A stretch of 64,000 nt of DNA, taken from the NCBI RefSeq assembly GCF_900114775.1, contig NZ_FOUE01000002.1:186001-250000 (forward strand), read 5' to 3'. The notes below the pieces were generated by a model. That model worked only from the letters and a program-made list of their open reading frames with translations, was not told the origin of the DNA and did not search any database. The stretch comes from Marinobacter zhejiangensis. GTDB lineage: Bacteria; Pseudomonadota; Gammaproteobacteria; Pseudomonadales; Oleiphilaceae. Shown here in pieces: positions 1-64,000 of this stretch. The position numbers and the translations under genes are program-made. How positions within the stretch are numbered: position 1 is the first letter of the stretch; every line of letters starts with the position of its first letter.

Positions 1-40
1 AGCAAGGCTTGGCCATGCTCCTTGGGAAAAGGATGATTAA
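1..40 (+). other. possible 3' end of an upstream gene
   Basis: The first bases could hold the end of a gene that starts before the window. The frame beginning at base 2 reads ARLGHAPWEKDD and stops at 38-40. The frame at base 1 stops at 34-36. Because a run of immunity-like genes follows, this would be the expected place for the C-terminus of a polymorphic toxin, but that is inference and twelve residues cannot identify a family. Confidence 0.2.
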
Positions 41-42
41 AA

Positions 43-345
43 ATGCAAAGCGCCACGCTTGAATATATCAAGGGACAGTATGGTAATGAAGACCAGGAGT
101 ATGGCGTTAATTTATTTGTTCGTCACCATCTTGAGGAAATAGAACCAGAGTACTGGATGAAGTTGGTGGGAACCAAAGAGCCGAGTTCGGCCCAGGTGCT
201 TGACTCCCTGGTGCTGGTTGGGCAATGGGAATCGGAAGGGAATATTATCTATGACTATTCGCTTCCTGATAATGTCACTCAGTATTTAATTTCCGTAACC
301 GTTGGAAAGGTGGGGGAGATCCTTTCTGTTGAAATGGAGAGTTGA
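43..345 (+). CDS. small acidic protein, probable immunity protein
   Basis: This encodes 100 residues with no signal peptide or membrane segment, rich in Glu and Asp. The start ATG is preceded by an AAGGA-like ribosome site about 8 nt upstream. I do not recognise the family. Its small size, acidity, AT-rich composition and position at the head of a long co-directional series of SMI1/KNR4-type genes suggest an immunity protein that neutralises a secreted toxin by binding it in the cytoplasm. That function is inferred from context only. Confidence 0.6.
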   Translation: MQSATLEYIKGQYGNEDQEYGVNLFVRHHLEEIEPEYWMKLVGTKEPSSAQVLDSLVLVGQWESEGNIIYDYSLPDNVTQYLISVTVGKVGEILSVEMES

Positions 346-416
346 TAAATATTGTGGTACGTTAATTAAATTGAGCTTGCGCTAAGCTTCGATTTTTTTG
401 GAAATGGAGATAATAA

Positions 417-749
417 ATGCGTCTAAATGTTGATGATGAGTTTGAGGTGGTAAATCCAGGCCATTCCGATTTGGATAAAATTATTGGTGAAATGGCTGAA
501 GATGAGTTCATCGTGCTCATTCGCGAAGATGAATATTATATTCAGGCTTATTTCGACAGCGATCCGGAAGCGTCAGTGATTGAATATAGAGAAGGTCAGG
601 AAGGAAACCATTTTAGCGCCTCAGCGATATCCAAGGAAAAAGTTCTTGAAGCGTTTTCGCTATATTTGGATGGAAATGAAGGCTTTAAAAAAATACATCA
701 ATGGGAAATGCTGGAAATCGATGAAATCGAGTATCTTGAAGAAGAGTGA
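417..749 (+). CDS. Imm1-like immunity protein (tentative)
   Basis: A 110-residue, strongly acidic cytoplasmic protein. The middle reads as a beta-rich block (EFIVLIREDEYYIQAYFD) followed by IEYREGQEGNHF and an aromatic helix ending in HQW. That order recalls Imm1-type immunity proteins, whose members carry an E-Y-R-x-G segment and a late Trp, but I could not compare it with a profile. The start is supported by a GGAGAT ribosome site a few bases upstream. It lies in the immunity-gene string, 71 nt after the preceding gene. A shorter frame inside it (580-774) is a shadow. Confidence 0.6.
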   Translation: MRLNVDDEFEVVNPGHSDLDKIIGEMAEDEFIVLIREDEYYIQAYFDSDPEASVIEYREGQEGNHFSASAISKEKVLEAFSLYLDGNEGFKKIHQWEMLEIDEIEYLEEE

Positions 750-971
750 TAAGGGCTCGTTTTGTTCAATCTGACAGCGCCCTCATACTTGTTGTAACTA
801 CCCTACCTGTTTTGAGATCAATAGCGCAACGTCTGTGTATGAACGTCGCTGCTTGGGGTGATTAAAAATATCTGTATAGAGTCAATTGAAATGCCTTGGA
901 ATGATCGCTGAAACAAGAGAATTTCGGTTCACATCGATGACAGTTATGGGTAGAGGGTGAGAGTTTGAAAT

Positions 972-1655
972 ATGGAAGATGCCTGCACAAAAATTAAGGA
1001 AAAATTAGCAGAGCTTAGGGCCCTGGACGGTGATCAGGATTTATTTGGTGCCGCCTTTCATGGATATAAGCTCAATGAAGTTTGTTCTGAAAATGAAATT
1101 AAAGCCTTTGAGGAAAGGTTTGGTTGTGTACTACCTGCTGGCTATAAAGAATTCCTGACAAGGGTTGGCAATGGCGGGGCAGGCCCGGGTTACGGGGTGT
1201 TCCCGCTCGGGCTAATGGATAGGAATTTTGGCTTTGCCGAATGGGATAACGATTTTGTTAGCCCGGACAAACGCTTTAAATTCTCCGGCCCATATAATGA
1301 TACGTCAATCCTTTATAGGGGAGCCCCAGAGCAAGCCGCGTTCTCTAACCCTGAGGAGTATGAGGCTGAGTATGAAAAATGGCTTGAGGAAAACTCTGAA
1401 GATCTTGAATTGGAGTATTGGATAAAGCATTCAATGGATGGTGCGATCCCGATTTGCCACCACGGATGCTCAAACAGGAGTTGGCTTGTGGTTTCTGAGG
1501 GAGCGGAATACGGAACGATCTGGGCTGATGATACTGCCGATTCAGGCGGGGTGTATCCGGAAACACTTGATGGGCAGCCAAGAATAGGATTTTTTGAGTG
1601 GTACCTCGATTGGCTTATAAAAAGCATTGCAGAGGTGAGAGAGGGGGGCGCCTAG
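972..1655 (+). CDS. SMI1/KNR4 (SUKH) family protein
   Basis: A 227-residue soluble protein. Residues of about 36-60 carry the SUKH signature: an acidic stretch (SENEIKAFEERFG) followed by LPAGYKEFLTRVGNGGAGPGYG, where SMI1/KNR4 proteins have LP-x-DY-x-x-F-L-x-x-x-NGG. The aromatic C-terminal part (FFEWYLDWL) is also typical. In bacteria this superfamily mainly supplies immunity proteins against nuclease and other polymorphic toxins, which they bind directly. The toxin partner is not visible. A 222-nt gene-free stretch precedes it, in which I see no clear feature. Confidence 0.85.
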   Translation: MEDACTKIKEKLAELRALDGDQDLFGAAFHGYKLNEVCSENEIKAFEERFGCVLPAGYKEFLTRVGNGGAGPGYGVFPLGLMDRNFGFAEWDNDFVSPDKRFKFSGPYNDTSILYRGAPEQAAFSNPEEYEAEYEKWLEENSEDLELEYWIKHSMDGAIPICHHGCSNRSWLVVSEGAEYGTIWADDTADSGGVYPETLDGQPRIGFFEWYLDWLIKSIAEVREGGA

Positions 1656-1899
1656 CAAGGTCATCATACGGATTGGGACCGAAATGGAACTGGAACCCAT
1701 GGCCCAATACCATTTTCGTGACCGTCACGTATTAGGACGTTTGATTAACTCCGTCTACTCTGCCTTTGCAGGGATAGAATAAGTGTTGCTGTCATCATCA
1801 AATAAAAATTCCCAACCCGCCTCCCTTGTTTAGTGCCTCGGGTGGAGAAGAGAAAAGGATATGCGTAGTCCTTCTCTGAAAGGAATCAAAAGAGAGTAA

Positions 1900-2373
1900 A
1901 TGATGGATAAGAGAATAATTGAAAAGGTGTACGATTTGTTGAACACACCTTTTTCTGAAGAGTTAAGCCTGTTGGGAGAGCCCGCAACAGACGAAGAAAT
2001 CGTCATGGCTGAGAACGAACTGGGCGTTGCTTTTCATGATGACTACAAGAAATTCATCAAGACTTTTGGAGGTACAACCATAGGGGTTGAGGTTTATGCC
2101 TTTCATAATAACGAAATGATGTCAAAAGACACGGTTGTCGATCTGACAAAATCATTCCGGATTGATTATGAGGATGATTACCGAAAAAGCATCATTGATG
2201 ACAGTTATGTGTTTTCTATGGATGGCATGGGAAACCCCATTATGTCAGACCGGCAAGAGAGGGTGATTATCTTTTATCACGATTCAGACGAATATGAAGT
2301 GCTAACAGATTCATTTTCTAAGTTCGTAGAATGGCTGGTGGATGGAAAGGGCCTTTATGACTTTAACGGATAG
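1900..2373 (+). CDS. SMI1/KNR4 (SUKH) family protein
   Basis: A 157-residue soluble acidic protein. Residues of about 28-58 show the SUKH N-terminal pattern: ATDEEIVMAENELGVAF, then HDDYKKFIKTFGG. The C-terminus ends in an aromatic helix (SFSKFVEWLVDG), the usual close of the fold. Two adjacent ATG codons (1900 and 1903) are possible starts, with AGAGAG upstream. It is likely an immunity protein within the same locus as its neighbours. It is clearly different in sequence from the SUKH gene before it, so the cluster is a set of divergent paralogues or independent acquisitions, not recent duplicates. Confidence 0.85.
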   Translation: MMDKRIIEKVYDLLNTPFSEELSLLGEPATDEEIVMAENELGVAFHDDYKKFIKTFGGTTIGVEVYAFHNNEMMSKDTVVDLTKSFRIDYEDDYRKSIIDDSYVFSMDGMGNPIMSDRQERVIIFYHDSDEYEVLTDSFSKFVEWLVDGKGLYDFNG

Positions 2374-2488
2374 ACCGGCTGGTTGAGTGGTACTGAAGCA
2401 GTTCAAATCTTGGAGCAGAGAGGTTGCTCCAGATGTGTTGGGTACATGCTGGATGCGCCCAAGCTAAAGGAATTAGAGAGGCCTATAG

Positions 2489-3037
2489 ATGAATGCAAAA
2501 GAGTTTAAAGAGCGGATTCTGGAGATCCTGGAACCCATCGACAGTTCGCTGTTTCAAGCGATTCGGGCTCAGGCCGCATCGGATAGCGATATCGCAGCGG
2601 TTGAGGCGAGTACCGGAATTCAGCTTCCAGACTATATAAGAGGGTTTGTTAACTCGGAAGGCAACTGCAATGGCCTGGCGACGTTTGCGCGGGAAGAAGT
2701 TTGGCCTGCCCCGAAAGAATTTGAGATAGGGCCAGCATGGACATTCTACCGGGGAGTAACCCTACTCGGCGTTCCGGTCTCTGATTTGCCTGATTGGGCG
2801 AGTATTCCCTGCGCTTATGAACAACTGGTCGACTTTGGTGTTAGCGACATCCTGCCACTCATCAAGGTTTGGGGAGATGGGGGGCGTCTATGGGGAGTGA
2901 ATGCTTCCGGTTCGACGGTGCTTGTTCTCGATGGTGAGGTGACTGTCCTGGACGTTGCTATCAGCGATGTCTATGCGGAGCAGATCACAGAACTTGCCCA
3001 GCGACAAAAAAACATGGCTGAGCGTCTGGCAAATTAG
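2489..3037 (+). CDS. SMI1/KNR4 (SUKH) family protein
   Basis: A 182-residue soluble protein. Residues of about 30-62 read SDSDIAAVEASTGIQLPDYIRGF followed by NSEGNCNG, the SUKH pattern of an acidic helix, an LP-x-x-Y turn and an asparagine/glycine loop. A GAGAGG ribosome site lies about 7 nt before the ATG. Base composition is a little GC-richer than the two SUKH genes upstream. Likely an immunity protein by family and context. The 131 nt that follow contain no convincing gene. Confidence 0.8.
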   Translation: MNAKEFKERILEILEPIDSSLFQAIRAQAASDSDIAAVEASTGIQLPDYIRGFVNSEGNCNGLATFAREEVWPAPKEFEIGPAWTFYRGVTLLGVPVSDLPDWASIPCAYEQLVDFGVSDILPLIKVWGDGGRLWGVNASGSTVLVLDGEVTVLDVAISDVYAEQITELAQRQKNMAERLAN

Positions 3038-3183
3038 TCAGGCCCACGGTGCCATAAAGGCGCTTTTATGTTTTGCTCGCTGTTTACAACAGAGGTTTGA
3101 AAATGCTCTGTATCTTTCTTGTCTCAGCCCAGAGCCGGAAGCGTTAATGCGAACAATAAACCTAGGTAGTGTGGGTTAATTTA

Positions 3184-3768
3184 ATGTGTGAAAGCATGAA
3201 GTACGTTATTTGGGTTATTGAAGACGACGACTCTGAAGCCTTATATACCGGGCCAGTGGCAAGCAGTGATGCGGATTACCTGGCAAAGGTCATTCCGTTG
3301 CTTGAACCGATTTCCAATGCTGAATATAGGTCTGGGTTGGCCGCCATATTGTCTACAGCGGCAAGATTTAGCTATATCTTGCTGGGGGATGACATCGTGT
3401 GGTGCATCGAATGGTCTCCGGGTTTCATCGTGGTGAAGTTTACGCCGGATGGCCAAATTCTTGGTGCTGCAATAAGAGCCCTGAACCCCTGTTTTGGTGG
3501 CCGCGAGGCAACAGATGAAGAACTGGACGCGTTCGATGAAGATAATAACCCGCACTATAATTTGATCTTTGACCCCTGGGATGCCCAGTTCGAAGAGGAT
3601 TATCGTGAATCGGGAAATTTCCAGCGCGCCAATGAAGAGGAGTTGGCGCGGTATCAGAGTGCGCTCAAGCCGGTAAGCGACTTGGAAGCACTTGACGAAG
3701 CCAGCTTTGAACAGTGCAAAGCCAATATCTGCGAATGGGCTGGAAAGGGTTTGGTGATATTGCCCTGA
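3184..3768 (+). CDS. hypothetical acidic protein in immunity cluster
   Basis: An acidic cytoplasmic protein of 194 residues from the ATG at 3184. An in-frame GTG at 3169 and an ATG at 3196 are alternative starts, and none has a strong ribosome site. I do not recognise the family. It has a beta-rich first half (YVIWVIEDDD, SYILLGDDIVWCIEW) and an Asp/Glu-rich second half. Position and composition fit an immunity or DNA-mimic-like role, but that is inference. Confidence 0.6.
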   Translation: MCESMKYVIWVIEDDDSEALYTGPVASSDADYLAKVIPLLEPISNAEYRSGLAAILSTAARFSYILLGDDIVWCIEWSPGFIVVKFTPDGQILGAAIRALNPCFGGREATDEELDAFDEDNNPHYNLIFDPWDAQFEEDYRESGNFQRANEEELARYQSALKPVSDLEALDEASFEQCKANICEWAGKGLVILP

Positions 3769-3769
3769 A

Positions 3770-4057
3770 TTGCAGGCTTTGCGTTACGTCATTCCAGACA
3801 GAATCGAAGAAGTTTCGAATGGGAAAATCAAAAGCGACGGATACGACTATCTTGACGATGGCGTGAACTCGATGGTGATCTTCATGCTGTCAGAATCCCC
3901 AAAAGAAGGCATTCAGACCGTCCTGGACGTCTTGTCCGAAGAAAAATTCTGCGATAACTGGGTGCTTGGAAACTCGGTCATTGACCTGAACGAAAAAGGA
4001 CAATACACAGTTGTCTATCCAAAAAGTTTCAAGGGTGGGTTTGAGGTTAAGGGCTAA
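3770..4057 (+). CDS. small hypothetical protein, TTG start, immunity cluster
   Basis: About 95 residues, opening only 1 nt after the stop of the preceding gene. No ATG or GTG start is available near the beginning. The first usable codon is TTG at 3770, with another at 3779, so translation may be coupled to the upstream gene, or the gene may have lost its own 5' end. The protein is soluble and acidic (DGYDYLDDGVNSMVIFML) with no motif I recognise. Likely part of the immunity-gene series; function unknown. Confidence 0.5.
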   Translation: MQALRYVIPDRIEEVSNGKIKSDGYDYLDDGVNSMVIFMLSESPKEGIQTVLDVLSEEKFCDNWVLGNSVIDLNEKGQYTVVYPKSFKGGFEVKG

Positions 4058-4210
4058 GGTAGGAGCCTGAGATAAATACAAAATTCCCTCAGGGCATTGC
4101 TGTTGGACTGGGGCAGGCAATACAGGGCAGGCTGGAAACTAAATTCACCGATCTCTCGGGCAATTAATTGTCAGTTGTGTTGCTTTTTAGCGTTATACAT
4201 AAGTCAGTGC

Positions 4211-4546
4211 ATGGAACTAGAGACAGTAATTAATCACATATTCTCCTACAACTTCCCTACGGATGAAGTGCTTGTTCGTTTCGCTAACGAACGGCATGGG
4301 TTTGGCGGTGACGATGGCTGTTATGGCGTAACCTACCCTTCTGATCTTGATGCTTACGAAAGAGAAGTCGAGCAGCAATTTATTCCAGAGGGTAGTGTGG
4401 AAATTTACTGCTCAGCATACACAGATAAGGACATCATTATCCCTGAAAAACAGTACCTTGCGGCGTTAAAAAAGTACCTGGAGTCAACTGGCCAGTATGA
4501 ATTGGCAGGTCGATTAAAAACGCCAGAGGCTGATCCTAGTTATTAG
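4211..4546 (+). CDS. small acidic protein, probable immunity protein
   Basis: The reading frame is open from 4097, but the first 38 codons are Cys-rich and lack coding character. I therefore choose the ATG at 4211, which begins MELETVINHIF, giving 111 residues. The protein is acidic and soluble, with a central beta-rich part (SVEIYCSAYTDKDIIIP) and a helical tail. I do not recognise the family. By size, charge and location it is probably another immunity protein. The roughly 150 nt before it look non-coding and may hold its promoter. Confidence 0.6.
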   Translation: MELETVINHIFSYNFPTDEVLVRFANERHGFGGDDGCYGVTYPSDLDAYEREVEQQFIPEGSVEIYCSAYTDKDIIIPEKQYLAALKKYLESTGQYELAGRLKTPEADPSY

Positions 4547-4589
4547 GAAGCCTGCAAGGCATTCGTGGGCACCAAACGGTAAAAAAATT

Positions 4590-5192
4590 ATGGATCTCAA
4601 TCATATAACCTACAAAGGACCTGACATCGATGATGAAGAGGTCCTGGCTTCGCTGCCAGATAATCTTGCGAACCTCCTTTCTCAGATAAATGGGTTCATT
4701 CAGTATCACGGTGGACTGCATATCTACGGCGCGTGCCGAGCTCCGCAATGGCACTCGATCAGGGAGGCATGGCACGGAGAAGCTGCGGCCCATAAGCACT
4801 ATGAGTCCATCAGGGCGTCGGACGTTCCTTTGGGTGAGGATTGTTTGGGTTTTCAGTTTTTCCTGCGGGATAAACAAGTCATCTTCCTGGATGGAGAAAC
4901 CGGGGACGTGGAGGAGCTCGGCCTGAGCTTAAGAGAGTTCTTTGCGTGGGTGGCAGATGATCCGGTGGATAGCTTGGGTATGCAGCCGCTTCACCAGTTC
5001 ATGGAGGAGGGGAATATTTGTGAGCCAGGAAAGCTGTTGGCAGAGTACCCGTTTTTTTGCACGAAAGAATCCGAGCAGGGAGTGTCTTTAAGTGCGGTAC
5101 CGTGTCTGGAGCGACGTCAATTTCTGGCCGATTTGCATAACCAGCTGAGTGGAGTTCAAGACGGTGGCAAGTTTGATGTCACACTGGTGTGA
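4590..5192 (+). CDS. SUKH/SMI1-like immunity protein
   Basis: A 200-residue soluble protein. The N-terminus (DIDDEEVLASLPDNLANLLSQINGF) followed by HGGLHIYG is a variant of the SUKH beginning, where the LP turn and the F-x-x-x-NG helix are preserved. The middle part (CLGFQFFLRDKQVIFLDGETGDVEEL) resembles the beta-hairpin in which SMI1-like proteins read out a ligand or partner, and LREFFAWV matches the closing helix. Likely an immunity protein. The assignment is weaker than for the three other SUKH genes because the core helix is short. Confidence 0.65.
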   Translation: MDLNHITYKGPDIDDEEVLASLPDNLANLLSQINGFIQYHGGLHIYGACRAPQWHSIREAWHGEAAAHKHYESIRASDVPLGEDCLGFQFFLRDKQVIFLDGETGDVEELGLSLREFFAWVADDPVDSLGMQPLHQFMEEGNICEPGKLLAEYPFFCTKESEQGVSLSAVPCLERRQFLADLHNQLSGVQDGGKFDVTLV

Positions 5193-5261
5193 CTGTTTCG
5201 CAAGCAACGGAATGTTTGGCCTATCGGCAAATTAATCTGACATGAGCAGTAAGGGATTCGA

Positions 5262-5783
5262 ATGGATTCAAAGGTAAGGGACGTATTTTCAGAGATCGAA
5301 GAGGTACTGATCCAGGCTATTCGTGATATTCCGGTGCCTCCAGAGACATTGTACGCGTGTGGTTTTTGGTTGTTTTACTGCGATTATTCCACCATCAGTC
5401 CGCCATGTTTTGGCTACAACTCAGAGTATGGAGAGGAGGATGAGCGGTGGGCGCCTCCCGAATGGGATGTGGAAGAAGAGGAGAATGTCTTTGAAGCTCT
5501 GGAGCCGGCCTATGAAAAGCTTATGGGTCTCATGGAAGGGCGGAGTAATGAAGCGTGGGCGCAGCTTGTTGAGTTTCAGTGGCGCTTCTACACTGATTTT
5601 TGCGCCAGGTTGAACGCCAGTATGAATAGCCCGAGCTCACCATTCGCGGGTTGGAGCAAAACGGACGATTTTGTGGTGGGGGTGTTCGAAGAGCGAGAAG
5701 GCGAAGAAATATACAACCGGTTAGCGATAGACAGCGTTGGGAGAGATAGCGCCGTGAAACTGTCCATTGTTGATCTCGGATAA
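5262..5783 (+). CDS. hypothetical protein, possibly DUF4303-like
   Basis: A 173-residue, Glu- and Trp-rich soluble protein. The segment ETLYACGFWLFYCDYSTI followed by FGYNSEYGEEDERW and PPEW recalls DUF4303-type proteins, which pair a beta-strand opening with a late R-W-x-P-x-E-W element and often sit in immunity loci. I give that link only as tentative. It is the last small soluble gene of the series, and about 160 nt without a gene follow. Confidence 0.6.
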   Translation: MDSKVRDVFSEIEEVLIQAIRDIPVPPETLYACGFWLFYCDYSTISPPCFGYNSEYGEEDERWAPPEWDVEEEENVFEALEPAYEKLMGLMEGRSNEAWAQLVEFQWRFYTDFCARLNASMNSPSSPFAGWSKTDDFVVGVFEEREGEEIYNRLAIDSVGRDSAVKLSIVDLG

Positions 5784-5942
5784 CAACACCGTTGAGCGGC
5801 TCGGTGTGATTTGCGCATTCAAGAAAGCGGATGATTTCTCGATCCGCGGGGTTGAACACGACTACTGAGCGTCGCCTGCCACGGGCCCGCATTCCCCAAC
5901 GATTTTCTCTGCCTTCTAAAGTTCTGTGAGTAAGGGTTTAAC

Positions 5943-6548
5943 GTGAGACTTAAGTTATTTCTGCTGCTGTTTGTATTTCTGGCTGCCTGTCAGTACCTGC
6001 CCTCAGCCCTTACCAAAGACGACGTCGACCAGTACATCGAAGCCTATAAAAAACTAGCTGAGATCTCACCTGAGTTGGAGGTTCTGAGAACCAAGAGTGG
6101 AAGCATCAGCGTGTTTACCTGCTCTGCCTGTAAAGCGAGGATGGAGACCTCGGTCGTCAGCGCGGGCTATAGGAGCCTTGAGTCGTTTATGGTGATGGAC
6201 CTCAGGATGTCCTACACCATGCGCTATGTGTTGTACCTGGAGTTGACCCAACTGGTGAGTGAGGCGGGAGAGGACATTCCCATAGAAAATGTCTGTTCGG
6301 TGCAGAACCGGAATAACCTCAGTGAAGCGGACCGGCAGACCTTCGACGACTACTGTGGAAAAGCGGTTCTGTACACTGGTTATATAGAACGAGTCAGCCG
6401 TTTTGTGAGTGATGTGGTGGAATACATCGTGTCCAAGGCTGACTTCGAGATTGTTGCTGAGAGCTTTGATGAGATTCACTCGGCAATCACCGATCCAAGG
6501 TTAATTTCAGACCTGAGTCGCTCGGGTGGAGGAGGTTGGGATGACTGA
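5943..6548 (+). CDS. small lipoprotein, function unknown
   Basis: A 201-residue protein starting at GTG 5943, with AAGGG upstream. A hydrophobic leader is followed by the lipobox LAAC (Cys16), so it should be lipidated and membrane-anchored facing the periplasm. The mature part is mostly helical and contains a C-x-x-C pair (TCSACKAR) and two further Cys, so a disulfide or metal site is possible. I do not recognise the family. Its stop overlaps the start of the sulfurtransferase gene by 8 nt, which suggests co-transcription. A periplasmic immunity lipoprotein would fit the neighbourhood, but this is speculation. Confidence 0.7.
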   Translation: MRLKLFLLLFVFLAACQYLPSALTKDDVDQYIEAYKKLAEISPELEVLRTKSGSISVFTCSACKARMETSVVSAGYRSLESFMVMDLRMSYTMRYVLYLELTQLVSEAGEDIPIENVCSVQNRNNLSEADRQTFDDYCGKAVLYTGYIERVSRFVSDVVEYIVSKADFEIVAESFDEIHSAITDPRLISDLSRSGGGGWDD

Positions 6549-7392
6549 TAGGCGGATGGCAAACCCTCTCGTCACAACGGAATGGCTCCAGTCCAACCTG
6601 GGCCATGAAAAGCTGGTGCTTATCGACGCCAGTATGGACAACGTGGTTGGCAAGGAGCCGATCGTCTACGACCAGCCCGTGTATATACCGGGGAGTCAGC
6701 ACATTGATCTGGAGGGCGCGCTGTGCAATCTCGATTCGCCCCAGATCCATGCGTTCCCTACGGTCGCGCAGTTCTCTTCAGAAGCCACCCGGCTCGGGCT
6801 GGAGTCGGATAGCCTGGTGGTGCTCTACGACAACCAGGGCATTTACTCGGCGCCCCGGGCCTGGTGGATATTCAGGGCGATGGGGATCGAGAACGTCTTT
6901 GTGCTTGATGGTGGCTTGCCGCAATGGCTGGCCGAGAACCGGGAAACCGTAGCCGACCTCAAACCGGGTGGTCATCACGCAGTGGCGGCCACGGGAAACT
7001 ACCAGGCAGAGATGGTGTGCGGTTCTGACTATGTTCGGGCGCATCTGGACGACGACAGCGTCCGGGTGGTTGATGCCCGTTCCAGTGCCCGTTTCCTGGC
7101 GCAGGCACCGGAGCCCCGGCCGGGTGTGCGTGGTGGCCATATCCCCAACTCCCTGAACCTGCCCTTTCTGGAGGTACTGGAAGGCCACCGCTTCAAGGAT
7201 CTGGATAAGTTAGCGTCGATTTTCTCCACCCTGCTCGACAAGACCCCTCGGCACCTGGTGTTTTCCTGTGGGTCGGGCATTACGGCCTGCATCATCCTCC
7301 TGGCTGCAGTCATCGCCGGTTATGACAACCTGACGCTCTATGATGGCTCTTGGGCGGATTGGGGGAGTGACGAGTCCTTGCCCATTCAGTGA
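6541..7392 (+). CDS. sseA: 3-mercaptopyruvate sulfurtransferase (rhodanese family)
   Basis: A cytoplasmic enzyme of 283 residues with two rhodanese domains. It moves sulfur from 3-mercaptopyruvate or thiosulfate to a thiophilic acceptor through a cysteine persulfide. The C-terminal active-site loop reads CGSGITA with the nucleophile at Cys243; CGSG[VI]TA is the mercaptopyruvate-type loop, whereas thiosulfate-specific rhodaneses have a CRKG-type loop. The N-terminal domain carries the usual LVVLYDNQG and DGGLPQW elements. I choose ATG 6541 because GGAGG lies 5 nt upstream. Five earlier in-frame codons exist but have no ribosome site. A fourfold DnaA-box repeat follows directly. Confidence 0.9.
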   Translation: MTDRRMANPLVTTEWLQSNLGHEKLVLIDASMDNVVGKEPIVYDQPVYIPGSQHIDLEGALCNLDSPQIHAFPTVAQFSSEATRLGLESDSLVVLYDNQGIYSAPRAWWIFRAMGIENVFVLDGGLPQWLAENRETVADLKPGGHHAVAATGNYQAEMVCGSDYVRAHLDDDSVRVVDARSSARFLAQAPEPRPGVRGGHIPNSLNLPFLEVLEGHRFKDLDKLASIFSTLLDKTPRHLVFSCGSGITACIILLAAVIAGYDNLTLYDGSWADWGSDESLPIQ

Positions 7393-7397
7393 CCCGC

Positions 7398-8189
7398 TTG
7401 TCCACAGATTCCGTGGATAACTGTGTGCGCAATGCAAGGAGAGCGTGTGGGAACCCTTGTGGCTCAAGGGTTGGCGGGATGCGGTCTATAAATGACCAGC
7501 TCGTCAGAGGGGCGGTCACTATCTGTTCGGGTCGATCGTTATCTGGACATATTGCTGGTTTTCCGTTCAATTGGGCGAGGTTGTCCACAATTTCGGCTAA
7601 TTTTCCCGGTGCTCGCCCGTAAATTGTCCACAAAAACCGTGGATAACTGTGTGCGCAATGCCCGTAGAACCTATGAGATGCCTTGTGCCCCAAGGGCTTT
7701 CAAGATCCGATTCATAAATAACCAGTGGGTGGCTGCGGCGATGGATAAATGGGTGGGGTGCTGAGTATCTGGCTGGTTTGGTTGTTTTGCAGCCAATTAT
7801 TGGGCGTTTTCCACAGTGTGGGCGAGTTATCCCTGTCTCGGCGTGTGGTTTGTCCACAAAATCGGTGGATAACTGTGTTAGCAAGGTAAGGAGAGAGTGT
7901 TAGAAGCTTTGCCGCACAAGGGCTAGCGATACCCGATGCTTAATTGACCAGTATGTCGGACGCGTGACGGTTTGATGATCGCTCTGGTTTTTTAGTGATC
8001 AATCGGGTGTTTTTCAACCAAAAAAGCCCGGATAACCGGCAAATAATCCACAGATCCCGTGGAAAATGGGTAAAGGGAGCCCCGAATTGTCCACAAAAAC
8101 TGTGGATAACGGTGTGAGGAACAACGGGAGAGGTAGCTGAAAGCCTTGCGCCCCAAGGGCTGGAAGAATGCGGTGTCGAAATGATCAGT
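7398..8189 (+). repeat. four tandem degenerate ~226-bp repeats carrying paired DnaA-box-like sites
   Basis: Four copies start at 7398, 7624, 7850 and 8087, a period of 226, 226 and 237 bp. Each has a 103-bp core, ending at 7500, 7726, 7952 and 8189. Every core opens with TTGTCCACA, five bases, then NGTGGATAA: two convergent DnaA-box-like 9-mers, the last copy (8101-8109) being a perfect TTATCCACA on the minus strand. Each core also contains a CCTTG-loop-CAAGG-type hairpin and ends in TGACCAGT-like sequence; the last copy supplies the mmsR stop codon. The spacers are also related, sharing a CTGGTTTT / CAATTGGGCG stretch and extra boxes near 7581 and 7808. No convincing gene lies here. Confidence 0.85.
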
Positions 8190-9060
8190 GTCGGTTGGTA
8201 TGCCGGTAATGGCTGGGTGATTGTCCCATGACTTTCTTGAACAGCCGTGAAAAATAGTAGGCGTCGTCATACCCCAGGCTGGCGCTGATCTGGGCAAAGC
8301 TCTGGTTGCTGGTATCCAGCAACTGACAGGCCCGCTCCACTTTCAGGTGCAGGAAATGCTGGATGGGGGTGGTGCCGGTTTGGGCACGGTAACGGGTTGC
8401 AAAATGAGCGGCCGACAGTCCCACCAGTTCCGCCAGTTGCTCCAGGGTAATTCGTTCTTCCAGATGTTCCCGCATGAAATTATGAATGGTGTCCAGGTCG
8501 GTTTGCTGCGCGTTGCGGCTCGCATCCAGGGTGAGGGGGATGGCCGTCAGCAACTGGCGCAGGCGGTTGGCGGCGTGGACCAGCCCTTTACTGCGAAAAC
8601 CGGTCTGCTGCACCGACAGCAGGCCGTTGAAGTCCACCAGAACTCTCGGCTGTTGGCCGAGATGAAGCACGCGAACGCTGTCTGAAAACCCCATGTAACG
8701 ATGAAATGCCTCCGCCAACGGGCCGGTGTAGTGCACCCAGTGGATGGTCCAAGGATTGTCCGGGTCTGCGGTGTAGCGGTGAGACACGCCAGCGGGCAAC
8801 AACACCAGGTCACCGGCTTCGGCGGTATAGGGACTTCCCTCGATATTGAGAAAGGCGCGGCCGTCAGTGCAGTAGATCAAAAGATTGTCGCGGTGATGTT
8901 CCCGGTGCATGTGATGGCCCAGCGCCTTGCGGTAGTGGCCAAAGGCCACCGGAAAAAGTTCACGGGTCAGGGGGTGTTCGGACAGGGCCTTGATCATGGG
9001 CGCAGGTAGCACATAGCGAATGCTGTCTGCGGGTACTGGCCACTGCGAGGTTTGGGTCAT
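8185..9060 (-). CDS. mmsR: AraC-family regulator of valine catabolism, MmsR-like
   Basis: A 291-residue transcription factor. Residues of about 35-150 form an AraC-type cupin sensing domain (LIYCTDGRAFLNIEG, LVLLPAGVSHRY). Residues of about 190-288 hold the double helix-turn-helix, with TLEQLAELVGLSAAHFATRYRAQTG as the first HTH and FAQISASLGYDDAYYFSRLFKK as the second. It is divergent from mmsA across a 173-bp gap, exactly as Pseudomonas mmsR relates to mmsAB, where it activates the operon in response to a valine-pathway metabolite. The two 10-bp direct repeats in the gap are probable binding sites. The stop lies inside the last copy of the DnaA-box repeat. Confidence 0.88.
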   Translation of the reverse strand: MTQTSQWPVPADSIRYVLPAPMIKALSEHPLTRELFPVAFGHYRKALGHHMHREHHRDNLLIYCTDGRAFLNIEGSPYTAEAGDLVLLPAGVSHRYTADPDNPWTIHWVHYTGPLAEAFHRYMGFSDSVRVLHLGQQPRVLVDFNGLLSVQQTGFRSKGLVHAANRLRQLLTAIPLTLDASRNAQQTDLDTIHNFMREHLEERITLEQLAELVGLSAAHFATRYRAQTGTTPIQHFLHLKVERACQLLDTSNQSFAQISASLGYDDAYYFSRLFKKVMGQSPSHYRHTNRH

Positions 9061-9093
9061 GGTTCGCCCTATAGGTAGTATTCAATCTAAAAA

Positions 9094-9124
9094 TAGTCCA
9101 TCAGTGGCGAAATTTAGTCAATCA
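9094..9124 (+). promoter_or_regulatory. probable MmsR operator: two direct half-sites 21 bp apart
   Basis: TAGTCCATCA (9094-9103) and TAGTCAATCA (9115-9124) differ at one base and are spaced 21 bp start to start, two helical turns. This is the usual geometry for AraC-family dimers bound to direct repeats. The site is 34 bp from the mmsR start and about 110 bp upstream of mmsA. Assignment to MmsR is inference from position. Confidence 0.5.
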
Positions 9125-9233
9125 CGACCAGGCAGTTCCTTTGCTAGCATCAAATCATGTTCGATGCATGGGGTATGGCCATTGGGCGTGCCCGACTTAC
9201 AAAAACAACAGTTGCCAACCATAGGAAGCTGCC

Positions 9234-10724
9234 ATGAAAAACGTACCGCTCTACATCGCAGGTGAGTTTGTCCAAAGCCAGACTGACCAGTGGATCGACG
9301 TGACCAACCCGGCCACCAACGAAGTCATTGCCCGCGTACCGTGTGCAACCGATGAGGAAATGCAGCGCGCCATCACCAGCGCATCGGAAACCTTCAAGGT
9401 CTGGAAGGAAACGCCGGTCTCTGAACGGGCTCGTGTGATGATGCGTTACCAGGCCCTGCTGAAAGAGCACCACGACGAAATCGCCGAAATCCTGTCCCAG
9501 GAAACCGGCAAGACCTTCGAAGATGCCAAGGGCGACGTCTGGCGTGGTATCGAGGTGGTTGAGCACGCGGCTAACATTCCTTCCCTGATGATGGGAGAAA
9601 CGGTCGAGAACGTGGCCCGCGAAGTGGACACTTACTCTTACACCCAACCGCTGGGTGTCTGTGCCGGGATCACCCCATTCAACTTCCCGGCGATGATTCC
9701 GCTGTGGATGTTCCCGGTCGCTATCGCCTGCGGTAACACCTTTATCCTCAAGCCGTCCGAGCAGGACCCACTGACCCCGACCCGTCTGGTGGAGCTGTTT
9801 GAAGAAGCCGGCGCCCCTAAAGGCGTGCTGCAGGTGGTTCATGGTGCCAAGGCCCAGGTGGACGTGCTGCTGACGGATCCGGCGATCAAGGCGGTGTCGT
9901 TCGTGGGCTCCGTTCCCGTTGGCCGCTACATCTATGAAACCGGCACCCGTAACATGAAGCGGGTACAGAGCTTCGCCGGTGCCAAGAATCACATGGTGAT
10001 CATGCCGGACGCCGACAAGCAACAGGTGATCAATGCCCTGGTGGGTGCCTCCGTCGGTGCCGCTGGCCAGCGTTGCATGGCGATTTCTGTCGCGGTCTTT
10101 GTTGGTAAATCCCAGGAGTGGATTCCGGAGCTGAAGGAAGCCCTGGAGAAAGTCCGCCCGGGTGCCTGGAACGACCGCTCAGCGGCCTACGGCCCGCTGA
10201 TCAGCCCGCAAGCCAAGGACCGGGTGGAATCCCTGATCGCCACCGGTGAGGCCCAGGGTGCCAAGCTGCTGGTAGACGGGCGTGGTTGTACCGTCGATGG
10301 TTTGCCAGATGGTAACTGGGTAGGACCCACCCTGTTTGCGGGGGTCACCTCGGACATGGACATCTATAAGGAAGAGATCTTCGGCCCGGTGCTGTCCTGT
10401 ATGGAAGTGGATTCCCTGGCGGACGCCATCGAGCTGGTCAACAACAGCCCATATGGCAACGGCACCTCCATCTTTACCAACTGCGGCGGTAGTGCCCGTC
10501 GCTACCAACACGAAATCGATGTGGGTCAGGTGGGTATCAACATCCCCATTCCGGTGCCCCTGCCGTTCTTCTCCTTCACCGGCTGGAAAGGCTCTTTCTA
10601 CGGTGATCAACATGCCTACGGCAAGCAGGCGGTCCGGTTCTACACTGAGACCAAGACCATTACCTCACGCTGGTTCCACAGCGAGATGGAAGTGGACGCG
10701 AACTTCTCCATTAACCTGCGCTAA
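9234..10724 (+). CDS. mmsA: methylmalonate-semialdehyde dehydrogenase (CoA-acylating)
   Basis: A 496-residue ALDH-superfamily enzyme. It oxidises methylmalonate semialdehyde to propionyl-CoA with NAD+ and CoA, the last step of the valine branch, and also handles malonate semialdehyde. The catalytic cysteine is Cys281 in GQRCMAIS. The NAD-binding fold includes [15 protein letters not shown] and [15 protein letters not shown]-terminal MmsA hallmarks ([23 protein letters not shown]) and full family length support the call over generic ALDHs. It is the first gene of a co-directional valine-degradation operon, with the next start 24 nt downstream. Confidence 0.95.
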
Positions 10725-10748
10725 GCACCATCAGCAGAGGATATGTGA

Positions 10749-11915
10749 ATGGACTTCAACCTGACTGAAGACCAGCTTGCCTTCCGCGAGGCGGCCAGGG
10801 CGTTTGCCGAGAACGAAATGGCGCCCCACGCCGCCACCTGGGACGAAGAGCACATCTTCCCGGTTGACGTGATCCGCGCTGCTGGCGCCATGGGTTTCTG
10901 CGGAATCTATACCCCGGAAGCCCAGGGCGGCATGGGCCTGTCCCGGCTGGATACCTCGGTAATCGTTGAGGAACTTGCGGCAGCCTGCCCATCCACGGCG
11001 GCGTTCATCACCATCCACAACATGGCCACCTGGATGGTGGCCAACTTTGCCAACGGCCAGGTGCGGGATGATTTCGCCCCGCGCATGGCCAGTGGCGAGT
11101 GGCTGGGTTCTTACTGTCTAACTGAGCCCGGCGCGGGTTCGGACGCCGGTAACCTGCGTACCCGCGCGGTGCGCGATGGTGACGACTACGTGCTGAACGG
11201 CAGCAAGGTGTTTATCTCCGGCGCTGGCGGCACCCAGGTTCTGGTGGTAATGGCTCGTACCGGAGCACCGGACAGCGGCCCGAAAGGCATCTCCGCGTTT
11301 GTGGTACCGGCCGACAGCGACGGTATTCACTATGGCAAGAATGAAGAAAAAATGGGCTGGCACAGTCAGCCCACCCGCCAGGTGACGTTTGAAGATGTGC
11401 GGGTGCCGGTGGCCAACCGTCTGGGTGAGGAAGGTGAAGGTTTCAAGTTCGCCATGAAAGGCCTGGATGGTGGTCGTCTGAACATTGCGACCTGTTCACT
11501 CGGCGGTGCCCAGGCGGCGCTGTTGCGTGCCCGCAACTACCTGCATGAGCGCAGCCAGTTTGGCAAGCCGCTGGCCGAGTTCCAGGCTTTGCAGTTCCGC
11601 TTGGCGGATATGGCGACCAACCTGGTGGCGGCGCGGCAGATGGTTCGTCTGGCGGCGTTCAAACTGGATGCTGGCGACCCGGAGGCCACCCTGCATTGCG
11701 CCATGGCCAAACGCTTTGCCACCGATGCCTGTTTTGAGGTGTGCAACGAGGCCCTGCAGCTTCATGGTGGCTACGGCTACATCCGCGAGTATCCGCTGGA
11801 GCGTTATGTTCGCGACCTTCGGGTACACCAGATCCTGGAAGGCACCAACGAAATCATGCGGTTGATTGTGGCCCGGCGCCTGCTGGAGCCAGGGGTGGCG
11901 GAAGCCATCCAGTAA
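10749..11915 (+). CDS. acyl-CoA dehydrogenase, probable isobutyryl-CoA dehydrogenase
   Basis: A 388-residue flavoprotein of the medium-chain acyl-CoA dehydrogenase fold. It carries the FAD-contacting CLTEPGAGSDAGNL segment, the GSKVFISGA strand and, near the C-terminus, LQLHGGYGYIREYPLERYVRDLRVHQILEGTNEIMR in pieces typical of the family. The catalytic glutamate is expected in the ILEGTNEI motif (about residue 365). Sitting between mmsA and the hydratase, it most likely converts isobutyryl-CoA to methacrylyl-CoA and passes electrons to ETF. Substrate is inferred from the operon, not from specificity residues. Confidence 0.9.
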   Translation: MDFNLTEDQLAFREAARAFAENEMAPHAATWDEEHIFPVDVIRAAGAMGFCGIYTPEAQGGMGLSRLDTSVIVEELAAACPSTAAFITIHNMATWMVANFANGQVRDDFAPRMASGEWLGSYCLTEPGAGSDAGNLRTRAVRDGDDYVLNGSKVFISGAGGTQVLVVMARTGAPDSGPKGISAFVVPADSDGIHYGKNEEKMGWHSQPTRQVTFEDVRVPVANRLGEEGEGFKFAMKGLDGGRLNIATCSLGGAQAALLRARNYLHERSQFGKPLAEFQALQFRLADMATNLVAARQMVRLAAFKLDAGDPEATLHCAMAKRFATDACFEVCNEALQLHGGYGYIREYPLERYVRDLRVHQILEGTNEIMRLIVARRLLEPGVAEAIQ

Positions 11916-11955
11916 GCCGAATCACGACAACGGATAACGACAGAAGGAATACAAC

Positions 11956-12735
11956 ATGAGCGCACTGATCGACCTGGAAAAGCGCGGTCACATTGCCACT
12001 ATCACCATTAATAATCCCCCGGCCAATACCTGGACCGAAGAGTCCCTGGCAGCCCTGGCGGAGACGGTGAACCAGCTCAACGAAGACAAGGATATTTTTG
12101 CCCTGGTGGTGACCGGGCAAGGCGAGAAATTCTTCTCCGCCGGTGCCGATCTGAACGCGTTCGCTGATGGTGATATCGGTCGCGCCAGCATCATGGCGCA
12201 AGCGTTCGGCAATGCCTTCGATGCCCTGACCAATTTCCGTGGCGTTTCCATTGCCGCCATTAACGGCTATGCCATGGGCGGTGGTCTGGAATGCGCGCTG
12301 GCCTGTGATATCCGGGTGGCGGAAGAGCAGGCCCAAATGGCACTGCCGGAAGCCCGCGTTGGCCTGTTGCCCTGTGCGGGCGGCACCCAGAACCTGCCCT
12401 GGCTGGTGGGTGAAGGCTGGGCCAAGCGAATGATTCTCTGCGGCGAGCGAATTACTGCCGAACGGGCCCAGCAGATTGGCCTGGTAGAAGAGGTTGTGGG
12501 CAAGGGCGAATCGTTTGCCAAGGCCTTGGAACTGGCGGAAATGGCCTGCCAGCAAAGCCCGTCGTCTATCGCCCGCTGCAAATCCCTGGTGATGAGCGCC
12601 CGTGACGGTCGCAGCCACAAGGATGGCTGGCGTATGGAGCGGGAGCTGTTTATCGAGCTGTTCTCCACCGAAGACCAGCGTGAAGGGGTAAATGCGTTCC
12701 TCGAAAAGCGGACGCCTAACTGGAAAAACCAGTAA
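11956..12735 (+). CDS. enoyl-CoA hydratase (methacrylyl-CoA hydration)
   Basis: A 259-residue crotonase-fold protein. The oxyanion-hole segments are visible as FSAGADLNAF (about residues 55-64) and NGYAMGGGLECALACDIR (about 102-119). A glutamate in LPEARVGLLPCAGGTQ occupies the catalytic region. In this operon the expected reaction is methacrylyl-CoA to 3-hydroxyisobutyryl-CoA. A GAAGGAAT ribosome site precedes the ATG. It lies 40 nt after the dehydrogenase and ends 49 nt before the hydrolase gene, consistent with one transcript. Confidence 0.9.
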   Translation: MSALIDLEKRGHIATITINNPPANTWTEESLAALAETVNQLNEDKDIFALVVTGQGEKFFSAGADLNAFADGDIGRASIMAQAFGNAFDALTNFRGVSIAAINGYAMGGGLECALACDIRVAEEQAQMALPEARVGLLPCAGGTQNLPWLVGEGWAKRMILCGERITAERAQQIGLVEEVVGKGESFAKALELAEMACQQSPSSIARCKSLVMSARDGRSHKDGWRMERELFIELFSTEDQREGVNAFLEKRTPNWKNQ

Positions 12736-12784
12736 GCGTAAAAAACGCCGCAAAGAGTGGAAGAACCGTTGATTGGACCGTGTT

Positions 12785-13873
12785 ATGAGTAGCAATGCCG
12801 TAGTTTTTGAAGAATGGAATGTGAGTGGCGGCCGGGTGGCCGTCGCCCGGCTGAACACGCCGAAATCCCTGAACGCGCTGTCCCTGGAGATGATCCGGCT
12901 GCTGACGCCGAAGATGCAGCAGTGGCAGCAGGATGACGAGGTACTGGCGGTCTGGCTGGAAGCCGAAGGCGACAAAGCCTTCTGTGCCGGTGGTGACATC
13001 GTGGCCCTGTACCGGGACATGATTGAGCCACAGCCCGTAGGCTCTGATGGCGGTCTTGGCCAGGCGTTCTTCACTGAAGAATATGTACTGGATCAGCTGA
13101 TCCACACCTTTGGCAAGCCGGTGGTTTGTTGGGGGCACGGTATCGTGATGGGGGGGGGCATTGGGCTGATGGCCGGTGCCAGTCACCGGGTGGTGACGGA
13201 GCGTTCCATGCTGGCCATGCCTGAAGCGGCCATTGGGTTATACCCGGATGTTGGGGCGGGCTGGTTCCTCAATCGCATGCCGGGGCGTACCGGCCTGTTC
13301 CTGGGCCTGACTGGCGCTCGACTGAACGGTGCGGATGCCCTGTTTGTGGGGCTGGCGGATCGCTTCATCAGCCACGAACTGAAAGCAGGCGTGATTGCAG
13401 GCCTGCAGGCGGCGGACTGGCAGCAGGCTAGCGCCGATGGGGTGGTCAATCAGGTACTGCGCCAGTTTGAGAGGGACTCGGCTGCGGCCAAACCGGAGTC
13501 TCCGGTGCGGGAGCACCTGGATGTGATCAACCGGCTCACCGATGCCGACAGCCTTGAAGGGATTGTGGCCCAGCTGAAGGCAGCAGGTGAGGGCAGCGAT
13601 GCAAGCGAGTGGCTGTCCAAGTCCACCCGTTCCCTGGGTGGGGCGTCACCGACGTCACAGGCGGTGTTCTGGCGTCACCTCACGTTGGCTCGCCAGATGA
13701 GCTTGTCCGAAGTATTCAACCTGGAGCTGGGGTTGTCGCTGAAGTGCCTGAGCAAAGGCGAGTTCGCGGAAGGTGTACGGGCGCTGCTGATCGATAAAGA
13801 CCAGCAACCTCGCTGGCGTTACCCTGCACTGAATGACATTGATCCGGCCTGGATCGAGGATTTCTTTCTATAA
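12785..13873 (+). CDS. 3-hydroxyisobutyryl-CoA hydrolase (HIBYL-CoA hydrolase)
   Basis: A crotonase-superfamily thioesterase of 362 residues from ATG 12785. An in-frame TTG at 12773 would add four residues. It has the HIBCH features: FCAGGDIVALY (oxyanion hole), HGIVMGGGIGLMAGASHRVVTE, and AMPEAAIGLYPDVGAGWFLNRMPG in the substrate pocket, plus a longer C-terminal helical part that ordinary hydratases lack. It releases CoA from 3-hydroxyisobutyryl-CoA so that MmsB can act on the free acid, and prevents build-up of reactive methacrylyl-CoA. Length and the YPDVG motif separate it from the hydratase upstream. Confidence 0.93.
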   Translation: MSSNAVVFEEWNVSGGRVAVARLNTPKSLNALSLEMIRLLTPKMQQWQQDDEVLAVWLEAEGDKAFCAGGDIVALYRDMIEPQPVGSDGGLGQAFFTEEYVLDQLIHTFGKPVVCWGHGIVMGGGIGLMAGASHRVVTERSMLAMPEAAIGLYPDVGAGWFLNRMPGRTGLFLGLTGARLNGADALFVGLADRFISHELKAGVIAGLQAADWQQASADGVVNQVLRQFERDSAAAKPESPVREHLDVINRLTDADSLEGIVAQLKAAGEGSDASEWLSKSTRSLGGASPTSQAVFWRHLTLARQMSLSEVFNLELGLSLKCLSKGEFAEGVRALLIDKDQQPRWRYPALNDIDPAWIEDFFL

Positions 13874-13925
13874 CATGTGGCACTAACCTGTGCACCACCG
13901 GTTACAACAATAAGGAGAACGGAAC

Positions 13926-14819
13926 ATGGCGAAGATTGCATTCATCGGCCTGGGTAACATGGGTGGCCCCATGGCGGGCAACTTGGTTAAAGCAGGCCAT
14001 GACGTTACGGTATTTGACCTGTCCAGTGCCGCGGTCGAGCACGCGGTATCCGAGGGCGCGGTTGCCGCTGACTCTGCCAAAGCGGCGGCGGCGGACAAGG
14101 ACTGCGTGATCACCATGCTGCCTGCCGGGCAGCATGTGGAGTCGGTCTACCTGGGTGAGGGCGGCTTGCTGGCCTGCTTGTCGCAGCAGACACTGGTCAT
14201 CGACTCTTCCACGATCGCGCCGGAAACGGCTCGCAAGGTGGCGGAAGCGGCTACTGAGCGTGGGATTACCTTCCTCGATGCACCGGTATCTGGTGGTGTC
14301 GGTGGCGCCAAGGCGGGCACCCTGTCGTTCATTTGCGGTGGCGATGACGCGGCCTTTGAGCGGGCCAAACCCATCCTGGAAGGCATGGGGAAGAACATTT
14401 TCCACGCCGGAGCCCACGGCGCAGGGCAGGTGGCCAAGATCTGCAACAACATGCTGTTGGCGATCCTGATGTCCGGTACCTGTGAAGCGCTGGCTCTGGG
14501 GGTGAAGAATGGCCTGGACCCTGCGGTGTTGTCGGAAATCATGAAGCAGAGTTCCGGTGGCAACTGGGCCCTGAACGTTTACAACCCATGGCCCGGGGTG
14601 ATGGAGAATGTGCCTGCGTCCCGTGAATACGAGGGTGGCTTCCTGGTCAACCTGATGAACAAGGACCTGGGGCTGGCCTTCGACAATGCCATCAAGAACC
14701 AGGCGGCGATTCCGATGGGCTCATTGGCTCGTAACCTGTTCTCGCTGCACGCGGTCAAAGGCAACGGTACCCTGGATTTCTCCAGTATTCAGCGACTGTT
14801 CCTGGAAAGCGAGCACTAA
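13926..14819 (+). CDS. mmsB: 3-hydroxyisobutyrate dehydrogenase
   Basis: A 297-residue beta-hydroxyacid dehydrogenase. The N-terminal Rossmann motif is IAFIGLGNMGGPMAGNLVKAGH, with Asp in VFDL fitting NAD+ preference. The substrate signature DAPVSGGVGGAKAGTLSF (about residues 118-135) and the catalytic lysine region GQVAKICNNMLL (lysine about residue 170) are intact. It oxidises 3-hydroxyisobutyrate to methylmalonate semialdehyde, the MmsA substrate, so the operon is a closed set from isobutyryl-CoA to propionyl-CoA. An AAGGAG ribosome site lies upstream. It is the last gene before the defence island. Confidence 0.95.
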   Translation: MAKIAFIGLGNMGGPMAGNLVKAGHDVTVFDLSSAAVEHAVSEGAVAADSAKAAAADKDCVITMLPAGQHVESVYLGEGGLLACLSQQTLVIDSSTIAPETARKVAEAATERGITFLDAPVSGGVGGAKAGTLSFICGGDDAAFERAKPILEGMGKNIFHAGAHGAGQVAKICNNMLLAILMSGTCEALALGVKNGLDPAVLSEIMKQSSGGNWALNVYNPWPGVMENVPASREYEGGFLVNLMNKDLGLAFDNAIKNQAAIPMGSLARNLFSLHAVKGNGTLDFSSIQRLFLESEH

Positions 14820-14841
14820 ACCTCCCCACTTCCTACATGCG

Positions 14842-14871
14842 GATTGTGGCTCCTGACCGGGAGCCGCAATC
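14842..14871 (+). terminator. stem-loop after mmsB
   Basis: GATTGTGGCTCC and GGAGCCGCAATC form a 12-bp stem (one G-T pair) around a short loop, 23 nt after the mmsB stop. There is no T-run after it, so it is either a Rho-assisted terminator or a transcript-stabilising hairpin. Confidence 0.5.
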
Positions 14872-15440
14872 TGTTGCGCTGGGCTTTCTCCGGCGCTCCT
14901 GCCCCCTTTATCGCGATAGATTCAACATCCTGGCCAGCGTGTTCTCAGATATGACTGGGTACAGTTGTCAATCCATAGAAAAGGTGAGGGCCCCGATATA
15001 GAGTTCTAGGGGGCTTCAAACGTGTGATCAGCCCCCTCTGGTTTAACTCTTTCCTGCTTAGTAATGTTAATCGCAGCAGAGGATGGTGGGTATGAAGAAG
15101 CGATTTTAGGGGATGGCTACAGGTGCATACGCAATCGGATTTTCCATGCCTCAGGACAAGCACGCTCTCTTAGGATGAGTACTGGACAGTCCTTACTGAT
15201 CCGCAAGAGGCAACTGAAAGCTTTATTGGATGGAGCCCCTGTAAGTAGAGACGGCTGTCCTGATTATTAGGAACGTGATTACTTGTGAAACAGAGTTTTT
15301 TTCCACCCTCAATTCTGTTAAAGATTAGCCTCAACATAAAAGTGAATCCGTTTCGCAACCTTGCGTTTCAGGCGGGTTGAACAAAGGACCCTCCTCTCCA
15401 GCAGTTTTCGGAGCGGTGCAGTTTCATCAAAGGACTGTAA
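14872..15440 (+). other. gene-poor junction between core operon and defence island
   Basis: About 570 nt without a gene I can support. A second hairpin, AGGGGGCT (15008-15015) with AGCCCCCT (15030-15037), lies in the middle. A 68-codon frame at 15064-15270 has no ribosome site and no recognisable motif, and is left out as a gene. Composition shifts toward AT along the stretch. The mza promoter must lie in the last 200 nt, but I see no consensus -35/-10 pair. No tRNA, integrase or clear attachment repeat marks the boundary. Confidence 0.4.
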
Positions 15441-16955
15441 ATGGATTTTGAGATTTCCCCTCCCAGCGCTGCGGCCATGCTCGAGTCGCTCAGAGCCTAT
15501 GGCTATTCGCTCAATTCTGCTATCGCAGATCTGATAGACAATTCCATCACGGCCAAGGCAAAAAATATCTGGATTACCCTTCGCTGGGCGGGTGAGGATT
15601 CTTGGATCATCATTCGGGATGACGGTACTGGAATGAGTGAAGAGCAGCTATCCAAAGCCATGGTTGCGGGCAGCCAGAGCCCCCTTGACCAACGAGAACA
15701 ACATGACCTTGGTCGTTTCGGCCTTGGCCTGAAAACCGCGTCTCTTTCACTTGCTCGTTCACTAACGGTTGGTTCGAGAACTAGAAACAGTTCGTTAGCG
15801 ATTAGAAGATGGGACCTTGACTACATAGCGGAACAACAAACAAACGAGTGGCGGCTGTTGAAAAGCGGTAGAACCAACTCCGGGGAAAAGCTGGCGGGTA
15901 TCGAGAATCAAGAATCCGGCACGGTAGTCCTTCTAGAAAACCTCGACAAGCTATGTGCCGGCACTGTTGCCAACAGCCCAGCACATAGAGATGAGTTCTA
16001 TCATCAGATTGACTCTTTACGCGATCATCTTGGCATGATCTTCCATCGTTTTCTGGCCACTTCTTCCAGATTGAATATCTACGTCAATGGTGAAACCGAG
16101 GCCCATCTCGTAAAGCCTTGGGACCCTTTCTTTTCAAAGCATAAAGCAACAGAACCCAAGCCAGTAACCAGAATCCCATTTGGTGAGACAGTAACGACCG
16201 TTCAGGGATTTATCCTCCCCCATAAAGACATGCTCACTCAGCAAGAATACGAGGAAGCAGGCGGTCCCCTTGGCTGGAATGCCCATCAAGGTTTTTACGT
16301 GTATCGAGGGGACCGGCTGCTGGTAAGCGGTTCTTGGCTGGGACTTAGGGAAGGCATTTCAAAGTGGCGTGCAGAAGAGCACTACAAGCTTGCGCGCATT
16401 CGGGTCGATATCACCAACGAAATGGACAGCGACTGGAAGATCGATGTCAAAAAGTCTCTAGCAACTCCCCCACAAAATGTAGCGCTTGCATTGGTCCGAT
16501 ACGCATCTCAGGTAAGAGCAGAGGCACGAGAAATTTTTGCGCACCGAGGCAAATACGGTAAGCGCACGCGCACTGAGAAAGTGGGCAAGGTATGGCTTGC
16601 GAAACAGATTCGGGGCCAGAACACTTATCGCCTTGATCGCGACCACCCGGTGATCAGAAGCTTTCTTGAACGGCTAGGTGGGCGGCGGAAAGAAGCAGAG
16701 GCGATTTTTAAACTGATAGAAGAAACCGTGCCGGTAGAACAGATTTGGCTTGATTCCGCAGAGTCACCGGAAATGCGCTCTTCTCCTTTCGGCTCGGCTT
16801 CAGACCAAGAAGTTATTGATGCTGCGCGTACCTTTCTTCAAATGTTGCAAGGTGACGTTTCAAGTCCATCGACGGATCTTATTGACGAAATCTGTGAACT
16901 TGAGTGTTTCGCAGACCACAAAGACATTATTTATGCTCACTTTGGAGCCGTATGA
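15441..16955 (+). CDS. GHKL (MutL/MORC-like) ATPase of an Mza-type defence system
   Basis: A 504-residue cytoplasmic protein with an N-terminal Bergerat-fold ATPase. Its motifs are the N box DLIDNS (30-35, metal-binding Asn34), the G1 box DDGTGM (60-65) and the G2 loop GRFGLGLKTAS (91-101). The rest lacks MutL mismatch-repair dimerisation or endonuclease motifs. Such MutL/MORC-type ATPases occur next to Z1, AIPR and methylase genes in prokaryotic restriction-like clusters and in the experimentally tested Mza anti-phage system. Here it is the first of four genes that overlap end to end. Its role is probably ATP-driven clamping or conformational signalling on DNA, which is inference. Base composition is AT-richer than the core genes before it. 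Confidence 0.9.
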   Translation: MDFEISPPSAAAMLESLRAYGYSLNSAIADLIDNSITAKAKNIWITLRWAGEDSWIIIRDDGTGMSEEQLSKAMVAGSQSPLDQREQHDLGRFGLGLKTASLSLARSLTVGSRTRNSSLAIRRWDLDYIAEQQTNEWRLLKSGRTNSGEKLAGIENQESGTVVLLENLDKLCAGTVANSPAHRDEFYHQIDSLRDHLGMIFHRFLATSSRLNIYVNGETEAHLVKPWDPFFSKHKATEPKPVTRIPFGETVTTVQGFILPHKDMLTQQEYEEAGGPLGWNAHQGFYVYRGDRLLVSGSWLGLREGISKWRAEEHYKLARIRVDITNEMDSDWKIDVKKSLATPPQNVALALVRYASQVRAEAREIFAHRGKYGKRTRTEKVGKVWLAKQIRGQNTYRLDRDHPVIRSFLERLGGRRKEAEAIFKLIEETVPVEQIWLDSAESPEMRSSPFGSASDQEVIDAARTFLQMLQGDVSSPSTDLIDEICELECFADHKDIIYAHFGAV

Positions 16956-19795
16956 ACATGGATAATCTCGACGAACTTAAGGCCTCTGTTTCCAGCAATA
17001 TACAGTTACTTAAGAAGAAAAATGGGGGCAAGCTTACCAAGGAATTGATTCATAGAGCCGTCGATGTGGCCTTGCAACTCTCAGATAGTGGCGACGACCC
17101 CGGAATCAGAGACAAGCTCATAGAAATTGCAGAGTTTAACAATAAAACTTGGATGGACTCTGCACACACCATGACCGCAGAAGACCGTAACTGGTCACCG
17201 TGGCTTATAAAAACGAAACCAGACATAGCATGGCGCTACTGGGATCGTTACGCAGACTTGCTGAGACGTGACGGTTGGCCCCCAAAAGTTATTGAAACAC
17301 TCGATGAGACAATCGATGAGACATTAGGACAGCTAACCGACCCGAACCAGAAGGGTAGATGGGATCGACGAGGTATGGTTGTCGGCTCTGTCCAGTCGGG
17401 CAAAACCGCGAATTATACGGGGCTCATCTGCAAAGCAGCTGATGCGGGCTATAAGGTCATTATAGTTCTGGCAGGGTTTCACAAGAATCTTCGCTCGCAG
17501 ACACAGATCCGTATCGAAGAAGGTTTTCTTGGCTATGACAAAAGTGAACCGGGTAATCGAAAACTGATTGGTGTCGGAAGGATTGCCTACGATCACAAGA
17601 CTCTCTCGCCAGATGCAGCAACTACTCGGGCCGATAATGGTGATTTCGTTGCGGCAGCGACAAAAAACTTCGCGAACAGCATAGATCGCCCTTTGGTCTT
17701 CGTAGTGAAGAAGAATAAATCGGTACTGGAGAATCTCATCAACTATCTGGAGGGCGAAGGAAGGGCTCAAAAAGGCATAACTGATGCGACTGAACAGGCT
17801 CCAATTTCGAAGATTCCCCTGCTACTGATTGACGACGAATCCGATCAAGGCTCAATCAATACCAACAAAACGAACCTCAAGGATGCTGGCCAAGATGGTG
17901 ATGAACCGCTTGATCCGGAAGTCGATCCTACTGTCATCAATGGTCTTATCAGGAAAATTCTCAACACTTTCGAGCAATCGGCCTACGTAGCTTACACGGC
18001 AACTCCATTTGCTAACATCATGATTCACAAGGATTCTGACTCGAAAAAGTTCGGAGAGGATCTATTTCCAAGAAGTTTTATTACGTGCATTCGCCCGCCA
18101 ACAAACTACGTCGGCCCTCAGAGGATGTTCGGCTACACCGATACTGAGACTGGACAGGAAACCAAGGGGTTGCCGCTCACCCGGGAAATCTCGGACTACG
18201 CGGACAGCGAGGAGCTGAACGAAAAAAATGGGTGGATGCCACCGAAACACAAAAGCAGCCATATCCCGCTCTATCAGGGAGAACCTAAAACTCCCCCGAG
18301 CCTCTATGAAGCAATCCTTTCGTACCTGCTCTCCTGTAGTGCCAGAGTTCTGAGAGGTCAGGGCCAGAAACACTCGTCTATGTTGGTTCACGTTACCCGT
18401 TTCACAGATGTTCAGAACAAGGTGACCAAGCAGGTCAAAGAAGTTTTGACCAGCGTTCGCCATTGCCTGGTTTATGGTGCCGACGATCCAAGCTTTTCTG
18501 CCTGGAAAGATATCAAGAGCATCTGGGAAAACGACTACGTCAAAACGACCAAGTCCATCGCTGAGGAACGGTGCCCGGTGCATGAGTGGTCCGAGATAGA
18601 GGAGGTCCTTCCAAAAGTTGTCCAGACTGTCGTCGTCAAGGAGATAAATGGAACCGCAGGAGATGTACTCGATTACGAAAGGCACCGCGAGAGCGGGCTA
18701 AATGTGATTGCAATTGGCGGTGACAAACTCTCAAGGGGGCTTACGCTTGAGGGGCTACTGGTAAGTTACTTCACACGGCCTAGCAAAACTTACGACACAC
18801 TTATGCAAATGGGCCGCTGGTTCGGCTACAGGGATGGTTTCGTAGACCTTACCCGACTTTTCGCGCCTAAAGAGCTTATCAACTGGTTCCGGCATATTTC
18901 AGACGCGGACACCGAGCTGAGAAACGATTTTGAAACAATGTGCGCCGTTGGTGCGACTCCGGAGAACTTCGGACATAGAGTCCGAACCCACCCCCTTCTG
19001 CAAGTCACCTCTCCGGTGAAAATGAGAGCTGGCCAGAAGGAAAAATGCAGTTACAGTGGCGACCTCATACAGACCATTGTCTTTGACGCGCAAAAGACTT
19101 CGCGAGAGCACAATCTCGCCACTGCAAAAAAATTGATTCACGAGGCAGACGAAAAAGGAAGGTTCGATTCTAACAGCCCCAACCATCGTCCAATCTGGCA
19201 TGGCATTCCGACGAGATCGATTCTCAATTTTCTTGAATCATACAAACCCGGTTCAGAGGGAAGTATCCGGAGAGTCGATACCAGCCTGCTGGCAAAATAC
19301 ATTAGCGCCCAGAATACAAAGGGTAACCTGTCGGACTGGACTATCTTGGTATCAGGCATTGTTCCAAAAGAACCAGAGTTGACTCTCGATCTGGGGCGCT
19401 TTTCAGTTGGCCTTCGCGACCGTGGCGACAAGGCAAATACAAAGGAATATTTCCGTCCCGGCGTCATTACTGATCCTATAGATGAAGACGTCATAGATAT
19501 CGGTGATGAGAATCGCGAGAGAGCGCTAGCTGAAAGACGAAAGATTGTGGAGCAGAAAAGTGGCCCTGAGGAGGCTGCAAAAGTCCAATCACCCGGGGGG
19601 CCACAATTGCGGAAGTACCGGCCGAGTACCAAAGGCTTACTGATCATATACCCCATTGACCCAAATGCACACAAGCTAAGCGATGTAGACGTTCCATTCA
19701 TTGGATTCGCAATTAGCTTCCCCGGGATTGATGGCGAAAACGACATCCCTGTTGAGTACATAGTGAACCCGGTCGGACAGCAAACCAATGGCTGA
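16952..19795 (+). CDS. Z1-domain SF2-helicase-like ATPase of an Mza-type defence system
   Basis: A 947-residue protein starting at ATG 16952, which overlaps the previous stop by 4 nt and has GGAG upstream. A longer in-frame start at 16904 lies inside the previous gene and is less likely. Helicase-type motifs are visible: Walker A GSVQSGKT (145-152), Walker B LLIDDESD (about 291-298), motif III YTATPFAN (about 348-355), then SRGLTLEG and the arginine-finger segment QMGRWFGYR (about 620). This combination is the Z1 domain, known from methylase-linked clusters with MutL-like ATPases. It probably couples ATP hydrolysis to DNA remodelling or translocation during phage defence. Confidence 0.92.
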   Translation: MNMDNLDELKASVSSNIQLLKKKNGGKLTKELIHRAVDVALQLSDSGDDPGIRDKLIEIAEFNNKTWMDSAHTMTAEDRNWSPWLIKTKPDIAWRYWDRYADLLRRDGWPPKVIETLDETIDETLGQLTDPNQKGRWDRRGMVVGSVQSGKTANYTGLICKAADAGYKVIIVLAGFHKNLRSQTQIRIEEGFLGYDKSEPGNRKLIGVGRIAYDHKTLSPDAATTRADNGDFVAAATKNFANSIDRPLVFVVKKNKSVLENLINYLEGEGRAQKGITDATEQAPISKIPLLLIDDESDQGSINTNKTNLKDAGQDGDEPLDPEVDPTVINGLIRKILNTFEQSAYVAYTATPFANIMIHKDSDSKKFGEDLFPRSFITCIRPPTNYVGPQRMFGYTDTETGQETKGLPLTREISDYADSEELNEKNGWMPPKHKSSHIPLYQGEPKTPPSLYEAILSYLLSCSARVLRGQGQKHSSMLVHVTRFTDVQNKVTKQVKEVLTSVRHCLVYGADDPSFSAWKDIKSIWENDYVKTTKSIAEERCPVHEWSEIEEVLPKVVQTVVVKEINGTAGDVLDYERHRESGLNVIAIGGDKLSRGLTLEGLLVSYFTRPSKTYDTLMQMGRWFGYRDGFVDLTRLFAPKELINWFRHISDADTELRNDFETMCAVGATPENFGHRVRTHPLLQVTSPVKMRAGQKEKCSYSGDLIQTIVFDAQKTSREHNLATAKKLIHEADEKGRFDSNSPNHRPIWHGIPTRSILNFLESYKPGSEGSIRRVDTSLLAKYISAQNTKGNLSDWTILVSGIVPKEPELTLDLGRFSVGLRDRGDKANTKEYFRPGVITDPIDEDVIDIGDENRERALAERRKIVEQKSGPEEAAKVQSPGGPQLRKYRPSTKGLLIIYPIDPNAHKLSDVDVPFIGFAISFPGIDGENDIPVEYIVNPVGQQTNG

Positions 19796-20798
19796 CGTTA
19801 TCGATCAAATCTTCGAAACTTGGGAAAGCCTGCTTGATGAGCCAGGAACAGGTTCTCAAAGTGCGAGATACCGAATCTCTGGTTCGCCCAGATTCGGTGC
19901 TTACCTCGCTATTCGTTTTGATGACAGGGCCCCGGTTCTCGAATTTGGACCGATTACTCCCGATCTCCTGAAGGATGCTCCCCTGCCGTCAATAAAGGGA
20001 GTTGATTCGGGTCTTTCGTATCACAGCCAGGAACTATTTCTATCGCTAACTCTGAAGCAGCCCGCCTCAATCGATATTTTTCTGACGTTGGCTGCCCGCC
20101 TCACCGATGAGCTATCAGGAGTGGATTACCCGATTACCGGGTACAACGTCATCAGAAAAGTCCTGATCGTCTGGAGAGCTTTCTTTTCTTCCGAGAAGAA
20201 AATCCTTTCAGGTTCCGAGCAAACAGGGCTGGCAGGGGAGCTTATCTTAGCAACCATGTTCATGGATAACGGCATTGAAGTAGCCGCTGTTATCCGAGCG
20301 TGGAAGGGCAGTGAGAGAAGCCATCATGACTTCCAGCTTCCTCTCGCTTCTGTCGAGGTAAAGGCCACTGTCGCACACAATATTGAAACTGTTTCCATCA
20401 GCAGCTTACGTCAACTCGATCCTACGGGGACCAAAAAGCTGTTCCTTGCTCAGGTGGCAATGGACTCTCATGATTATGGCGACCAGACCCTGCCTCGCCT
20501 GATAGAGAATATTCGCCAACGCCTCTCATCTTTTCCGGCTGATAGGCTCGAGTTCGAGGAGAAGCTCCTTGCGTCCGGCTACCGAGACAAAGATGAATCC
20601 CATTACGCTCAGCAATCCTTTCAAATAAGGAAAGTCCGTGCTTTTAGAGTCGATGAAAACTTTCCGAAGCTAACTCATGACTCAATCCCCGAAGGGATCG
20701 TTGAGGCCACTTACCAGATCAATCTGGGCACAGTGGCCCTGCAAGCCCTCACTTTCGATGACTTAATGCTAGCGGTATCGAGTAGCCAAAATGATTGA
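19788..20798 (+). CDS. PD-(D/E)XK motif protein (DUF4420-type)
   Basis: A 336-residue protein overlapping the Z1 stop by 8 nt. A nuclease-like core lies in the middle: GLAGELIL (about 147-154), then Asp181 in HHDF and Glu190-x-Lys192 in VEVKAT, a D-x8-E-x-K arrangement that matches the PD-(D/E)XK active site. Length and gene order match the DUF4420 component of the Mza system. It is the most likely DNA-cutting subunit. Whether it cuts phage or host DNA is not readable from sequence. Confidence 0.85.
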   Translation: MADVIDQIFETWESLLDEPGTGSQSARYRISGSPRFGAYLAIRFDDRAPVLEFGPITPDLLKDAPLPSIKGVDSGLSYHSQELFLSLTLKQPASIDIFLTLAARLTDELSGVDYPITGYNVIRKVLIVWRAFFSSEKKILSGSEQTGLAGELILATMFMDNGIEVAAVIRAWKGSERSHHDFQLPLASVEVKATVAHNIETVSISSLRQLDPTGTKKLFLAQVAMDSHDYGDQTLPRLIENIRQRLSSFPADRLEFEEKLLASGYRDKDESHYAQQSFQIRKVRAFRVDENFPKLTHDSIPEGIVEATYQINLGTVALQALTFDDLMLAVSSSQND

Positions 20799-22878
20799 CT
20801 CAAGCGTTCAGGAGTTCCGGTATCAGCTCCTCTCAGACATCTCTGACCCTGATAATGGCAATCTGTCTGAAGAATATCCCGTGGAGAGATTTACCGAATA
20901 TGTGACAGCAATGCTCTCCGAATCAGGCGCATCGTTCGATCTTTCCATTGGACACATAGAGCGACAGTTCGGCGCTGGCAGTGTTCGCTGTGATGCCTGG
21001 GGGGCTGACCTTTCGGAAGGAAGGCTGGATCTGGTGGTATCAGACTATTTCGGAGTTGATAACCCTGAAGCGATCAACAAATCCGACCTTGAATCCTCCT
21101 TGAAGCGTGCACTTCGGTTACTGGATTTCTGCAAAAAAACGCAACTGTCGGAAATTGAACCCTCTTCCAAGACATATGACTGCGTTTCGTTAATCAAGGA
21201 ATCCCTCGGATCGATCGGCCAGATCCGACTTCACTACGTGACTGACTCCGAGATTTCGCTCAGGGAAGAGCCGGAAATTGAGGGGCCTGCCGGTATCGAT
21301 CTTCAAATTCACAAGTGGGATATCGTCCGGCTAAGCAGGGCACAGGCATCGGATACGAATCAGGAACGCATAGAGATAGATCTGGTTGAACGCTTTGGCC
21401 GCGGCCTGCCCTGCCTATCCATGCCCGGAAACAGCGATGAGTACAGTGGCTATCTCGCAATTCTGCCCGGCGAGTGGCTGGCTGATCTCTACGAGGAATA
21501 TGCTGGAAGACTGATGGAGTTGAATGTTCGTTCGTTTCTCCAACAGAAAGGTAAGGTTAATAAGGGCATCAGAAACACTATTCTCAATGAGCCAAGCCGG
21601 TTTCTGGCATACAACAACGGCATTTCAGCAACGGTTGAGTCTCTCAATGTAGAGAAAAACGAATCGGGTCAGGAAGTCATAACCTCCATGCGCGGTCTTC
21701 AGATTGTAAATGGAGGTCAGACTGTGGCTTCCATCCATCGCGCGAAAAAGGCTGATAGGTGTCCCCACCTCGATCGGGTAGCAGTTCAGGCAAAAATCAC
21801 CAAGGTTAATCCCGAAAGTCTCGACGAGCTGGTTCCCCAGATCAGTCGATACTCGAATACCCAGAATAAGGTGAACGAGGCAGATTTCGCAGCGAATGAC
21901 AGCTTTCACGTTGAGATTGAACGCCTTTCCCAGACGGTCTGGGCTCCAGGCCAACAATTCAAATGGTTCTACGAGCGCGCTCGTGGCCAATACCAAGTTG
22001 CCAAAAGTCGAGCCTCAACCACACCTGCGAAACGGAGGCAGTTCGAATCCATCAATCCGTCTAATAGAAAGTTTGTCAAAACGGATCTTGCCAGATACCA
22101 GAATGCCTGGGCACAACTGCCATACATTGTGTCCAGGGGTGCACAAAAGAACTTCGTTCATTACATGTCCAAACTGAAGCAGGAAAGAAAGAACGAAATT
22201 CCAGATATCGATTTCTACAAGGATCTCATTGCCAAAACCATTATTTTCAAGAAAGCCGAATCGATTGCGCGTCAGCACGCTTTCTCCGCATATCGTGCAA
22301 ACGCCGTGGCCTACACGGTCGCCCTGCTATCCCATAAAACATACGGTCGGATTGTTCTGAAGGATATCTGGGACCGCCAGGAAGTAACCCCGTCAATCAA
22401 CAAAGTGCTTTATGACTGGATGCCGGATGTTCTGGAGCGGATCGTAGAAACGGCTGAAGGTAGGAACGTCACTGAATGGGCAAAGAACGAGCAGTGCTGG
22501 AAAGTCATCAAAGAAATGGAACTTGTTGTACCAGAGGAACTGGAGGTCGAACTCGCCGAGGGTGATCACCTGCCAACAGTCGGTGCGGACGCAAGAAAGG
22601 GCAAAGTCACAATGACCTCCGAGGATCGCAAAAATATTGCGGTTACCATGGGACTGGAGGCTGATACTTGGTGGAAGATCACAAAGTGGGGACAGGAAAA
22701 GGGCGAACTTTCCGATTTCCAATGCAGCCTTGCTACGACAATGGCTGGTTATGCCTTGGGGGGCTGGGTAAAGGTTCCATCGGTAAAGCAAGCCAAGCAT
22801 GCTGCAAAAATAGTCTTTGATCTTCAGGAGAGAGGAATTATCGATTCCATTGCAGAAGAAGAGACGTATACAGACTGA
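20791..22878 (+). CDS. AIPR-domain protein of an Mza-type defence system
   Basis: A 695-residue protein overlapping the preceding stop by 8 nt. The AIPR (abortive infection phage resistance) hallmarks are NKGIRNTI, FLAYNNGISATVE (starting about residue 271) and LQIVNGGQTVASI (about 303-315), followed by QISRYSNTQNKVNEADF. The domain is named after lactococcal abortive-infection proteins and recurs beside Z1 and GHKL genes. The C-terminal 150 residues are less conserved and may be the specificity or toxicity part. A perfect 14-bp stem-loop follows the gene, suggesting the four-gene transcript can end here. Confidence 0.9.
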   Translation: MIDSSVQEFRYQLLSDISDPDNGNLSEEYPVERFTEYVTAMLSESGASFDLSIGHIERQFGAGSVRCDAWGADLSEGRLDLVVSDYFGVDNPEAINKSDLESSLKRALRLLDFCKKTQLSEIEPSSKTYDCVSLIKESLGSIGQIRLHYVTDSEISLREEPEIEGPAGIDLQIHKWDIVRLSRAQASDTNQERIEIDLVERFGRGLPCLSMPGNSDEYSGYLAILPGEWLADLYEEYAGRLMELNVRSFLQQKGKVNKGIRNTILNEPSRFLAYNNGISATVESLNVEKNESGQEVITSMRGLQIVNGGQTVASIHRAKKADRCPHLDRVAVQAKITKVNPESLDELVPQISRYSNTQNKVNEADFAANDSFHVEIERLSQTVWAPGQQFKWFYERARGQYQVAKSRASTTPAKRRQFESINPSNRKFVKTDLARYQNAWAQLPYIVSRGAQKNFVHYMSKLKQERKNEIPDIDFYKDLIAKTIIFKKAESIARQHAFSAYRANAVAYTVALLSHKTYGRIVLKDIWDRQEVTPSINKVLYDWMPDVLERIVETAEGRNVTEWAKNEQCWKVIKEMELVVPEELEVELAEGDHLPTVGADARKGKVTMTSEDRKNIAVTMGLEADTWWKITKWGQEKGELSDFQCSLATTMAGYALGGWVKVPSVKQAKHAAKIVFDLQERGIIDSIAEEETYTD

Positions 22879-22897
22879 TCAAGGTCGATTAATTTCA

Positions 22898-22929
22898 GTT
22901 CCTTAGCGCTCAAAAGAGCGCTAAGGAAC
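22898..22929 (+). terminator. perfect 14-bp stem-loop between the AIPR gene and the glycosylase gene
   Basis: GTTCCTTAGCGCTC (22898-22911), loop AAAA, then its exact reverse complement (22916-22929). There is no downstream T-run. It may act as a Rho-assisted or symmetrical terminator, an RNA-processing site, or a protein-binding palindrome. It separates the four ATPase/AIPR genes from the methylase pair. Confidence 0.6.
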
Positions 22930-22956
22930 AACGGTTCGAAAAGTTGAATATGAATT

Positions 22957-23613
22957 ATGGCAATTTTGGGGAAGCCGGAGAAAGAACGACTGCTTGCCTG
23001 GTACCAAGATAATGGTCGCCACGAACTACCGTGGAGAAAGCTTCAAACACCGTGGGCTATATTTGTCGCTGAGAGCCTTCTGAGACGAACAAAAGCATCA
23101 ACTGTTGCTGGCATATACCCCTCCCTCATCGATGAGTTTCGCTGCCCCGAAGATGTCCTTGGCAAAAAAAATCTATGGCAACAGAAAACTAATGCCCTTG
23201 GCATCGCATCGAGAGCGAATCAGTTTTTTTCAGCTTGTGAGCAGCTAATTCAACAGCACCAAGGAGAGGTTCCCGGCAACTATAATGATCTGATTACTCT
23301 TCCGGGTGTGGGACACTACATAGCCAACGCTGTTATCTCTTTCGGCTACCATCGACCTGCCTACATCATTGATACCAATACCATACGCGTCGCTTCTAGA
23401 GTTACGGGGGAACAAATTACACAAGCAGAACACCGCTCAAAAAAAGCAAAACGTCTTCTTGAACACTGCTTTGGCGACCAGGATGGCCTCTCGCCCCACC
23501 TGAACTTCGCGCTGCTAGATCTGGCGTTTTCAATCTGCAAGCCCTCAAAACCAGACTGCAATGCCTGTCCTCTCTCGAACTGCTGTCAATACAGTGCAGC
23601 CCCTGGCTCATAG
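22957..23613 (+). CDS. HhH-GPD DNA glycosylase with [4Fe-4S], probable T:G mismatch (Mig-type) repair enzyme
   Basis: A 218-residue MutY/endonuclease III-family protein. The helix-hairpin-helix reads LPGVGHY (115-121) and the catalytic aspartate is Asp139 in IIDTNTIRV. The position occupied by the Schiff-base lysine in endonuclease III (Lys120) and by serine in MutY is Tyr121 here, 18 residues before the aspartate. That is exactly the arrangement of the thymine-DNA glycosylase Mig.MthI (Tyr126/Asp144). The iron-sulfur cysteines C194-x6-C201-x2-C204-x5-C210 are complete. The MutY C-terminal NUDIX-like domain is absent. Placed 66 nt before a 5-cytosine methylase gene, it probably removes T from T:G mismatches left by 5-methylcytosine deamination, the job Vsr does elsewhere. 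Confidence 0.9.
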   Translation: MAILGKPEKERLLAWYQDNGRHELPWRKLQTPWAIFVAESLLRRTKASTVAGIYPSLIDEFRCPEDVLGKKNLWQQKTNALGIASRANQFFSACEQLIQQHQGEVPGNYNDLITLPGVGHYIANAVISFGYHRPAYIIDTNTIRVASRVTGEQITQAEHRSKKAKRLLEHCFGDQDGLSPHLNFALLDLAFSICKPSKPDCNACPLSNCCQYSAAPGS

Positions 23614-23679
23614 ACCTGGCAATGCGAGGCAATCCTGGTATTCTATCCAGCCTTACCACACTATCGATCCGATCTTGAA

Positions 23680-25647
23680 ATGAGTCAACCTAGCGACAAA
23701 GTAAAAATCATTGATCTCTTTGCAGGCCCCGGCGGTTTGGGAGAGGGGTTCAGCAATTGCGACAATTCTCCTTTCGAAATTGCCATGTCAGTCGAGAAGG
23801 AAAAAAACGCTCACAAGACTCTGACGCTGAGGTCGTTCTATAGAAAGCTCAAAGATAAATTCCTATATGTCCGCTACGTGACATGCACCGACGAGTCTTC
23901 AAAGAGACTCGTCATGGACGAGATCGAAAAAACGGACGAGTGGCGGGCTGCATGCGAAGAAACTCTGCAAAGGCCTCATGCGCTAGGTAACAGTAAAGTT
24001 TTTGAGAAATGGAAAAACGGAGAAGTTCCGGACGAAAAAGACTTCGAGGAAGAGACTCCCGAGCAACGAGAGATAAACAGGAAGATTGATGAAGTTTGCC
24101 GATCAACCGGAGAAGATCGACGCTCAAACCTGAGAAGCTGTTCACCGTTAATTGTGATTGGTGGTCCACCCTGTCAAGCGTACTCGACAATAGGTCGCGC
24201 CAGGCGCGTGGGCATAGCAAATCATAACCAAGACCATGACGAACGCTTTTTTCTTTACAAAGAATACGCAGATGTCATTGACCGAGCGCGGCCCGACTTG
24301 TTCGTGATGGAAAATGTTTCGGGAATCGGTTCGGCAAAACTCGCTAACGGAGTCAGAATATTTCCGGAGATCATCAAGCGCTTGGAGTACCTCAAAGAAA
24401 ACCCAGATCCTGAAAAGGATCAGAAGCAGTACCACATATATTCGCTCGTCACTGATAAAGATAACTTCATTGGCTCAGAAGGAAATCCGTCAGACAAGGA
24501 TTTCGTTATCAATGCGGCTGACTTTGGCGTGCCCCAAGAGCGGAGGAGGGTCATTCTCCTCGGAATAAATGCGGAACATGACAAAGACGGATCACTTCCG
24601 TTAACTATGGAATCGAAGCTAGCCCCACGCGCACCCTCTATCTCGGAAACGATCGCTTCGTTGCCCAAGATCCGGAGTTCGATCAGCACTGCGAACCGAT
24701 CATCAGGCCCTGCCCAAATTACTGAAGACAGTCCATCTGACAGCGACCTCGAATGGCACAAAATCAGAAACCAGTGCCTCGATGAGATTCGTAGAATTGT
24801 GTCGGGAAGGGATGCCATCGAACGAGGTATTCGGGACATCATGGAGTGGGAGCGTAGAAGCCTCAGATTCGAAAAAGCGCGGCAAGTGAAGGCTACAAGA
24901 GACATATCCGAGCATGACCTTGTCCGGATTTTCCTCTCCAATGAGGAAGAGCACTTTATCGAGTGTCGGGAGGGCGAATACCGGCATATTTTATCAACAA
25001 TTTATCCGAAAATTGCCCGGCTCCTCGATGAACTGGAAACAGGGGAGCAGCTGAGTACCGGGTGTAATTTCTATTTGAACTCCCAATCAGCCAAAGCTTT
25101 GACCGGCAGTAATGAAGACTACGAGAAGCTTGAAAACTGGCTGGCCAACAAATACTTCTCCGGAGTGCTGAACCACCGGGCAAAACAGCATATGCCCAGT
25201 GATATGACCCGTTACATGTTCTCTGCACTGTGGACTGAAGCGCAAATGCTCATTGACGCTGAACGTTCATCGCACGTGAGTAGGCGTCAGACCTCCACTT
25301 CGCCGACGACAAAGTTTTTTCCTCCGAACTTGGCTTCTCAGCACAAAAGTTGGTACTCAAGGAACTTCCAAGATCGCTTCAGGTGCTATCCTCGACTTCA
25401 TCGAGCAAAGACTGTCACGTCCCATATGCATAAGGATGGCCATGCAAACATCCACTATGACCCCGCACAGATGAGATCACTGACAGTGAGAGAGGCTGCA
25501 CGAATACAAACGTTCCCTGACGATTATTATTTTGAGGGAGGGCAAAGTGCTCAGTACCTTCAAGTCGGGAATGCGGTGCCACCATTTCTGGCGAAGCAAA
25601 TAGCTGAGCACGTGCTTGAAGTAATGAAACTTAAAAAGATTCTCTGA
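23680..25647 (+). CDS. DNA (cytosine-5-)-methyltransferase
   Basis: A 655-residue C5 methylase. Motif I is DLFAGPGGLGEGF (12-24, S-adenosylmethionine binding). Motif IV is GGPPCQAYS with the nucleophilic cysteine at about 166, motif VI is MENVSG (about 210-215), and motif VIII is QERRRVILL (about 285-293). Motifs IX and X are VREAARIQTFPDDY and QVGNAVPPFLA near the C-terminus. An unusually long block (about 300-560) between VIII and IX should hold target recognition, and residues 50-150 form a charged insertion. It methylates host DNA at a sequence I cannot predict, presumably marking self for the adjacent Mza-type genes. No classical cognate restriction endonuclease is evident. Confidence 0.93.
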   Translation: MSQPSDKVKIIDLFAGPGGLGEGFSNCDNSPFEIAMSVEKEKNAHKTLTLRSFYRKLKDKFLYVRYVTCTDESSKRLVMDEIEKTDEWRAACEETLQRPHALGNSKVFEKWKNGEVPDEKDFEEETPEQREINRKIDEVCRSTGEDRRSNLRSCSPLIVIGGPPCQAYSTIGRARRVGIANHNQDHDERFFLYKEYADVIDRARPDLFVMENVSGIGSAKLANGVRIFPEIIKRLEYLKENPDPEKDQKQYHIYSLVTDKDNFIGSEGNPSDKDFVINAADFGVPQERRRVILLGINAEHDKDGSLPLTMESKLAPRAPSISETIASLPKIRSSISTANRSSGPAQITEDSPSDSDLEWHKIRNQCLDEIRRIVSGRDAIERGIRDIMEWERRSLRFEKARQVKATRDISEHDLVRIFLSNEEEHFIECREGEYRHILSTIYPKIARLLDELETGEQLSTGCNFYLNSQSAKALTGSNEDYEKLENWLANKYFSGVLNHRAKQHMPSDMTRYMFSALWTEAQMLIDAERSSHVSRRQTSTSPTTKFFPPNLASQHKSWYSRNFQDRFRCYPRLHRAKTVTSHMHKDGHANIHYDPAQMRSLTVREAARIQTFPDDYYFEGGQSAQYLQVGNAVPPFLAKQIAEHVLEVMKLKKIL

Positions 25648-25848
25648 GCAATTATTTCGGGCACGATTTTTACGGCAATTGAAACTATTGCTTGGCCGGC
25701 TTAGGTAGGTGCTGATGACCTGTGATTTGACTTGCCCTGCGACACGTAACTCGAGTTAGCTGCTCCCCTCACAATTTTCCGGGCTGGCAGACTCCTGGTG
25801 CGTCTCCTAAAACTTTGCAGCTGGCCCCAGCACCTAAACTCATACAGC

Positions 25849-26650
25849 TCACTGGTGCCGGAGCTTTTTCTTTATCTCCGGATATTCGAGCCCGTCTTTC
25901 TTCATATAGATGTGTACTGCTCTATGGCAGTTTGGGCACAGCAATGCAAAATCATTTTGGCTTAAAACGTAAGTAGAGGAGTATGCCGCGATAGGCACCT
26001 TATGGTGCGCTTCTATGTATTCGACGCCATACCGCCCGGAAAAGTTTAAATCGCAAATATCGCAAACCGAGGCCGAGTTGGCTTTGAGCGCCTTGACGGC
26101 TCCTCGGTCACGCTCAGCCATCAGGTGCATCACGTACTTTCTGCCGCCCTCTTGGTACAGAACCTCTTCCTGAGGCAGAGACCGCTCTGGCGCGAAGCCA
26201 GACCCGCGTTCTAGAACGACGAATTTAGTCTCGATTGCAGATACAAAAAAAAGTACCCTCGAAAACCCAGGAATTGCTGCTCTCTGTGAACAACAACACG
26301 GGATATTGGTACTGAGGCTGATTAATGAGTGCCGTATTTGCCTTTTCCGAGTAAGAAACTTCGCCGCCCCTAGCTTTAAAAGAGTAATGGTATGAAGCCT
26401 TGCCATCATCTGCCCACCCATCCTCTTCATATGACCCCGGCCGAGTCTTGATGATCACTCCGTGCCATGCTGGTGGTTCGCCAATCCAATTGATCCCCTG
26501 CTGCGGTGTGTTGTTTATTCTTACCTCTGCACCTCCCCAGAACTGAGAGTCAGCAACCTTGGAGTATTGAATTAGATCAAAGAGATTGCGCTTCGTGACG
26601 ACATCTCCCGAAGCGAGCAGAAATAGATCCTGTGGTTTTTTCAGCTCCAT
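25849..26650 (-). pseudogene. HNH endonuclease gene split by a frameshift at an A8/T8 tract
   Basis: Two overlapping frames make one protein if a single base is lost in the run of eight A (26245-26252, T8 on the coding strand). The upstream part starts at ATG 26650 with AAGGA 7 nt upstream, and runs through LFLLASGDVVTKRNLFDL to WVFEGTFF. The downstream part continues as FVSAIETKFVVLERG and ends in an HNH nuclease domain: CDIC, then HHKVPIAAYSS, then LLCPNCHRAVH, a zinc-containing McrA-like ββα-metal fold. As read, translation stops about 17 nt after the tract, giving a protein without nuclease. A sequencing slip, a true pseudogene, or slippage-controlled expression are all possible. It converges on the methylase gene. 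Confidence 0.75.
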
Positions 26651-26952
26651 GGGCACATCCTTTCCGGGAAGCCTTACAGATATTGGTAGCAGTCTATAGC
26701 ATGGCATAGAGTTGATGGCTACGTGATTGCTGGAAGAGACCTTTCTACTGCTGAAACCACAGGTGACCGATTTTGAATCTCACCGTAGTTTGGTAACTCT
26801 GGGTTTATGGCGGTCCTCAATGGGTATAAGTTTATTAAATTCAAAGAACTACCACTGACAGGCATCATGAGATTGGATATCAATCTCGACTTGGGCTGAC
26901 ACAGTCTCGTTTTTCAGTGCGTATTTATCTTGAGATTTTTTTTTGCAAACAA

Positions 26953-26971
26953 GAAGTGTTATCATTACGAT
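26953..26971 (+). promoter_or_regulatory. Fur-box-like site in the TonB receptor promoter
   Basis: GAAGTGTTATCATTACGAT resembles the 19-bp Fur consensus, best in its right half (TTATCATTA). It overlaps a possible sigma-70 promoter, TTGCAA at 26943-26948 and TACGAT at 26966-26971 with 17 bp between. It lies about 45 bp before the receptor start. The rest of 26651-26950 shows only AT-rich sequence and no gene. Confidence 0.5.
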
Positions 26972-27012
26972 TCGCTCCGAATTGAATCGATTGGTCAAGT
27001 TGGAGCGCCGTT

Positions 27013-29145
27013 ATGTCTCATCGTTTGCCCCCTGTTTTCCGCCGCAGCAGTCTGGCAACTGCTGTTCTCCTGGCGACCCTGCCTACCCTGTCCGTTGCAG
27101 AGGACGTCATTGTGTTGGATGCCGTTGAAGTCAGCGGCCAGCGCGGTGAGCCGTCATCCGAATCCACCGGGAGCTACACCGTAGGATCGACGAGCACGGC
27201 CACCAAGCTTGACCTGACCGCCAGGGAAACCCCGCAAGCGGTATCGGTAGCAACGCGCCAGCAAATGGATGACTTTGGCCAGGACGACATAAACGACGTC
27301 CTTGACAGCACCACCGGCGTCACCGTGGAGCGGGCCGAAACAGACCGTACCTACTACACCTCTCGCGGCTTCGATATCACCAACTTCCAGTACGACGGTG
27401 TGGGTCTGCCCATGGTGTACGGCAATGTGCTGGGCAAGATCGATACGGCGTTCTTTGACCGGGTAGAGGTACTGCGTGGTGCCAATGGTTTGATGACCGG
27501 GATTGGCAATCCATCTGCGACCGTGAACTTTATCCGCAAGCGGCCGACGGTCGATACCCAGGCGTCCGTTGCGGCGACTGTTGGGTCTCACGAGTACGGT
27601 CGCCTGGTATCGGACGTGTCTGGCTCCATGTCGGACTCCGGTAACGTCCGTGGCCGTCTGGTGGTGGGTGGAGAGGGGAGCGAAAGCTACCTGGATCGTT
27701 ATGAAACCACTCGCCAGATGCTGTATGGCGTTATTGAAGCAGATCTGACCGATACCACTTTGCTGACCCTTGGGCACTTTACCCAGACCTCGGATGCCGA
27801 CAGTCCCATGTGGGGTTCCCTGCCGCTGTTCTACAGTGATGGCACGCCCACCAACTACACCCGCTCCACCAGTACATCGGCGGATTGGGCCTATTGGAAC
27901 AGTCGCTACCACAACACCTTTGTGGAGTTGGGTCAGCAGTTGGGGGGAGGCTGGCAGGCCAAACTGAATGTCACCCGGCTGGAAATCGACAGCGACTCGA
28001 AGCTGTTCTATCAGTACGGCACGCCCGATAAGGACACCGGCCTCGGCCTGGCGGCCTACCCGAGTGAGTACGACCTGACTAAAGAGCAGTGGATTGCCGA
28101 CCTGTATGCGTCCGGTCCCTTCTCCCTGGCGGGGCGCACCCATGAACTGGTGGTGGGCAGCAACTGGTCTTATTCGGAACTGGATGACGTTTCCCGCTAC
28201 GGCCAGGGCATCGGGACACCGCTGCCGCCGCTGGAACAGTGGACGGGGAACTATCCGGAACCGTCCTTCGATGCCCGTGTCGATGGCAGTGACTGGACCG
28301 ATAAGTACATCAGCAGCTATGCCGCTGCGCGTTGGTCCCTGACTGATCGTCTGAGCGCGATCACCGGGTTGCGCATGACCTGGCTCGACAGCCATGGCAC
28401 CAACTACGGCGACAGCAAGGACACCAGCTACGACGCGGTGGACACTCCGTATGCCGGCCTGATCTATGACCTCAACGACCAGCACTCGGTGTACGCCAGC
28501 TACACCGAGATCTTCACCCCGCAGACCGAAGAAGACCTGAGTGGCGACCGCCTGGACCCGATTGAGGGGCAGAACTACGAGCTGGGGCTCAAGAGCGAAT
28601 ACCTTGACCGCCGCCTGCAGACCACCGTGGCCGTGTTTCATACCGACCAGAAAAACGTTGCCACGCAGGCCGGTCTGCTGGCCAATGGGGATGCCTACTA
28701 CGAGGCTGAAGACGGGCTGAGCAGCGATGGTATCGAAATGGAAGTTGTGGGTGCGATTGGTGAGCGTATCCAGCTCACGGCGGGCTATTCCTATGTGGAT
28801 ATCGAAGACGAGGCCAACAATGCGGCCCGCACTTTTGTCCCGGAACACCTGGTACGGGCGAAGGGAACCTACGATGTGCCTGCCGTTAACGGGTTGAAGG
28901 TCGGTGCCCTGGTGCGTTGGCAGTCTGACATCAGCGCCATGGTGGGGGATGTTGAAGTCAAGCAGGACAGCTATGCCCTGGTTGACCTGATGGCCAACTA
29001 TCGCTTCAGTGATAACTGGACCACGACCCTGAACGTCTACAACGTCACTGATGAAAAGTACCTGAGCAGCCTCTATTGGGGCGGGAGCCAGAGCTACTAT
29101 GGAGCACCGGTCAGTGCCGACCTGACGGTGAAATGGACGTACTGA
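27013..29145 (+). CDS. TonB-dependent ferric-siderophore receptor (FhuE/FpvA-like)
   Basis: A 710-residue outer-membrane receptor. A signal peptide ends near LPTLSVAEDV. The plug domain (about 60-165) has TARETPQAVSVATRQQMDDFG, a TonB-box-proximal region, and TSRGFDITNFQYDGVGLP, typical of the FhuE/FpvA/FoxA hydroxamate-pyoverdine group. The barrel follows, with the TonB-receptor C-terminal segment NVYNVTDEKYLSSLYWGG and a terminal aromatic residue (WTY). It imports an iron-siderophore complex using TonB-ExbBD energy. The Fur-box-like promoter site and the fhuCDBF operon 6 kb downstream fit an iron-starvation role. The exact siderophore cannot be read. Confidence 0.93.
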   Translation: MSHRLPPVFRRSSLATAVLLATLPTLSVAEDVIVLDAVEVSGQRGEPSSESTGSYTVGSTSTATKLDLTARETPQAVSVATRQQMDDFGQDDINDVLDSTTGVTVERAETDRTYYTSRGFDITNFQYDGVGLPMVYGNVLGKIDTAFFDRVEVLRGANGLMTGIGNPSATVNFIRKRPTVDTQASVAATVGSHEYGRLVSDVSGSMSDSGNVRGRLVVGGEGSESYLDRYETTRQMLYGVIEADLTDTTLLTLGHFTQTSDADSPMWGSLPLFYSDGTPTNYTRSTSTSADWAYWNSRYHNTFVELGQQLGGGWQAKLNVTRLEIDSDSKLFYQYGTPDKDTGLGLAAYPSEYDLTKEQWIADLYASGPFSLAGRTHELVVGSNWSYSELDDVSRYGQGIGTPLPPLEQWTGNYPEPSFDARVDGSDWTDKYISSYAAARWSLTDRLSAITGLRMTWLDSHGTNYGDSKDTSYDAVDTPYAGLIYDLNDQHSVYASYTEIFTPQTEEDLSGDRLDPIEGQNYELGLKSEYLDRRLQTTVAVFHTDQKNVATQAGLLANGDAYYEAEDGLSSDGIEMEVVGAIGERIQLTAGYSYVDIEDEANNAARTFVPEHLVRAKGTYDVPAVNGLKVGALVRWQSDISAMVGDVEVKQDSYALVDLMANYRFSDNWTTTLNVYNVTDEKYLSSLYWGGSQSYYGAPVSADLTVKWTY

Positions 29146-29159
29146 TTCATCGCAGAACA

Positions 29160-29190
29160 AAGAAGCCCGGCGATGACCGGGCTTCTTTTT
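29160..29190 (+). terminator. Rho-independent terminator after the TonB receptor
   Basis: AAGAAGCCCGG (29160-29170), a 6-nt loop, then CCGGGCTTCTT followed by further T residues. The A-run on the other side means it can also serve ilvM, which ends at 29212 from the opposite direction. Confidence 0.85.
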
Positions 29191-29211
29191 GTCAGGCTGT
29201 TGTGGGGTAAC

Positions 29212-29472
29212 TCAGGCCCGTTGGGCGGCAGCGACGGCGGGCATCCGGTGTACCCGGTTGACCGTGTGCAGCTTCTCAAGCTGTGATTGCAGCATGGCAA
29301 CCGGGCGGCTGCCCTTGAGGGTCAGTGCCATTTCCCAGGTGCCGTCCCGAAGTTCGGCATTCATGCCGGTTACCTCAAAGCCCCGGACTCGGATGACCTG
29401 ACACAGGCGCTCAATGGCGGCAGGCTCCGGGTTCATTTCACAGTAGATACGATGCTGGTCTGGCTGGCTCAT
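29212..29472 (-). CDS. ilvM: acetolactate synthase isozyme II regulatory subunit
   Basis: An 86-residue single ACT-type domain (PAAIERLCQVIRVRGFEVTGMNAE) matching the short IlvM class rather than the longer IlvN/IlvH. IlvM supports activity of the catalytic subunit IlvG. Its ATG overlaps the ilvG stop in an ATGA arrangement, so translation is coupled. It is the last gene of this short operon; the ilvE/D/A genes found downstream in enterics are absent here. Confidence 0.88.
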   Translation of the reverse strand: MSQPDQHRIYCEMNPEPAAIERLCQVIRVRGFEVTGMNAELRDGTWEMALTLKGSRPVAMLQSQLEKLHTVNRVHRMPAVAAAQRA

Positions 29473-31241
29473 GCGGCATTCTCCTTGGCATTTCGTTTGG
29501 GCGCCTGGGCGCTGCTGGCACTGCTTGTTGGGTGTTCTGTTGGTGTCTGGCCCGCAGACATGTTCTGGTGTCGCTGGGTATGCTCATCCAGCATGTCGCC
29601 GTTGCTGGCGCCCGGTTTGACGATGGGCCAGACGTTGTCCTGGCGGGCAATGGCCACATGCAGGAGCATGGGGCCGTCGTAGGCCAGTATGGTTTCGATT
29701 CCCCGGCGAATCTGGTCGCTCCGCTGGATGCTGATGGCCGGAATGTCGAACGCCCGCGCCATTGCCACGAAGTCCGGGTTATCGTCCAGGTTGATCTGGC
29801 TCTCCCGGTTACCGTAGAACAGTTCCTGTTGCTGGCGGACCATGCCCAGGCACTGGTTGTCCATGATGATCAGCTTGACCGGCAGCCGGTAGCGGCGGAT
29901 GGTCGCCAGCTCCTGGGCGTTCATCATGAACGAACCGTCACCGCTGACGTTGATCACGGTTTTCCCCCGGCAGGCGAACTGGGCACCAATGGCCGCCGGA
30001 AGGCCAAAGCCCATGGTGCCCAGGCCACCACTGGTGAGGTGGTGACGGGGGTGAGCAAAGCGATAGTGCTGGGCGACCCACATCTGGTGCTGGCCAACGT
30101 CGCAGGCAATGACGGTGTCATCGCCGGTAATCCGGGACAGCTGGCGCACAAACGCGGGGCCGCTGATTGGCGCTTCCGGCTCGTCGTTATCGGCAGCAGG
30201 AAAGCCCTTGGTGGCGCGCCACTCCTGGCATTGCTGTTGCCAGTCGCCAATGGCCAGTGGGGTGCCAGACGTGGCCTGGGTAAACGCCTGCATCAGGCTG
30301 CCAAGATCCCCATTCAAGGCAATATCCGCTTTCCGCAGCTTGTTGAATTCGGCGGCATCCGCGTCAATGTGGATGACCCGGGCGTTCGGGGCAAAGCCGT
30401 CGAGCTTGCCGGTGGCCCGGTCATCGAGCCGCGCGCCAACAACCATCAGCAGGTCGCAGGCGTCTACCGCCAGGTTAGCGCCCCGTGAACCGTGCATCCC
30501 CAGCATGCCCAAATGGTAGGGGTCATGCCGGCTGTGGTTACCAATACCCTTAAGGGTAACAACGCTGGGTATGCCAGCCTGGTCGGCGAACTGACGGAAG
30601 GCTTGTTCTGCACCAGCCAGGCTGACACCGCCACCACTGTAGAGCAGGGGGCGACGAGCCTCGCTGAGCAGGGCCAACGCCTCGTCGATGGCGCAGGGGG
30701 CCGTTGCAACCGGGGTTATCGGGGCCATGGCCGTCGGCGGGATATCGGTCAACAGGATGTCTTTGGGGATATCAACCCACACCGGGCCGGGGCGGCCGTC
30801 CTGGGCCAGATGGATGGCTTCTTCCATAATCGCCGGAAGTTCCGCCGGGTCGGTGACCAGGTAACTGTGCTTGACGATCCCCAGGGCCATTCCGAGAACG
30901 TCGGTTTCCTGGAAGGCATCGGTACCGATCAGCGCTGAAGGCACCTGGCCGGTGATCACCAGCATGGGAATGGAGTCGCGGTGGGCATTGGCGACGCCGG
31001 TGATCAGGTTGGTGGCACCGGGGCCGGAGGTGGCGATGCACACACCGAGGCGACCACTGGCACGGGCATAGCCGTCTGCGGCGAGGGCACAGCCTTGCTC
31101 GTGGCGGCACAGCACATGCTCGATCCCCACCGAGTCCACCAGGGCGTCGTACAGCGGCATGATGCAGCCGCCGGGGTAGCCGAAAACGGTGTCGATCTGG
31201 TGGCGATGAAACGCCTCAAGTATGTGTTGTGCGCCGTTCAT
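29469..31241 (-). CDS. ilvG: acetolactate synthase isozyme II catalytic subunit
   Basis: A 590-residue thiamine-diphosphate enzyme. It condenses pyruvate with pyruvate or 2-oxobutyrate, the first common step of valine, leucine and isoleucine synthesis. The catalytic glutamate is in CRHEQG (about residue 47), and the ThDP/Mg motif is GDGSFMMNAQELATIRRYRLPVKLIIMDN in pieces. The start MNGAQ at 31241 has AAGGG 9 nt upstream and matches the beginning of E. coli IlvG; earlier in-frame codons are not needed. The C-terminus carries a roughly 35-residue low-complexity tail rich in Ser, Ala, Gln and Pro beyond the usual end. Expression is controlled by the leader peptide and attenuator upstream. Confidence 0.95.
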   Translation of the reverse strand: MNGAQHILEAFHRHQIDTVFGYPGGCIMPLYDALVDSVGIEHVLCRHEQGCALAADGYARASGRLGVCIATSGPGATNLITGVANAHRDSIPMLVITGQVPSALIGTDAFQETDVLGMALGIVKHSYLVTDPAELPAIMEEAIHLAQDGRPGPVWVDIPKDILLTDIPPTAMAPITPVATAPCAIDEALALLSEARRPLLYSGGGVSLAGAEQAFRQFADQAGIPSVVTLKGIGNHSRHDPYHLGMLGMHGSRGANLAVDACDLLMVVGARLDDRATGKLDGFAPNARVIHIDADAAEFNKLRKADIALNGDLGSLMQAFTQATSGTPLAIGDWQQQCQEWRATKGFPAADNDEPEAPISGPAFVRQLSRITGDDTVIACDVGQHQMWVAQHYRFAHPRHHLTSGGLGTMGFGLPAAIGAQFACRGKTVINVSGDGSFMMNAQELATIRRYRLPVKLIIMDNQCLGMVRQQQELFYGNRESQINLDDNPDFVAMARAFDIPAISIQRSDQIRRGIETILAYDGPMLLHVAIARQDNVWPIVKPGASNGDMLDEHTQRHQNMSAGQTPTEHPTSSASSAQAPKRNAKENAA

Positions 31242-31269
31242 TTTCATTTTCCCTTGGTTTTCTGGTCGC

Positions 31270-31308
31270 AAAAAAAAGCCCCCGGAACCTTTCGGTGCCG
31301 GGGGCTTT
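31270..31308 (-). terminator. ilv attenuator terminator
   Basis: On the minus strand AAAGCCCCCGG (31308-31298) pairs with CCGGGGGCTTT (31285-31275), and eight T follow: a strong intrinsic terminator 29 nt before ilvG. The 5' arm can instead pair with an identical CCGGGGGCTTT inside the leader coding region (31367-31357), which gives an antiterminator. Ribosome stalling on the Val/Leu codons of ilvL would decide between the two. Confidence 0.9.
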
Positions 31309-31332
31309 GGTGTTCATTCTGGATGTGTGTCG

Positions 31333-31425
31333 TTATCTCATCCGCTTGTCCACGCAAAAGCCCCCGGTTGGTACCACGACCACCAGGACTAGCTTCACTA
31401 GGACGATAACGGCGTTGAAGTTCAT
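31333..31425 (-). CDS. ilvL: ilv operon leader peptide
   Basis: A 30-residue peptide, MNFNAVIVLVKLVLVVVVPT with a ten-residue tail, ending at TAA 31333. Of residues 6-18, twelve of thirteen are Val, Leu or Ile. This is the signature of a branched-chain amino-acid attenuation leader: low charged valyl- or leucyl-tRNA stalls the ribosome, the antiterminator forms and ilvGM is transcribed. The Pro-Thr-Gly-Gly-Phe codons after the control region are themselves the antiterminator arm. The ribosome site is weak (AAGAAC upstream). Confidence 0.88.
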   Translation of the reverse strand: MNFNAVIVLVKLVLVVVVPTGGFCVDKRMR

Positions 31426-31556
31426 TAAGTTCAGTTCTTCACATAAAAGAGTTCGACAACAAGTGCGTAAAATCTAACCTACGTATTTGGCTGTTTTCAA
31501 GCCTTTTTTTCAACGAATGACTGTTGGCCGGAATAAATGGCTCCGGAAATGAGCGC

Positions 31557-33275
31557 TCAAAGACCGGGGGGCGGGACGTTGCTGCGCAGGGCGAGTTCCG
31601 CTTCCGGCACCGGTGTCGGACGGGTTTCCCGGTCATAGGTACGTTGCTCCGGCGCCTTGTTGAGCTGCCTTGCCAGTTCGGCGAACTCGGTCTGAAAGAC
31701 CGCGAGGCTCCACTGGCCGAAGACCGTGTGGCCGCCTTCGTATCGTTGCCGCTGATACTCCTCGCGGGTGGTTACGTAGCCCATGTAATCGTTGCAGTAG
31801 GTGAGCAGCAGCACCTGTTCGATGCCGGTGTTTGCCAGTTGAGCTGAGACGGTATCACGCACCCGCTGGCCAGCAACTGTGGTGAATTCGCCGGGGCAGC
31901 AGACCACGGCAATTTGGCCCAGGGTAACGATCTGCAGCGGTAGCACAGAGGGCACCAGGTCACTCTGGTTAAGCGCACCCAGGCGGGCCTGGCGTTTCAT
32001 CTCGGCAACCAGAGGGTCCGCCCAGCCCGGCAGGGGAAGGCGATCAAGCGTGTGCCCCAGCACCTGCTTCCGTCCCGCCTCCAGCAGGATATCCTTGTTG
32101 CCCTGGGCTTGGTAGAGCTGTTGGTAGTACGAACGGTCACTGTCGTCCGCTGAACCATTGAGGCGTTTCCGTCGCAGCCGGCGCGCCAGCCAGCCGGCAG
32201 ATCTGGCCAGCAGTGAGGGCATGCCCGGGCCATCGACCGGGGTACCGGCGAAGAACGGTACGCCGTGGCAGGGGGCGCTGGTATAGGCATCATCAACACC
32301 GTTGGCATAAGCCGGGTCAGCTTTGCGCCCCGGCATGGCGATGTAGCTGAGCAGCGCGTCGAGCCCCTCGGATTCAATGCGCGTGGCCTCTTCGCCAAGA
32401 GCCCCCAAAGCCAGCGTACTCTGGTACTCGCCGTTACGGCGTGCGTACTGGTATTCGGCCTCACCGTGAATAGCCTTGCGTCTGCGGGCCTGCCCGGGGC
32501 CATGGTAGTGGGGGGACACATCCCCGGCCGTGCCTTGGGCGAAGATGGCAACTGGGTTGGCGATACCCGTGGCTTCCAGTTGGCTCTCGGCATTGCGGGC
32601 GGCATAGCCCTTGTTGTCGCCGTCAAAGGCGGTCTGCTGACTGCTCACGCAGGTGGCATGGACGCCAAACAGCGACATCAGCGCATGGGTCTGGCCATTC
32701 CTCTGGAAATCCAGGACGGGCATGGTCCGGTCCAGTGCCAGGTGGGCATGGAGATCATCCCTGGGGACAATCTCGGGGTTCTCGTTATAGGCATCGAGGG
32801 AGCGGTTCCAGGCAACCGGGATCTCATTCTCAAAATGGCCGGTGGAAAGGCTGATCTCTGTGGGTTCAGCGCTGTTCCAGGCTTCCAGGATGGTTTCGGC
32901 AGTGGTGGTGACAATGGCTTCCACGTAGTCCGGGACATACCCTGGGGTGACCAGGTTATAGAGCCCATCGTGGCTGCAGCCACCCGGGCCGGAATGGGTA
33001 TGGGTACAGGTCAGGACCAGCTGTTCGGGGGTGAAATCGCCCCCCAGTACTGTGGTGAGGTGGTCGCACACACCTTGGCGAATGGCGTAGGTGATGTACC
33101 CCAGATCAAGGCAGCAGAAAACCAGGTGCTGGTGCCCATGATGGAGAACGATTGTGCGGCACATCAGCGGCAGGCGTGTGGAGCGGGCCCGGTGGTGCCA
33201 TTGGCCGTAGCCATGCATGGCATAGCCCCGTGGGGTGAGGGGAAGTGGTTGCTTGCTCCAGCCAGCCAGGTACAT
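31557..33275 (-). CDS. neutral/alkaline ceramidase-family hydrolase
   Basis: A 572-residue protein of the neutral ceramidase N-terminal family. Zinc-site motif THTHSGPGG (about residues 92-100) matches the family's H-T-H-S-G-P-G, and the conserved GTAGDVSPH segment lies near residue 250. ATG 33275 has GAGG 5 nt upstream; the in-frame GTG at 33281 overlaps that site. Secreted bacterial ceramidases have a signal peptide and about 650 residues. This one has no visible signal and is shorter at the C-terminus, so it may be a cytoplasmic paralogue with another amide or ester substrate. It is a single gene, with an operator-like palindrome upstream. Confidence 0.85.
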   Translation of the reverse strand: MYLAGWSKQPLPLTPRGYAMHGYGQWHHRARSTRLPLMCRTIVLHHGHQHLVFCCLDLGYITYAIRQGVCDHLTTVLGGDFTPEQLVLTCTHTHSGPGGCSHDGLYNLVTPGYVPDYVEAIVTTTAETILEAWNSAEPTEISLSTGHFENEIPVAWNRSLDAYNENPEIVPRDDLHAHLALDRTMPVLDFQRNGQTHALMSLFGVHATCVSSQQTAFDGDNKGYAARNAESQLEATGIANPVAIFAQGTAGDVSPHYHGPGQARRRKAIHGEAEYQYARRNGEYQSTLALGALGEEATRIESEGLDALLSYIAMPGRKADPAYANGVDDAYTSAPCHGVPFFAGTPVDGPGMPSLLARSAGWLARRLRRKRLNGSADDSDRSYYQQLYQAQGNKDILLEAGRKQVLGHTLDRLPLPGWADPLVAEMKRQARLGALNQSDLVPSVLPLQIVTLGQIAVVCCPGEFTTVAGQRVRDTVSAQLANTGIEQVLLLTYCNDYMGYVTTREEYQRQRYEGGHTVFGQWSLAVFQTEFAELARQLNKAPEQRTYDRETRPTPVPEAELALRSNVPPPGL

Positions 33276-33309
33276 GAACACCTCTGTACACTCGTAGAAT
33301 GATATTAAC

Positions 33310-33324
33310 GTGACATTGTGTCAC
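33310..33324. promoter_or_regulatory. operator-like palindrome upstream of the ceramidase-family gene
   Basis: GTGACATTGTGTCAC is a 6-3-6 inverted repeat centred 42 bp before the hydrolase start, flanked by TTAA-like sequence on both sides. Size and position suit a TetR- or GntR-type repressor, but no regulator gene is adjacent. Confidence 0.4.
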
Positions 33325-33410
33325 TTAATCGCATGCTAGCGAAATTGGCTGGCCCTGTCATGGGGGCAGGAGGGAATGGCCCTGAAGGACAGGGCCTGAA
33401 CCATTGGGTA

Positions 33411-35036
33411 CTACTGGCGGAAGCGGGAGGCGATGGCCTCGGCTTCGCTGGCCATCCGCTCCAGTTCGGGCAGAGTGCTCAGGTTTTCCTTGGCTGCCCG
33501 GTTCATGTTTTCGGAGATCTCCGCAACCTCAGTCACGTTCCGGCTGATGTCCTCGCTGACGCTGGTCTGTTCCTCGGCGGCTGTGGCCACTTGAGTGGTG
33601 GCGTCGTTGACACTGGCCATACGCTGGTTGATGTCGTTCAGACTCGCCCGGACAGCGGCCACCGCTTCGGCGGTTTCCTGGGTGACGATCTCGCTGGCCT
33701 GCATATACTCGGTGGCGTCCCGGGAGCCGGAGGCTATGGCGTCGATGATCCGGTCGATTTCGACGGTGGCATCCTGGGTCTTGGCCGCAAGGTTGCGCAC
33801 TTCGTCAGCGACGACGGCGAAGCCCCGGCCCGCTTCCCCGGCGCGGGCCGCTTCGATGGCAGCGTTCAGGGCCAGCAGGTTGGTCTGGTCGGCAATCTCC
33901 CGGATGACCTTCATCACGTCGCTGACCCGGCGGCCGTCTCCGGCCAGCTGGTTGACGGTCTCTGTCGAGGTCCGTATCTGCTCAGCCAGGCGGGTCATGC
34001 TGTCCATGGCGCCATTGATTTGGGTATCCGCATCGTTGGTCTGGGCCGACGTTTCCTGCACCTGGCTGGCGACCGCCGCGGCATGGGTGGCGACATCCTG
34101 GGCCGTTGCCGACATTTCGTTCATGGCGGTGGCGATCTGGTCAATGCGCAGGTGAGCCTGCTCCGACTCGATGGAGACCTGATCGGCGTTGGTCGAGATC
34201 GTGTCTCGGGTATCGTTGAGCTGGCGCGCCGTTGTGGTCATCTGGGCGCTGGTCGTGGACAGGAAGTCGTGGAGGCGGCGGGCTGCGTTGGCGAGCTGGC
34301 CCAGCTCATCCTCACGATCCAGGGTTACCGGGTCAGACAGGTTGCCGTTACCGAGTTTGTCCAGCTGGCCGATGATGGTTTGGGTAGGCCGAATGATGGC
34401 TCTCATCAGCACCAGTAAGCAGGCGGCGGTACCCAGGATGATGGCCAGCAACAGCGCGGTGCCGATCTGCCAGGTCGATGAGGTCACCTGACTGGCCAGG
34501 GATTCCGCATGGCTGAGAGCTTCGTCATGAATGACCTGAACGGCTTCGTCGATCAGCTTGGCCGGCTCCCGGTCAATGCCGGAAACTGCCTGGTCTCCCA
34601 CATGCGCATCCATGCCAGCATTGATAAACGCCTGGTAGCCCTGACGATAGGCTTGCCCCATTGAGAGGTGAGCACGCTGGAACTGGGTCAGCAAGGCCTG
34701 TGCATTAGCGCTGGTAACTTGCGGGATCAGGGTGCCTAGCTCTGTCTGGATGTCGCTTTCACGTTGTTGGAAGCGGTTCCAGTATTTGTCGAGTTGCGCA
34801 GGATCGGCGCCGCGGATCAAAACGTTCTTCCACTCCTGGACCTGGGTCTTGAAATCGATCAGTACATCCTGGGTTTCCAGCGCTGCAACCATCTCGACAC
34901 TGGCGAGTTCGTCGTAGCTATCCTTGGCTTTCAGCGAATTAACAACATAGATACCGGCTATGATGGCAAACAAAAGGTTGACGGCAACGATGATGGTGAG
35001 GATGCGGTTTAGGATGCTGCGGGAATACCATTTCAC
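33411..35036 (-). CDS. methyl-accepting chemotaxis protein
   Basis: A 541-residue chemoreceptor. Transmembrane helix 1 is at about 8-32 ([19 protein letters not shown]). A roughly 155-residue periplasmic four-helix-bundle sensor follows, then helix 2 at about 190-212, a HAMP linker and a cytoplasmic coiled coil. The hairpin tip [35 protein letters not shown] is complete in pieces. It contacts CheA/CheW to modulate flagellar rotation. The ligand is unknown. Transcribed alone; about 100 nt separate it from fhuF. Confidence 0.95.
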
Positions 35037-35137
35037 TGGCGTGTCTCCGAGGACGTTTGGCTGGCTGCAGAAAAAATGGCCGTTACTCTAGCAGTATAAG
35101 AACGATTTCCAGGTAGGGGTAATGTTGCGAATTTGTT

Positions 35138-35887
35138 TCAGACTGTGGCGCCAGAGGCCATTCGTTGCTTGCGGTAGATCCCGCAAGTACCGCAATAGCC
35201 TCCATCTGGCAGCCGGTATTTCTGGCAGCACCCCCGGCGTTGGGGAATGGCACATGGGGTGGGACCAGCGTTGAATGGAATCCAGTTGATGAAACGCCGG
35301 GCATCACAGTCAAATCGGGATAGCCAGCGGCTGGCCTCGTCGCACAGACTCTCGGGCGGGGCACAGTCGTACAGTGCCGAATAGGGGGCGCAGAGCCCCA
35401 GCCCGGAGCTGCTCCAGTAGGCCCCGGCGCTGACGCCCAATGCTGTGCGAAACGTCGGGTACCACTGGTTGACCAGCGTCGTGACCTGCCTGATGTATGT
35501 GCTGGCGGACACCTTGGGGCCGCCACCACAGCGATGCCAGCGGCCTGACGCCTGGTTAGGGTCAAACCACAGCTCCCTGGGGTCTGGCAGGTCGCTTTCA
35601 CCGGTGAGGAATAATGTGGTTGTCAGCGGGCCGAGGATGTCCAGCGCCAGGTTCTGATGAATGACCGAGGCCAGCACCCGCCGTTCGACCTGGCGAGCCT
35701 CGGCGGGCACTTCAAGCTGCCGGGCAAACCACTCGGGATTGTCGAGCACGTCTGCCAGGAATATGGCACCTTCGGACGGCGCGGCAGCCCGGGCGGGCAA
35801 AGTGGCCAGGAGTTGTTCGGGCGTTTTTCCGGCCAGCGCCAGCAGCTCCGGGTAGGCGGCCAGCGAATCAGGCTCATGCCTTACCAT
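35138..35887 (-). CDS. fhuF: siderophore-iron reductase FhuF-like
   Basis: A 249-residue cytoplasmic protein. The C-terminus carries C-C-x10-C-x2-C (GCCQKYRLPDGGYCGTC), the unusual [2Fe-2S] ligand set that defines FhuF. The enzyme reduces ferric iron in imported siderophores so that it can be released. It overlaps the end of the fused permease by 14 nt and is the last gene of the fhuC-fhuD-fhuB-fhuF operon, so it should be made whenever the importer is. Confidence 0.93.
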   Translation of the reverse strand: MVRHEPDSLAAYPELLALAGKTPEQLLATLPARAAAPSEGAIFLADVLDNPEWFARQLEVPAEARQVERRVLASVIHQNLALDILGPLTTTLFLTGESDLPDPRELWFDPNQASGRWHRCGGGPKVSASTYIRQVTTLVNQWYPTFRTALGVSAGAYWSSSGLGLCAPYSALYDCAPPESLCDEASRWLSRFDCDARRFINWIPFNAGPTPCAIPQRRGCCQKYRLPDGGYCGTCGIYRKQRMASGATV

Positions 35888-37895
35888 GGCGGCTTAACCC
35901 CCAGAAGAAATACAAACCACCAACCAGGGCCGCGAGAATGCCGGCCGGTAACTGGTTGGGGAACAGGATCACCCGTGACAAATAGTCTGCCGCTGCCAGC
36001 AGGGTGGCACCGACCAGGGCGGCCAGGAGCAACTGACGGGCAACGGTTTGTTGCCCGAGCATGCGGGCCAGGTGAGGCGCCATCAGGCCGACAAAACTGA
36101 GTGGCCCAATGATGATGGTGGCGGCGGACGTCAGCAGGGCGGCCAGTAGTAGGAGCACAGCCCTTGCCAGGGGGACTCGGACACCGAGGGCCTGGGCCGT
36201 CGCCCCTCCCAGTGGTAACACAGTCAGCAGCCGCGAACAGAGCAGCGCGGTTGCCAGCAGGATGATGCCAATAAGCGCCAGAGCCCAGGCTTCGGAACCT
36301 GTGACCAGCCAGGTTGAGCCAGACAACCAGTTCAGCAACTTCATGGCCTCGGTGTCGCCTTTGGACAGCACCAGGCGAATGCCGGCATCCATAAAGACAT
36401 AGATGGCGACCCCACCCAACAGCAGATGATGGCCGGAGAACCGGTGACGGCGGGACAGCAGGAACAGCAGCATGAGTACAACGGCTGCTCCCGCTGCTCC
36501 AGCGATTAATTGCCCGCCTCGCCCGGCGCTGATGCCCAGCAGGCTCAACGCCACCATGGCCAGGGCAGCACCGCCACTGATGCCGAGCAGCTCTGGGCTG
36601 GCCATGACATTTCCGGTCAGGCGCTGAATCAGGGTGCCGGCCCCACCGAGGATCATGCCTGCTAATAGCGCCGCGACCAGCCGCGGGCCTCGCCATTGCC
36701 AGGCGTTGGCCCACTCGGACGGCGGTGTCCACTGCCAACCTGCAAGGCTTGGTGACCAGGCGAGGGAAAGCGTGGTGACGATTGCCAGCAGCATCAGGGT
36801 GATCAACATGGGCGGCCACAGGGAGCGCCGTGAACGGGCAAAGGAGGCGGGGTTGCTGGTGAGGTTGCTGGTATGGGTTGGTGCTTGGTGGTCATTGCGC
36901 AGGCCCCGCAGGGCGAGCAGCAGGATTGGCCCGCCAATCAGCGCCGTGGTGGTGCCGGTGGGGATCAGTGAGCCGCCAATCCACTGGGTGGCGAGTTGGG
37001 CAAGGGCATCTGCCAGCAGCAGCACGCCAGCACCGATCAGTGTGCTCCAGAACAGCTGTTGCTGAAGGGTTCGAGCCCCGAGCAGACGCGCCAGTGCGGG
37101 GGCTGCCAGTCCGATGAAGGCGACCACGCCAACCCGGCTCACCACGCAGGCCGTCATCAGGATCACCAGTAACAGTGCGAGCAGGCGCAATGCCGTTACC
37201 CGCGCTCCCAGTGCTCGAGCCCTGCCGGCCCCGAGCTGCAGCAGCTGCAGCGGACGCATCAGCAGGATCATGCCAATGGTGAGCACAACGACCCGCGGCC
37301 ACAGAGCCTGGAACTGGGACCAGTCATTCTGGACCAGGGAGCCGGCGCCCCAGATGAACAGGTGCCCCAGAAACTCTCCGTTCAGTAGCAGCAGTGCATA
37401 GTTGATGGCGCCGAGCACAAAGCTCACCACCATGCCGGCGAGAATGACCGTGACCGGAGAGAAGCCCAGGCGCCACGTCAGGGCAATAACCAGACCGGTC
37501 CCAAGCAGCCCCCCGGCCACCGCTGTCAGGTCCGGGCTGAACACCAGCAGGCCGGGGATATGAAGCGAAGCAATGGCAATGGCCAGTTGTGCGCCGGATT
37601 CCACGCCGAGGGTGGTCGGGGAGGCCAGCGGGTTGCGCAGCACCTGTTGCAGCACAGCCCCTGCAAGGCCAAGCCCCGAGCCAATCAGCACTGCCATGGC
37701 GACCCGGGGGGCCCAGCTGTAGTGCACCATGATCTGGTCAAACTGGCTGGTGTCCGGGGCGGCAGATGCCGTCACCAGCGTAATCAGCGACATTTTGTCG
37801 AGCCAGGGCCAGGACACGGCCACCAGACCAAGTGTCCAGATCAACAGGGTGCTGGCCGGTAGCTTCGGGGTTGGCGCTGTGGTGTCAGCGGACAT
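35874..37895 (-). CDS. fhuB: iron-siderophore ABC transporter permease, fused double FecCD domain
   Basis: A 673-residue integral inner-membrane protein made of two FecCD-type halves (about 1-335 and 345-670), each with about ten helices. The coupling motifs GLAAPALARLLG and GLMAPHLARMLG sit at equivalent places in the halves. Fusion of both permease halves in one chain is characteristic of FhuB. It forms the channel through which FhuD-bound siderophore passes, powered by FhuC. It overlaps fhuD by 11 nt and fhuF by 14 nt. Confidence 0.95.
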   Translation of the reverse strand: MSADTTAPTPKLPASTLLIWTLGLVAVSWPWLDKMSLITLVTASAAPDTSQFDQIMVHYSWAPRVAMAVLIGSGLGLAGAVLQQVLRNPLASPTTLGVESGAQLAIAIASLHIPGLLVFSPDLTAVAGGLLGTGLVIALTWRLGFSPVTVILAGMVVSFVLGAINYALLLLNGEFLGHLFIWGAGSLVQNDWSQFQALWPRVVVLTIGMILLMRPLQLLQLGAGRARALGARVTALRLLALLLVILMTACVVSRVGVVAFIGLAAPALARLLGARTLQQQLFWSTLIGAGVLLLADALAQLATQWIGGSLIPTGTTTALIGGPILLLALRGLRNDHQAPTHTSNLTSNPASFARSRRSLWPPMLITLMLLAIVTTLSLAWSPSLAGWQWTPPSEWANAWQWRGPRLVAALLAGMILGGAGTLIQRLTGNVMASPELLGISGGAALAMVALSLLGISAGRGGQLIAGAAGAAVVLMLLFLLSRRHRFSGHHLLLGGVAIYVFMDAGIRLVLSKGDTEAMKLLNWLSGSTWLVTGSEAWALALIGIILLATALLCSRLLTVLPLGGATAQALGVRVPLARAVLLLLAALLTSAATIIIGPLSFVGLMAPHLARMLGQQTVARQLLLAALVGATLLAAADYLSRVILFPNQLPAGILAALVGGLYFFWGLSRHGKA

Positions 37896-38844
37896 TGTCG
37901 CTACCGCCTTGTAGCAAGGCCTGGGTCAGCAGGTCGCTGAATCGGCGAATGGCATTGACTCCGCCAAAGGTCCAGACCGGGTCGATCTGGTAGACCTCGC
38001 GGTCTGCCACCGCTGGCAGGTGTCGCCAAAACGGGCTCTGGGCCAACTGCTCCCTGAGCCCCGGAAGCGTGGGAGAAATTACCACCAGACGGGTGTTATC
38101 CAGTGGTGCGATGCTTTCCAGGCCAACCAGTGAAAAGCCCCAGAAGTTACCGTCGGCGGGCCAGCCATTGTCCAGTCCCAATCCGTCGAGGCCGGCCTGG
38201 AGCAAGCCGTTGCTGGCGTTGATGCGAACATGGCGGTCATCCATAAACCCCACCACGGCTATGGCTTTGTCATTGAGGCCGTTGGCTGCCAGCAGGGCAC
38301 GGTTGGCGCTCAGGTCGGCATCGATTTCCGCCAGCACTTCACGGGCCCTGTCTGCCCGCCCCAGCATTTCACCAAGGGTGAGAAACATTGCTCTGGCTTG
38401 ATCAGGCGGGCTGACCGCTTTGTCGTAGACACTGAGGACGTAGGTGGGTGCTATGGACCGGATCTGCTCGTAGGCGGGGGCCAACTGGCCGCTGGTCACG
38501 ATCAAATCTGGTGCCAACTCGCTGATGGCTTCCAGGCTGGGTGCGCTACGTGCGCCGACGTTGGCGATGCCGTCCGGCAGTGGCGGGTCCTGGACCCAGA
38601 CCGGGTAATAATCCCGGTCGGCCATGCCAACCGGGGTGACCCCCAGTAATAGCAAGGCTTCGGTTGCCGCCCAGTTGAGAGAGACCACGCGCTGGGGAAC
38701 TTCCTCCAGACGCAGGGTGCCGCGCTCGTGTTGCCAGCTGGCGGCCTGGGCACTGGAGCCAACAAGCAACAGCAGGGTCAGCAGCGGCAGGAGCGTTACC
38801 GAACGGAAGGCGGAGCCGATACATGGGCGTTGGTCAGTGGACAT
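37885..38844 (-). CDS. fhuD: siderophore-binding periplasmic protein FhuD-like
   Basis: A 319-residue substrate-binding protein from ATG 38844; a longer in-frame start at 38895 lies inside fhuC. A signal peptide ends near SSAQAASW. The class III binding-protein fold is recognisable from VVSLNWAATEALLLLGVTPVG and PPLPDGIANVGARSAPSLEAISELAPDLI, which follow E. coli FhuD closely. It hands hydroxamate-type siderophores to FhuB, although the exact ligand cannot be read. Its start overlaps the fhuC stop by 11 nt. Confidence 0.92.
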   Translation of the reverse strand: MSTDQRPCIGSAFRSVTLLPLLTLLLLVGSSAQAASWQHERGTLRLEEVPQRVVSLNWAATEALLLLGVTPVGMADRDYYPVWVQDPPLPDGIANVGARSAPSLEAISELAPDLIVTSGQLAPAYEQIRSIAPTYVLSVYDKAVSPPDQARAMFLTLGEMLGRADRAREVLAEIDADLSANRALLAANGLNDKAIAVVGFMDDRHVRINASNGLLQAGLDGLGLDNGWPADGNFWGFSLVGLESIAPLDNTRLVVISPTLPGLREQLAQSPFWRHLPAVADREVYQIDPVWTFGGVNAIRRFSDLLTQALLQGGSDNVR

Positions 38845-39607
38845 AGGACACCCAATGGCCGGGTGCCCGCTCCATGACGCCCATGGGAACGCCATAGATG
38901 GATTCCAGGGTAGGGCTGTTCATGGTTTCGTGGGGGGAGCCGTCGGCGGTCAGAGTTCCGGCTTTCAGGGCGACCAGGCGGTCGCAGAAGCGGGCGGCCA
39001 AGTCTACATCGTGGAGCACCATGATGACGGTGAGGCCCCGTTTCCGGGCCAGCGAACGGATCAGTCGGAGCGTTTCTACCTGGTGCAGGACATCCAGCGC
39101 CGAAATCGGCTCGTCAAGCAGCAGGCAGCGGGTTTGTTGGGCCAGCAGCAGGGCGATCCAGGCTCGTTGGCGCTCTCCACCGGAAAGCGTGTCGACGCTG
39201 CGATGGCTGAATGAGCCGAGGCCGGTGTCGTCGATCGCCTGATCGATGATCCGGTGGTCATCCGGCTGGTAGCGCCCAAGGGGGCCTTTCCAGGGATACC
39301 GGCCCAGGGCAACCAGCTCCCGAACAGTCAGCCCGTCCGTTGCCGGCGGGTGCTGGGGCATGTAGCCAACCTGGCGGGCAAAATCCCGTTGACCGATCTG
39401 GCTAAACGGGGTGCCATTGAGGCTAAGCGTGCCGCCTTTGGGTGAAAGCTGGCGGGCCAGGGCTTTGAGCAGGGTGGATTTGCCTGAGCCATTATGGCCG
39501 AGCAGAGCGGTTACCTCACCGTTGGCGAAGTCCAGGGTGATGTTCCGGAGAATCTCCGTGCCACCAACAGCGACCCCGAGACTCTGGATATTGAAGAAAG
39601 CCGACAT
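38834..39607 (-). CDS. fhuC: iron-siderophore ABC transporter ATPase FhuC-like
   Basis: A 257-residue ABC ATPase: Walker A GHNGSGKST (about 38-46), Q loop MPQHPP, signature LSGGERQR, Walker B CLLLDEPISALD and the switch histidine in VLHDVDLAA. GGAA lies 5 nt before ATG 39607; the frame is open further upstream to 39670 without a ribosome site. It is the first gene of the operon and energises FhuB. A Fur-box-like sequence lies about 80 bp upstream. Confidence 0.94.
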   Translation of the reverse strand: MSAFFNIQSLGVAVGGTEILRNITLDFANGEVTALLGHNGSGKSTLLKALARQLSPKGGTLSLNGTPFSQIGQRDFARQVGYMPQHPPATDGLTVRELVALGRYPWKGPLGRYQPDDHRIIDQAIDDTGLGSFSHRSVDTLSGGERQRAWIALLLAQQTRCLLLDEPISALDVLHQVETLRLIRSLARKRGLTVIMVLHDVDLAARFCDRLVALKAGTLTADGSPHETMNSPTLESIYGVPMGVMERAPGHWVSYVH

Positions 39608-39686
39608 GTGCGTTCCTGGAAGGGCGTCGATCGTTGTGAGGAGCCCAGCGATGGGCTCGTATGATGGCATGAAATATTAATAAAAA

Positions 39687-39705
39687 TGCGAACGATTATC
39701 AATAA
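39687..39705 (-). promoter_or_regulatory. Fur-box-like site upstream of fhuC
   Basis: On the minus strand the sequence reads TTATTGATAATCGTTCGCA, matching the GATAATCATT core of the Fur consensus at most positions. It lies 80 bp before the fhuC start in an AT-rich stretch suitable for a promoter. Iron-loaded Fur would silence the operon when iron is plentiful. Confidence 0.6.
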
Positions 39706-39812
39706 GCTTGATTTGGTTGTAGTCAGGGTATCGGGAGGGCTGGGGGAATGGCCGTTGTCCGCGTAGAATGCCAGCCTATCCTTTTGGAACAGATGAGCCG
39801 TCGCCTACGATC

Positions 39813-40580
39813 ATGCAACACCCGACACCCGCTAACCCATTAACCCTGCTCTACGAAGATCCGGCCCTGTTGGTGGTTCACAAGCCGGCGGGGTTACTGG
39901 TGCACCGCAGCCCGATCGATCGTCACGAAACCGAATTTGCCTTGCAGTACGCCCGGGCCATGAACGGTGGCCGGCATGTCTATCCGGTGCACCGCCTGGA
40001 TCGGCCGACCTCCGGGGTGCTGGTGTTTGCCCGTGACCGTGACAGCGCCCGAACGCTTGGGGTGGATATGATGGCGGGTGAGGTCGGCAAGACCTACCTG
40101 GCGATTGTTCGTGGCTGGCCACCCGCATCCGGTGTGATTGATTACCCACTTCGGGACGAGCCGGAAGACCGGCGGCTGAAAGGGCAGGAGCAGACGGTCA
40201 GGGATGCGTTGACGGAGCACCTGACACTGGCCACTACTGAGCTGGATGTTGCCATCGAAACCTACCCCACCAGCCGTTACGCCTTGGTACAGTTACACCC
40301 AAAAACCGGGCGCAAGCATCAGTTGCGGCGTCATATGAAACACATCAGCCATCCCATCATCGGCGATGCCAATCACGGCCGGGGCCGGCACAATCGTTAC
40401 TTTGCGGAGCGGTTTGGGCAGGGGCGGTTATTGCTGGCGGCGACCCGAATCGAGTTTCGTCACCCGGTAGGCGGTCAACCGGTGATTGTTGAGGCGCCGT
40501 TGGAAGAGAGCTTTCGCCAGGTTCTGGAGATTTTTCCGCAACCGGTTATCCAGTCGTTGTCCGGCGATGCGTTCAGCTAG
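39813..40580 (+). CDS. truC: tRNA pseudouridine(65) synthase
   Basis: A 255-residue RluA-family pseudouridine synthase, cytoplasmic. The catalytic aspartate is in HRLDRPTSGV (about residue 63). YPTSRYALVQLHPKTGRKHQLRRHM followed by HPIIGDANHG closely matches E. coli TruC. It isomerises uridine 65 in certain tRNAs. ATG 39813 gives the family's usual length; an in-frame ATG at 39768 adds 15 residues and has no better ribosome site. It ends with an 8-nt convergent overlap with the GGDEF-EAL gene. Confidence 0.9.
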   Translation: MQHPTPANPLTLLYEDPALLVVHKPAGLLVHRSPIDRHETEFALQYARAMNGGRHVYPVHRLDRPTSGVLVFARDRDSARTLGVDMMAGEVGKTYLAIVRGWPPASGVIDYPLRDEPEDRRLKGQEQTVRDALTEHLTLATTELDVAIETYPTSRYALVQLHPKTGRKHQLRRHMKHISHPIIGDANHGRGRHNRYFAERFGQGRLLLAATRIEFRHPVGGQPVIVEAPLEESFRQVLEIFPQPVIQSLSGDAFS

Positions 40581-42441
40581 TCGTAGCGACGAATTCGCTG
40601 ATCAGGGTGTTGAAATCCACGGGCTTGCTGTACAGAAAGCCCTGTACGTACTGGCATCCATGGATGCCAAGCCAGGTTTCGTGTTCCACTGATTCCACGC
40701 CTTCTGCAATCAGGGACAATCCCAGCCCCTTGGCCAGACCAATGATGGACAGGGTGATCGCGCAGTCATCCTCATCATTGGGGATGTCGCGAATAAACGA
40801 GCGGTCGATCTTCAGCTTGGAGAAGGGCATGGCTTTCAGCCGGGAGAGGGACGAGTACCCGGTTCCGAAGTCATCAATCGCAAGTTCAGAGCCCAAAGCG
40901 ACAATGCGGTTCAGGTTCTGACTCACCAGCTTTGAGTCGCCCTGAATGGCGTCCTCGGTGACTTCAAAGTGCAGAGTACTCTGCGGTACCGAGTAGGCCT
41001 GACAGGTTTTGGCGATGCGGTCGGGAAGGTCCGGGTCGAGTACCTGCTCGGATGCCAGGTTAACACTGATGTACGGCAGCTCTATGCCCTGTTTCCGGGC
41101 TTGCTGAATATGGCGACAAACTTCACGCAGCACTGACTCCCCCAGCGCGTTCATCAGGCCCGCACTGCGTGCGATCTCCAGAAATTCGATGGGGGACATC
41201 ATGCCACGGCTTGGGTGCTGCCAGCGAACCAGGGCTTCCGCGCCGACCAGAGTCTTGGTCCGGGTATCAAAAATCGGTTGGTAGTGCACGCTCAGGTGAT
41301 CCCGGAGAATCGCATCGCGGAGCTCTCGTTCCATTGCAAAACGGGATCTCGCTGTGGCCCGTATTGAAGTATTAAAGCGGTGGGCCTGCCCCTGCCCCTG
41401 CCCCTGTTTCTTGGCGTAGTACATGGCGGCTTCCGCGTTGCGCAACAGACTTTCTGCATCTTCGCCATCGTCCGGGTAGCGGCAGATGCCAATGCTGGCG
41501 CTGATGATCAACTGGTGGCCATGGACGTCAATGGGCTGGCTGGTTAGGGACTGGATGGTCTGAACCAGGTCGTCCAGTTGTAGCTCCTGCCCCTGGTCCT
41601 CAACCAGCAGGGCAAATTCGTCCCCGCCAATTCGGGCGAGCAAATCGGCCTGGTTGATCGGCAGTGTGCTCAAGCGTCGACCGGTCTCGGCAATGACTTG
41701 ATCACCGATGTCGGGGCCTAGCCCGTCGTTAATGACCTTGAGCCGGTCCAGGTCGATCCAGAGCAGCAGGAAGTCGCCGCCGCCCTTGCGCAGTGCCCGG
41801 CTGATTCGGTAACCCAGACGCTCACGGAGGGAGTAGAGATTGGCAAGGCCGGTCAGGCTGTCGTAGTGGGTCAGGTAGTCGAGTTTGCGTTTCGATTCGA
41901 GCCAGGCTTCGTGGGTATTGATCAGGCTGACGGTATCAGCCACCGCCACCACGAAGGATAGCTCCGGCAGTGTCCATTTGCGAGGGGTCGTGGACTCCAG
42001 GCATACCACGCCGCTTGGACGGGCGCCGTCAAAGACGGGTGCGTCGAGCAGGGAATAGATTCCCAGGGGGGTAAGGTAACCCTCGTTGAAAGAGCGGGTG
42101 CGGGGGTCGTTCCGAGCGTCTGGCACGTCGATGAGCCGGGCCAGGCCAAGGGCCTGGAAGTACGTCGGGTGGTCACGGCGATGCAGCGTCAGTGGTGGCG
42201 TATCACCGCCTGGATCTATAACCGTTTCGATCTGGGGACTGCTATGAAGGTATTCGCAGGTAATGCGGTCGGCGCCGTGGCTTTTTTTCCAGATGCTGAC
42301 CCGTTCGGTGTCGAGTGCCTGGGCACACAGTTCGGTTAGGGCCGCCAGTTTTTGATCCCGTGGCTCGTTGATGAACTGCGGGTTATGACTGAGTTTCATC
42401 AGCTTTTCGTGAAAACTGGTAAACAGGTAGCTGTCAGTCAT
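40573..42441 (-). CDS. GAF-GGDEF-EAL cyclic-di-GMP protein
   Basis: A 622-residue cytoplasmic protein: GAF-like sensor (about 20-180), GGDEF domain with an intact RIGGDEF signature (272-276), and EAL domain with EALVRWQHP (about 401) and later DDFGTGYSSL and EGVE. Both catalytic motifs are intact, so it could make or break cyclic-di-GMP. Bifunctional proteins of this type are usually dominated by one activity. A perfect hexanucleotide repeat near 41385-41406 encodes Gly-Gln repeats between the two domains. Transcribed alone. Confidence 0.93.
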   Translation of the reverse strand: MTDSYLFTSFHEKLMKLSHNPQFINEPRDQKLAALTELCAQALDTERVSIWKKSHGADRITCEYLHSSPQIETVIDPGGDTPPLTLHRRDHPTYFQALGLARLIDVPDARNDPRTRSFNEGYLTPLGIYSLLDAPVFDGARPSGVVCLESTTPRKWTLPELSFVVAVADTVSLINTHEAWLESKRKLDYLTHYDSLTGLANLYSLRERLGYRISRALRKGGGDFLLLWIDLDRLKVINDGLGPDIGDQVIAETGRRLSTLPINQADLLARIGGDEFALLVEDQGQELQLDDLVQTIQSLTSQPIDVHGHQLIISASIGICRYPDDGEDAESLLRNAEAAMYYAKKQGQGQGQAHRFNTSIRATARSRFAMERELRDAILRDHLSVHYQPIFDTRTKTLVGAEALVRWQHPSRGMMSPIEFLEIARSAGLMNALGESVLREVCRHIQQARKQGIELPYISVNLASEQVLDPDLPDRIAKTCQAYSVPQSTLHFEVTEDAIQGDSKLVSQNLNRIVALGSELAIDDFGTGYSSLSRLKAMPFSKLKIDRSFIRDIPNDEDDCAITLSIIGLAKGLGLSLIAEGVESVEHETWLGIHGCQYVQGFLYSKPVDFNTLISEFVATTS

Positions 42442-42752
42442 CTGATTAACGAAAGCTCCGTTTTCTGATTATCTGGCTCAATGCCGATCCAACAACCCCA
42501 GGCTGAACTTGCTAATGATGGCAATGTACTGCCCCACTGTCCAATTTCCCAGCCGGGGGGATGGTGTGCCAGTTTTACTGTGTAGAGTTTTGTATCGGTG
42601 ATCAGATTTTTGTCTCTGGCTAAAGCGCGGCGCAGTAAGTTACTTCATACTCAGAAGTACCCAGGGAGTGTTGTGTGATACCCATGAATTGATAGACCGG
42701 TATTGCCCAACGGCTCCCGCCAATAAAAAAAGAAGCGCAGGTTGGATTAGGC
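42442..42752. other. gene-free divergent intergenic region
   Basis: About 310 nt between two divergent cyclic-di-GMP genes. It must contain both promoters. I see no hairpin, repeat or small gene that I can support; an AAAAAAGAAG stretch lies close to the downstream start. Confidence 0.4.
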
Positions 42753-44633
42753 GTGAGTGTTATTCAGAGAGTACTACTGGTACTGGTTGGGTTGCTGTGC
42801 TCAGTTGGTGTTCATTCGACCCCCCTGGTCTGGCAGGTTCATAGCCAGAGCGTGGAGGCGGCGCCATTTGTCGATTACCTACAGGAACCGGTTGAAGGGC
42901 TCGATTTTGAGCAGGTTCGGGACCTGGCAGAGTCGCGCTGGACGCGCAATGGGGCCGGCAACCTGAGTTTCGGCTATGGCGAAGAGGCCTACTGGTTCCG
43001 CCTGACCATCAAGCCCCAGGCCAGCCGCACCTCTTCGGTGCTGCTGGAGTTGGCATACCCGGTGCTGGATAAAGTGGATGTGTATGTGCAGGCTCATGGT
43101 GAGCTGGCGCAGACGCTGCGTCTGGGAGATAAGCTGCCGTTTTATGATCGCCCCATCGAGCACCGTAACTTTCTGGTGCCGTTGACGCTGGAGGCGGGCA
43201 CCCCGGTGACCGTCTTCCTGAGGGTAGAGACCAGCAGTTCCATGCAGGTTCCGATCATGGTCTGGGACGAAGAGGCATTCTACGTTGCGGACCAGTCCGG
43301 CAGCATTTCCGAAGGCATCTACTTCGGCATCTTTCTGGCGATGATTCTGTATAACCTGTTTGTGTATCTGGCGACAGGGGAGCGGAGCTTCCTCTATTAC
43401 GTCGCCTACATCACCTCCCTGCCGTTGTTCCTGGCGAGTCTTACCGGGCTGTCATTCCAGTACCTGTGGCCCGAGGCCACCTGGTGGAACGATCAGGCCA
43501 TTGTGGTGTTCCTGAATCTGGTGGCCGCGTTCGGGGGGATTTTCAGTATGCGCTTTCTCAATGTATTGCCCACCAACCACCCCCGTCTCAGCCAGATGAT
43601 GGTGCTCGGTGTGACGACCGCCTTCGTGCTGGCAGTGGCCGGCCTCATGGTGCCTTACCACCTGTTGATCATGCCCACGATCGTGGTGGCTGCAACGGGT
43701 TGTGTGGTCTTGCTTTCCCTCACCGTATATCGCTGGCTGCTCAATGAGCCGATGGCCCGCTATTACGCGGTGGCCTGGGCGCTGATGCTGTTTGGCGGCA
43801 TTGTGTTGGCGCTGAGTAAGTTCACCATGTTGCCGCGAAACCTGGTGACTGAGTATGCCACCCAGTTGGGTTCTGCCCTAGGCGTTATCCTGTTGTCGAT
43901 GGCACTGGCAAACCGTCTGAGCAAGGAGAAACAGTTGGCATTCCTGGCCCAGCAGCGATTGCTGCAGGAGGAACGCAAAGTTCGTCTGGCCCAGGAAAAG
44001 TCACTGGTTCTGCAGCAGGATGCCAATGCCAGACTCGAAGAGCGGGTTCAGGAACGGACCCGGGACTTGGAGAAGCTGAATGCCCAACTACTGGAGCTCA
44101 GCGCGACGGATGCACTGACAGGGCTGAAAAACCGGGCGCATTTTGATGACAGTTTCCAGACCGCCTGTGTCAGGGCTTACCGCTTCGAGCAGCCGCTGTC
44201 CCTGCTGCTGGTGGATGTGGATCACTTCAAGCAGTTTAATGACACCTATGGCCATACCGTGGGGGACGACTGCCTGCGGATGGTGGCTGACACCATCCGG
44301 CAGGTGGTGACCCGGCCTCAGGATTTGGCCGCCCGTTATGGTGGCGAGGAGTTTGTGGTGTTGCTTCCCGACACGCCGGAGGAAGGGGCCATTCGAGTGG
44401 CGGAGAAAATCCGCACGGCCGTTGAGCGGATGGAATTCCGGATATCCGAGCAGGTGATTGGGGTAACGGTGAGCGTTGGTGTGGCAGCCCGGGTTCCTGA
44501 CCAGGCCGAGCAGACCAAAGAGCTGTTCGAGCTGGCGGATATTGCGCTGTACCAGGCAAAAGGGCAGGGGCGAAACCGGGTCATTGGCTATACCGAGCAT
44601 GCCCAGAATGCCGCTACCGAACAGACGCCCTGA
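42753..44633 (+). CDS. 7TMR-DISM diguanylate cyclase
   Basis: A 626-residue membrane protein starting at GTG 42753 with AGG upstream. A signal peptide (1-22) leads to a periplasmic 7TMR-DISMED2 carbohydrate-binding-like sensor (about 35-165), seven membrane helices (about 185-385), a coiled coil (about 390-440) and a GGDEF domain with GGEEF at 530-534. No RxxD inhibitory site stands directly before it. It should synthesise cyclic-di-GMP from GTP in response to an external ligand that is unknown. Confidence 0.93.
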   Translation: MSVIQRVLLVLVGLLCSVGVHSTPLVWQVHSQSVEAAPFVDYLQEPVEGLDFEQVRDLAESRWTRNGAGNLSFGYGEEAYWFRLTIKPQASRTSSVLLELAYPVLDKVDVYVQAHGELAQTLRLGDKLPFYDRPIEHRNFLVPLTLEAGTPVTVFLRVETSSSMQVPIMVWDEEAFYVADQSGSISEGIYFGIFLAMILYNLFVYLATGERSFLYYVAYITSLPLFLASLTGLSFQYLWPEATWWNDQAIVVFLNLVAAFGGIFSMRFLNVLPTNHPRLSQMMVLGVTTAFVLAVAGLMVPYHLLIMPTIVVAATGCVVLLSLTVYRWLLNEPMARYYAVAWALMLFGGIVLALSKFTMLPRNLVTEYATQLGSALGVILLSMALANRLSKEKQLAFLAQQRLLQEERKVRLAQEKSLVLQQDANARLEERVQERTRDLEKLNAQLLELSATDALTGLKNRAHFDDSFQTACVRAYRFEQPLSLLLVDVDHFKQFNDTYGHTVGDDCLRMVADTIRQVVTRPQDLAARYGGEEFVVLLPDTPEEGAIRVAEKIRTAVERMEFRISEQVIGVTVSVGVAARVPDQAEQTKELFELADIALYQAKGQGRNRVIGYTEHAQNAATEQTP

Positions 44634-44645
44634 GGTTTGCTGACC

Positions 44646-46067
44646 TCAGATACCCGGGCTCAGCGTCGGGAACGGCGCCGCCTCTTCAAGGGCAAATGCA
44701 AGTTCCAACAGGGTGCGGTCATGACCAGGTGCTGCCATCAGCTGGACGGATACCGGCAGGTGCTCGCTGGTTAATCCCATGGGAAGTGCGATGGCGGGTG
44801 CCCCAGTCACGTTGGCCAATGGGGTAAAGCCGACGTAGCCTTGCAGCCGCTGGAACAGCGTGTCGAACGGTTGCTGGGGACTCAGGTAGCCCAGTTCCGG
44901 CGTGGTATGGCTCACCACGGGCATCAGTGCTGCATCGAAGGGGGCCATGGCGGCTTCAAACCGGTGGGTGCTTCTGCGCAACCGCAAGAGGGCGCCGGGC
45001 AGTCGTGATTTATTGGCCATGAACATTCGATGCAGCCCCAAGGTCAGGCCGTCCAGTTTCTGCGCATCAAAGCTGCGATCCACCACCCAGCGTCCCGCTC
45101 CCCGTACCAGGGAGGCCATAAACCCCCAGTACAGTGCAAAATCCTCGGGAAAACTGTCATCAACGGGTATGGGCATTGGCACTACTTCATGCCCCAGTTC
45201 GGCAAGCACCTTGGCGGTATGCTCCACTGTGTCCCGGGTTTCCGGGTCGGTTCGGTGCCCGTTGAGTGAGTCCAGCACCACCCCGATACGGAGCCGCTTT
45301 GAGCCGGGGCCGATCACTTGGCCGATGGCAGGCAGTTTGCGGTTACGGAAGTGATGCTCGGCTGCGGTATAGAAGTTGGCAGTATCCCGAACGCTGCGGG
45401 TCACCACGCCTTCACTGAGAATGTTGATCGGCAGGGATCTGGCTGCCGGGTTGTCCACCAGCCGCCCCCGGCTGGGCTTCAGGCCAACCAGCCCGCAGCA
45501 GGCCGCGGGTATACGTATAGAACCGCCGCCATCGTTGGCGTGGGCGATGGGGACGACGCCTGCGGCAACCAGTGCTGCCGAGCCTCCTGACGAAGCGCCG
45601 GATGAGTACGCGGTATTCCAGGGGTTGCGGGTAGGCGCGCCGTGAGCAGGCTCGGTGCTGGCGTTCAGGCCAAACTCTGGCAGGGCGCTTTTGCCCATGC
45701 AGACCATGCCCTGATCCAGATACTGGCGAGTGAACGGGCTGTGTTTGCGGCAGGGCGCTGGACGCAGCGCCGCGCTGCCGTGGTTGGTTGGAAAACCACC
45801 GACATCGGTGTTGTCCTTGATGTAGGTGGGCACCCCCGCGAAAGCGCCGGTGCTGGCAAGGCTGACCGGCTCCCGCTCACCGGTCATCGGGACTTCGGCA
45901 TTGAGTTGTTTTGCCACCTGATCGGCCCGTTGCTGACAGGCCTTCAATACTTCCCGAGCGCTTAGCTTGCCGGATTTCAGGGCGTTGGCCAGGGCTGTGG
46001 CATCGTGATCGGCCAGGGCATCGTCAGTGAAGGCGTGGATGGCGTTCGGGTGCAGGTGTGCGGTCAT
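44646..46067 (-). CDS. amidase (amidase signature family)
   Basis: A 473-residue amidase-signature hydrolase. The Ser-cisSer-Lys triad region is visible: the lysine in YIKDNTDVGG (about 84), then the Gly/Ser-rich SSGASSGGSAALVAAG (about 153-168) and DGGGSIRIPAACCGLVGLKPS. No signal peptide. It hydrolyses a carboxamide, but this family covers many substrates (aliphatic amides, 6-aminohexanoate oligomers, nitrile-derived amides) and none can be chosen here. It is convergent with the cyclase gene, with 12 nt between. Confidence 0.9.
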   Translation of the reverse strand: MTAHLHPNAIHAFTDDALADHDATALANALKSGKLSAREVLKACQQRADQVAKQLNAEVPMTGEREPVSLASTGAFAGVPTYIKDNTDVGGFPTNHGSAALRPAPCRKHSPFTRQYLDQGMVCMGKSALPEFGLNASTEPAHGAPTRNPWNTAYSSGASSGGSAALVAAGVVPIAHANDGGGSIRIPAACCGLVGLKPSRGRLVDNPAARSLPINILSEGVVTRSVRDTANFYTAAEHHFRNRKLPAIGQVIGPGSKRLRIGVVLDSLNGHRTDPETRDTVEHTAKVLAELGHEVVPMPIPVDDSFPEDFALYWGFMASLVRGAGRWVVDRSFDAQKLDGLTLGLHRMFMANKSRLPGALLRLRRSTHRFEAAMAPFDAALMPVVSHTTPELGYLSPQQPFDTLFQRLQGYVGFTPLANVTGAPAIALPMGLTSEHLPVSVQLMAAPGHDRTLLELAFALEEAAPFPTLSPGI

Positions 46068-46122
46068 TATTATGGTTTGCCTGTTGTTATTGTTTATCTG
46101 TGCCCACGGGTGCGCCGGTGGA

Positions 46123-46905
46123 TCAGGACGCGGATTTTCGGGCTTCGGTGACGATGTCGTAGGCGTGGGTTATTTCCCGGGTTTTTTCTTCCGCCAGTTC
46201 GCGCATGCTCTCTGGCATGCCCCGGCCAGCCAGCTTATCCGGGTGATTTTCGCTCATCAGCTTGCGATAGGCTTTCTTCAGGTCTGCATCGTTGATCGCT
46301 GGATCAACCCCGAGCACTTTGTATGCATCGGCGAGCTGTTGGCTGGTCGACGCCCGGGTTGACCCTGCCTGTCCGCCGGAATGGGCCCCCCTCAACATGG
46401 CTTCAAGCTGTTCTACTTGCAGCTCAGACAACCCCAGCCCACGGGCAACACGAACCAGCATGGCGTGTTCCTGGGGGTGTACGGCACCGTCGGCTGAGAC
46501 GGCGGAGACCTGTACCTGCAAAAACAGCTGCAGCAGGAGCGGCTGCCCGCCACTGATCCGGCGAAAGCGAGCAACTTCCTGATCCAGGTCGAAGTCGGCG
46601 GATTTACCCCGGTTGAAAGCCGCTTTGGCCATCGCCCGTTGTTGTTCCGATAGACGGAACCGGGTGAAGAAGGATTCGGCCACCTGGATTTCATCCCGGG
46701 TCACCACGCCATCGGCTTTGCAGAGCGAGCCCATCACCGAAAACATGGGTTCGATGAACGTTGACTGGAGGTCGGTCAACTTGGCCCGGAGGCGGTTGCG
46801 CAGGTATTGGGCGAGCACTACGCCCGCGACGGCGCCAATCAGCAGTCCGGGAAAGCGTCCCAGCTGGTAGCCAATCAAGCCTCCGATGAACATCGGAAAA
46901 AACAT
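46123..46905 (-). CDS. djlA: co-chaperone DjlA
   Basis: A 260-residue protein with the DjlA layout: an N-terminal glycine-rich transmembrane segment (FIGGLIGYQLGRFPGLLIGAVAGV), a TerB-like helical domain (about 50-165) and a C-terminal J domain with the HPD motif in ENHPDKLAGRG (about residue 225). The J domain stimulates DnaK ATPase at the inner membrane. It is often linked to envelope-stress signalling. Starts at ATG 46905. The J-domain HPD and the N-terminal dimerising helix are intact. Confidence 0.92.
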   Translation of the reverse strand: MFFPMFIGGLIGYQLGRFPGLLIGAVAGVVLAQYLRNRLRAKLTDLQSTFIEPMFSVMGSLCKADGVVTRDEIQVAESFFTRFRLSEQQRAMAKAAFNRGKSADFDLDQEVARFRRISGGQPLLLQLFLQVQVSAVSADGAVHPQEHAMLVRVARGLGLSELQVEQLEAMLRGAHSGGQAGSTRASTSQQLADAYKVLGVDPAINDADLKKAYRKLMSENHPDKLAGRGMPESMRELAEEKTREITHAYDIVTEARKSAS

Positions 46906-46958
46906 GGTTCGGTCCTTAGTTTTCAGTTACCTGTCTGCCAGAGTATACGGGGTCGAGA

Positions 46959-49856
46959 CTACCTCGACATCTGGTAAAGGGGCTCAAGCAGCGCTTCCTC
47001 GTCGACTTTGTCGATTTGGGCGGGGGAAAGGTACGCTTCTGCGTACTGGCGATAGACACCAGACAACACGAACAGCCGGAAAACGTCACCGTCGATATGC
47101 CGTTCCGCGACCATGCGAACCATGATGCCAAGAGCCTCAGTCAGGGTCTTGCCATCCTTATAGGGGCGGTCCGTGGCCGTTAGCGCTTCGAAAATATCCG
47201 CCACGGCCATCACCTTCTCCGGAACCCCCATGTCCTTTGACCTCAACCCACAGGGGTAACCTTTCCCATCCATCCGTTCATGATGGGTGCCCGCGAGCCG
47301 TGGCACATTGGCCAGCCGGTCGGGAAGGGGCAGCGCGTCGAGCATGCAAATGGTCTGCACAATGTGCTCGTTGATCTTGAATCGCTCCTCGGGCGTGAGC
47401 GTGCCACGCTGGATCGTCAGGTTGTAGACCTCTCCGCGGTTCTGGGCATGGGAGGGCAGCTCCATGTCGAAGCCCCACTTGTTACGTGGATCGCCACGGG
47501 TCACGGGCGGAATTCGATCGCCCCAGTGACTCAGGTGCTGGGGTTTATCATCCAGCAGCTTCTCGGTGGCTGGAAGTGACGGTTCAGCGGTACTACCAAG
47601 GTGGTGCAGTTCGTCCCGTGACAGCCCAAGGCGGTCGCTGAAATGACGTTGCCAGGTCTGTTCGGCAATAAGGCGAACCTGAGCAATGTCATTCTCCGAC
47701 ATGAACTCACCGCCGATGTTGGCGTCGGCGAGCATCGCGAACTGCTGCTGCAATTCCTGTTGGCGCAGGTCGCGATTATTGCGGGCCTGCTCCGGGTTCA
47801 GGCCGTTGAGGCGATCCTTGAGGTAGCGGATCTCAGCATCGCGGTGGAGGACTTCAAAGCGGGTGCGGATCTCGTGAATCCGGTTGTAGAGGGTCTCGAG
47901 CTTGGTGGATTTATCCACCACGTATTCGGGGCTGGTGATTTTTCCGCAATCGTGAAGCCAGCTGGCCAGATGAAACTCATAGGCTTCATCCTCAGTCATG
48001 TAGAAATCCTGGAATGCCGGCTCATTGCTGGCTTGTGCAGCATCCACCAGCATCCTGGCCAGTTGTGGTACCCGTTCGCAGTGACCACTGGTGTAGGGCG
48101 ACTTGGTATCAATGGCATTGGCCACTAGCCGAATAATGCCGTCCAGCAACGCTTGCTGGTTCTCGATCAGCTCCCGGGTTTCAATGGCCACAGCAGCAGA
48201 CCCGGCGATCTCATCCACGAAGACGATGAGGTCATTGCTGAGGCGGGTCTGATCACCAGACTCCATTTCGATGACCAGTACGCCCACCAGGTTCTTCTGG
48301 CGGTTTCTCAGGATTGCGAAGATGGGGTGCCCGGAGATCTCCGTGCGCAACTGATGAATGATGTCATTGTCATCAGCATCGCGACTGACTTTGTCTATCT
48401 GCTTGGTCAGGCTGAGCCCTTCATTAACTGCCAGGTTGAGGTGTTCGGCATTGCGGGCGTATAGGTAGATGGCGCCGCGCTTCTCTCCAACAATGTGGAT
48501 GATGTGTTCCAGCACTTCTTTCAGCAGTTCATCCAGGTTCTTGCTTCGGTTCAGGGTGAGGGCGATGTTCTGGAAGCTGCGGATGGTTTTGGCCATATCG
48601 TCCAGCGCGGTGCCAAGTTTGGATGCTTCGCGGATTCGTGAGTCAACTTTGACGGAGGTATCAAAGCGGAACCGGGAAAGCGCACCAACACGGTCAGTCA
48701 GGTGTTCCAGCGGCTTGCCGACCTGATTGCCGAGGAACCAGCCGAGGATGAGGAGCAACACCGCGATGGCAGCGGCGATACGGGTCTGCAGGGCGAGGGA
48801 GGCCCAGGCGTCGGCCAGTAGCTCGTCGGCAGGGATGGCAATTACGATGCGGAGGTTATCGCTACTGAGTGCGTCCAGTTCGACGGAGAAGCCGTAAAAC
48901 GTTCGTCCCAGGCTGTCGAACGACATCACCTCTGCCTGGTCAGACAGATGGGCGATCAGCGACAGGGTTGGGTCCGGCAGCAGCGCCAGGTCGGTGAGTG
49001 CGTGCGGATCCGTGGCGTTGCTGCCAAGGCTGTTGGGACTGCTGTAGGCGATCACACCGTTGTTTTCATTAACGACGGCCAGCTGCGTACCGGGGGTCAG
49101 GCGAAGGTCAGCGAGCTTGTCACTGAGTTCAGTCACCGTGACGTCGATGCCGTTGACGAGGGTGCCGTTCATGGAACGCCGTGCCAGGGTCAGTCCGATT
49201 TCACGCGTGGAAAAGAAGACATAGGGCGAGGTCAGGATAGTACGCTCGGACTCCATAGCGAGGCGGTACCACTGACGGCTGCGTGGGTCGAAGTCATAGT
49301 CCCGTAACGCCTGGCGTTGCAGCGGGCGCAACTGTTCATCGTAGAAGTGGATTTCCACCGACATGATTCCGGGAGGAAGCCAGGTGATGGTTCTCAGCAT
49401 GAACGCCGAATTTGCGGGGGCGTCGGGGAAGAAGGTGCTGTCAGACTCCCTCAGCCTGCGCAGCAGGAAGAACTCGCCATCGGCAAAACCTGAGTAGATC
49501 GACGTAACCAGGTCGTTCTCCTGCAGGATGCTGGCAAAGACCGGCAGCCGCTCCAGTCGTTCGTCCAGTGTGGTTGAGAACTGCATGGGGTCATCCGCCA
49601 GGATACGCAGCGCGATGGCCTGAGGCTTGGTGATGGCGTCGAGGCGGTCATTGATGGCTGACGCCAGTTGCTCTGTGGTGTCTCGGGCGGCTGTGAGCTT
49701 GGCGGCTTCCAGCCCCCGGAAACTCTGAATGATGAGCACCAGGGCCAACACCAACATACCAAGGGTTATGGAGGTGGCGATGAGCAGAGCCAGTGAAATC
49801 TGAGCACGTTGCCGACGTTGCGGGTTCAAGTCATCTTCCTTGCCGGGTTGATTCAT
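46959..49856 (-). CDS. membrane HD-GYP phosphodiesterase with periplasmic sensor, HAMP and GAF
   Basis: A 965-residue protein. Membrane helix 1 is at about 20-45, followed by a long periplasmic cache-like sensor to about 345, then helix 2 (about 350-372), HAMP (to about 425), GAF (about 440-590) and the HD-GYP part. HD motif HDCGK begins near 635, and the HHERMDGKGYP motif is at about 858-868. The stretch between them is about 220 residues, much longer than the usual 60 or so. The GYP motif and flanking histidines are present, so it should degrade cyclic-di-GMP. It is a single gene and the largest in this part of the window. Confidence 0.9.
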   Translation of the reverse strand: MNQPGKEDDLNPQRRQRAQISLALLIATSITLGMLVLALVLIIQSFRGLEAAKLTAARDTTEQLASAINDRLDAITKPQAIALRILADDPMQFSTTLDERLERLPVFASILQENDLVTSIYSGFADGEFFLLRRLRESDSTFFPDAPANSAFMLRTITWLPPGIMSVEIHFYDEQLRPLQRQALRDYDFDPRSRQWYRLAMESERTILTSPYVFFSTREIGLTLARRSMNGTLVNGIDVTVTELSDKLADLRLTPGTQLAVVNENNGVIAYSSPNSLGSNATDPHALTDLALLPDPTLSLIAHLSDQAEVMSFDSLGRTFYGFSVELDALSSDNLRIVIAIPADELLADAWASLALQTRIAAAIAVLLLILGWFLGNQVGKPLEHLTDRVGALSRFRFDTSVKVDSRIREASKLGTALDDMAKTIRSFQNIALTLNRSKNLDELLKEVLEHIIHIVGEKRGAIYLYARNAEHLNLAVNEGLSLTKQIDKVSRDADDNDIIHQLRTEISGHPIFAILRNRQKNLVGVLVIEMESGDQTRLSNDLIVFVDEIAGSAAVAIETRELIENQQALLDGIIRLVANAIDTKSPYTSGHCERVPQLARMLVDAAQASNEPAFQDFYMTEDEAYEFHLASWLHDCGKITSPEYVVDKSTKLETLYNRIHEIRTRFEVLHRDAEIRYLKDRLNGLNPEQARNNRDLRQQELQQQFAMLADANIGGEFMSENDIAQVRLIAEQTWQRHFSDRLGLSRDELHHLGSTAEPSLPATEKLLDDKPQHLSHWGDRIPPVTRGDPRNKWGFDMELPSHAQNRGEVYNLTIQRGTLTPEERFKINEHIVQTICMLDALPLPDRLANVPRLAGTHHERMDGKGYPCGLRSKDMGVPEKVMAVADIFEALTATDRPYKDGKTLTEALGIMVRMVAERHIDGDVFRLFVLSGVYRQYAEAYLSPAQIDKVDEEALLEPLYQMSR

Positions 49857-49983
49857 CGGTGGCGACTTTGCAGCGGCCGCTGGCGACGGTCTCTGGCTGG
49901 TGCAGCGCCACTCATTTTAAAATAGCCGGTATTGGCTGATTTGTTGGAGCAATGATGCGATTTTTCTTTACCCGGAGCTATCA

Positions 49984-50628
49984 ATGACCGTCGATCTGTT
50001 TGGGGGTTACGATGGTCAGCCACTGACCCTGCAAAGTGGGGCGTTGGTTTTGCCTCGTTTTGCGGAGTCCCGGTCTGCTGCCTTGGTGCAGGCGATTGCC
50101 GCAGTTGCGGCGGTGGCGCCATTCCGTCGTATGGAAACGCCGGGTGGGTTTACCATGTCAGCGGCCATGACCAACTGCGGCCCGCTGGGTTGGGTCAGTG
50201 ACCGGACGGGCTATCGTTACCAGACTGACGACCCCACAACCGGCAAGCCCTGGCCAGCCATGCTGTCCATCATGCGCAACCTGGCGATGGAGGCGGCGGT
50301 GGAAGCGGGCTTCCCTGGCTTTGAGCCAGATGCCTGCCTGGTAAACCGGTATCAGCCGGGGGCTCGCATGTCGCTGCATCAGGATCGCAACGAACAGGAC
50401 TTTAGCCAGCCGATTGTGTCGGTGTCCCTGGGGCTTTCCATGGTGTTCCTGTTTGGCGGGTTACGCCGACAGGACAAGACACAAAAGATCACGTTGTCCC
50501 ATGGTGATGTCGTGGTTTGGGGTGGGCCGTCCCGGTTGCGTTACCATGGCGTTCTTGCGCTCAAGCCTGGCAGTCACCCCCAGACGGGAGCGTGCCGGTA
50601 CAACCTGACCTTCAGACGGGCAGGTTGA
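49984..50628 (+). CDS. alkB: alpha-ketoglutarate-dependent DNA dealkylase AlkB
   Basis: A 214-residue Fe(II)/2-oxoglutarate dioxygenase. The metal triad is His132-x-Asp134 in SLHQDRN and His188 in RYHGV. The 2-oxoglutarate-binding arginine is in YNLTFRR near the C-terminus. MSAAMTNCGPLGWVSD and NRYQPGARM match E. coli AlkB closely. It removes methyl groups from 1-methyladenine and 3-methylcytosine in DNA and RNA. Family length is normal. It stands alone, without ada. Confidence 0.93.
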   Translation: MTVDLFGGYDGQPLTLQSGALVLPRFAESRSAALVQAIAAVAAVAPFRRMETPGGFTMSAAMTNCGPLGWVSDRTGYRYQTDDPTTGKPWPAMLSIMRNLAMEAAVEAGFPGFEPDACLVNRYQPGARMSLHQDRNEQDFSQPIVSVSLGLSMVFLFGGLRRQDKTQKITLSHGDVVVWGGPSRLRYHGVLALKPGSHPQTGACRYNLTFRRAG

Positions 50629-50639
50629 CCGGCCCGGTA

Positions 50640-51485
50640 TCAGTGCCCGTAAACCACCAGCGACGTGTTGTTGAGTTGCAGGTTGTTCAGGGTCACCCGG
50701 CCGATGGACGGGCCATCACCGAGGGTGATGATCGGCATGTCGATATCGGTCTCGAATCGCACAATATCAATACCGAGTACATTGCTGTACGCAGCGATAT
50801 CGACGGTGTGAATATCAAGTGCCAATTTGGCCCCGATGTCGTTGATGCCGACGTACCCCCAGTCGCCCAAGGACTCGAAGTAGCTCATGCCGGCGACCTT
50901 CATGTCCTGGATGCCGATGCCAACGAAGTCGAAGTCGGCGTCAAGATCGTCGATACCGAAGGTACTTTCGATCAGCAGGTGCCCGGTGTCGTTGTCGACC
51001 TTCATACGCAGGTCCAGCGCCAGGCCGGTCATGTCGAGGGAGTTCAGCAGCCGGGTGCCGTCACCGCCGGTGGATTTCTGCAGTACCCACTCGTCGGTGC
51101 TGAGGGCAAAGTCCACAGCATTACCAAGGGTTGGCTGGGCAAACACCACCAGATCACCATCGGCCATGACATCAATGTTCAGCTTCAGGTTGTCGAGTTG
51201 CGTGCCGGACTGGGTGCCGGGGCCCCAACTGGTGGATCCGAAGTAGCTGCTCTTGTTCGCACCACCCAGGCGGATGTTGCGGATCGCAAGACTGCCTTCA
51301 TCCTGGTAGCGCAGCTCGCCGATGGAGAGGTCTGCGCTCAGTTCGATGGTAATACCGCTCTGGCCCGTCACGCTTCCCAACGACTCGTCGGACAGTGACT
51401 GGAACTGCGCATGGGCCGCTAACGGTAAACACAACGCTGACGTTGCCATCAGCGGGTAGATCCTTGTTTTCATCAGGCCTGTCAT
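50640..51485 (-). CDS. exported DUF6160-like protein
   Basis: A 281-residue exported protein. AAGGGA stands 6 nt before ATG 51485; an in-frame ATG at 51473 also exists. A signal peptide ends near LPLAAHAQF. Directly after it comes LSDESLGSVTGQSGITIEL, the D-x-x-L-x-x-VTGQ-G-I motif that marks a family (DUF6160, FilA-like) of secreted or pilus-associated proteins in gammaproteobacteria. The rest is beta-rich and repetitive (SIGELRY, LKLNIDV, LALDLRM), suggesting an outer-membrane or fibre-like beta structure. Function is unknown. It is divergent from the AraC-type gene. Confidence 0.75.
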   Translation of the reverse strand: MTGLMKTRIYPLMATSALCLPLAAHAQFQSLSDESLGSVTGQSGITIELSADLSIGELRYQDEGSLAIRNIRLGGANKSSYFGSTSWGPGTQSGTQLDNLKLNIDVMADGDLVVFAQPTLGNAVDFALSTDEWVLQKSTGGDGTRLLNSLDMTGLALDLRMKVDNDTGHLLIESTFGIDDLDADFDFVGIGIQDMKVAGMSYFESLGDWGYVGINDIGAKLALDIHTVDIAAYSNVLGIDIVRFETDIDMPIITLGDGPSIGRVTLNNLQLNNTSLVVYGH

Positions 51486-51751
51486 TACTTGTCCCTTTTG
51501 TTTTATCCGTTATTGAATGGAGCTTTGGCTCTTCTTGTTTTGGTTTTCTCGCTTTTCAGGTAGAAAAGAGATCTCGGGAGCCGGGGTTAATCAGAGACTT
51601 CCCAATTTCACACTTTTGATCGTATTAACTTTCTGTAAACCAGAGGATGAACGGCTTCACGTTTCTTATGGCGATTTAAGTGGTATGTCGTCTATTCGTG
51701 AACTGATCGTTATTTTGTTTTTAAAAGCAATAATAAGAAAAGGTAATTAAT

Positions 51752-52783
51752 GTGTTGTTGGTAGGATTTGGACTTGGCGTGCTTGCGCTAATGTTTGTTA
51801 CCGCCCTGAGGGATTTTCGGCACCTGCTGGTGGGAAAGGTGTATCTCCTGATCATTGTTTCCGCGACCGCCTTCCTGATTGATCCACTGATGCCGCCTGG
51901 CTGGCGCTGGCTGTCTTCCGACTTGCAAACAGCCTTGCCGGGCCTGTTCTGGTTGCTCTGCCAGCTGATCTTTGCGCGAAGGCCACAGTGGAAAACCGTT
52001 TGGGGGGCCATGGCGTTGTACAGCTTCCTGGTGCCCGCACTGGCCCGGCCCTTTGTTATTAAAGGGGTTTCGCCGGATATTCAGGTGTTTTTCGGCTGGA
52101 CCCTGGGGCAGTGGTTTGAGTACGCGGTGGTGCTGCACGGCCTCAGCCTTGTGGTCCGGCATTGGCGGGACGACCTGGTGGAAATGCGGCGCCGCGCCCG
52201 CCTTGGGTTCCTTCTGGTGATTGGAGGGTCGACGGCGGTGGCGACGGTCTGCCTTAATTTTGGATGGTATACCGAGCACACCCGGGGGGTGATAACCAGC
52301 GTTGCGGGGTTTGTTGCATTGGTTTTCCTGACCCGTTCCTGGGACGGCATCCTTGAGCTGGCTGCGGCGCCTCGTGCACCGCAAAAAGAGGACTTGGTTG
52401 ATGAGTCTGAATACGATGCAGGGGCGGACCCACTGCTTCAGAAGGATGAGCTGCAGCTGGCGGAACTGATGGCGGCCGGCTTTTATCGCACTGAGAAACT
52501 GACGCTCAGGAAACTATCGGACAAAATTGAGATCCCCGAGTATCGGTTGCGCAAAGTGATCAACCAGACCCTGGGCTATCGCAACTTCAACGATTACATC
52601 AACCAGTTGCGGGTGGCCGAAGCGGCAGAGCGATTGCTGGATGATGCCCAGGTCCCGGTGCTCAATGTGTCCCTGGACGTGGGCTACCGTACCCTCAGTT
52701 CCTTCAATCGGGCGTTCCGCGAAATCAAAAATACCACCCCAACCGAGTACCGTCAGCAACACCTCGAAGGCTCAGACGAATGA
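51752..52783 (+). CDS. AraC-family regulator with membrane-spanning N-terminus
   Basis: A 343-residue protein starting at GTG 51752, with AAAAGG upstream. Residues 1-205 form about six to seven hydrophobic helices (LLVGFGLGVLALMFVTAL, VYLLIIVSATAFL and others). Residues of about 235-340 form an AraC-type double HTH (LTLRKLSDKIEIPEYRLRKVINQTLG and VPVLNVSLDVGYRTLSSFNRAFRE). It is thus a membrane-tethered transcription factor. It precedes the beta-helix/cytochrome pair in the same direction, and repeated GATTTGCAC elements follow its stop, so it probably controls that pair. The signal is unknown. Confidence 0.88.
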   Translation: MLLVGFGLGVLALMFVTALRDFRHLLVGKVYLLIIVSATAFLIDPLMPPGWRWLSSDLQTALPGLFWLLCQLIFARRPQWKTVWGAMALYSFLVPALARPFVIKGVSPDIQVFFGWTLGQWFEYAVVLHGLSLVVRHWRDDLVEMRRRARLGFLLVIGGSTAVATVCLNFGWYTEHTRGVITSVAGFVALVFLTRSWDGILELAAAPRAPQKEDLVDESEYDAGADPLLQKDELQLAELMAAGFYRTEKLTLRKLSDKIEIPEYRLRKVINQTLGYRNFNDYINQLRVAEAAERLLDDAQVPVLNVSLDVGYRTLSSFNRAFREIKNTTPTEYRQQHLEGSDE

Positions 52784-52790
52784 GCAAATA

Positions 52791-52881
52791 GTGCAAATCG
52801 TGCTATTTCATGATTTGCACAGGGCCCTGTTTATCTCCCTGTGAACCCTTGCCACACAAGCCTTTGCGGGATTTGCACAGG
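52791..52881. promoter_or_regulatory. three GATTTGCAC elements before the beta-helix gene
   Basis: GTGCAAATC (52791-52799) and GATTTGCAC (52812-52820) form an inverted repeat 21 bp apart. A third copy, GATTTGCACAGG (52870-52881), repeats 52812-52823 exactly. The array lies 130-220 bp upstream of the beta-helix gene and just after the membrane AraC gene, whose product is the obvious candidate to bind it. Confidence 0.5.
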
Positions 52882-53011
52882 CCTTGTGGCTTTCTGCACA
52901 CTGGTTGTTCTCGCTTCCTCTTCGCATCCTGCCTAGTGTCGTTCGTGACACTGCGTCCTGTTTAGGGGCGCGTGCATCTATAACAACAAGCAAAAGCAAG
53001 CAGAGGATACG

Positions 53012-54589
53012 ATGCGCCAGACAAAAACATTCAAGAAATTACTCCTGGTGACCGCGATTTCGAGTGGGCTGCTACTCACTGGCTGTGGGGGGGATGATGG
53101 TAAAGATGGCAAGGACGGAACGGACGGGCAGTCCGGGGATGTGAGCACACAGCTGGGCGTTACCACATCCGGTTTCCCTATTCCTGAAGACGCCATCTTG
53201 GTGGCACCGGACGCGGAAGATGGTGACGATATTACCGAAGCGTTGTCCGTGGCATTGTTTGACGTTCCTGAAGACGCCATCGTGGTGTTGCCGAAGGGGC
53301 GCTTTGTGGTGACTGAAAGCATCGTTGTCAACAGCGCCAGCGGGCTCACCCTGACCGGTTACGGCATCAATGAAACCATCCTCGATTTCGCCAGTTCCTA
53401 TGGTGATGATGCCTTCCGTTTCCAGGGTGGTAATGGCATTACCGTTCGGGACCTTGGTGTGTATGAGGCACCCAAAAACGGCATCAAGGCGACCAACGTC
53501 AACGGCATCCACATGACCTACACCGCAACGGTTTGGGAGGGTGAGCTGGAAGCAAATAATGGCGCCTACGGCCTGTATCCGTTGAAGAGCCAGAACGTAC
53601 TGCTGGAGAACAACTACGCCTTCGGTTCTGCTGACGCTGGTATCTACGTTGGCCAGTCAGAGAACATTGTGGTTCGCAACAACACCGCCAAGCAGAACGT
53701 GGCGGGCATCGAGATTGAAAACTCCACCATGGCTGATGTTTACAACAACATCGCGGTTGGAAACTCCGGTGGCATCCTGGTGTTCGACCTGCCGGGGCTG
53801 GATAAGGCCTATGGCGGAAATGTCCGGATCTTCAATAACAACGCCTATAGCAATAATGCCGACAACGTGGGTGCGGGAGTCGTCGGTATGGTACCGCCGG
53901 GAACCGGTATTCTGAACCTGGCCACCAGTGGGGTGGAGATATACAACAATCAGATCACCGATAACGACACCACTGCGGTCGCCATCACCAGTTACTTGCT
54001 GGTGGACGATGACTTGGCGAGCTATCCCGCCAATTACGGTACCACTATGGGCAACGGCTGGAGCCCGACGCTCAAGAACGTCTATATGCACAACAATACC
54101 ATTGCCCGTAACGGTGGTAATCCGCAGGGCACCTTGCTGCAACCAATTATTGACGGTTACACAATCGGCATGGGGGTGACCTTCCCGGCCATTCTGTACG
54201 ATGGCATTGGGCAGTTTTTGTCGAACACAGGGGATCTGAGTGCATTCAACGGGCTTGTTGGCGCTGAGGCCGCAGCTGACGGTGTGAACTATAACCCCTA
54301 TGCAGCTGGCGACAGGATCTGCCTGAACAGCAACATCAATGGCAACCCCGCCCCAGATTATGCCGAGGTGAACACCGGGCTGGTTTACCCGGCGGAATTG
54401 GCCGACTTCGATCCGGCGTTGGTTGACGGTAACGGGAACCCGCTCCCGCACCTGCTGATCGATCAGATGATCAACAACACCTACCTCAACTGCACCCAGC
54501 CGCGCCTTGCGCCGGCGGTGGTGAATTTCCGCAACAACATCTACGGCTGTACTGGCGATGATCTGGCAGAAGCGGCCTGCGCGTTGTAA
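53012..54589 (+). CDS. parallel beta-helix lipoprotein (TIGR03805-like)
   Basis: A 525-residue exported lipoprotein. A hydrophobic leader ends at the lipobox LLTGC. A short DGKDGKDGTDG linker follows, then right-handed parallel beta-helix repeats: runs such as NVLLENNYAFGSADAGIYVGQS, NIVVRNNTAKQNVAGIEIENS and VEIYNNQITDND, each turn with an N-N ladder. It resembles the beta-helix family that is found next to a dihaem cytochrome partner, as here (102 nt downstream). The pair probably acts in the periplasm or outer membrane. Substrate and reaction are unknown. Confidence 0.85.
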   Translation: MRQTKTFKKLLLVTAISSGLLLTGCGGDDGKDGKDGTDGQSGDVSTQLGVTTSGFPIPEDAILVAPDAEDGDDITEALSVALFDVPEDAIVVLPKGRFVVTESIVVNSASGLTLTGYGINETILDFASSYGDDAFRFQGGNGITVRDLGVYEAPKNGIKATNVNGIHMTYTATVWEGELEANNGAYGLYPLKSQNVLLENNYAFGSADAGIYVGQSENIVVRNNTAKQNVAGIEIENSTMADVYNNIAVGNSGGILVFDLPGLDKAYGGNVRIFNNNAYSNNADNVGAGVVGMVPPGTGILNLATSGVEIYNNQITDNDTTAVAITSYLLVDDDLASYPANYGTTMGNGWSPTLKNVYMHNNTIARNGGNPQGTLLQPIIDGYTIGMGVTFPAILYDGIGQFLSNTGDLSAFNGLVGAEAAADGVNYNPYAAGDRICLNSNINGNPAPDYAEVNTGLVYPAELADFDPALVDGNGNPLPHLLIDQMINNTYLNCTQPRLAPAVVNFRNNIYGCTGDDLAEAACAL

Positions 54590-54691
54590 GCCGGCCTTCC
54601 AGAGTGATTCGCGACTGAAATAATGACGACAGGAGTGAACGCCGGGGCTGTCAGGCTCGGGTGTTCACTCCGCTGCAGAGAGTACTTCCCC

Positions 54692-55969
54692 ATGAAAACC
54701 AACAATAAAATGATCGCCGCGACCCTGGCGACCTCTTTTCTTCTGACCGCCTGTGGCGGTGGTGGAGATTCGTCCGACAGTGGAGGTTCTGTCACGCCTG
54801 GCAGCGCCCTGAATGCCGGCGCCGGCGCACCGACGGGTGCCCAGGGTAGCTGTGATGCAGCAACCTCCGGGGTTAATTGGGATGCCCTGATGACCGAGAC
54901 CTGTCCAAACCTTTCCGATTACAACCTGTTTGTCGATGCGAGTGACCCCACATCCGGCCCGACCCAGGGTGGGGTGCCGTATGACTTGTCCACCGCTTTG
55001 TTTACTGATTACACCAGCAAGTACCGCTTCGTGTTTGTGCCTGAAGGGGAAACCGTTGGCTACAACCCTTCGGAGGCCCTGGACTTCCCGGTAGGTACAG
55101 TGATCACCAAGACCTTTGCGTTGCCGGAAAATACCGCCATGCGTGACGGAGCAGAGCTGGTCATCGAAACCCGGCTGCTGATCCACCGCACCGACGGCTG
55201 GACCGCACTGCCTTACTACTGGTCTTCGGAGTCTGATGCCACGCTGGCAATTGCAGGACAACGTCTGACTGGCCTGACAACCATCAACAACCAGGGGCAG
55301 CAGATCACCTTCGATTATTCCGTTCCCAAGGCTGCGGACTGCACGTCTTGCCACTCCATCGTGCCTGACCTTGCTGGCCCGGAGGACGATCGCGAGCAGA
55401 TTTTCCTGCCCATTGGCCCAAAGGCCCGTTATCTCAACAAAGACTTCACCTACTCAGACGGCACTGTATACAACCAGCTGCAGTATTGGGCGGAAGGTCA
55501 ATTGCTGAGCGGGCTGCCTACGGATTTTCAGAGTGTCGAGCGGGCGCCGGTTTTTAATGATGAAACCCACATTGCGTCACTCAGTGACAGCGAGCTCAAC
55601 GATAAGGCTCGGGCCTACCTGGACATCAACTGTGCTCATTGTCACCGAGCCGACCTGACGCTTCCTGCTGACTATGCCGGCCCGGCCGGTAGTAGCGGTG
55701 TGCAACTGGAGTACAACCGCAACTATGCCGATTCTCCCGGCAAGTTCGGCGTGTGCAAGGACCCGGTTGCCGGGGGGCATGAGGACTATCCGTACGATGT
55801 GATTCCTGGCAATGCTGATGAGTCCTATCTGCTGTTCCGTATGTCGACCACGGATAGCCGCCACAAGATGCCGGAGCTCGGTCGCAGCACCGTGCACCAG
55901 GAAGGCGTTCAGCTCATCCGGAGCTGGATTGATCAGCTTCCACGGGCAAGCTGTTCCCCAGCAACCTGA
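54692..55969 (+). CDS. SO2930-family dihaem c-type cytochrome lipoprotein
   Basis: A 425-residue exported protein from ATG 54692, where the leader and lipobox LLTAC begin; an upstream in-frame ATG at 54623 gives a non-leader extension. Two haem-binding motifs are present, CTSCH (about 229) and CAHCH (about 325), with methionines near the end as possible axial ligands. It matches the family found as partner of the TIGR03805 beta-helix protein. It likely passes electrons in the periplasm for an oxidation carried out with the beta-helix protein, which is inference. Confidence 0.88.
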   Translation: MKTNNKMIAATLATSFLLTACGGGGDSSDSGGSVTPGSALNAGAGAPTGAQGSCDAATSGVNWDALMTETCPNLSDYNLFVDASDPTSGPTQGGVPYDLSTALFTDYTSKYRFVFVPEGETVGYNPSEALDFPVGTVITKTFALPENTAMRDGAELVIETRLLIHRTDGWTALPYYWSSESDATLAIAGQRLTGLTTINNQGQQITFDYSVPKAADCTSCHSIVPDLAGPEDDREQIFLPIGPKARYLNKDFTYSDGTVYNQLQYWAEGQLLSGLPTDFQSVERAPVFNDETHIASLSDSELNDKARAYLDINCAHCHRADLTLPADYAGPAGSSGVQLEYNRNYADSPGKFGVCKDPVAGGHEDYPYDVIPGNADESYLLFRMSTTDSRHKMPELGRSTVHQEGVQLIRSWIDQLPRASCSPAT

Positions 55970-56010
55970 GTATTCGTGCTAGGTAAGGTTAGTCGGTGTT
56001 TGGGGAGCTG

Positions 56011-57291
56011 TTACAACAGCCACAGTGTCACCAACCCGGCCACCATGGACAAGCTCATTGGGACTGCCACCCGCAGCCCCAGTGAGCGGGTGCCGATCGA
56101 CATGGCCAGGCCGGTCTTCACCAGGTTGTTGACCGCGGCAGCGATGACAATCCCCAGCACTGCGGTGTCGGCACTGATCGATGACTGCGACATCCGGGTC
56201 AGGGAAAGGGTGATGGCATCCACGTCAGCCACGCCTGAGGTGGCGGCCAGGGCGTAGACTCCGGCATCCCCAAACCATGTTTTGAGAATTTCACCGAAAA
56301 ACAGAATGGCGGTCAGTAGCATCCCGAACACCAGGGCAGCCTTGAGATCGAGGGGGTTCTGATTCAACTGGGGCTGCTCCACCGAGAGGGCTGCACGGTT
56401 CAGATACCAGATTGCCAGGGCGGGGATGTAGAGCACCAGGGTCATGGTTACCACGGGCCATACCAGCGAGGGCAGCAGATCCCGGTTGATCAGGGCGCAG
56501 AAAATCAGGATGCGCGGGAACATGGTGCCGCACGCAATCAGGATGCCGGATGCCAGCTGAGGGTTGAGGCTTGGGGCCTCACGGGACAGCCGCGAAAAGT
56601 GCAGTGTCAGTGCCGTGGACGATGTCAGCCCGGCAAACATACTGGTGAACAGGATGCCTTTGGCGGCACCGGCAAGCTGCATGGCGAAATAGCCGACAAA
56701 CGACACGGTCGCAATCAACACCACCATCCACCAGATTTCATAGGGGTTGAGTACGCCCCCCGGTCCCATATTGGTGTTCGGCAGGAGGGGCAGCATCACC
56801 ACGGAGATCAGCAGCAGCTTCAGGGCGGCGTCCATTTCCCGTGCCTGCAACTTGCGAACCCAGCCGTGGATCTCATCCTTGTTGTCCAGAATGATGGCGG
56901 TCGCCACCGCCGCAGCGGCCGCCGGAAACGGGTCTACCGCAACCGCTACGGCGCCGAAACAGAACGTCAGAATGAGCCCCAATATGCTGGTAATACTGAA
57001 ATCGTGGTTTTCCAGCAAACGCTGGTGGTAGGACACCAGGGCCGCACCCACCAGGCTGATCAGCGTGATCGGAAACGCCCAGGCGGTCAGGGTTTCCGTC
57101 AGCAGCGCCGCCATACCCCCCAGTAAGCCGGTCAGCGCATAAGTACGGATGCCGGCAATCCGCTCGCCAGATTTCCGGTCTCGCGCCGACCATCCCCGCT
57201 GCAGCCCGATCAGGGCCCCCAGCAATAGCGCTGCCGCCAGCTTCAGAGTGATGCTGTGCTGGACAATGAACTGGTTGGCGACTTCATCCAT
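56011..57291 (-). CDS. MgtC/SapB family membrane protein with DUF4010 domain
   Basis: A 426-residue integral membrane protein. Residues 1-150 form the MgtC-like part (LAAALLLGALIGLQRGW, GERIAGIRTYALTGLLGG), and the rest a DUF4010 domain with about seven more helices (VTLWLL at the end). Members are suspected cation or magnesium-related transporters, but no activity is established for this class. It is a single gene without an obvious M-box leader. Confidence 0.88.
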   Translation of the reverse strand: MDEVANQFIVQHSITLKLAAALLLGALIGLQRGWSARDRKSGERIAGIRTYALTGLLGGMAALLTETLTAWAFPITLISLVGAALVSYHQRLLENHDFSITSILGLILTFCFGAVAVAVDPFPAAAAAVATAIILDNKDEIHGWVRKLQAREMDAALKLLLISVVMLPLLPNTNMGPGGVLNPYEIWWMVVLIATVSFVGYFAMQLAGAAKGILFTSMFAGLTSSTALTLHFSRLSREAPSLNPQLASGILIACGTMFPRILIFCALINRDLLPSLVWPVVTMTLVLYIPALAIWYLNRAALSVEQPQLNQNPLDLKAALVFGMLLTAILFFGEILKTWFGDAGVYALAATSGVADVDAITLSLTRMSQSSISADTAVLGIVIAAAVNNLVKTGLAMSIGTRSLGLRVAVPMSLSMVAGLVTLWLL

Positions 57292-57409
57292 GGGGGTGAT
57301 CCTGTTTAAAACTGGGAATAAGAGGGCTCAGGGAAGTTAATGCCACTTTTTTCTAGCATAGGCAAGGGGTTGCGTGGGATGCAATGGGGCGCTTGCGTTT
57401 TTAGTGGGG

Positions 57410-57452
57410 TTGACTGCACGTCAATCTCTGACTATGGTTGACGTACAGTCAA
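57410..57452. promoter_or_regulatory. two HigA-type operator palindromes
   Basis: TTGACTGCACGTCAA (57410-57424) and TTGACGTACAGTCAA (57438-57452) are imperfect palindromes sharing TTGAC/GTCAA arms, 28 bp apart start to start. They lie 43-85 bp before higB, where the antitoxin would autorepress. Confidence 0.7.
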
Positions 57453-57494
57453 CACTTGCGTTGATGTTGAGTTTCAGTCAGCTAGGGATAGCCA

Positions 57495-57812
57495 ATGAAT
57501 GTCATTTCAAAAAAGCCGTTCAACGATGCGGCCAAGAAGTACCCCAATGACCGGGAGGCATTGCTTGATATGTATCGCGTGTTGGATAGAACGGATTTCC
57601 AAACACCGGATGAGTTAAAGGCGGTTTTTCCGTCACTGGACAATTTTAAATACAAGGATAAGTGGTGGGTTCTGGATGTTGGCGGAAACAACCTGCGCGT
57701 TCTTGTGTTTATCCAGTTTGTAAACAAGCGCATGTATATCAAACATATAGTCAGTCATGCGGATTACGACAAACTGACCAAGAAGTACAGGAAGGAACAG
57801 GATAAGAGGTGA
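57495..57812 (+). CDS. higB: HigB-type mRNA interferase toxin
   Basis: A 105-residue RelE-superfamily toxin. It matches E. coli HigB closely: KAVFPSLDNFKYKDKWWVLDVGGNNLRVLVFI is the conserved core and HIVSHADYDKLTKKY the C-terminal active-site part, with a conserved histidine and tyrosine. It cuts mRNA on the ribosome. An AGGGA site is 6 nt before ATG. The toxin gene precedes the antitoxin, the usual Hig order, with 4 nt between. Confidence 0.93.
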   Translation: MNVISKKPFNDAAKKYPNDREALLDMYRVLDRTDFQTPDELKAVFPSLDNFKYKDKWWVLDVGGNNLRVLVFIQFVNKRMYIKHIVSHADYDKLTKKYRKEQDKR

Positions 57813-57816
57813 AATC

Positions 57817-58248
57817 ATGGCTCAGTTAGCAATTGTCGATGCTTACCAGACCTTTATGGCCACTGCTCAGCCGTTGATCAACATTGATACTGACGAGCAG
57901 TATGAGGCGGCGCTTGAAACACTGGAGCAGGTGCTGGAATCAGCCAGCGATACCCTGGATGACCCGCTGAACCCTCTCATTGATATGCTCAGCCAGGCAA
58001 TCGCCCGCTACGAGTCCAGGGACGAGGAACTGGTGGCATATGTTGCAGAGGCGGGCACCGTTCCTGCTGATATTGCACTGCTTCGCACGTTGATGAAACA
58101 GCACCATCTCACCGGCAGTGACCTGCCGGAGATCGGAGATAAAACCATGGTCTCCAAGGTCCTGAATGGAAAAAGAACCTTGAGCCGTCAGGCGATTGAG
58201 AAGCTGTGCGAGCGGTTTGGGCTTAGCCCTGCGATGTTCTTCGGGTGA
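57817..58248 (+). CDS. higA: HigA-type antitoxin
   Basis: A 143-residue antitoxin of the E. coli HigA class. The N-terminal helical region (about 1-75) binds the toxin, and an HTH near 105-140 (DKTMVSKVLNGKRTLSRQAIEKLCERFG) binds DNA. AGAGGTG is 5 nt upstream. It neutralises HigB and represses the operon through the palindromes upstream. It ends 8 nt before the convergent flavoprotein gene. Confidence 0.93.
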   Translation: MAQLAIVDAYQTFMATAQPLINIDTDEQYEAALETLEQVLESASDTLDDPLNPLIDMLSQAIARYESRDEELVAYVAEAGTVPADIALLRTLMKQHHLTGSDLPEIGDKTMVSKVLNGKRTLSRQAIEKLCERFGLSPAMFFG

Positions 58249-58255
58249 CGGTCGT

Positions 58256-59461
58256 TCAGACCGCATTCCCCGCCGCCACCCCCGACGCCCACGCCCATTG
58301 GAAGTTGTGCCCGCCCAGATGACCGGTCACATCCACCACCTCGCCAATGAAGAACAGGTTGGGGCGGTCGTTGACGGCCATGGTTTTGGACGACAGCTGG
58401 CGGGTATCAACGCCGCCGAGGGTGACTTCGGCGGTGCGGTAGCCTTCGGTGCCGGAGGGTTTGATGTGCCAGCGGTTGAGAGCGTCGGCGACCTGCTCGA
58501 GATCGGTGTTCTTGTAGCCCTGCAGCGGGCCCTGCCAGTGGTGCAGGTCATTCAGCGCCTGGGCGAAGCGTTTCGGCAGGTGCTGGTTGAGGTACTTGGC
58601 GACGGTGCTTTGCGGCGCGTCCTTGCGCAGTGTTTGCAGGGCTTCACTGGCGGACTCGTCGGGCAGCAGGTTGATGGCCAGCTCGTCGCCGGGCTGCCAG
58701 AAACTGGAGATCTGCAGCATGGCCGGGCCACTGAGGCCGCGATGGGTCACCAGCATGGGCTCGCGGAAACTCATGCCGTTGCAGCTCACTTCCACCGGGC
58801 AGCTAACCCCGGACAGCGGCGCCAGTTGTTCCTTCAGCGCCGGTTGCAGGGTAAAGGGCACCAGGCCGGCGCGGGTAGGCAATACCTCGAGGCCAAACTG
58901 GCGGGCAATGTCGTAGCCAAAGCCGGTGGCGCCCATGGTGGGTATGGACAGCCCGCCGCAGGCGACGACCAGTGATTCGCACTCAAACGAGCCTGCGCTG
59001 GTGGCAAGACAGTAGCCGTCACCCCTCTCGCTGATCTCGCGGATCTCGGTTTCCATGCGGAGTTTTGCACCTGACCAATCGCATTCGGTGAGCAGTACCT
59101 GCAGGATGTCCTTGCTGCTGTCGGCGCAGAACAGTTGCCCTGCGGCCTTTTCCACATACTCCACGCCATGGCGTTCTACCAGCTCCAGAAAGTGGTGTGG
59201 GGTGTAGCGCTTCAGGGCGGAAATGCAGTAGTGGGGGTTGTCCGACAGGAAATTGGCCGGGGTGCTGTTGAGGTTGGTGAAGTTACAGCGGCCACCGCCG
59301 GACATCAGGATTTTCTTGCCGGGCTTGTTGGCGTGATCCAGCACCAGCACGCGGCGGCCACGGTACGCTGCTGTTGCCGCACACATGAGCCCGGCGGCAC
59401 CGGCGCCAATGATGATGACGTCAAAATTTTTGGAACCGGTAGGGGTCAATTGCGGTGTCAT
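58256..59461 (-). CDS. NAD(P)/FAD-dependent flavoprotein of the YhiN/BaiN (HI0933) family
   Basis: A 401-residue flavoprotein. The N-terminal dinucleotide motif is VIIIGAGAAGLMCAATAAYRG. Family marks are GKKILMSGGGRCNFTN, GGLSIPTMGATGFGY and the C-terminal FAD-contacting GEVVDVTGHLGGHNFQWAWASG in pieces. Homologues include BaiN, a bile-acid reductase in gut bacteria, and YhiN, whose role is not known. Here the substrate is unknown. Full length for the family. Confidence 0.9.
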   Translation of the reverse strand: MTPQLTPTGSKNFDVIIIGAGAAGLMCAATAAYRGRRVLVLDHANKPGKKILMSGGGRCNFTNLNSTPANFLSDNPHYCISALKRYTPHHFLELVERHGVEYVEKAAGQLFCADSSKDILQVLLTECDWSGAKLRMETEIREISERGDGYCLATSAGSFECESLVVACGGLSIPTMGATGFGYDIARQFGLEVLPTRAGLVPFTLQPALKEQLAPLSGVSCPVEVSCNGMSFREPMLVTHRGLSGPAMLQISSFWQPGDELAINLLPDESASEALQTLRKDAPQSTVAKYLNQHLPKRFAQALNDLHHWQGPLQGYKNTDLEQVADALNRWHIKPSGTEGYRTAEVTLGGVDTRQLSSKTMAVNDRPNLFFIGEVVDVTGHLGGHNFQWAWASGVAAGNAV

Positions 59462-59589
59462 ATACAGCCATGGTTGAAAAAACGACCGGAAAGTATAGCG
59501 GTCTGGTCAAGGATTTACATAGCGGTATAGCCGCAGTTTGATTAGACTGTGTGTGTTTACTAACTGCCTTGCCCTTACAGGAACTCGCT

Positions 59590-60684
59590 TTGTTTCGAAC
59601 CTGCCTGTTAACTCTTCTGTTGTTAAGTCCTGCTTTTGCCTGGGCCTTTTCCGTCACTTTCATCAATCCCGGTAAACACGATGAGACCTACTGGGTCGAT
59701 GCCGCCAATGGCATGCGGTCTGCAGCCAACAGCCTGGGTATTGACCTTGAGATCCTGTTTGCCGAGCGTGACCCGGTTCGCCAGATCCAGCTAACCAGTG
59801 CCGTCGCCGCACGCGAGGGCAGTGACCGGCCAGACTATTTGTTGCTGTCGGTGGAGAAAGGCACGTTTGCCGAGCAGCTTCGGATCGCCGATGGGGCCGG
59901 GCTGAAAGTGTTCCTGGCCTACAATGGCCTGCTCGATGAGGAGCGGGCGCGCTTCGGAGGTCCCCGTGAGCAGTACAAGGGGTTACTCGGTTCCCTGATT
60001 CCGTCAGCGGAGTCGGCGGGTGAGATGACCGCCCAGGCGCTTCTGGACGAAGCCCGTCGGCGGGGTTTGCAGGCCGATGACGGTAAGATCCACCTGGTGG
60101 CTATTTCCGGTGACCGCTCGACGGACAGCTCGATTCGCCGTAATGAGGGCATGCTGTCGGTGGTGGATGCCAACGAGGATCTGGTGCTCGATCAGTTGGT
60201 GCATGCGGATTGGAGTCGTGACATCGGCAAGCTCAAGGCTGCGCAGCTTCATGAGCGTTACCCGGATACCACGCTGTTCTGGAGTGGCAGTGACCTGATT
60301 GCGTTGGGGGCGATGGAAGCCCTGAGAGAGCGCGGCCTGCGTCCTGGGGGTGATGTCCTGGTATCCGGAGTCAACACCTCTGTCGAAGCCATGAATGCGG
60401 TTATTCGCGGTGAGATGACGGCGCTGGCGGGAGGGCATTACATGACCGGGGCCTGGTCGCTGGTGCTGCTGTATGATTATCACCACGGTATCGATTTTGC
60501 GGAGACCGAAGGTGTCGAGATGCAACGTTCGATGTTTACTCTGTTTACACCTGAGCTTGCCGCGCGTTTTCTTGAGTGTTTTGGTGCATCGATTCCAAAG
60601 GTTGATTTCACCCGTTACAGCAAGTTCCTGAACCCGGATATGACTCGCTACCAGTTTGACATTGGCCAACTGTTAGAACCGTGA
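59590..60684 (+). CDS. periplasmic sugar-binding-type protein paired with a diguanylate cyclase
   Basis: A 364-residue exported binding protein of the type I (ribose/LuxP-like) fold. I choose TTG 59590 because AGGA lies about 7 nt upstream and the product then starts directly with a clean signal peptide (LLTLLLLSPAFAWA). A GTG at 59551 would place 13 extra residues before it. The fold is seen in VTFINPGKHDETYWVDAANG, then DYLLLSVEKGTF and VLVSGVNTSVEAMNAV. No ABC transporter genes are near. The stop overlaps the cyclase start by 4 nt, so it is probably a ligand receptor that acts on the sensor domain of that cyclase. Confidence 0.85.
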   Translation: MFRTCLLTLLLLSPAFAWAFSVTFINPGKHDETYWVDAANGMRSAANSLGIDLEILFAERDPVRQIQLTSAVAAREGSDRPDYLLLSVEKGTFAEQLRIADGAGLKVFLAYNGLLDEERARFGGPREQYKGLLGSLIPSAESAGEMTAQALLDEARRRGLQADDGKIHLVAISGDRSTDSSIRRNEGMLSVVDANEDLVLDQLVHADWSRDIGKLKAAQLHERYPDTTLFWSGSDLIALGAMEALRERGLRPGGDVLVSGVNTSVEAMNAVIRGEMTALAGGHYMTGAWSLVLLYDYHHGIDFAETEGVEMQRSMFTLFTPELAARFLECFGASIPKVDFTRYSKFLNPDMTRYQFDIGQLLEP

Positions 60685-62027
60685 ATTCTTTAAACCGAAC
60701 TCGTCCGTTCCAGTCCCTTACCCGGGACATATTGCGCAGGGTGATCACCGCTGCGGCATTTTCGATGGTGCTGATCGGTGCCGCCCAGACGTGGGTTCAG
60801 TACCGCAGCGAAGTGATCCGGGTGAATGAGCTGGTGGACGTGCTGGCGCAGACCCACGTACCCGTGCTGACGATGGCGCTTTGGGATATCGAGCCGACGG
60901 TGGCCGAGACGCAGGTATCAACGATTGCGTCCCACCGGGAAATTGAAGGCGCCTACCTTTCCACCGCGACTGGAATGATGTTCCAGGCCGGTGTGGTGGA
61001 TACGGAGGTTGAGCCTGAGTTCACCGTTGCCATTCCCAACCCCCGCAACAACAGTGAGGCGCCTCTGGGGGAGCTCCGGGTCTATTACGACCACGGCGAA
61101 ATCCAGCAGGCAATCCTGTTGGCGGTTGCCGGTGGCACCCTCAAGTTGGGATTGTTTATTGTGCTGGTGTGCCTGGTGGTTTACCGGGTTATGTTTTACC
61201 GCTTGAAGGCTCCGCTGCGACAGATCGCGGATTACAGTAAGGAACTGTTGCCAGACCGGGATAATCCGCCGCTGGTTATTCAGCGCCCGGAACGTCAGTG
61301 GCAGGATGAGATTGACCTGGTAGCGGAGGGTTTTGAAACCCTTCGTGAAGCGATATCCCGTTACAGCCGTGAGCGGGACCGTGCGATGAAAGAACTGGCG
61401 GAAGAGCGGGATCAGCTGGAAATCCGGGTGGCGGAGCGCACCAAGGAACTGGAATCCAGCCGTCGGGAACTGTACCTGCTGTCGCATACCGACCACCTGA
61501 CGGGGCTGGCGAACCGTCGATCCTTTGAGGACCGGTCAAGGCTTGAAGAGCGGAGGGTGCGGCGTTACCCGACACCGCTGTCACTGGTGATGATCGATGT
61601 GGACTATTTCAAGGGCTACAACGACTTCTATGGCCACGCTAAAGGCGATGAGTGTCTGGTTGCCCTGGGCAAGGTGATGATGGATCACTGCCGGCGTGCC
61701 GGTGAGTTTGCCGTTCGAATGGGCGGGGAGGAGTTTGCCTTGTTGCTCGCCGGTCAGGATGCGGAGGGTGCAGCGGAGGTCGCCGAGCGGCTCCGGCAGG
61801 CGCTGTTTGATGCCAATATCCTTCACGAAGGCTCCCCGCTGGGGCGGGTAACCATCAGTTTGGGGTGCGCCTCGTGGGAACCTGGTGGCGACCTTCCGCT
61901 GGATGACGCGTTGATTGACCGAATGCTCAGTCTGGCCGACAAACGCCTCTACAAAGCGAAGTTCAATGGTCGCAACCGGGTGTGCTCCTCCGGTGCGACC
62001 GAATTGGACAACGGCAGCGTTGCCTGA
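60681..62027 (+). CDS. membrane diguanylate cyclase, probable partner of the binding protein
   Basis: A 448-residue protein starting at GTG in the overlapping GTGA. Membrane helix 1 is at about 20-40, a 110-residue periplasmic sensor follows, helix 2 at about 150-172, then HAMP and coiled coil (about 175-270) and a GGDEF domain with GGEEF at 348-352. The layout parallels LuxP/LuxQ-type receptor pairs, but the output is cyclic-di-GMP synthesis. Translation is coupled to the binding protein. What ligand triggers it is unknown. Confidence 0.92.
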   Translation: MNSLNRTRPFQSLTRDILRRVITAAAFSMVLIGAAQTWVQYRSEVIRVNELVDVLAQTHVPVLTMALWDIEPTVAETQVSTIASHREIEGAYLSTATGMMFQAGVVDTEVEPEFTVAIPNPRNNSEAPLGELRVYYDHGEIQQAILLAVAGGTLKLGLFIVLVCLVVYRVMFYRLKAPLRQIADYSKELLPDRDNPPLVIQRPERQWQDEIDLVAEGFETLREAISRYSRERDRAMKELAEERDQLEIRVAERTKELESSRRELYLLSHTDHLTGLANRRSFEDRSRLEERRVRRYPTPLSLVMIDVDYFKGYNDFYGHAKGDECLVALGKVMMDHCRRAGEFAVRMGGEEFALLLAGQDAEGAAEVAERLRQALFDANILHEGSPLGRVTISLGCASWEPGGDLPLDDALIDRMLSLADKRLYKAKFNGRNRVCSSGATELDNGSVA

Positions 62028-62030
62028 CCC

Positions 62031-62843
62031 TCAGTCTTCTAGGGTCACCTGGCCTTCCATATAGAACGCTGCCTGACCGGAAATACTGACCCGGTCTCCC
62101 TTCAGCTCGCAGTTCAAGTGTCCGCCTCGGGCTGAAAGCTGCTGGGCGGACAGGCGACTCTTACTCAGTCGTCCGGCCCAGTAGGGCGTTAGCACGCTGT
62201 GAATAGACCCGGTGACCGGGTCTTCATCAATACCAATCCCGGGTGCAAAGTAGCGACTGACAAAATCACAATGTTCCCCTTCTGCCGTGATGATCAGCCC
62301 CTGGTTGCCGAGCTCCTTCAACAGACGAAAATCGGGCGTCGCGTTGCGAACCGCGGCTTCATCCGTCAGCACCACCAGGTAGTTGGTATCGTTGGGTACG
62401 AAGTAAACATGATCGTCAACCCCTTCCAGGGCGTCGTGCAGAAGCTGGGGCGTCGGCACCAGTTCCATGGCAAGGTTAGGAAAGTCCAGTTCAAGCCAGT
62501 GATTGTCGCGTCTCACAACGCCAAGGGGGCCGCTCATGGAGCGGAACCGGATGGCATTCCGCTCGAACCCCAGACGGTTGAACAGCACCCAGGCGGTGGC
62601 CAGGGTGGCATGGCCACACAGGGGAACCTCTGCCCCCGGCGTGAACCAGCGAATGTGAAAGTCGGCCTCGCTGCCTTCCGGTTCACGGACGACAAACGCG
62701 GTCTCTGACAAGTGGTTCTCCTGTGCGATGTTCTGAAGCAGGGTATCGGGCAGCCATTGTTCCAACGGCATGACGGCCGCCGGGTTGCCGCGGAATTGCT
62801 GGCTGGTGAAGGCGTCGACCTGATAAATCGGAAGTGTCGTCAT
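62031..62843 (-). CDS. PhzF-family isomerase/epimerase-fold protein
   Basis: A 270-residue protein of the PhzF fold. ATG 62843 is preceded by AGGA, and the frame continues upstream without function. The start IYQVDAFTSQQFRGNPAAVM is typical, as are the active-site glutamate in SETAFV, the CGHATLA segment and DPVTGSIHS near the C-terminus. Most members catalyse proton shifts or have unknown substrates; no phenazine genes are present here. It follows a small gene of unknown function by 26 nt on the same strand. Confidence 0.92.
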   Translation of the reverse strand: MTTLPIYQVDAFTSQQFRGNPAAVMPLEQWLPDTLLQNIAQENHLSETAFVVREPEGSEADFHIRWFTPGAEVPLCGHATLATAWVLFNRLGFERNAIRFRSMSGPLGVVRRDNHWLELDFPNLAMELVPTPQLLHDALEGVDDHVYFVPNDTNYLVVLTDEAAVRNATPDFRLLKELGNQGLIITAEGEHCDFVSRYFAPGIGIDEDPVTGSIHSVLTPYWAGRLSKSRLSAQQLSARGGHLNCELKGDRVSISGQAAFYMEGQVTLED

Positions 62844-62869
62844 GGTTTGTCCTGTCTGCGGATGTTGGG

Positions 62870-63178
62870 TCAGGTGGAGTGTCTGCCAGTGTATAGCGTG
62901 GCGTATTGGTGTGCTCGCAGGTTCACGAACAGGGCCAGCTCCGTTGCGCCATACAGGTGAATCCTGGTTTGGGTTCCGCGCCGGCAGATCACCCAGTGGC
63001 GCCTGCCGGCGCGGCAAACTTCAAAGCCAAGTGCCTCAAGATGTTGCAGGTTTCGGTCAGCACTGTCGGTTGCGTTTCTGTTCAGCGCATGGCTGTTGGC
63101 AATGCCCAGCAGGTCCCGTCGGTCGCCACTGGGACTGGGTAAAACAGGGGGCGTAAGTCTGGATTCAAAGGTGGTCAT
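62870..63178 (-). CDS. small hypothetical protein upstream of the PhzF-family gene
   Basis: A 102-residue basic protein. The second half (FEVCRAGRRHWVICRRGTQTRIHLYGATELALFVNL) has the look of a small alpha/beta domain with two Cys. No signal or membrane segment. I do not recognise the family. It ends 26 nt before the PhzF-family start, which supports co-transcription. The ribosome site is weak. A shadow frame cannot be fully excluded. Confidence 0.5.
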   Translation of the reverse strand: MTTFESRLTPPVLPSPSGDRRDLLGIANSHALNRNATDSADRNLQHLEALGFEVCRAGRRHWVICRRGTQTRIHLYGATELALFVNLRAHQYATLYTGRHST

Positions 63179-63358
63179 CGGTCGGGCTCCCGTTCCGTGG
63201 ATTTCCCGATTATTGTGGCTCTGATGGTCGAAGCCATAACAGATTCAGATTATATTTTTTTGAACCGGTACAGTGTTCAGGATTTGAAAACTGTGCTGTA
63301 TGGTTCATAGTAAATCTGTGCTGCACCCGCTGTTCACCGATCTGGCAGGATATTGATC

Positions 63359-64000
63359 ATGAGTGTTCTCTATAACCACATTGCCGACCAGCTTCAGACT
63401 CTGATCCTTGATGGCGTTTACCGGGATGGCGAGCGGTTGCCGGGTGTCCGGTTGCTGAGCAAACAGTTTGGAGTCAGTGTGTCCACCATTCTTCAGGCCC
63501 ACCAGACCCTGGAAGGACGTGGCTATCTGCAGGCCAGGGAGCGCAGCGGCTACTTTGTTCGTTTGCCTCGTCTGGATATGCCTGAACCGGCAATGAGTAT
63601 CTCCCGGGCTGAGCCTGTTGCGGTCAGTGCCCGCGACATGGCCCTGGAGCTGTGCCTTGATGAGCTCAATCGCATGGTGCCGCTGGCGGCGGCGATTCCC
63701 CATGCCGATTTCCTGCCGGTGCGGCAGATTCAACAGGCGTCATTGTGGGCGGCCCGGCATGGGTTTGAAACCCTGGATTATGCCTTTCCCGGCAAGTCTG
63801 CCTTCCGCCGTCAGATTGCTCAGCGGATGACGGGCCTGGGCTGCATGGTATCGCCGGACGATATACTGGCGACCAACGGCGCCCAGGAAGCCATCATCCT
63901 CGCGTTACGGGCGGTAACCGAACCCGGTGATATTGTGGCGGTTGAGTCGCCTTCCTTCCCAGGTATTCTTCAGGCATTGGATGTGGTCGGCCTGCGGGTC
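63359..64000 (+). CDS. MocR-type GntR regulator with aminotransferase-like domain, partial at window end
   Basis: The first 214 codons run open to the last base. Residues 1-75 form a GntR winged helix (YNHIADQLQTLILDGVYRDG, then LPGVRLLSKQFGVSVSTILQAHQTLEGRGYLQ). After a linker, FETLDYAFPGKSAFRRQIAQRM and DDILATNGAQEAIILALRAV begin a fold-type I aminotransferase domain that binds PLP in this family. AGGA precedes the ATG by about 8 nt. MocR proteins control amino-acid or vitamin B6 genes. Its target may be the divergent PhzF pair, which is a guess. Confidence 0.9.
   Translation, partial: MSVLYNHIADQLQTLILDGVYRDGERLPGVRLLSKQFGVSVSTILQAHQTLEGRGYLQARERSGYFVRLPRLDMPEPAMSISRAEPVAVSARDMALELCLDELNRMVPLAAAIPHADFLPVRQIQQASLWAARHGFETLDYAFPGKSAFRRQIAQRMTGLGCMVSPDDILATNGAQEAIILALRAVTEPGDIVAVESPSFPGILQALDVVGLRV

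What the first reader, a model, noticed from the sequence alone, without database searches (positions are those of the whole stretch)
15441..25647. Mza-type defence island joined to a methylase and a repair glycosylase
GHKL ATPase, Z1 ATPase, PD-(D/E)XK and AIPR genes overlap end to end. They match the composition of the Mza system tested by Gao et al. (2020) and of the MutL/Z1/AIPR/methylase clusters described by Iyer, Abhiman and Aravind (2008). Two genes follow in the same direction: a glycosylase and a 5-cytosine methylase. The mechanism of Mza is not worked out, and the glycosylase link is the less usual part.
Basis: partly seen in the sequence, partly recalled or inferred. Interest (0 to 1): 0.8.

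Follow-up and report, generated by a model that had tools for sequence, protein, structure and literature searches.

The report
Mza-like defence operon with thymine glycosylase
A bacterial anti-virus gene cluster probably marks its own DNA with methyl groups, and seems to carry a repair enzyme that cleans up the mutations such marking causes, in the slot where most relatives carry a different, unrelated repair enzyme.

Summary
The six genes are real and co-directional. GHKL, Z1, DUF4420 and AIPR genes overlap by 4, 8 and 8 bases; a short HhH/Fe-S glycosylase and a C5 methylase follow. The core proteins match MzaB-E but far below curated cut-offs, and the sigma-like MzaA is absent: an Mza-like variant, not strict Mza. 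Core plus C5 methylase is already described (Iyer 2008; Miller 2022). In 86 counted relatives the methylase is missing only in 8 cut by a contig end; one partial locus without it was dropped.

The informative part is the glycosylase. It lacks MutY's tail and both adenine-specificity residues; its best solved relative is the Mig T:G glycosylase. In relatives its slot usually holds the unrelated T:G endonuclease Vsr: of 87 loci with an unfused methylase, 60 have Vsr, 12 a Mig-like gene, 15 neither, none both (consistent, but not significant once kinship is counted). The host has no Vsr and one C5 methylase.

Most likely it repairs deaminated 5-methylcytosine and is not an effector. Fourteen actinomycete loci fuse the methylase to a catalytically degenerate glycosylase fold. 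Restriction of unmethylated DNA is inferred; no activity was tested.

The parts
15441..16955 (+). GHKL (MutL/MORC-like) ATPase, MzaB-like, 504 aa
   Evidence: Pfam HATPase_c_3 5.3e-31; PADLOC MzaB 7.4e-124; NCBIfam MzaB 484 bits, cut-off 850; D30, N34, D60-G62-G64, G91, G94, G96 kept in at least 95% of 89 aligned sequences
16952..19795 (+). Z1-domain SF2-type ATPase, MzaC-like, 947 aa
   Evidence: Pfam Z1 1.9e-77; PADLOC MzaC 9.8e-214; GKT 150-152 and DDE 294-296 kept in at least 95% of 84 aligned sequences
19788..20798 (+). PD-(D/E)XK putative nuclease (DUF4420), MzaD-like, 336 aa
   Evidence: Pfam DUF4420 2.1e-60; PADLOC MzaD 3.2e-31; D181, E190 and K192 kept in at least 95% of 82 aligned sequences
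20791..22878 (+). AIPR-family protein, MzaE-like, 695 aa
   Evidence: Pfam AIPR 1.7e-97 and AIPR_N 1.1e-30; PADLOC MzaE 5.2e-107
22898..22929 (.). perfect 14-bp inverted repeat with AAAA loop between the core genes and the glycosylase; no T run after it
   Evidence: sequence; RNA fold of 22880-22956 -29 kcal/mol, z -6.8; the only place with up to 3 mismatches in the host genome
22957..23613 (+). Mig-like HhH/Fe-S DNA glycosylase, predicted T:G mismatch thymine glycosylase, 218 aa
   Evidence: best solved relative 1kea; Y121, D139 and four Fe-S Cys; A47 and F184 at the MutY V45/Q182 positions
23680..25647 (+). C5-cytosine DNA methyltransferase, 655 aa
   Evidence: Pfam DNA_methylase 3.4e-45; NCBIfam dcm 141 bits, cut-off 100.65; the only gene with a PF00145 match in the host genome

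Best explanation
A methylation-coupled Mza-like anti-phage system. Inferred: the C5 methylase marks the host DNA; the GHKL ATPase, Z1 motor, PD-(D/E)XK nuclease and AIPR protein act together against DNA that lacks the mark. Supported by sequence and context, not shown biochemically: the glycosylase is not an effector but the methylase's repair partner, a Mig-type thymine glycosylase that removes T from T:G mismatches left when 5-methylcytosine deaminates, so that base excision repair restores C:G. It is a non-homologous stand-in for the Vsr endonuclease that fills this slot in most related loci.
For: Glycosylase: closest solved relative is Mig (1kea, 1.9e-28; best MutY 5.1e-24). The MutY specificity residues V45/Q182 (A50/L187 in Mig, PMC2714593) are A47/F184 here; 22 of 22 Mig-like proteins, the window's included, have a small residue (20 A, 1 G, 1 S) and no Gln, while 5 of 5 full-length MutYs have V and Q; of 4 more MutYs opened later all 4 have V and 3 have Q. 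Tail after the Fe-S cluster is 8 residues, against 141-148 in the 5 MutYs. Partner: of 11 plasmid genes opened that are Mig-like by these residues, 10 have an annotated C5 methylase within about 2.1 kb. Slot: Vsr in 60 of 87 loci with an unfused methylase, Mig-like in 12, neither in 15, both in 0; Vsr identity was confirmed by Pfam and TIGR00632 for 60 of 60 scanned proteins. A locus with 74% Z1 identity to a Mig locus (L171 against L044) has Vsr 3' of AIPR, where that locus has Mig; the 6 other Z1 loci found in the genus all have Vsr. Host: no Vsr, one C5 methylase gene, separate MutY- and Nth-like genes. Methylase coupling: 78 of 86 counted loci, and the 8 without are all cut by a contig end within about 310 bases of the cluster. 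Core active-site motifs are conserved.
Against: No activity was tested. By phylogenetically independent pairs only 6 contrasts exist; Vsr goes the opposite way in a mean of 3.4, the same way in none and does not differ in 2.6; sign test median p 0.25, so exclusion is a consistent pattern, not a proven one. The glycosylase tree does not join P0005 to Mig.Mth with support. Tyr121 is not diagnostic: three of five full-length MutYs also have it. 15 of 87 loci have no repair gene in the stretch read, the closest relative (Oceanospirillum linum) among them, and its genome has no Vsr either, so the partner is not obligatory. Two of four checked Mig-bearing genomes have Vsr elsewhere. One Mig-like plasmid gene (Gloeothece) has no C5 methylase within 6 kb. 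One partial locus (L022: truncated Z1 and DUF4420 only) has no methylase and was not counted. That the core attacks unmethylated DNA is inference only.
Confidence: 0.72

Rival explanations
1. The glycosylase is a defence effector: it excises bases from invading DNA (as the unrelated PabI does) or acts on modified phage bases, and the nuclease finishes the job.
For: It is encoded within the co-directional defence cluster. A base-excising restriction enzyme, PabI, exists (PMC4081073, passages).
Against: The four core genes recur without it in most surveyed loci, usually with Vsr instead. Glycosylases of the same type sit beside C5 methylases on plasmids without this core being seen there.
Confidence: 0.1
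2. The core acts on methylated or otherwise modified DNA (type IV-like), and the methylase serves another purpose such as regulation.
For: The sequence specificity of the core is unknown; a close core (80-87% identical) sits with a methylase only 35% identical, so the core is not tied to one methylase sequence.
Against: The methylase is present in all 78 of 86 counted loci that are not cut by a contig end close to the cluster, and in the 16 of 18 later loci that are not cut (in L182 the match is weak and about 3.7 kb away). A core aimed at C5-methylated DNA beside a resident C5 methylase would risk self-damage (inference).
Confidence: 0.15
3. The glycosylase chiefly stabilises the methylase gene: loss of methylation makes the repair enzyme harmful, as reported for Caulobacter VsrA.
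For: PMC12907096 (passages) reports a DNA damage response that depends on VsrA when the methylase ScmA is lost; Mig-like genes often sit next to methylases.
Against: That effect was shown for a Vsr-like protein, not a glycosylase; nothing here tests it. It can also hold together with the repair role.
Confidence: 0.08
4. The glycosylase is a MutY-type adenine glycosylase or a chance passenger.
For: NCBIfam's best model is mutY, at 136 bits with a cut-off of 286.5.
Against: Both adenine-specificity residues are missing, there is no MutY C-terminal domain, five full-length MutYs form a 100/100 clade without it, the host has its own MutY-like gene, and the pairing with methylases recurs.
Confidence: 0.04

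Closest known systems
MzaABCDE (Gao et al. 2020; paper not held here, recalled; NCBIfam NF041931-NF041935, PADLOC MzaB-E)
   Same: Homologues of MzaB, C, D, E in the same order.
   Different: All four below the curated cut-offs; no MzaA; methylase and glycosylase present. A closer Mza relative in the survey (L016: 806 of 850, 1325 of 1500, 354 of 420, 945 of 1050 bits; upstream a sigma-like gene with 586 of 800 bits to MzaA, which scores as well to RpoD) also has a C5 methylase and Vsr.
MORC/paraMORC restriction-modification clusters (Iyer, Abhiman, Aravind 2008, PMC2292703; sections 4-6 read)
   Same: GHKL ATPase, SF2 helicase with a DThhQXuRhFG motif (the window's Z1 protein has DTLMQMGRWFG), RE-fold nuclease, AIPR, mostly cytosine methylases; Vsr often near.
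   Different: The word glycosylase does not occur in the main text.
Z1 / PD-(D/E)XK / cytosine methyltransferase systems type I and II (Miller et al. 2022, PMC9523054; section 11 read)
   Same: Core of Z1, PD-(D/E)XK protein and cytosine methyltransferase; type II adds AIPR and is associated with a MORC-like protein, with mzaA in only a few.
   Different: The word glycosylase does not occur in the main text; its sequences were not compared here.
Mig T:G glycosylase of plasmid pFV1 beside an R-M system (record NC_001336.1; structure 1kea)
   Same: HhH/Fe-S glycosylase of about 220 aa, Tyr and Asp kept, Ala at the MutY V45 position, near a C5 methylase.
   Different: 29% identity to P0005, Leu not Phe at the second position, and an NgoPII-family restriction enzyme in place of the Mza-like core.
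Vsr endonuclease (PF03852)
   Same: Predicted same job (T:G repair) and same slot in the locus.
   Different: Unrelated fold and chemistry (established knowledge); no Vsr found in the host genome.

Membership tests
MzaABCDE | Homologues of MzaB, C, D, E in order | tested here: met
   PADLOC E-values 9.8e-214 to 3.2e-31
MzaABCDE | Scores over NCBIfam's curated equivalog cut-offs | tested here: not met
   484/850, 815/1500, 160/420, 465/1050 bits
MzaABCDE | MzaA (sigma-70-like) gene beside MzaB | tested here: not met
   No ORF of 80 aa or more between 14819 and 15441; the 7 genome matches to the MzaA model, best 468 of 800 bits, all lie outside the window, and the model also rings in 10 of 14 control genomes, so it catches ordinary sigma factors
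MzaABCDE | Anti-phage activity | not testable with these tools
   needs plating
Z1/DUF4420/C5 methylase systems with GHKL and AIPR (Iyer 2008; Miller 2022 type II) | Z1, DUF4420, C5 methylase, AIPR and GHKL genes together | tested here: met
   recurrent in related loci. Sequence kinship to Miller's own proteins was not tested
Mig T:G glycosylase | HhH fold with catalytic Asp and Fe-S cysteines | tested here: met
   D139, C194, C201, C204, C210; sequence match to 1kea
Mig T:G glycosylase | A50/L187 in place of MutY V45/Q182 | tested here: inconclusive
   A47 as in Mig; F184, hydrophobic and not Gln, but not Leu
Mig T:G glycosylase | Groups with Mig.Mth in a tree | tested here: inconclusive
   No supported clade holds P0005 with it; the five full-length MutYs are a separate 100/100 clade
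Mig T:G glycosylase | T:G thymine excision | not testable with these tools
   needs enzyme assay
MutY adenine glycosylase | V45 and Q182 and a C-terminal domain | tested here: not met
   A47/F184; 8-residue tail
Vsr | PF03852 domain in locus or genome | tested here: not met
   0 matches at E 0.001 in the host genome

The most novel reading that the evidence does not exclude
The glycosylase fold is a working part of these defence systems and not only a repair helper: separate and with an intact active site in some loci, and fused to the methylase as a catalytically degenerate Fe-S domain in actinomycetes, where Vsr usually remains as the repair enzyme. There it would read DNA (mismatch, base flipping or methylation state) for the methylase or the Mza-like machinery, and P0005 could do both jobs.
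Probability: 0.15. Interest if true: 0.7.

Novelty: new variant of a known kind. Interest (0 to 1): 0.5.

Why it matters
It ties Mza-like systems, whose mechanism is open, to C5 methylation: the methylase is near-universal in the counted loci, and most loci carry one of two unrelated enzymes for the damage that 5-methylcytosine causes. That makes a direct test possible: does the core attack DNA that lacks the methylase's mark? It also gives an example of non-homologous replacement inside a defence system, and a methylase/pseudo-glycosylase fusion that I did not find described in the searches made.

Tried and rejected
A first glycosylase profile was iterated over all ORFs and drifted onto whole methylases; its counts were dropped and a profile without iteration was used. 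The drift exposed the methylase-glycosylase fusion, which was then checked on its own.

Tyr121 as a Mig marker was rejected: three full-length MutYs have it too. Placing P0005 by tree failed for lack of support.

An empty integration site was looked for in 12 congeneric regions downstream of mmsB: one region ended at a contig end just after mmsB, the mmsB ORF was not recovered by my ORF filter in that one and two others, several share one gene set downstream while others differ, and none showed a hit to the six genes or to the right-flank genes within the 9-10 kb read. No clean empty site was shown.

The structure search for the fused domain used the C-terminal part alone (model); the whole-protein model was not searched.

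Rows dropped before counts: L022 (truncated Z1 plus DUF4420, no GHKL, AIPR, methylase, Vsr or Mig by my profiles), which tells against a universal methylase; two extra Vsr hits in L052 and L072 left out of the check alignment; G655 and G1085 (partial Z1, not fetched) and the repeats of L054, L051 and L058. L097 was recounted as Vsr by eye, because a 67-aa Vsr-like ORF lay below my ORF length limit. Vsr calls in the 11 later loci rest on my own profile, not on Pfam. A methylase, Vsr or Mig counts as present if found anywhere in the stretch read (up to about 10 kb each side of Z1).

Plasmid glycosylases: of 30 listed hits (102 records in all) I first opened 10 that were not annotated mutY; one of these (H40) already showed a C5 methylase in the listing, so the choice was not blind. 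Nine hits in all were opened as comparison or check (one of them twice): eight are MutY-type by V45, one (H48, Gloeothece) is Mig-like and has no C5 methylase nearby. Eleven of the 30 listed were not opened. Residues of the four late MutY-type hits: V in 4 of 4, Q in 3 of 4.

Literature seen: PMC2292703 sections 4-6 and passages; PMC9523054 section 11 and passages; PMC2714593 abstract and passages; PMC12907096, PMC4081073, PMC8307549 and PMC5379612 passages only. Searches gave listings (74 showed 20 of 30, 111 showed 20 of 128). Not read: Gao 2020 (not held) and the original Mig papers (recalled).
Full report
What is there. Six + strand genes run from 15441 to 25647. GHKL ATPase, Z1 ATPase, DUF4420 (PD-(D/E)XK) and AIPR genes overlap by 4, 8 and 8 bases; after 78 bases comes a 218-aa HhH glycosylase and after another 66 bases a 655-aa C5 methylase. 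GC is about 0.49 inside and about 0.60 on both sides, in line with a foreign island. Pfam places five of the six proteins above its cut-offs.

Is it Mza? PADLOC names the four core proteins MzaB-E with strong E-values, but NCBIfam's curated cut-offs are missed by far in all four, and no sigma-factor-like MzaA gene lies in the locus. In the survey an ORF like the sigma-like one of L016 occurs in 26 of 86 loci. L016, which scores much closer to canonical Mza, also carries a C5 methylase and Vsr. So the window is Mza-like, and the methylase goes with the wider family. Iyer et al. 2008 (PMC2292703; sections 4-6 read) and Miller et al. 2022 (PMC9523054; section 11 read) already describe such clusters; Iyer mentions Vsr nearby, Miller known DNA repair endonucleases for its type I. 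Neither main text contains the word glycosylase. Listings of searches (74 and 111 cut at 20) showed no paper on a glycosylase in Mza-like loci or fused to a C5 methylase; the library lacks most subscription journals.

Survey. Six loci of the class (a seventh, L022, is partial and was dropped) and the best 80 of a genome-collection scan were annotated with profiles built here. Of 86: GHKL 83, DUF4420 84, AIPR 79, C5 methylase 78, Vsr 60, separate Mig-like glycosylase 4, and among the methylases 14 fused to a glycosylase-like domain. All 8 loci without a methylase are cut by a contig end within about 310 bases of the cluster; L022, truncated but not at a contig end, has none. Pfam Vsr and TIGR00632 match 60 of 60 Vsr proteins scanned. 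In the window's own genus 7 of 61 genomes, the window's included, have a Z1 match; the other 6 all have Vsr and a methylase and no Mig-like gene, though two of them lack GHKL and AIPR hits. In two further surveys (13 of 392 and 10 of 400 genomes with a match) 18 new loci were read: Mig-like 7, Vsr 5, neither 4, cut off 2, both 0.

The slot. Over all 87 loci with an unfused methylase, the window included: Vsr 60, Mig-like 12, neither 15, both 0. Ignoring kinship the exclusion has a chance of about 1e-7, but kinship matters: on the Z1 tree the Mig label needs 8 changes (at least 6 forced by supported branches), and over 6 independent contrasts Vsr differs in a mean of 3.4, always the opposite way; sign test median p 0.25. 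The pattern is consistent but not statistically proven. Telling pairs: L171 has Vsr 3' of AIPR, on the other strand, while its relative L044, at 74% Z1 identity, has Mig there. The window lies in a supported set of 38 loci, 35 of them with Vsr. Its nearest relatives are Oceanospirillum linum (core 80-87% identical, methylase only 35% identical and in the opposite direction, no repair gene seen) and Neptuniibacter (Vsr). The methylase and repair genes thus seem to be exchanged separately from the core. A perfect hairpin, single in the genome, lies at that joint in the window.

The glycosylase. Best solved relative is the Mig T:G glycosylase 1kea. MutY's specificity residues V45/Q182, which are A50/L187 in Mig (PMC2714593, abstract and passages), are A47/F184 here; 22 of 22 Mig-like proteins differ from MutY at both and 5 of 5 full-length MutYs keep both; of four further MutY-type hits all keep V and three keep Q. 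The catalytic Asp and the Fe-S cysteines are kept, and there is no MutY tail. The host has separate MutY- and Nth-like genes, no Vsr and no other C5 methylase. On plasmids, of 11 opened genes that are Mig-like by these residues, 10 lie within about 2.1 kb of an annotated C5 methylase, pFV1 mig among them; the eleventh, of Gloeothece, has none within 6 kb. The choice of these hits was not blind (see Tried and rejected). The tree does not settle the nearest kin of P0005. Of four Mig-bearing genomes of the first survey, two have Vsr elsewhere, so exclusion is local.

The fusion. Fourteen actinomycete loci carry a methylase with a C-terminal domain. In one search the match to the Mig-like profile ranges from E 2e-19 to 0.008; NCBIfam's mutY model matches 13 of 14 at E 0.01 or better. 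Its predicted fold (L067, mean pLDDT 83.7) matches 1kea best in the PDB (E 6e-7, TM 0.69), and the domain profile aligns with the Mig-like profile (98.5% probability). The four Fe-S cysteines are kept in 14 of 14; the catalytic Asp is missing in 14 of 14. Vsr is present in 12 of these 14 loci. In these surveys the 12 intact glycosylases share no locus with Vsr while the degenerate ones usually do, as expected if only the intact ones repair.

Mechanism. Shown by sequence: the gene set, the conserved active sites, the slot pattern. Inferred: the core restricts DNA lacking the host's methyl mark, by GHKL conformational cycling, Z1 translocation and PD-(D/E)XK cleavage, with AIPR of unknown role; the glycosylase repairs the T:G mismatches that the methylase's mark produces.

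Noticed in passing
L053, L059, L064, L066, L067, L070, L073, L074, L075, L086, L088, L089, L092, L101: C5 methylases of actinomycete Mza-like loci carry a C-terminal glycosylase-fold domain that keeps the Fe-S cysteines but has lost the catalytic Asp.
   Followed up: partly
window 22898-22929: Perfect 14-bp inverted repeat with AAAA loop exactly between AIPR and the glycosylase, single in the genome, with no T run after it.
   Followed up: partly
window 25849-26707, - strand: HNH endonuclease gene (PF01844; weak PADLOC type IV match) downstream of the methylase, split over two overlapping reading frames and apparently broken.
   Followed up: partly
window about 15024-15107: A stretch of about 75-85 bases left of the island matches five scattered places (81-83% identity) in a congeneric genome (G374), perhaps a mobile-element remnant.
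   Followed up: no
L194 5947-6630 (same gene as L163 1147-1830, Gloeothece plasmid): A short gene annotated as A/G-specific adenine glycosylase has the Mig-like residue pair (A/L) and no MutY tail; perhaps a misnamed thymine glycosylase, and one without a C5 methylase nearby.
   Followed up: partly
L044, L046, L170, L172, L175, L176, L183: In these Mig-like glycosylases the second Fe-S cysteine aligns with His.
   Followed up: no
L064, L067, L086, L089: A second GHKL-type ORF of 434-436 aa lies beside the fused methylase, on the side away from the core genes.
   Followed up: no
L097 16171-16374: A short (67 aa) Vsr-like ORF, seemingly truncated, 3' of AIPR (judged by eye).
   Followed up: no
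window 1-6000: Another low-GC stretch (0.44-0.49) at the left end of the window, with few long ORFs.
   Followed up: no
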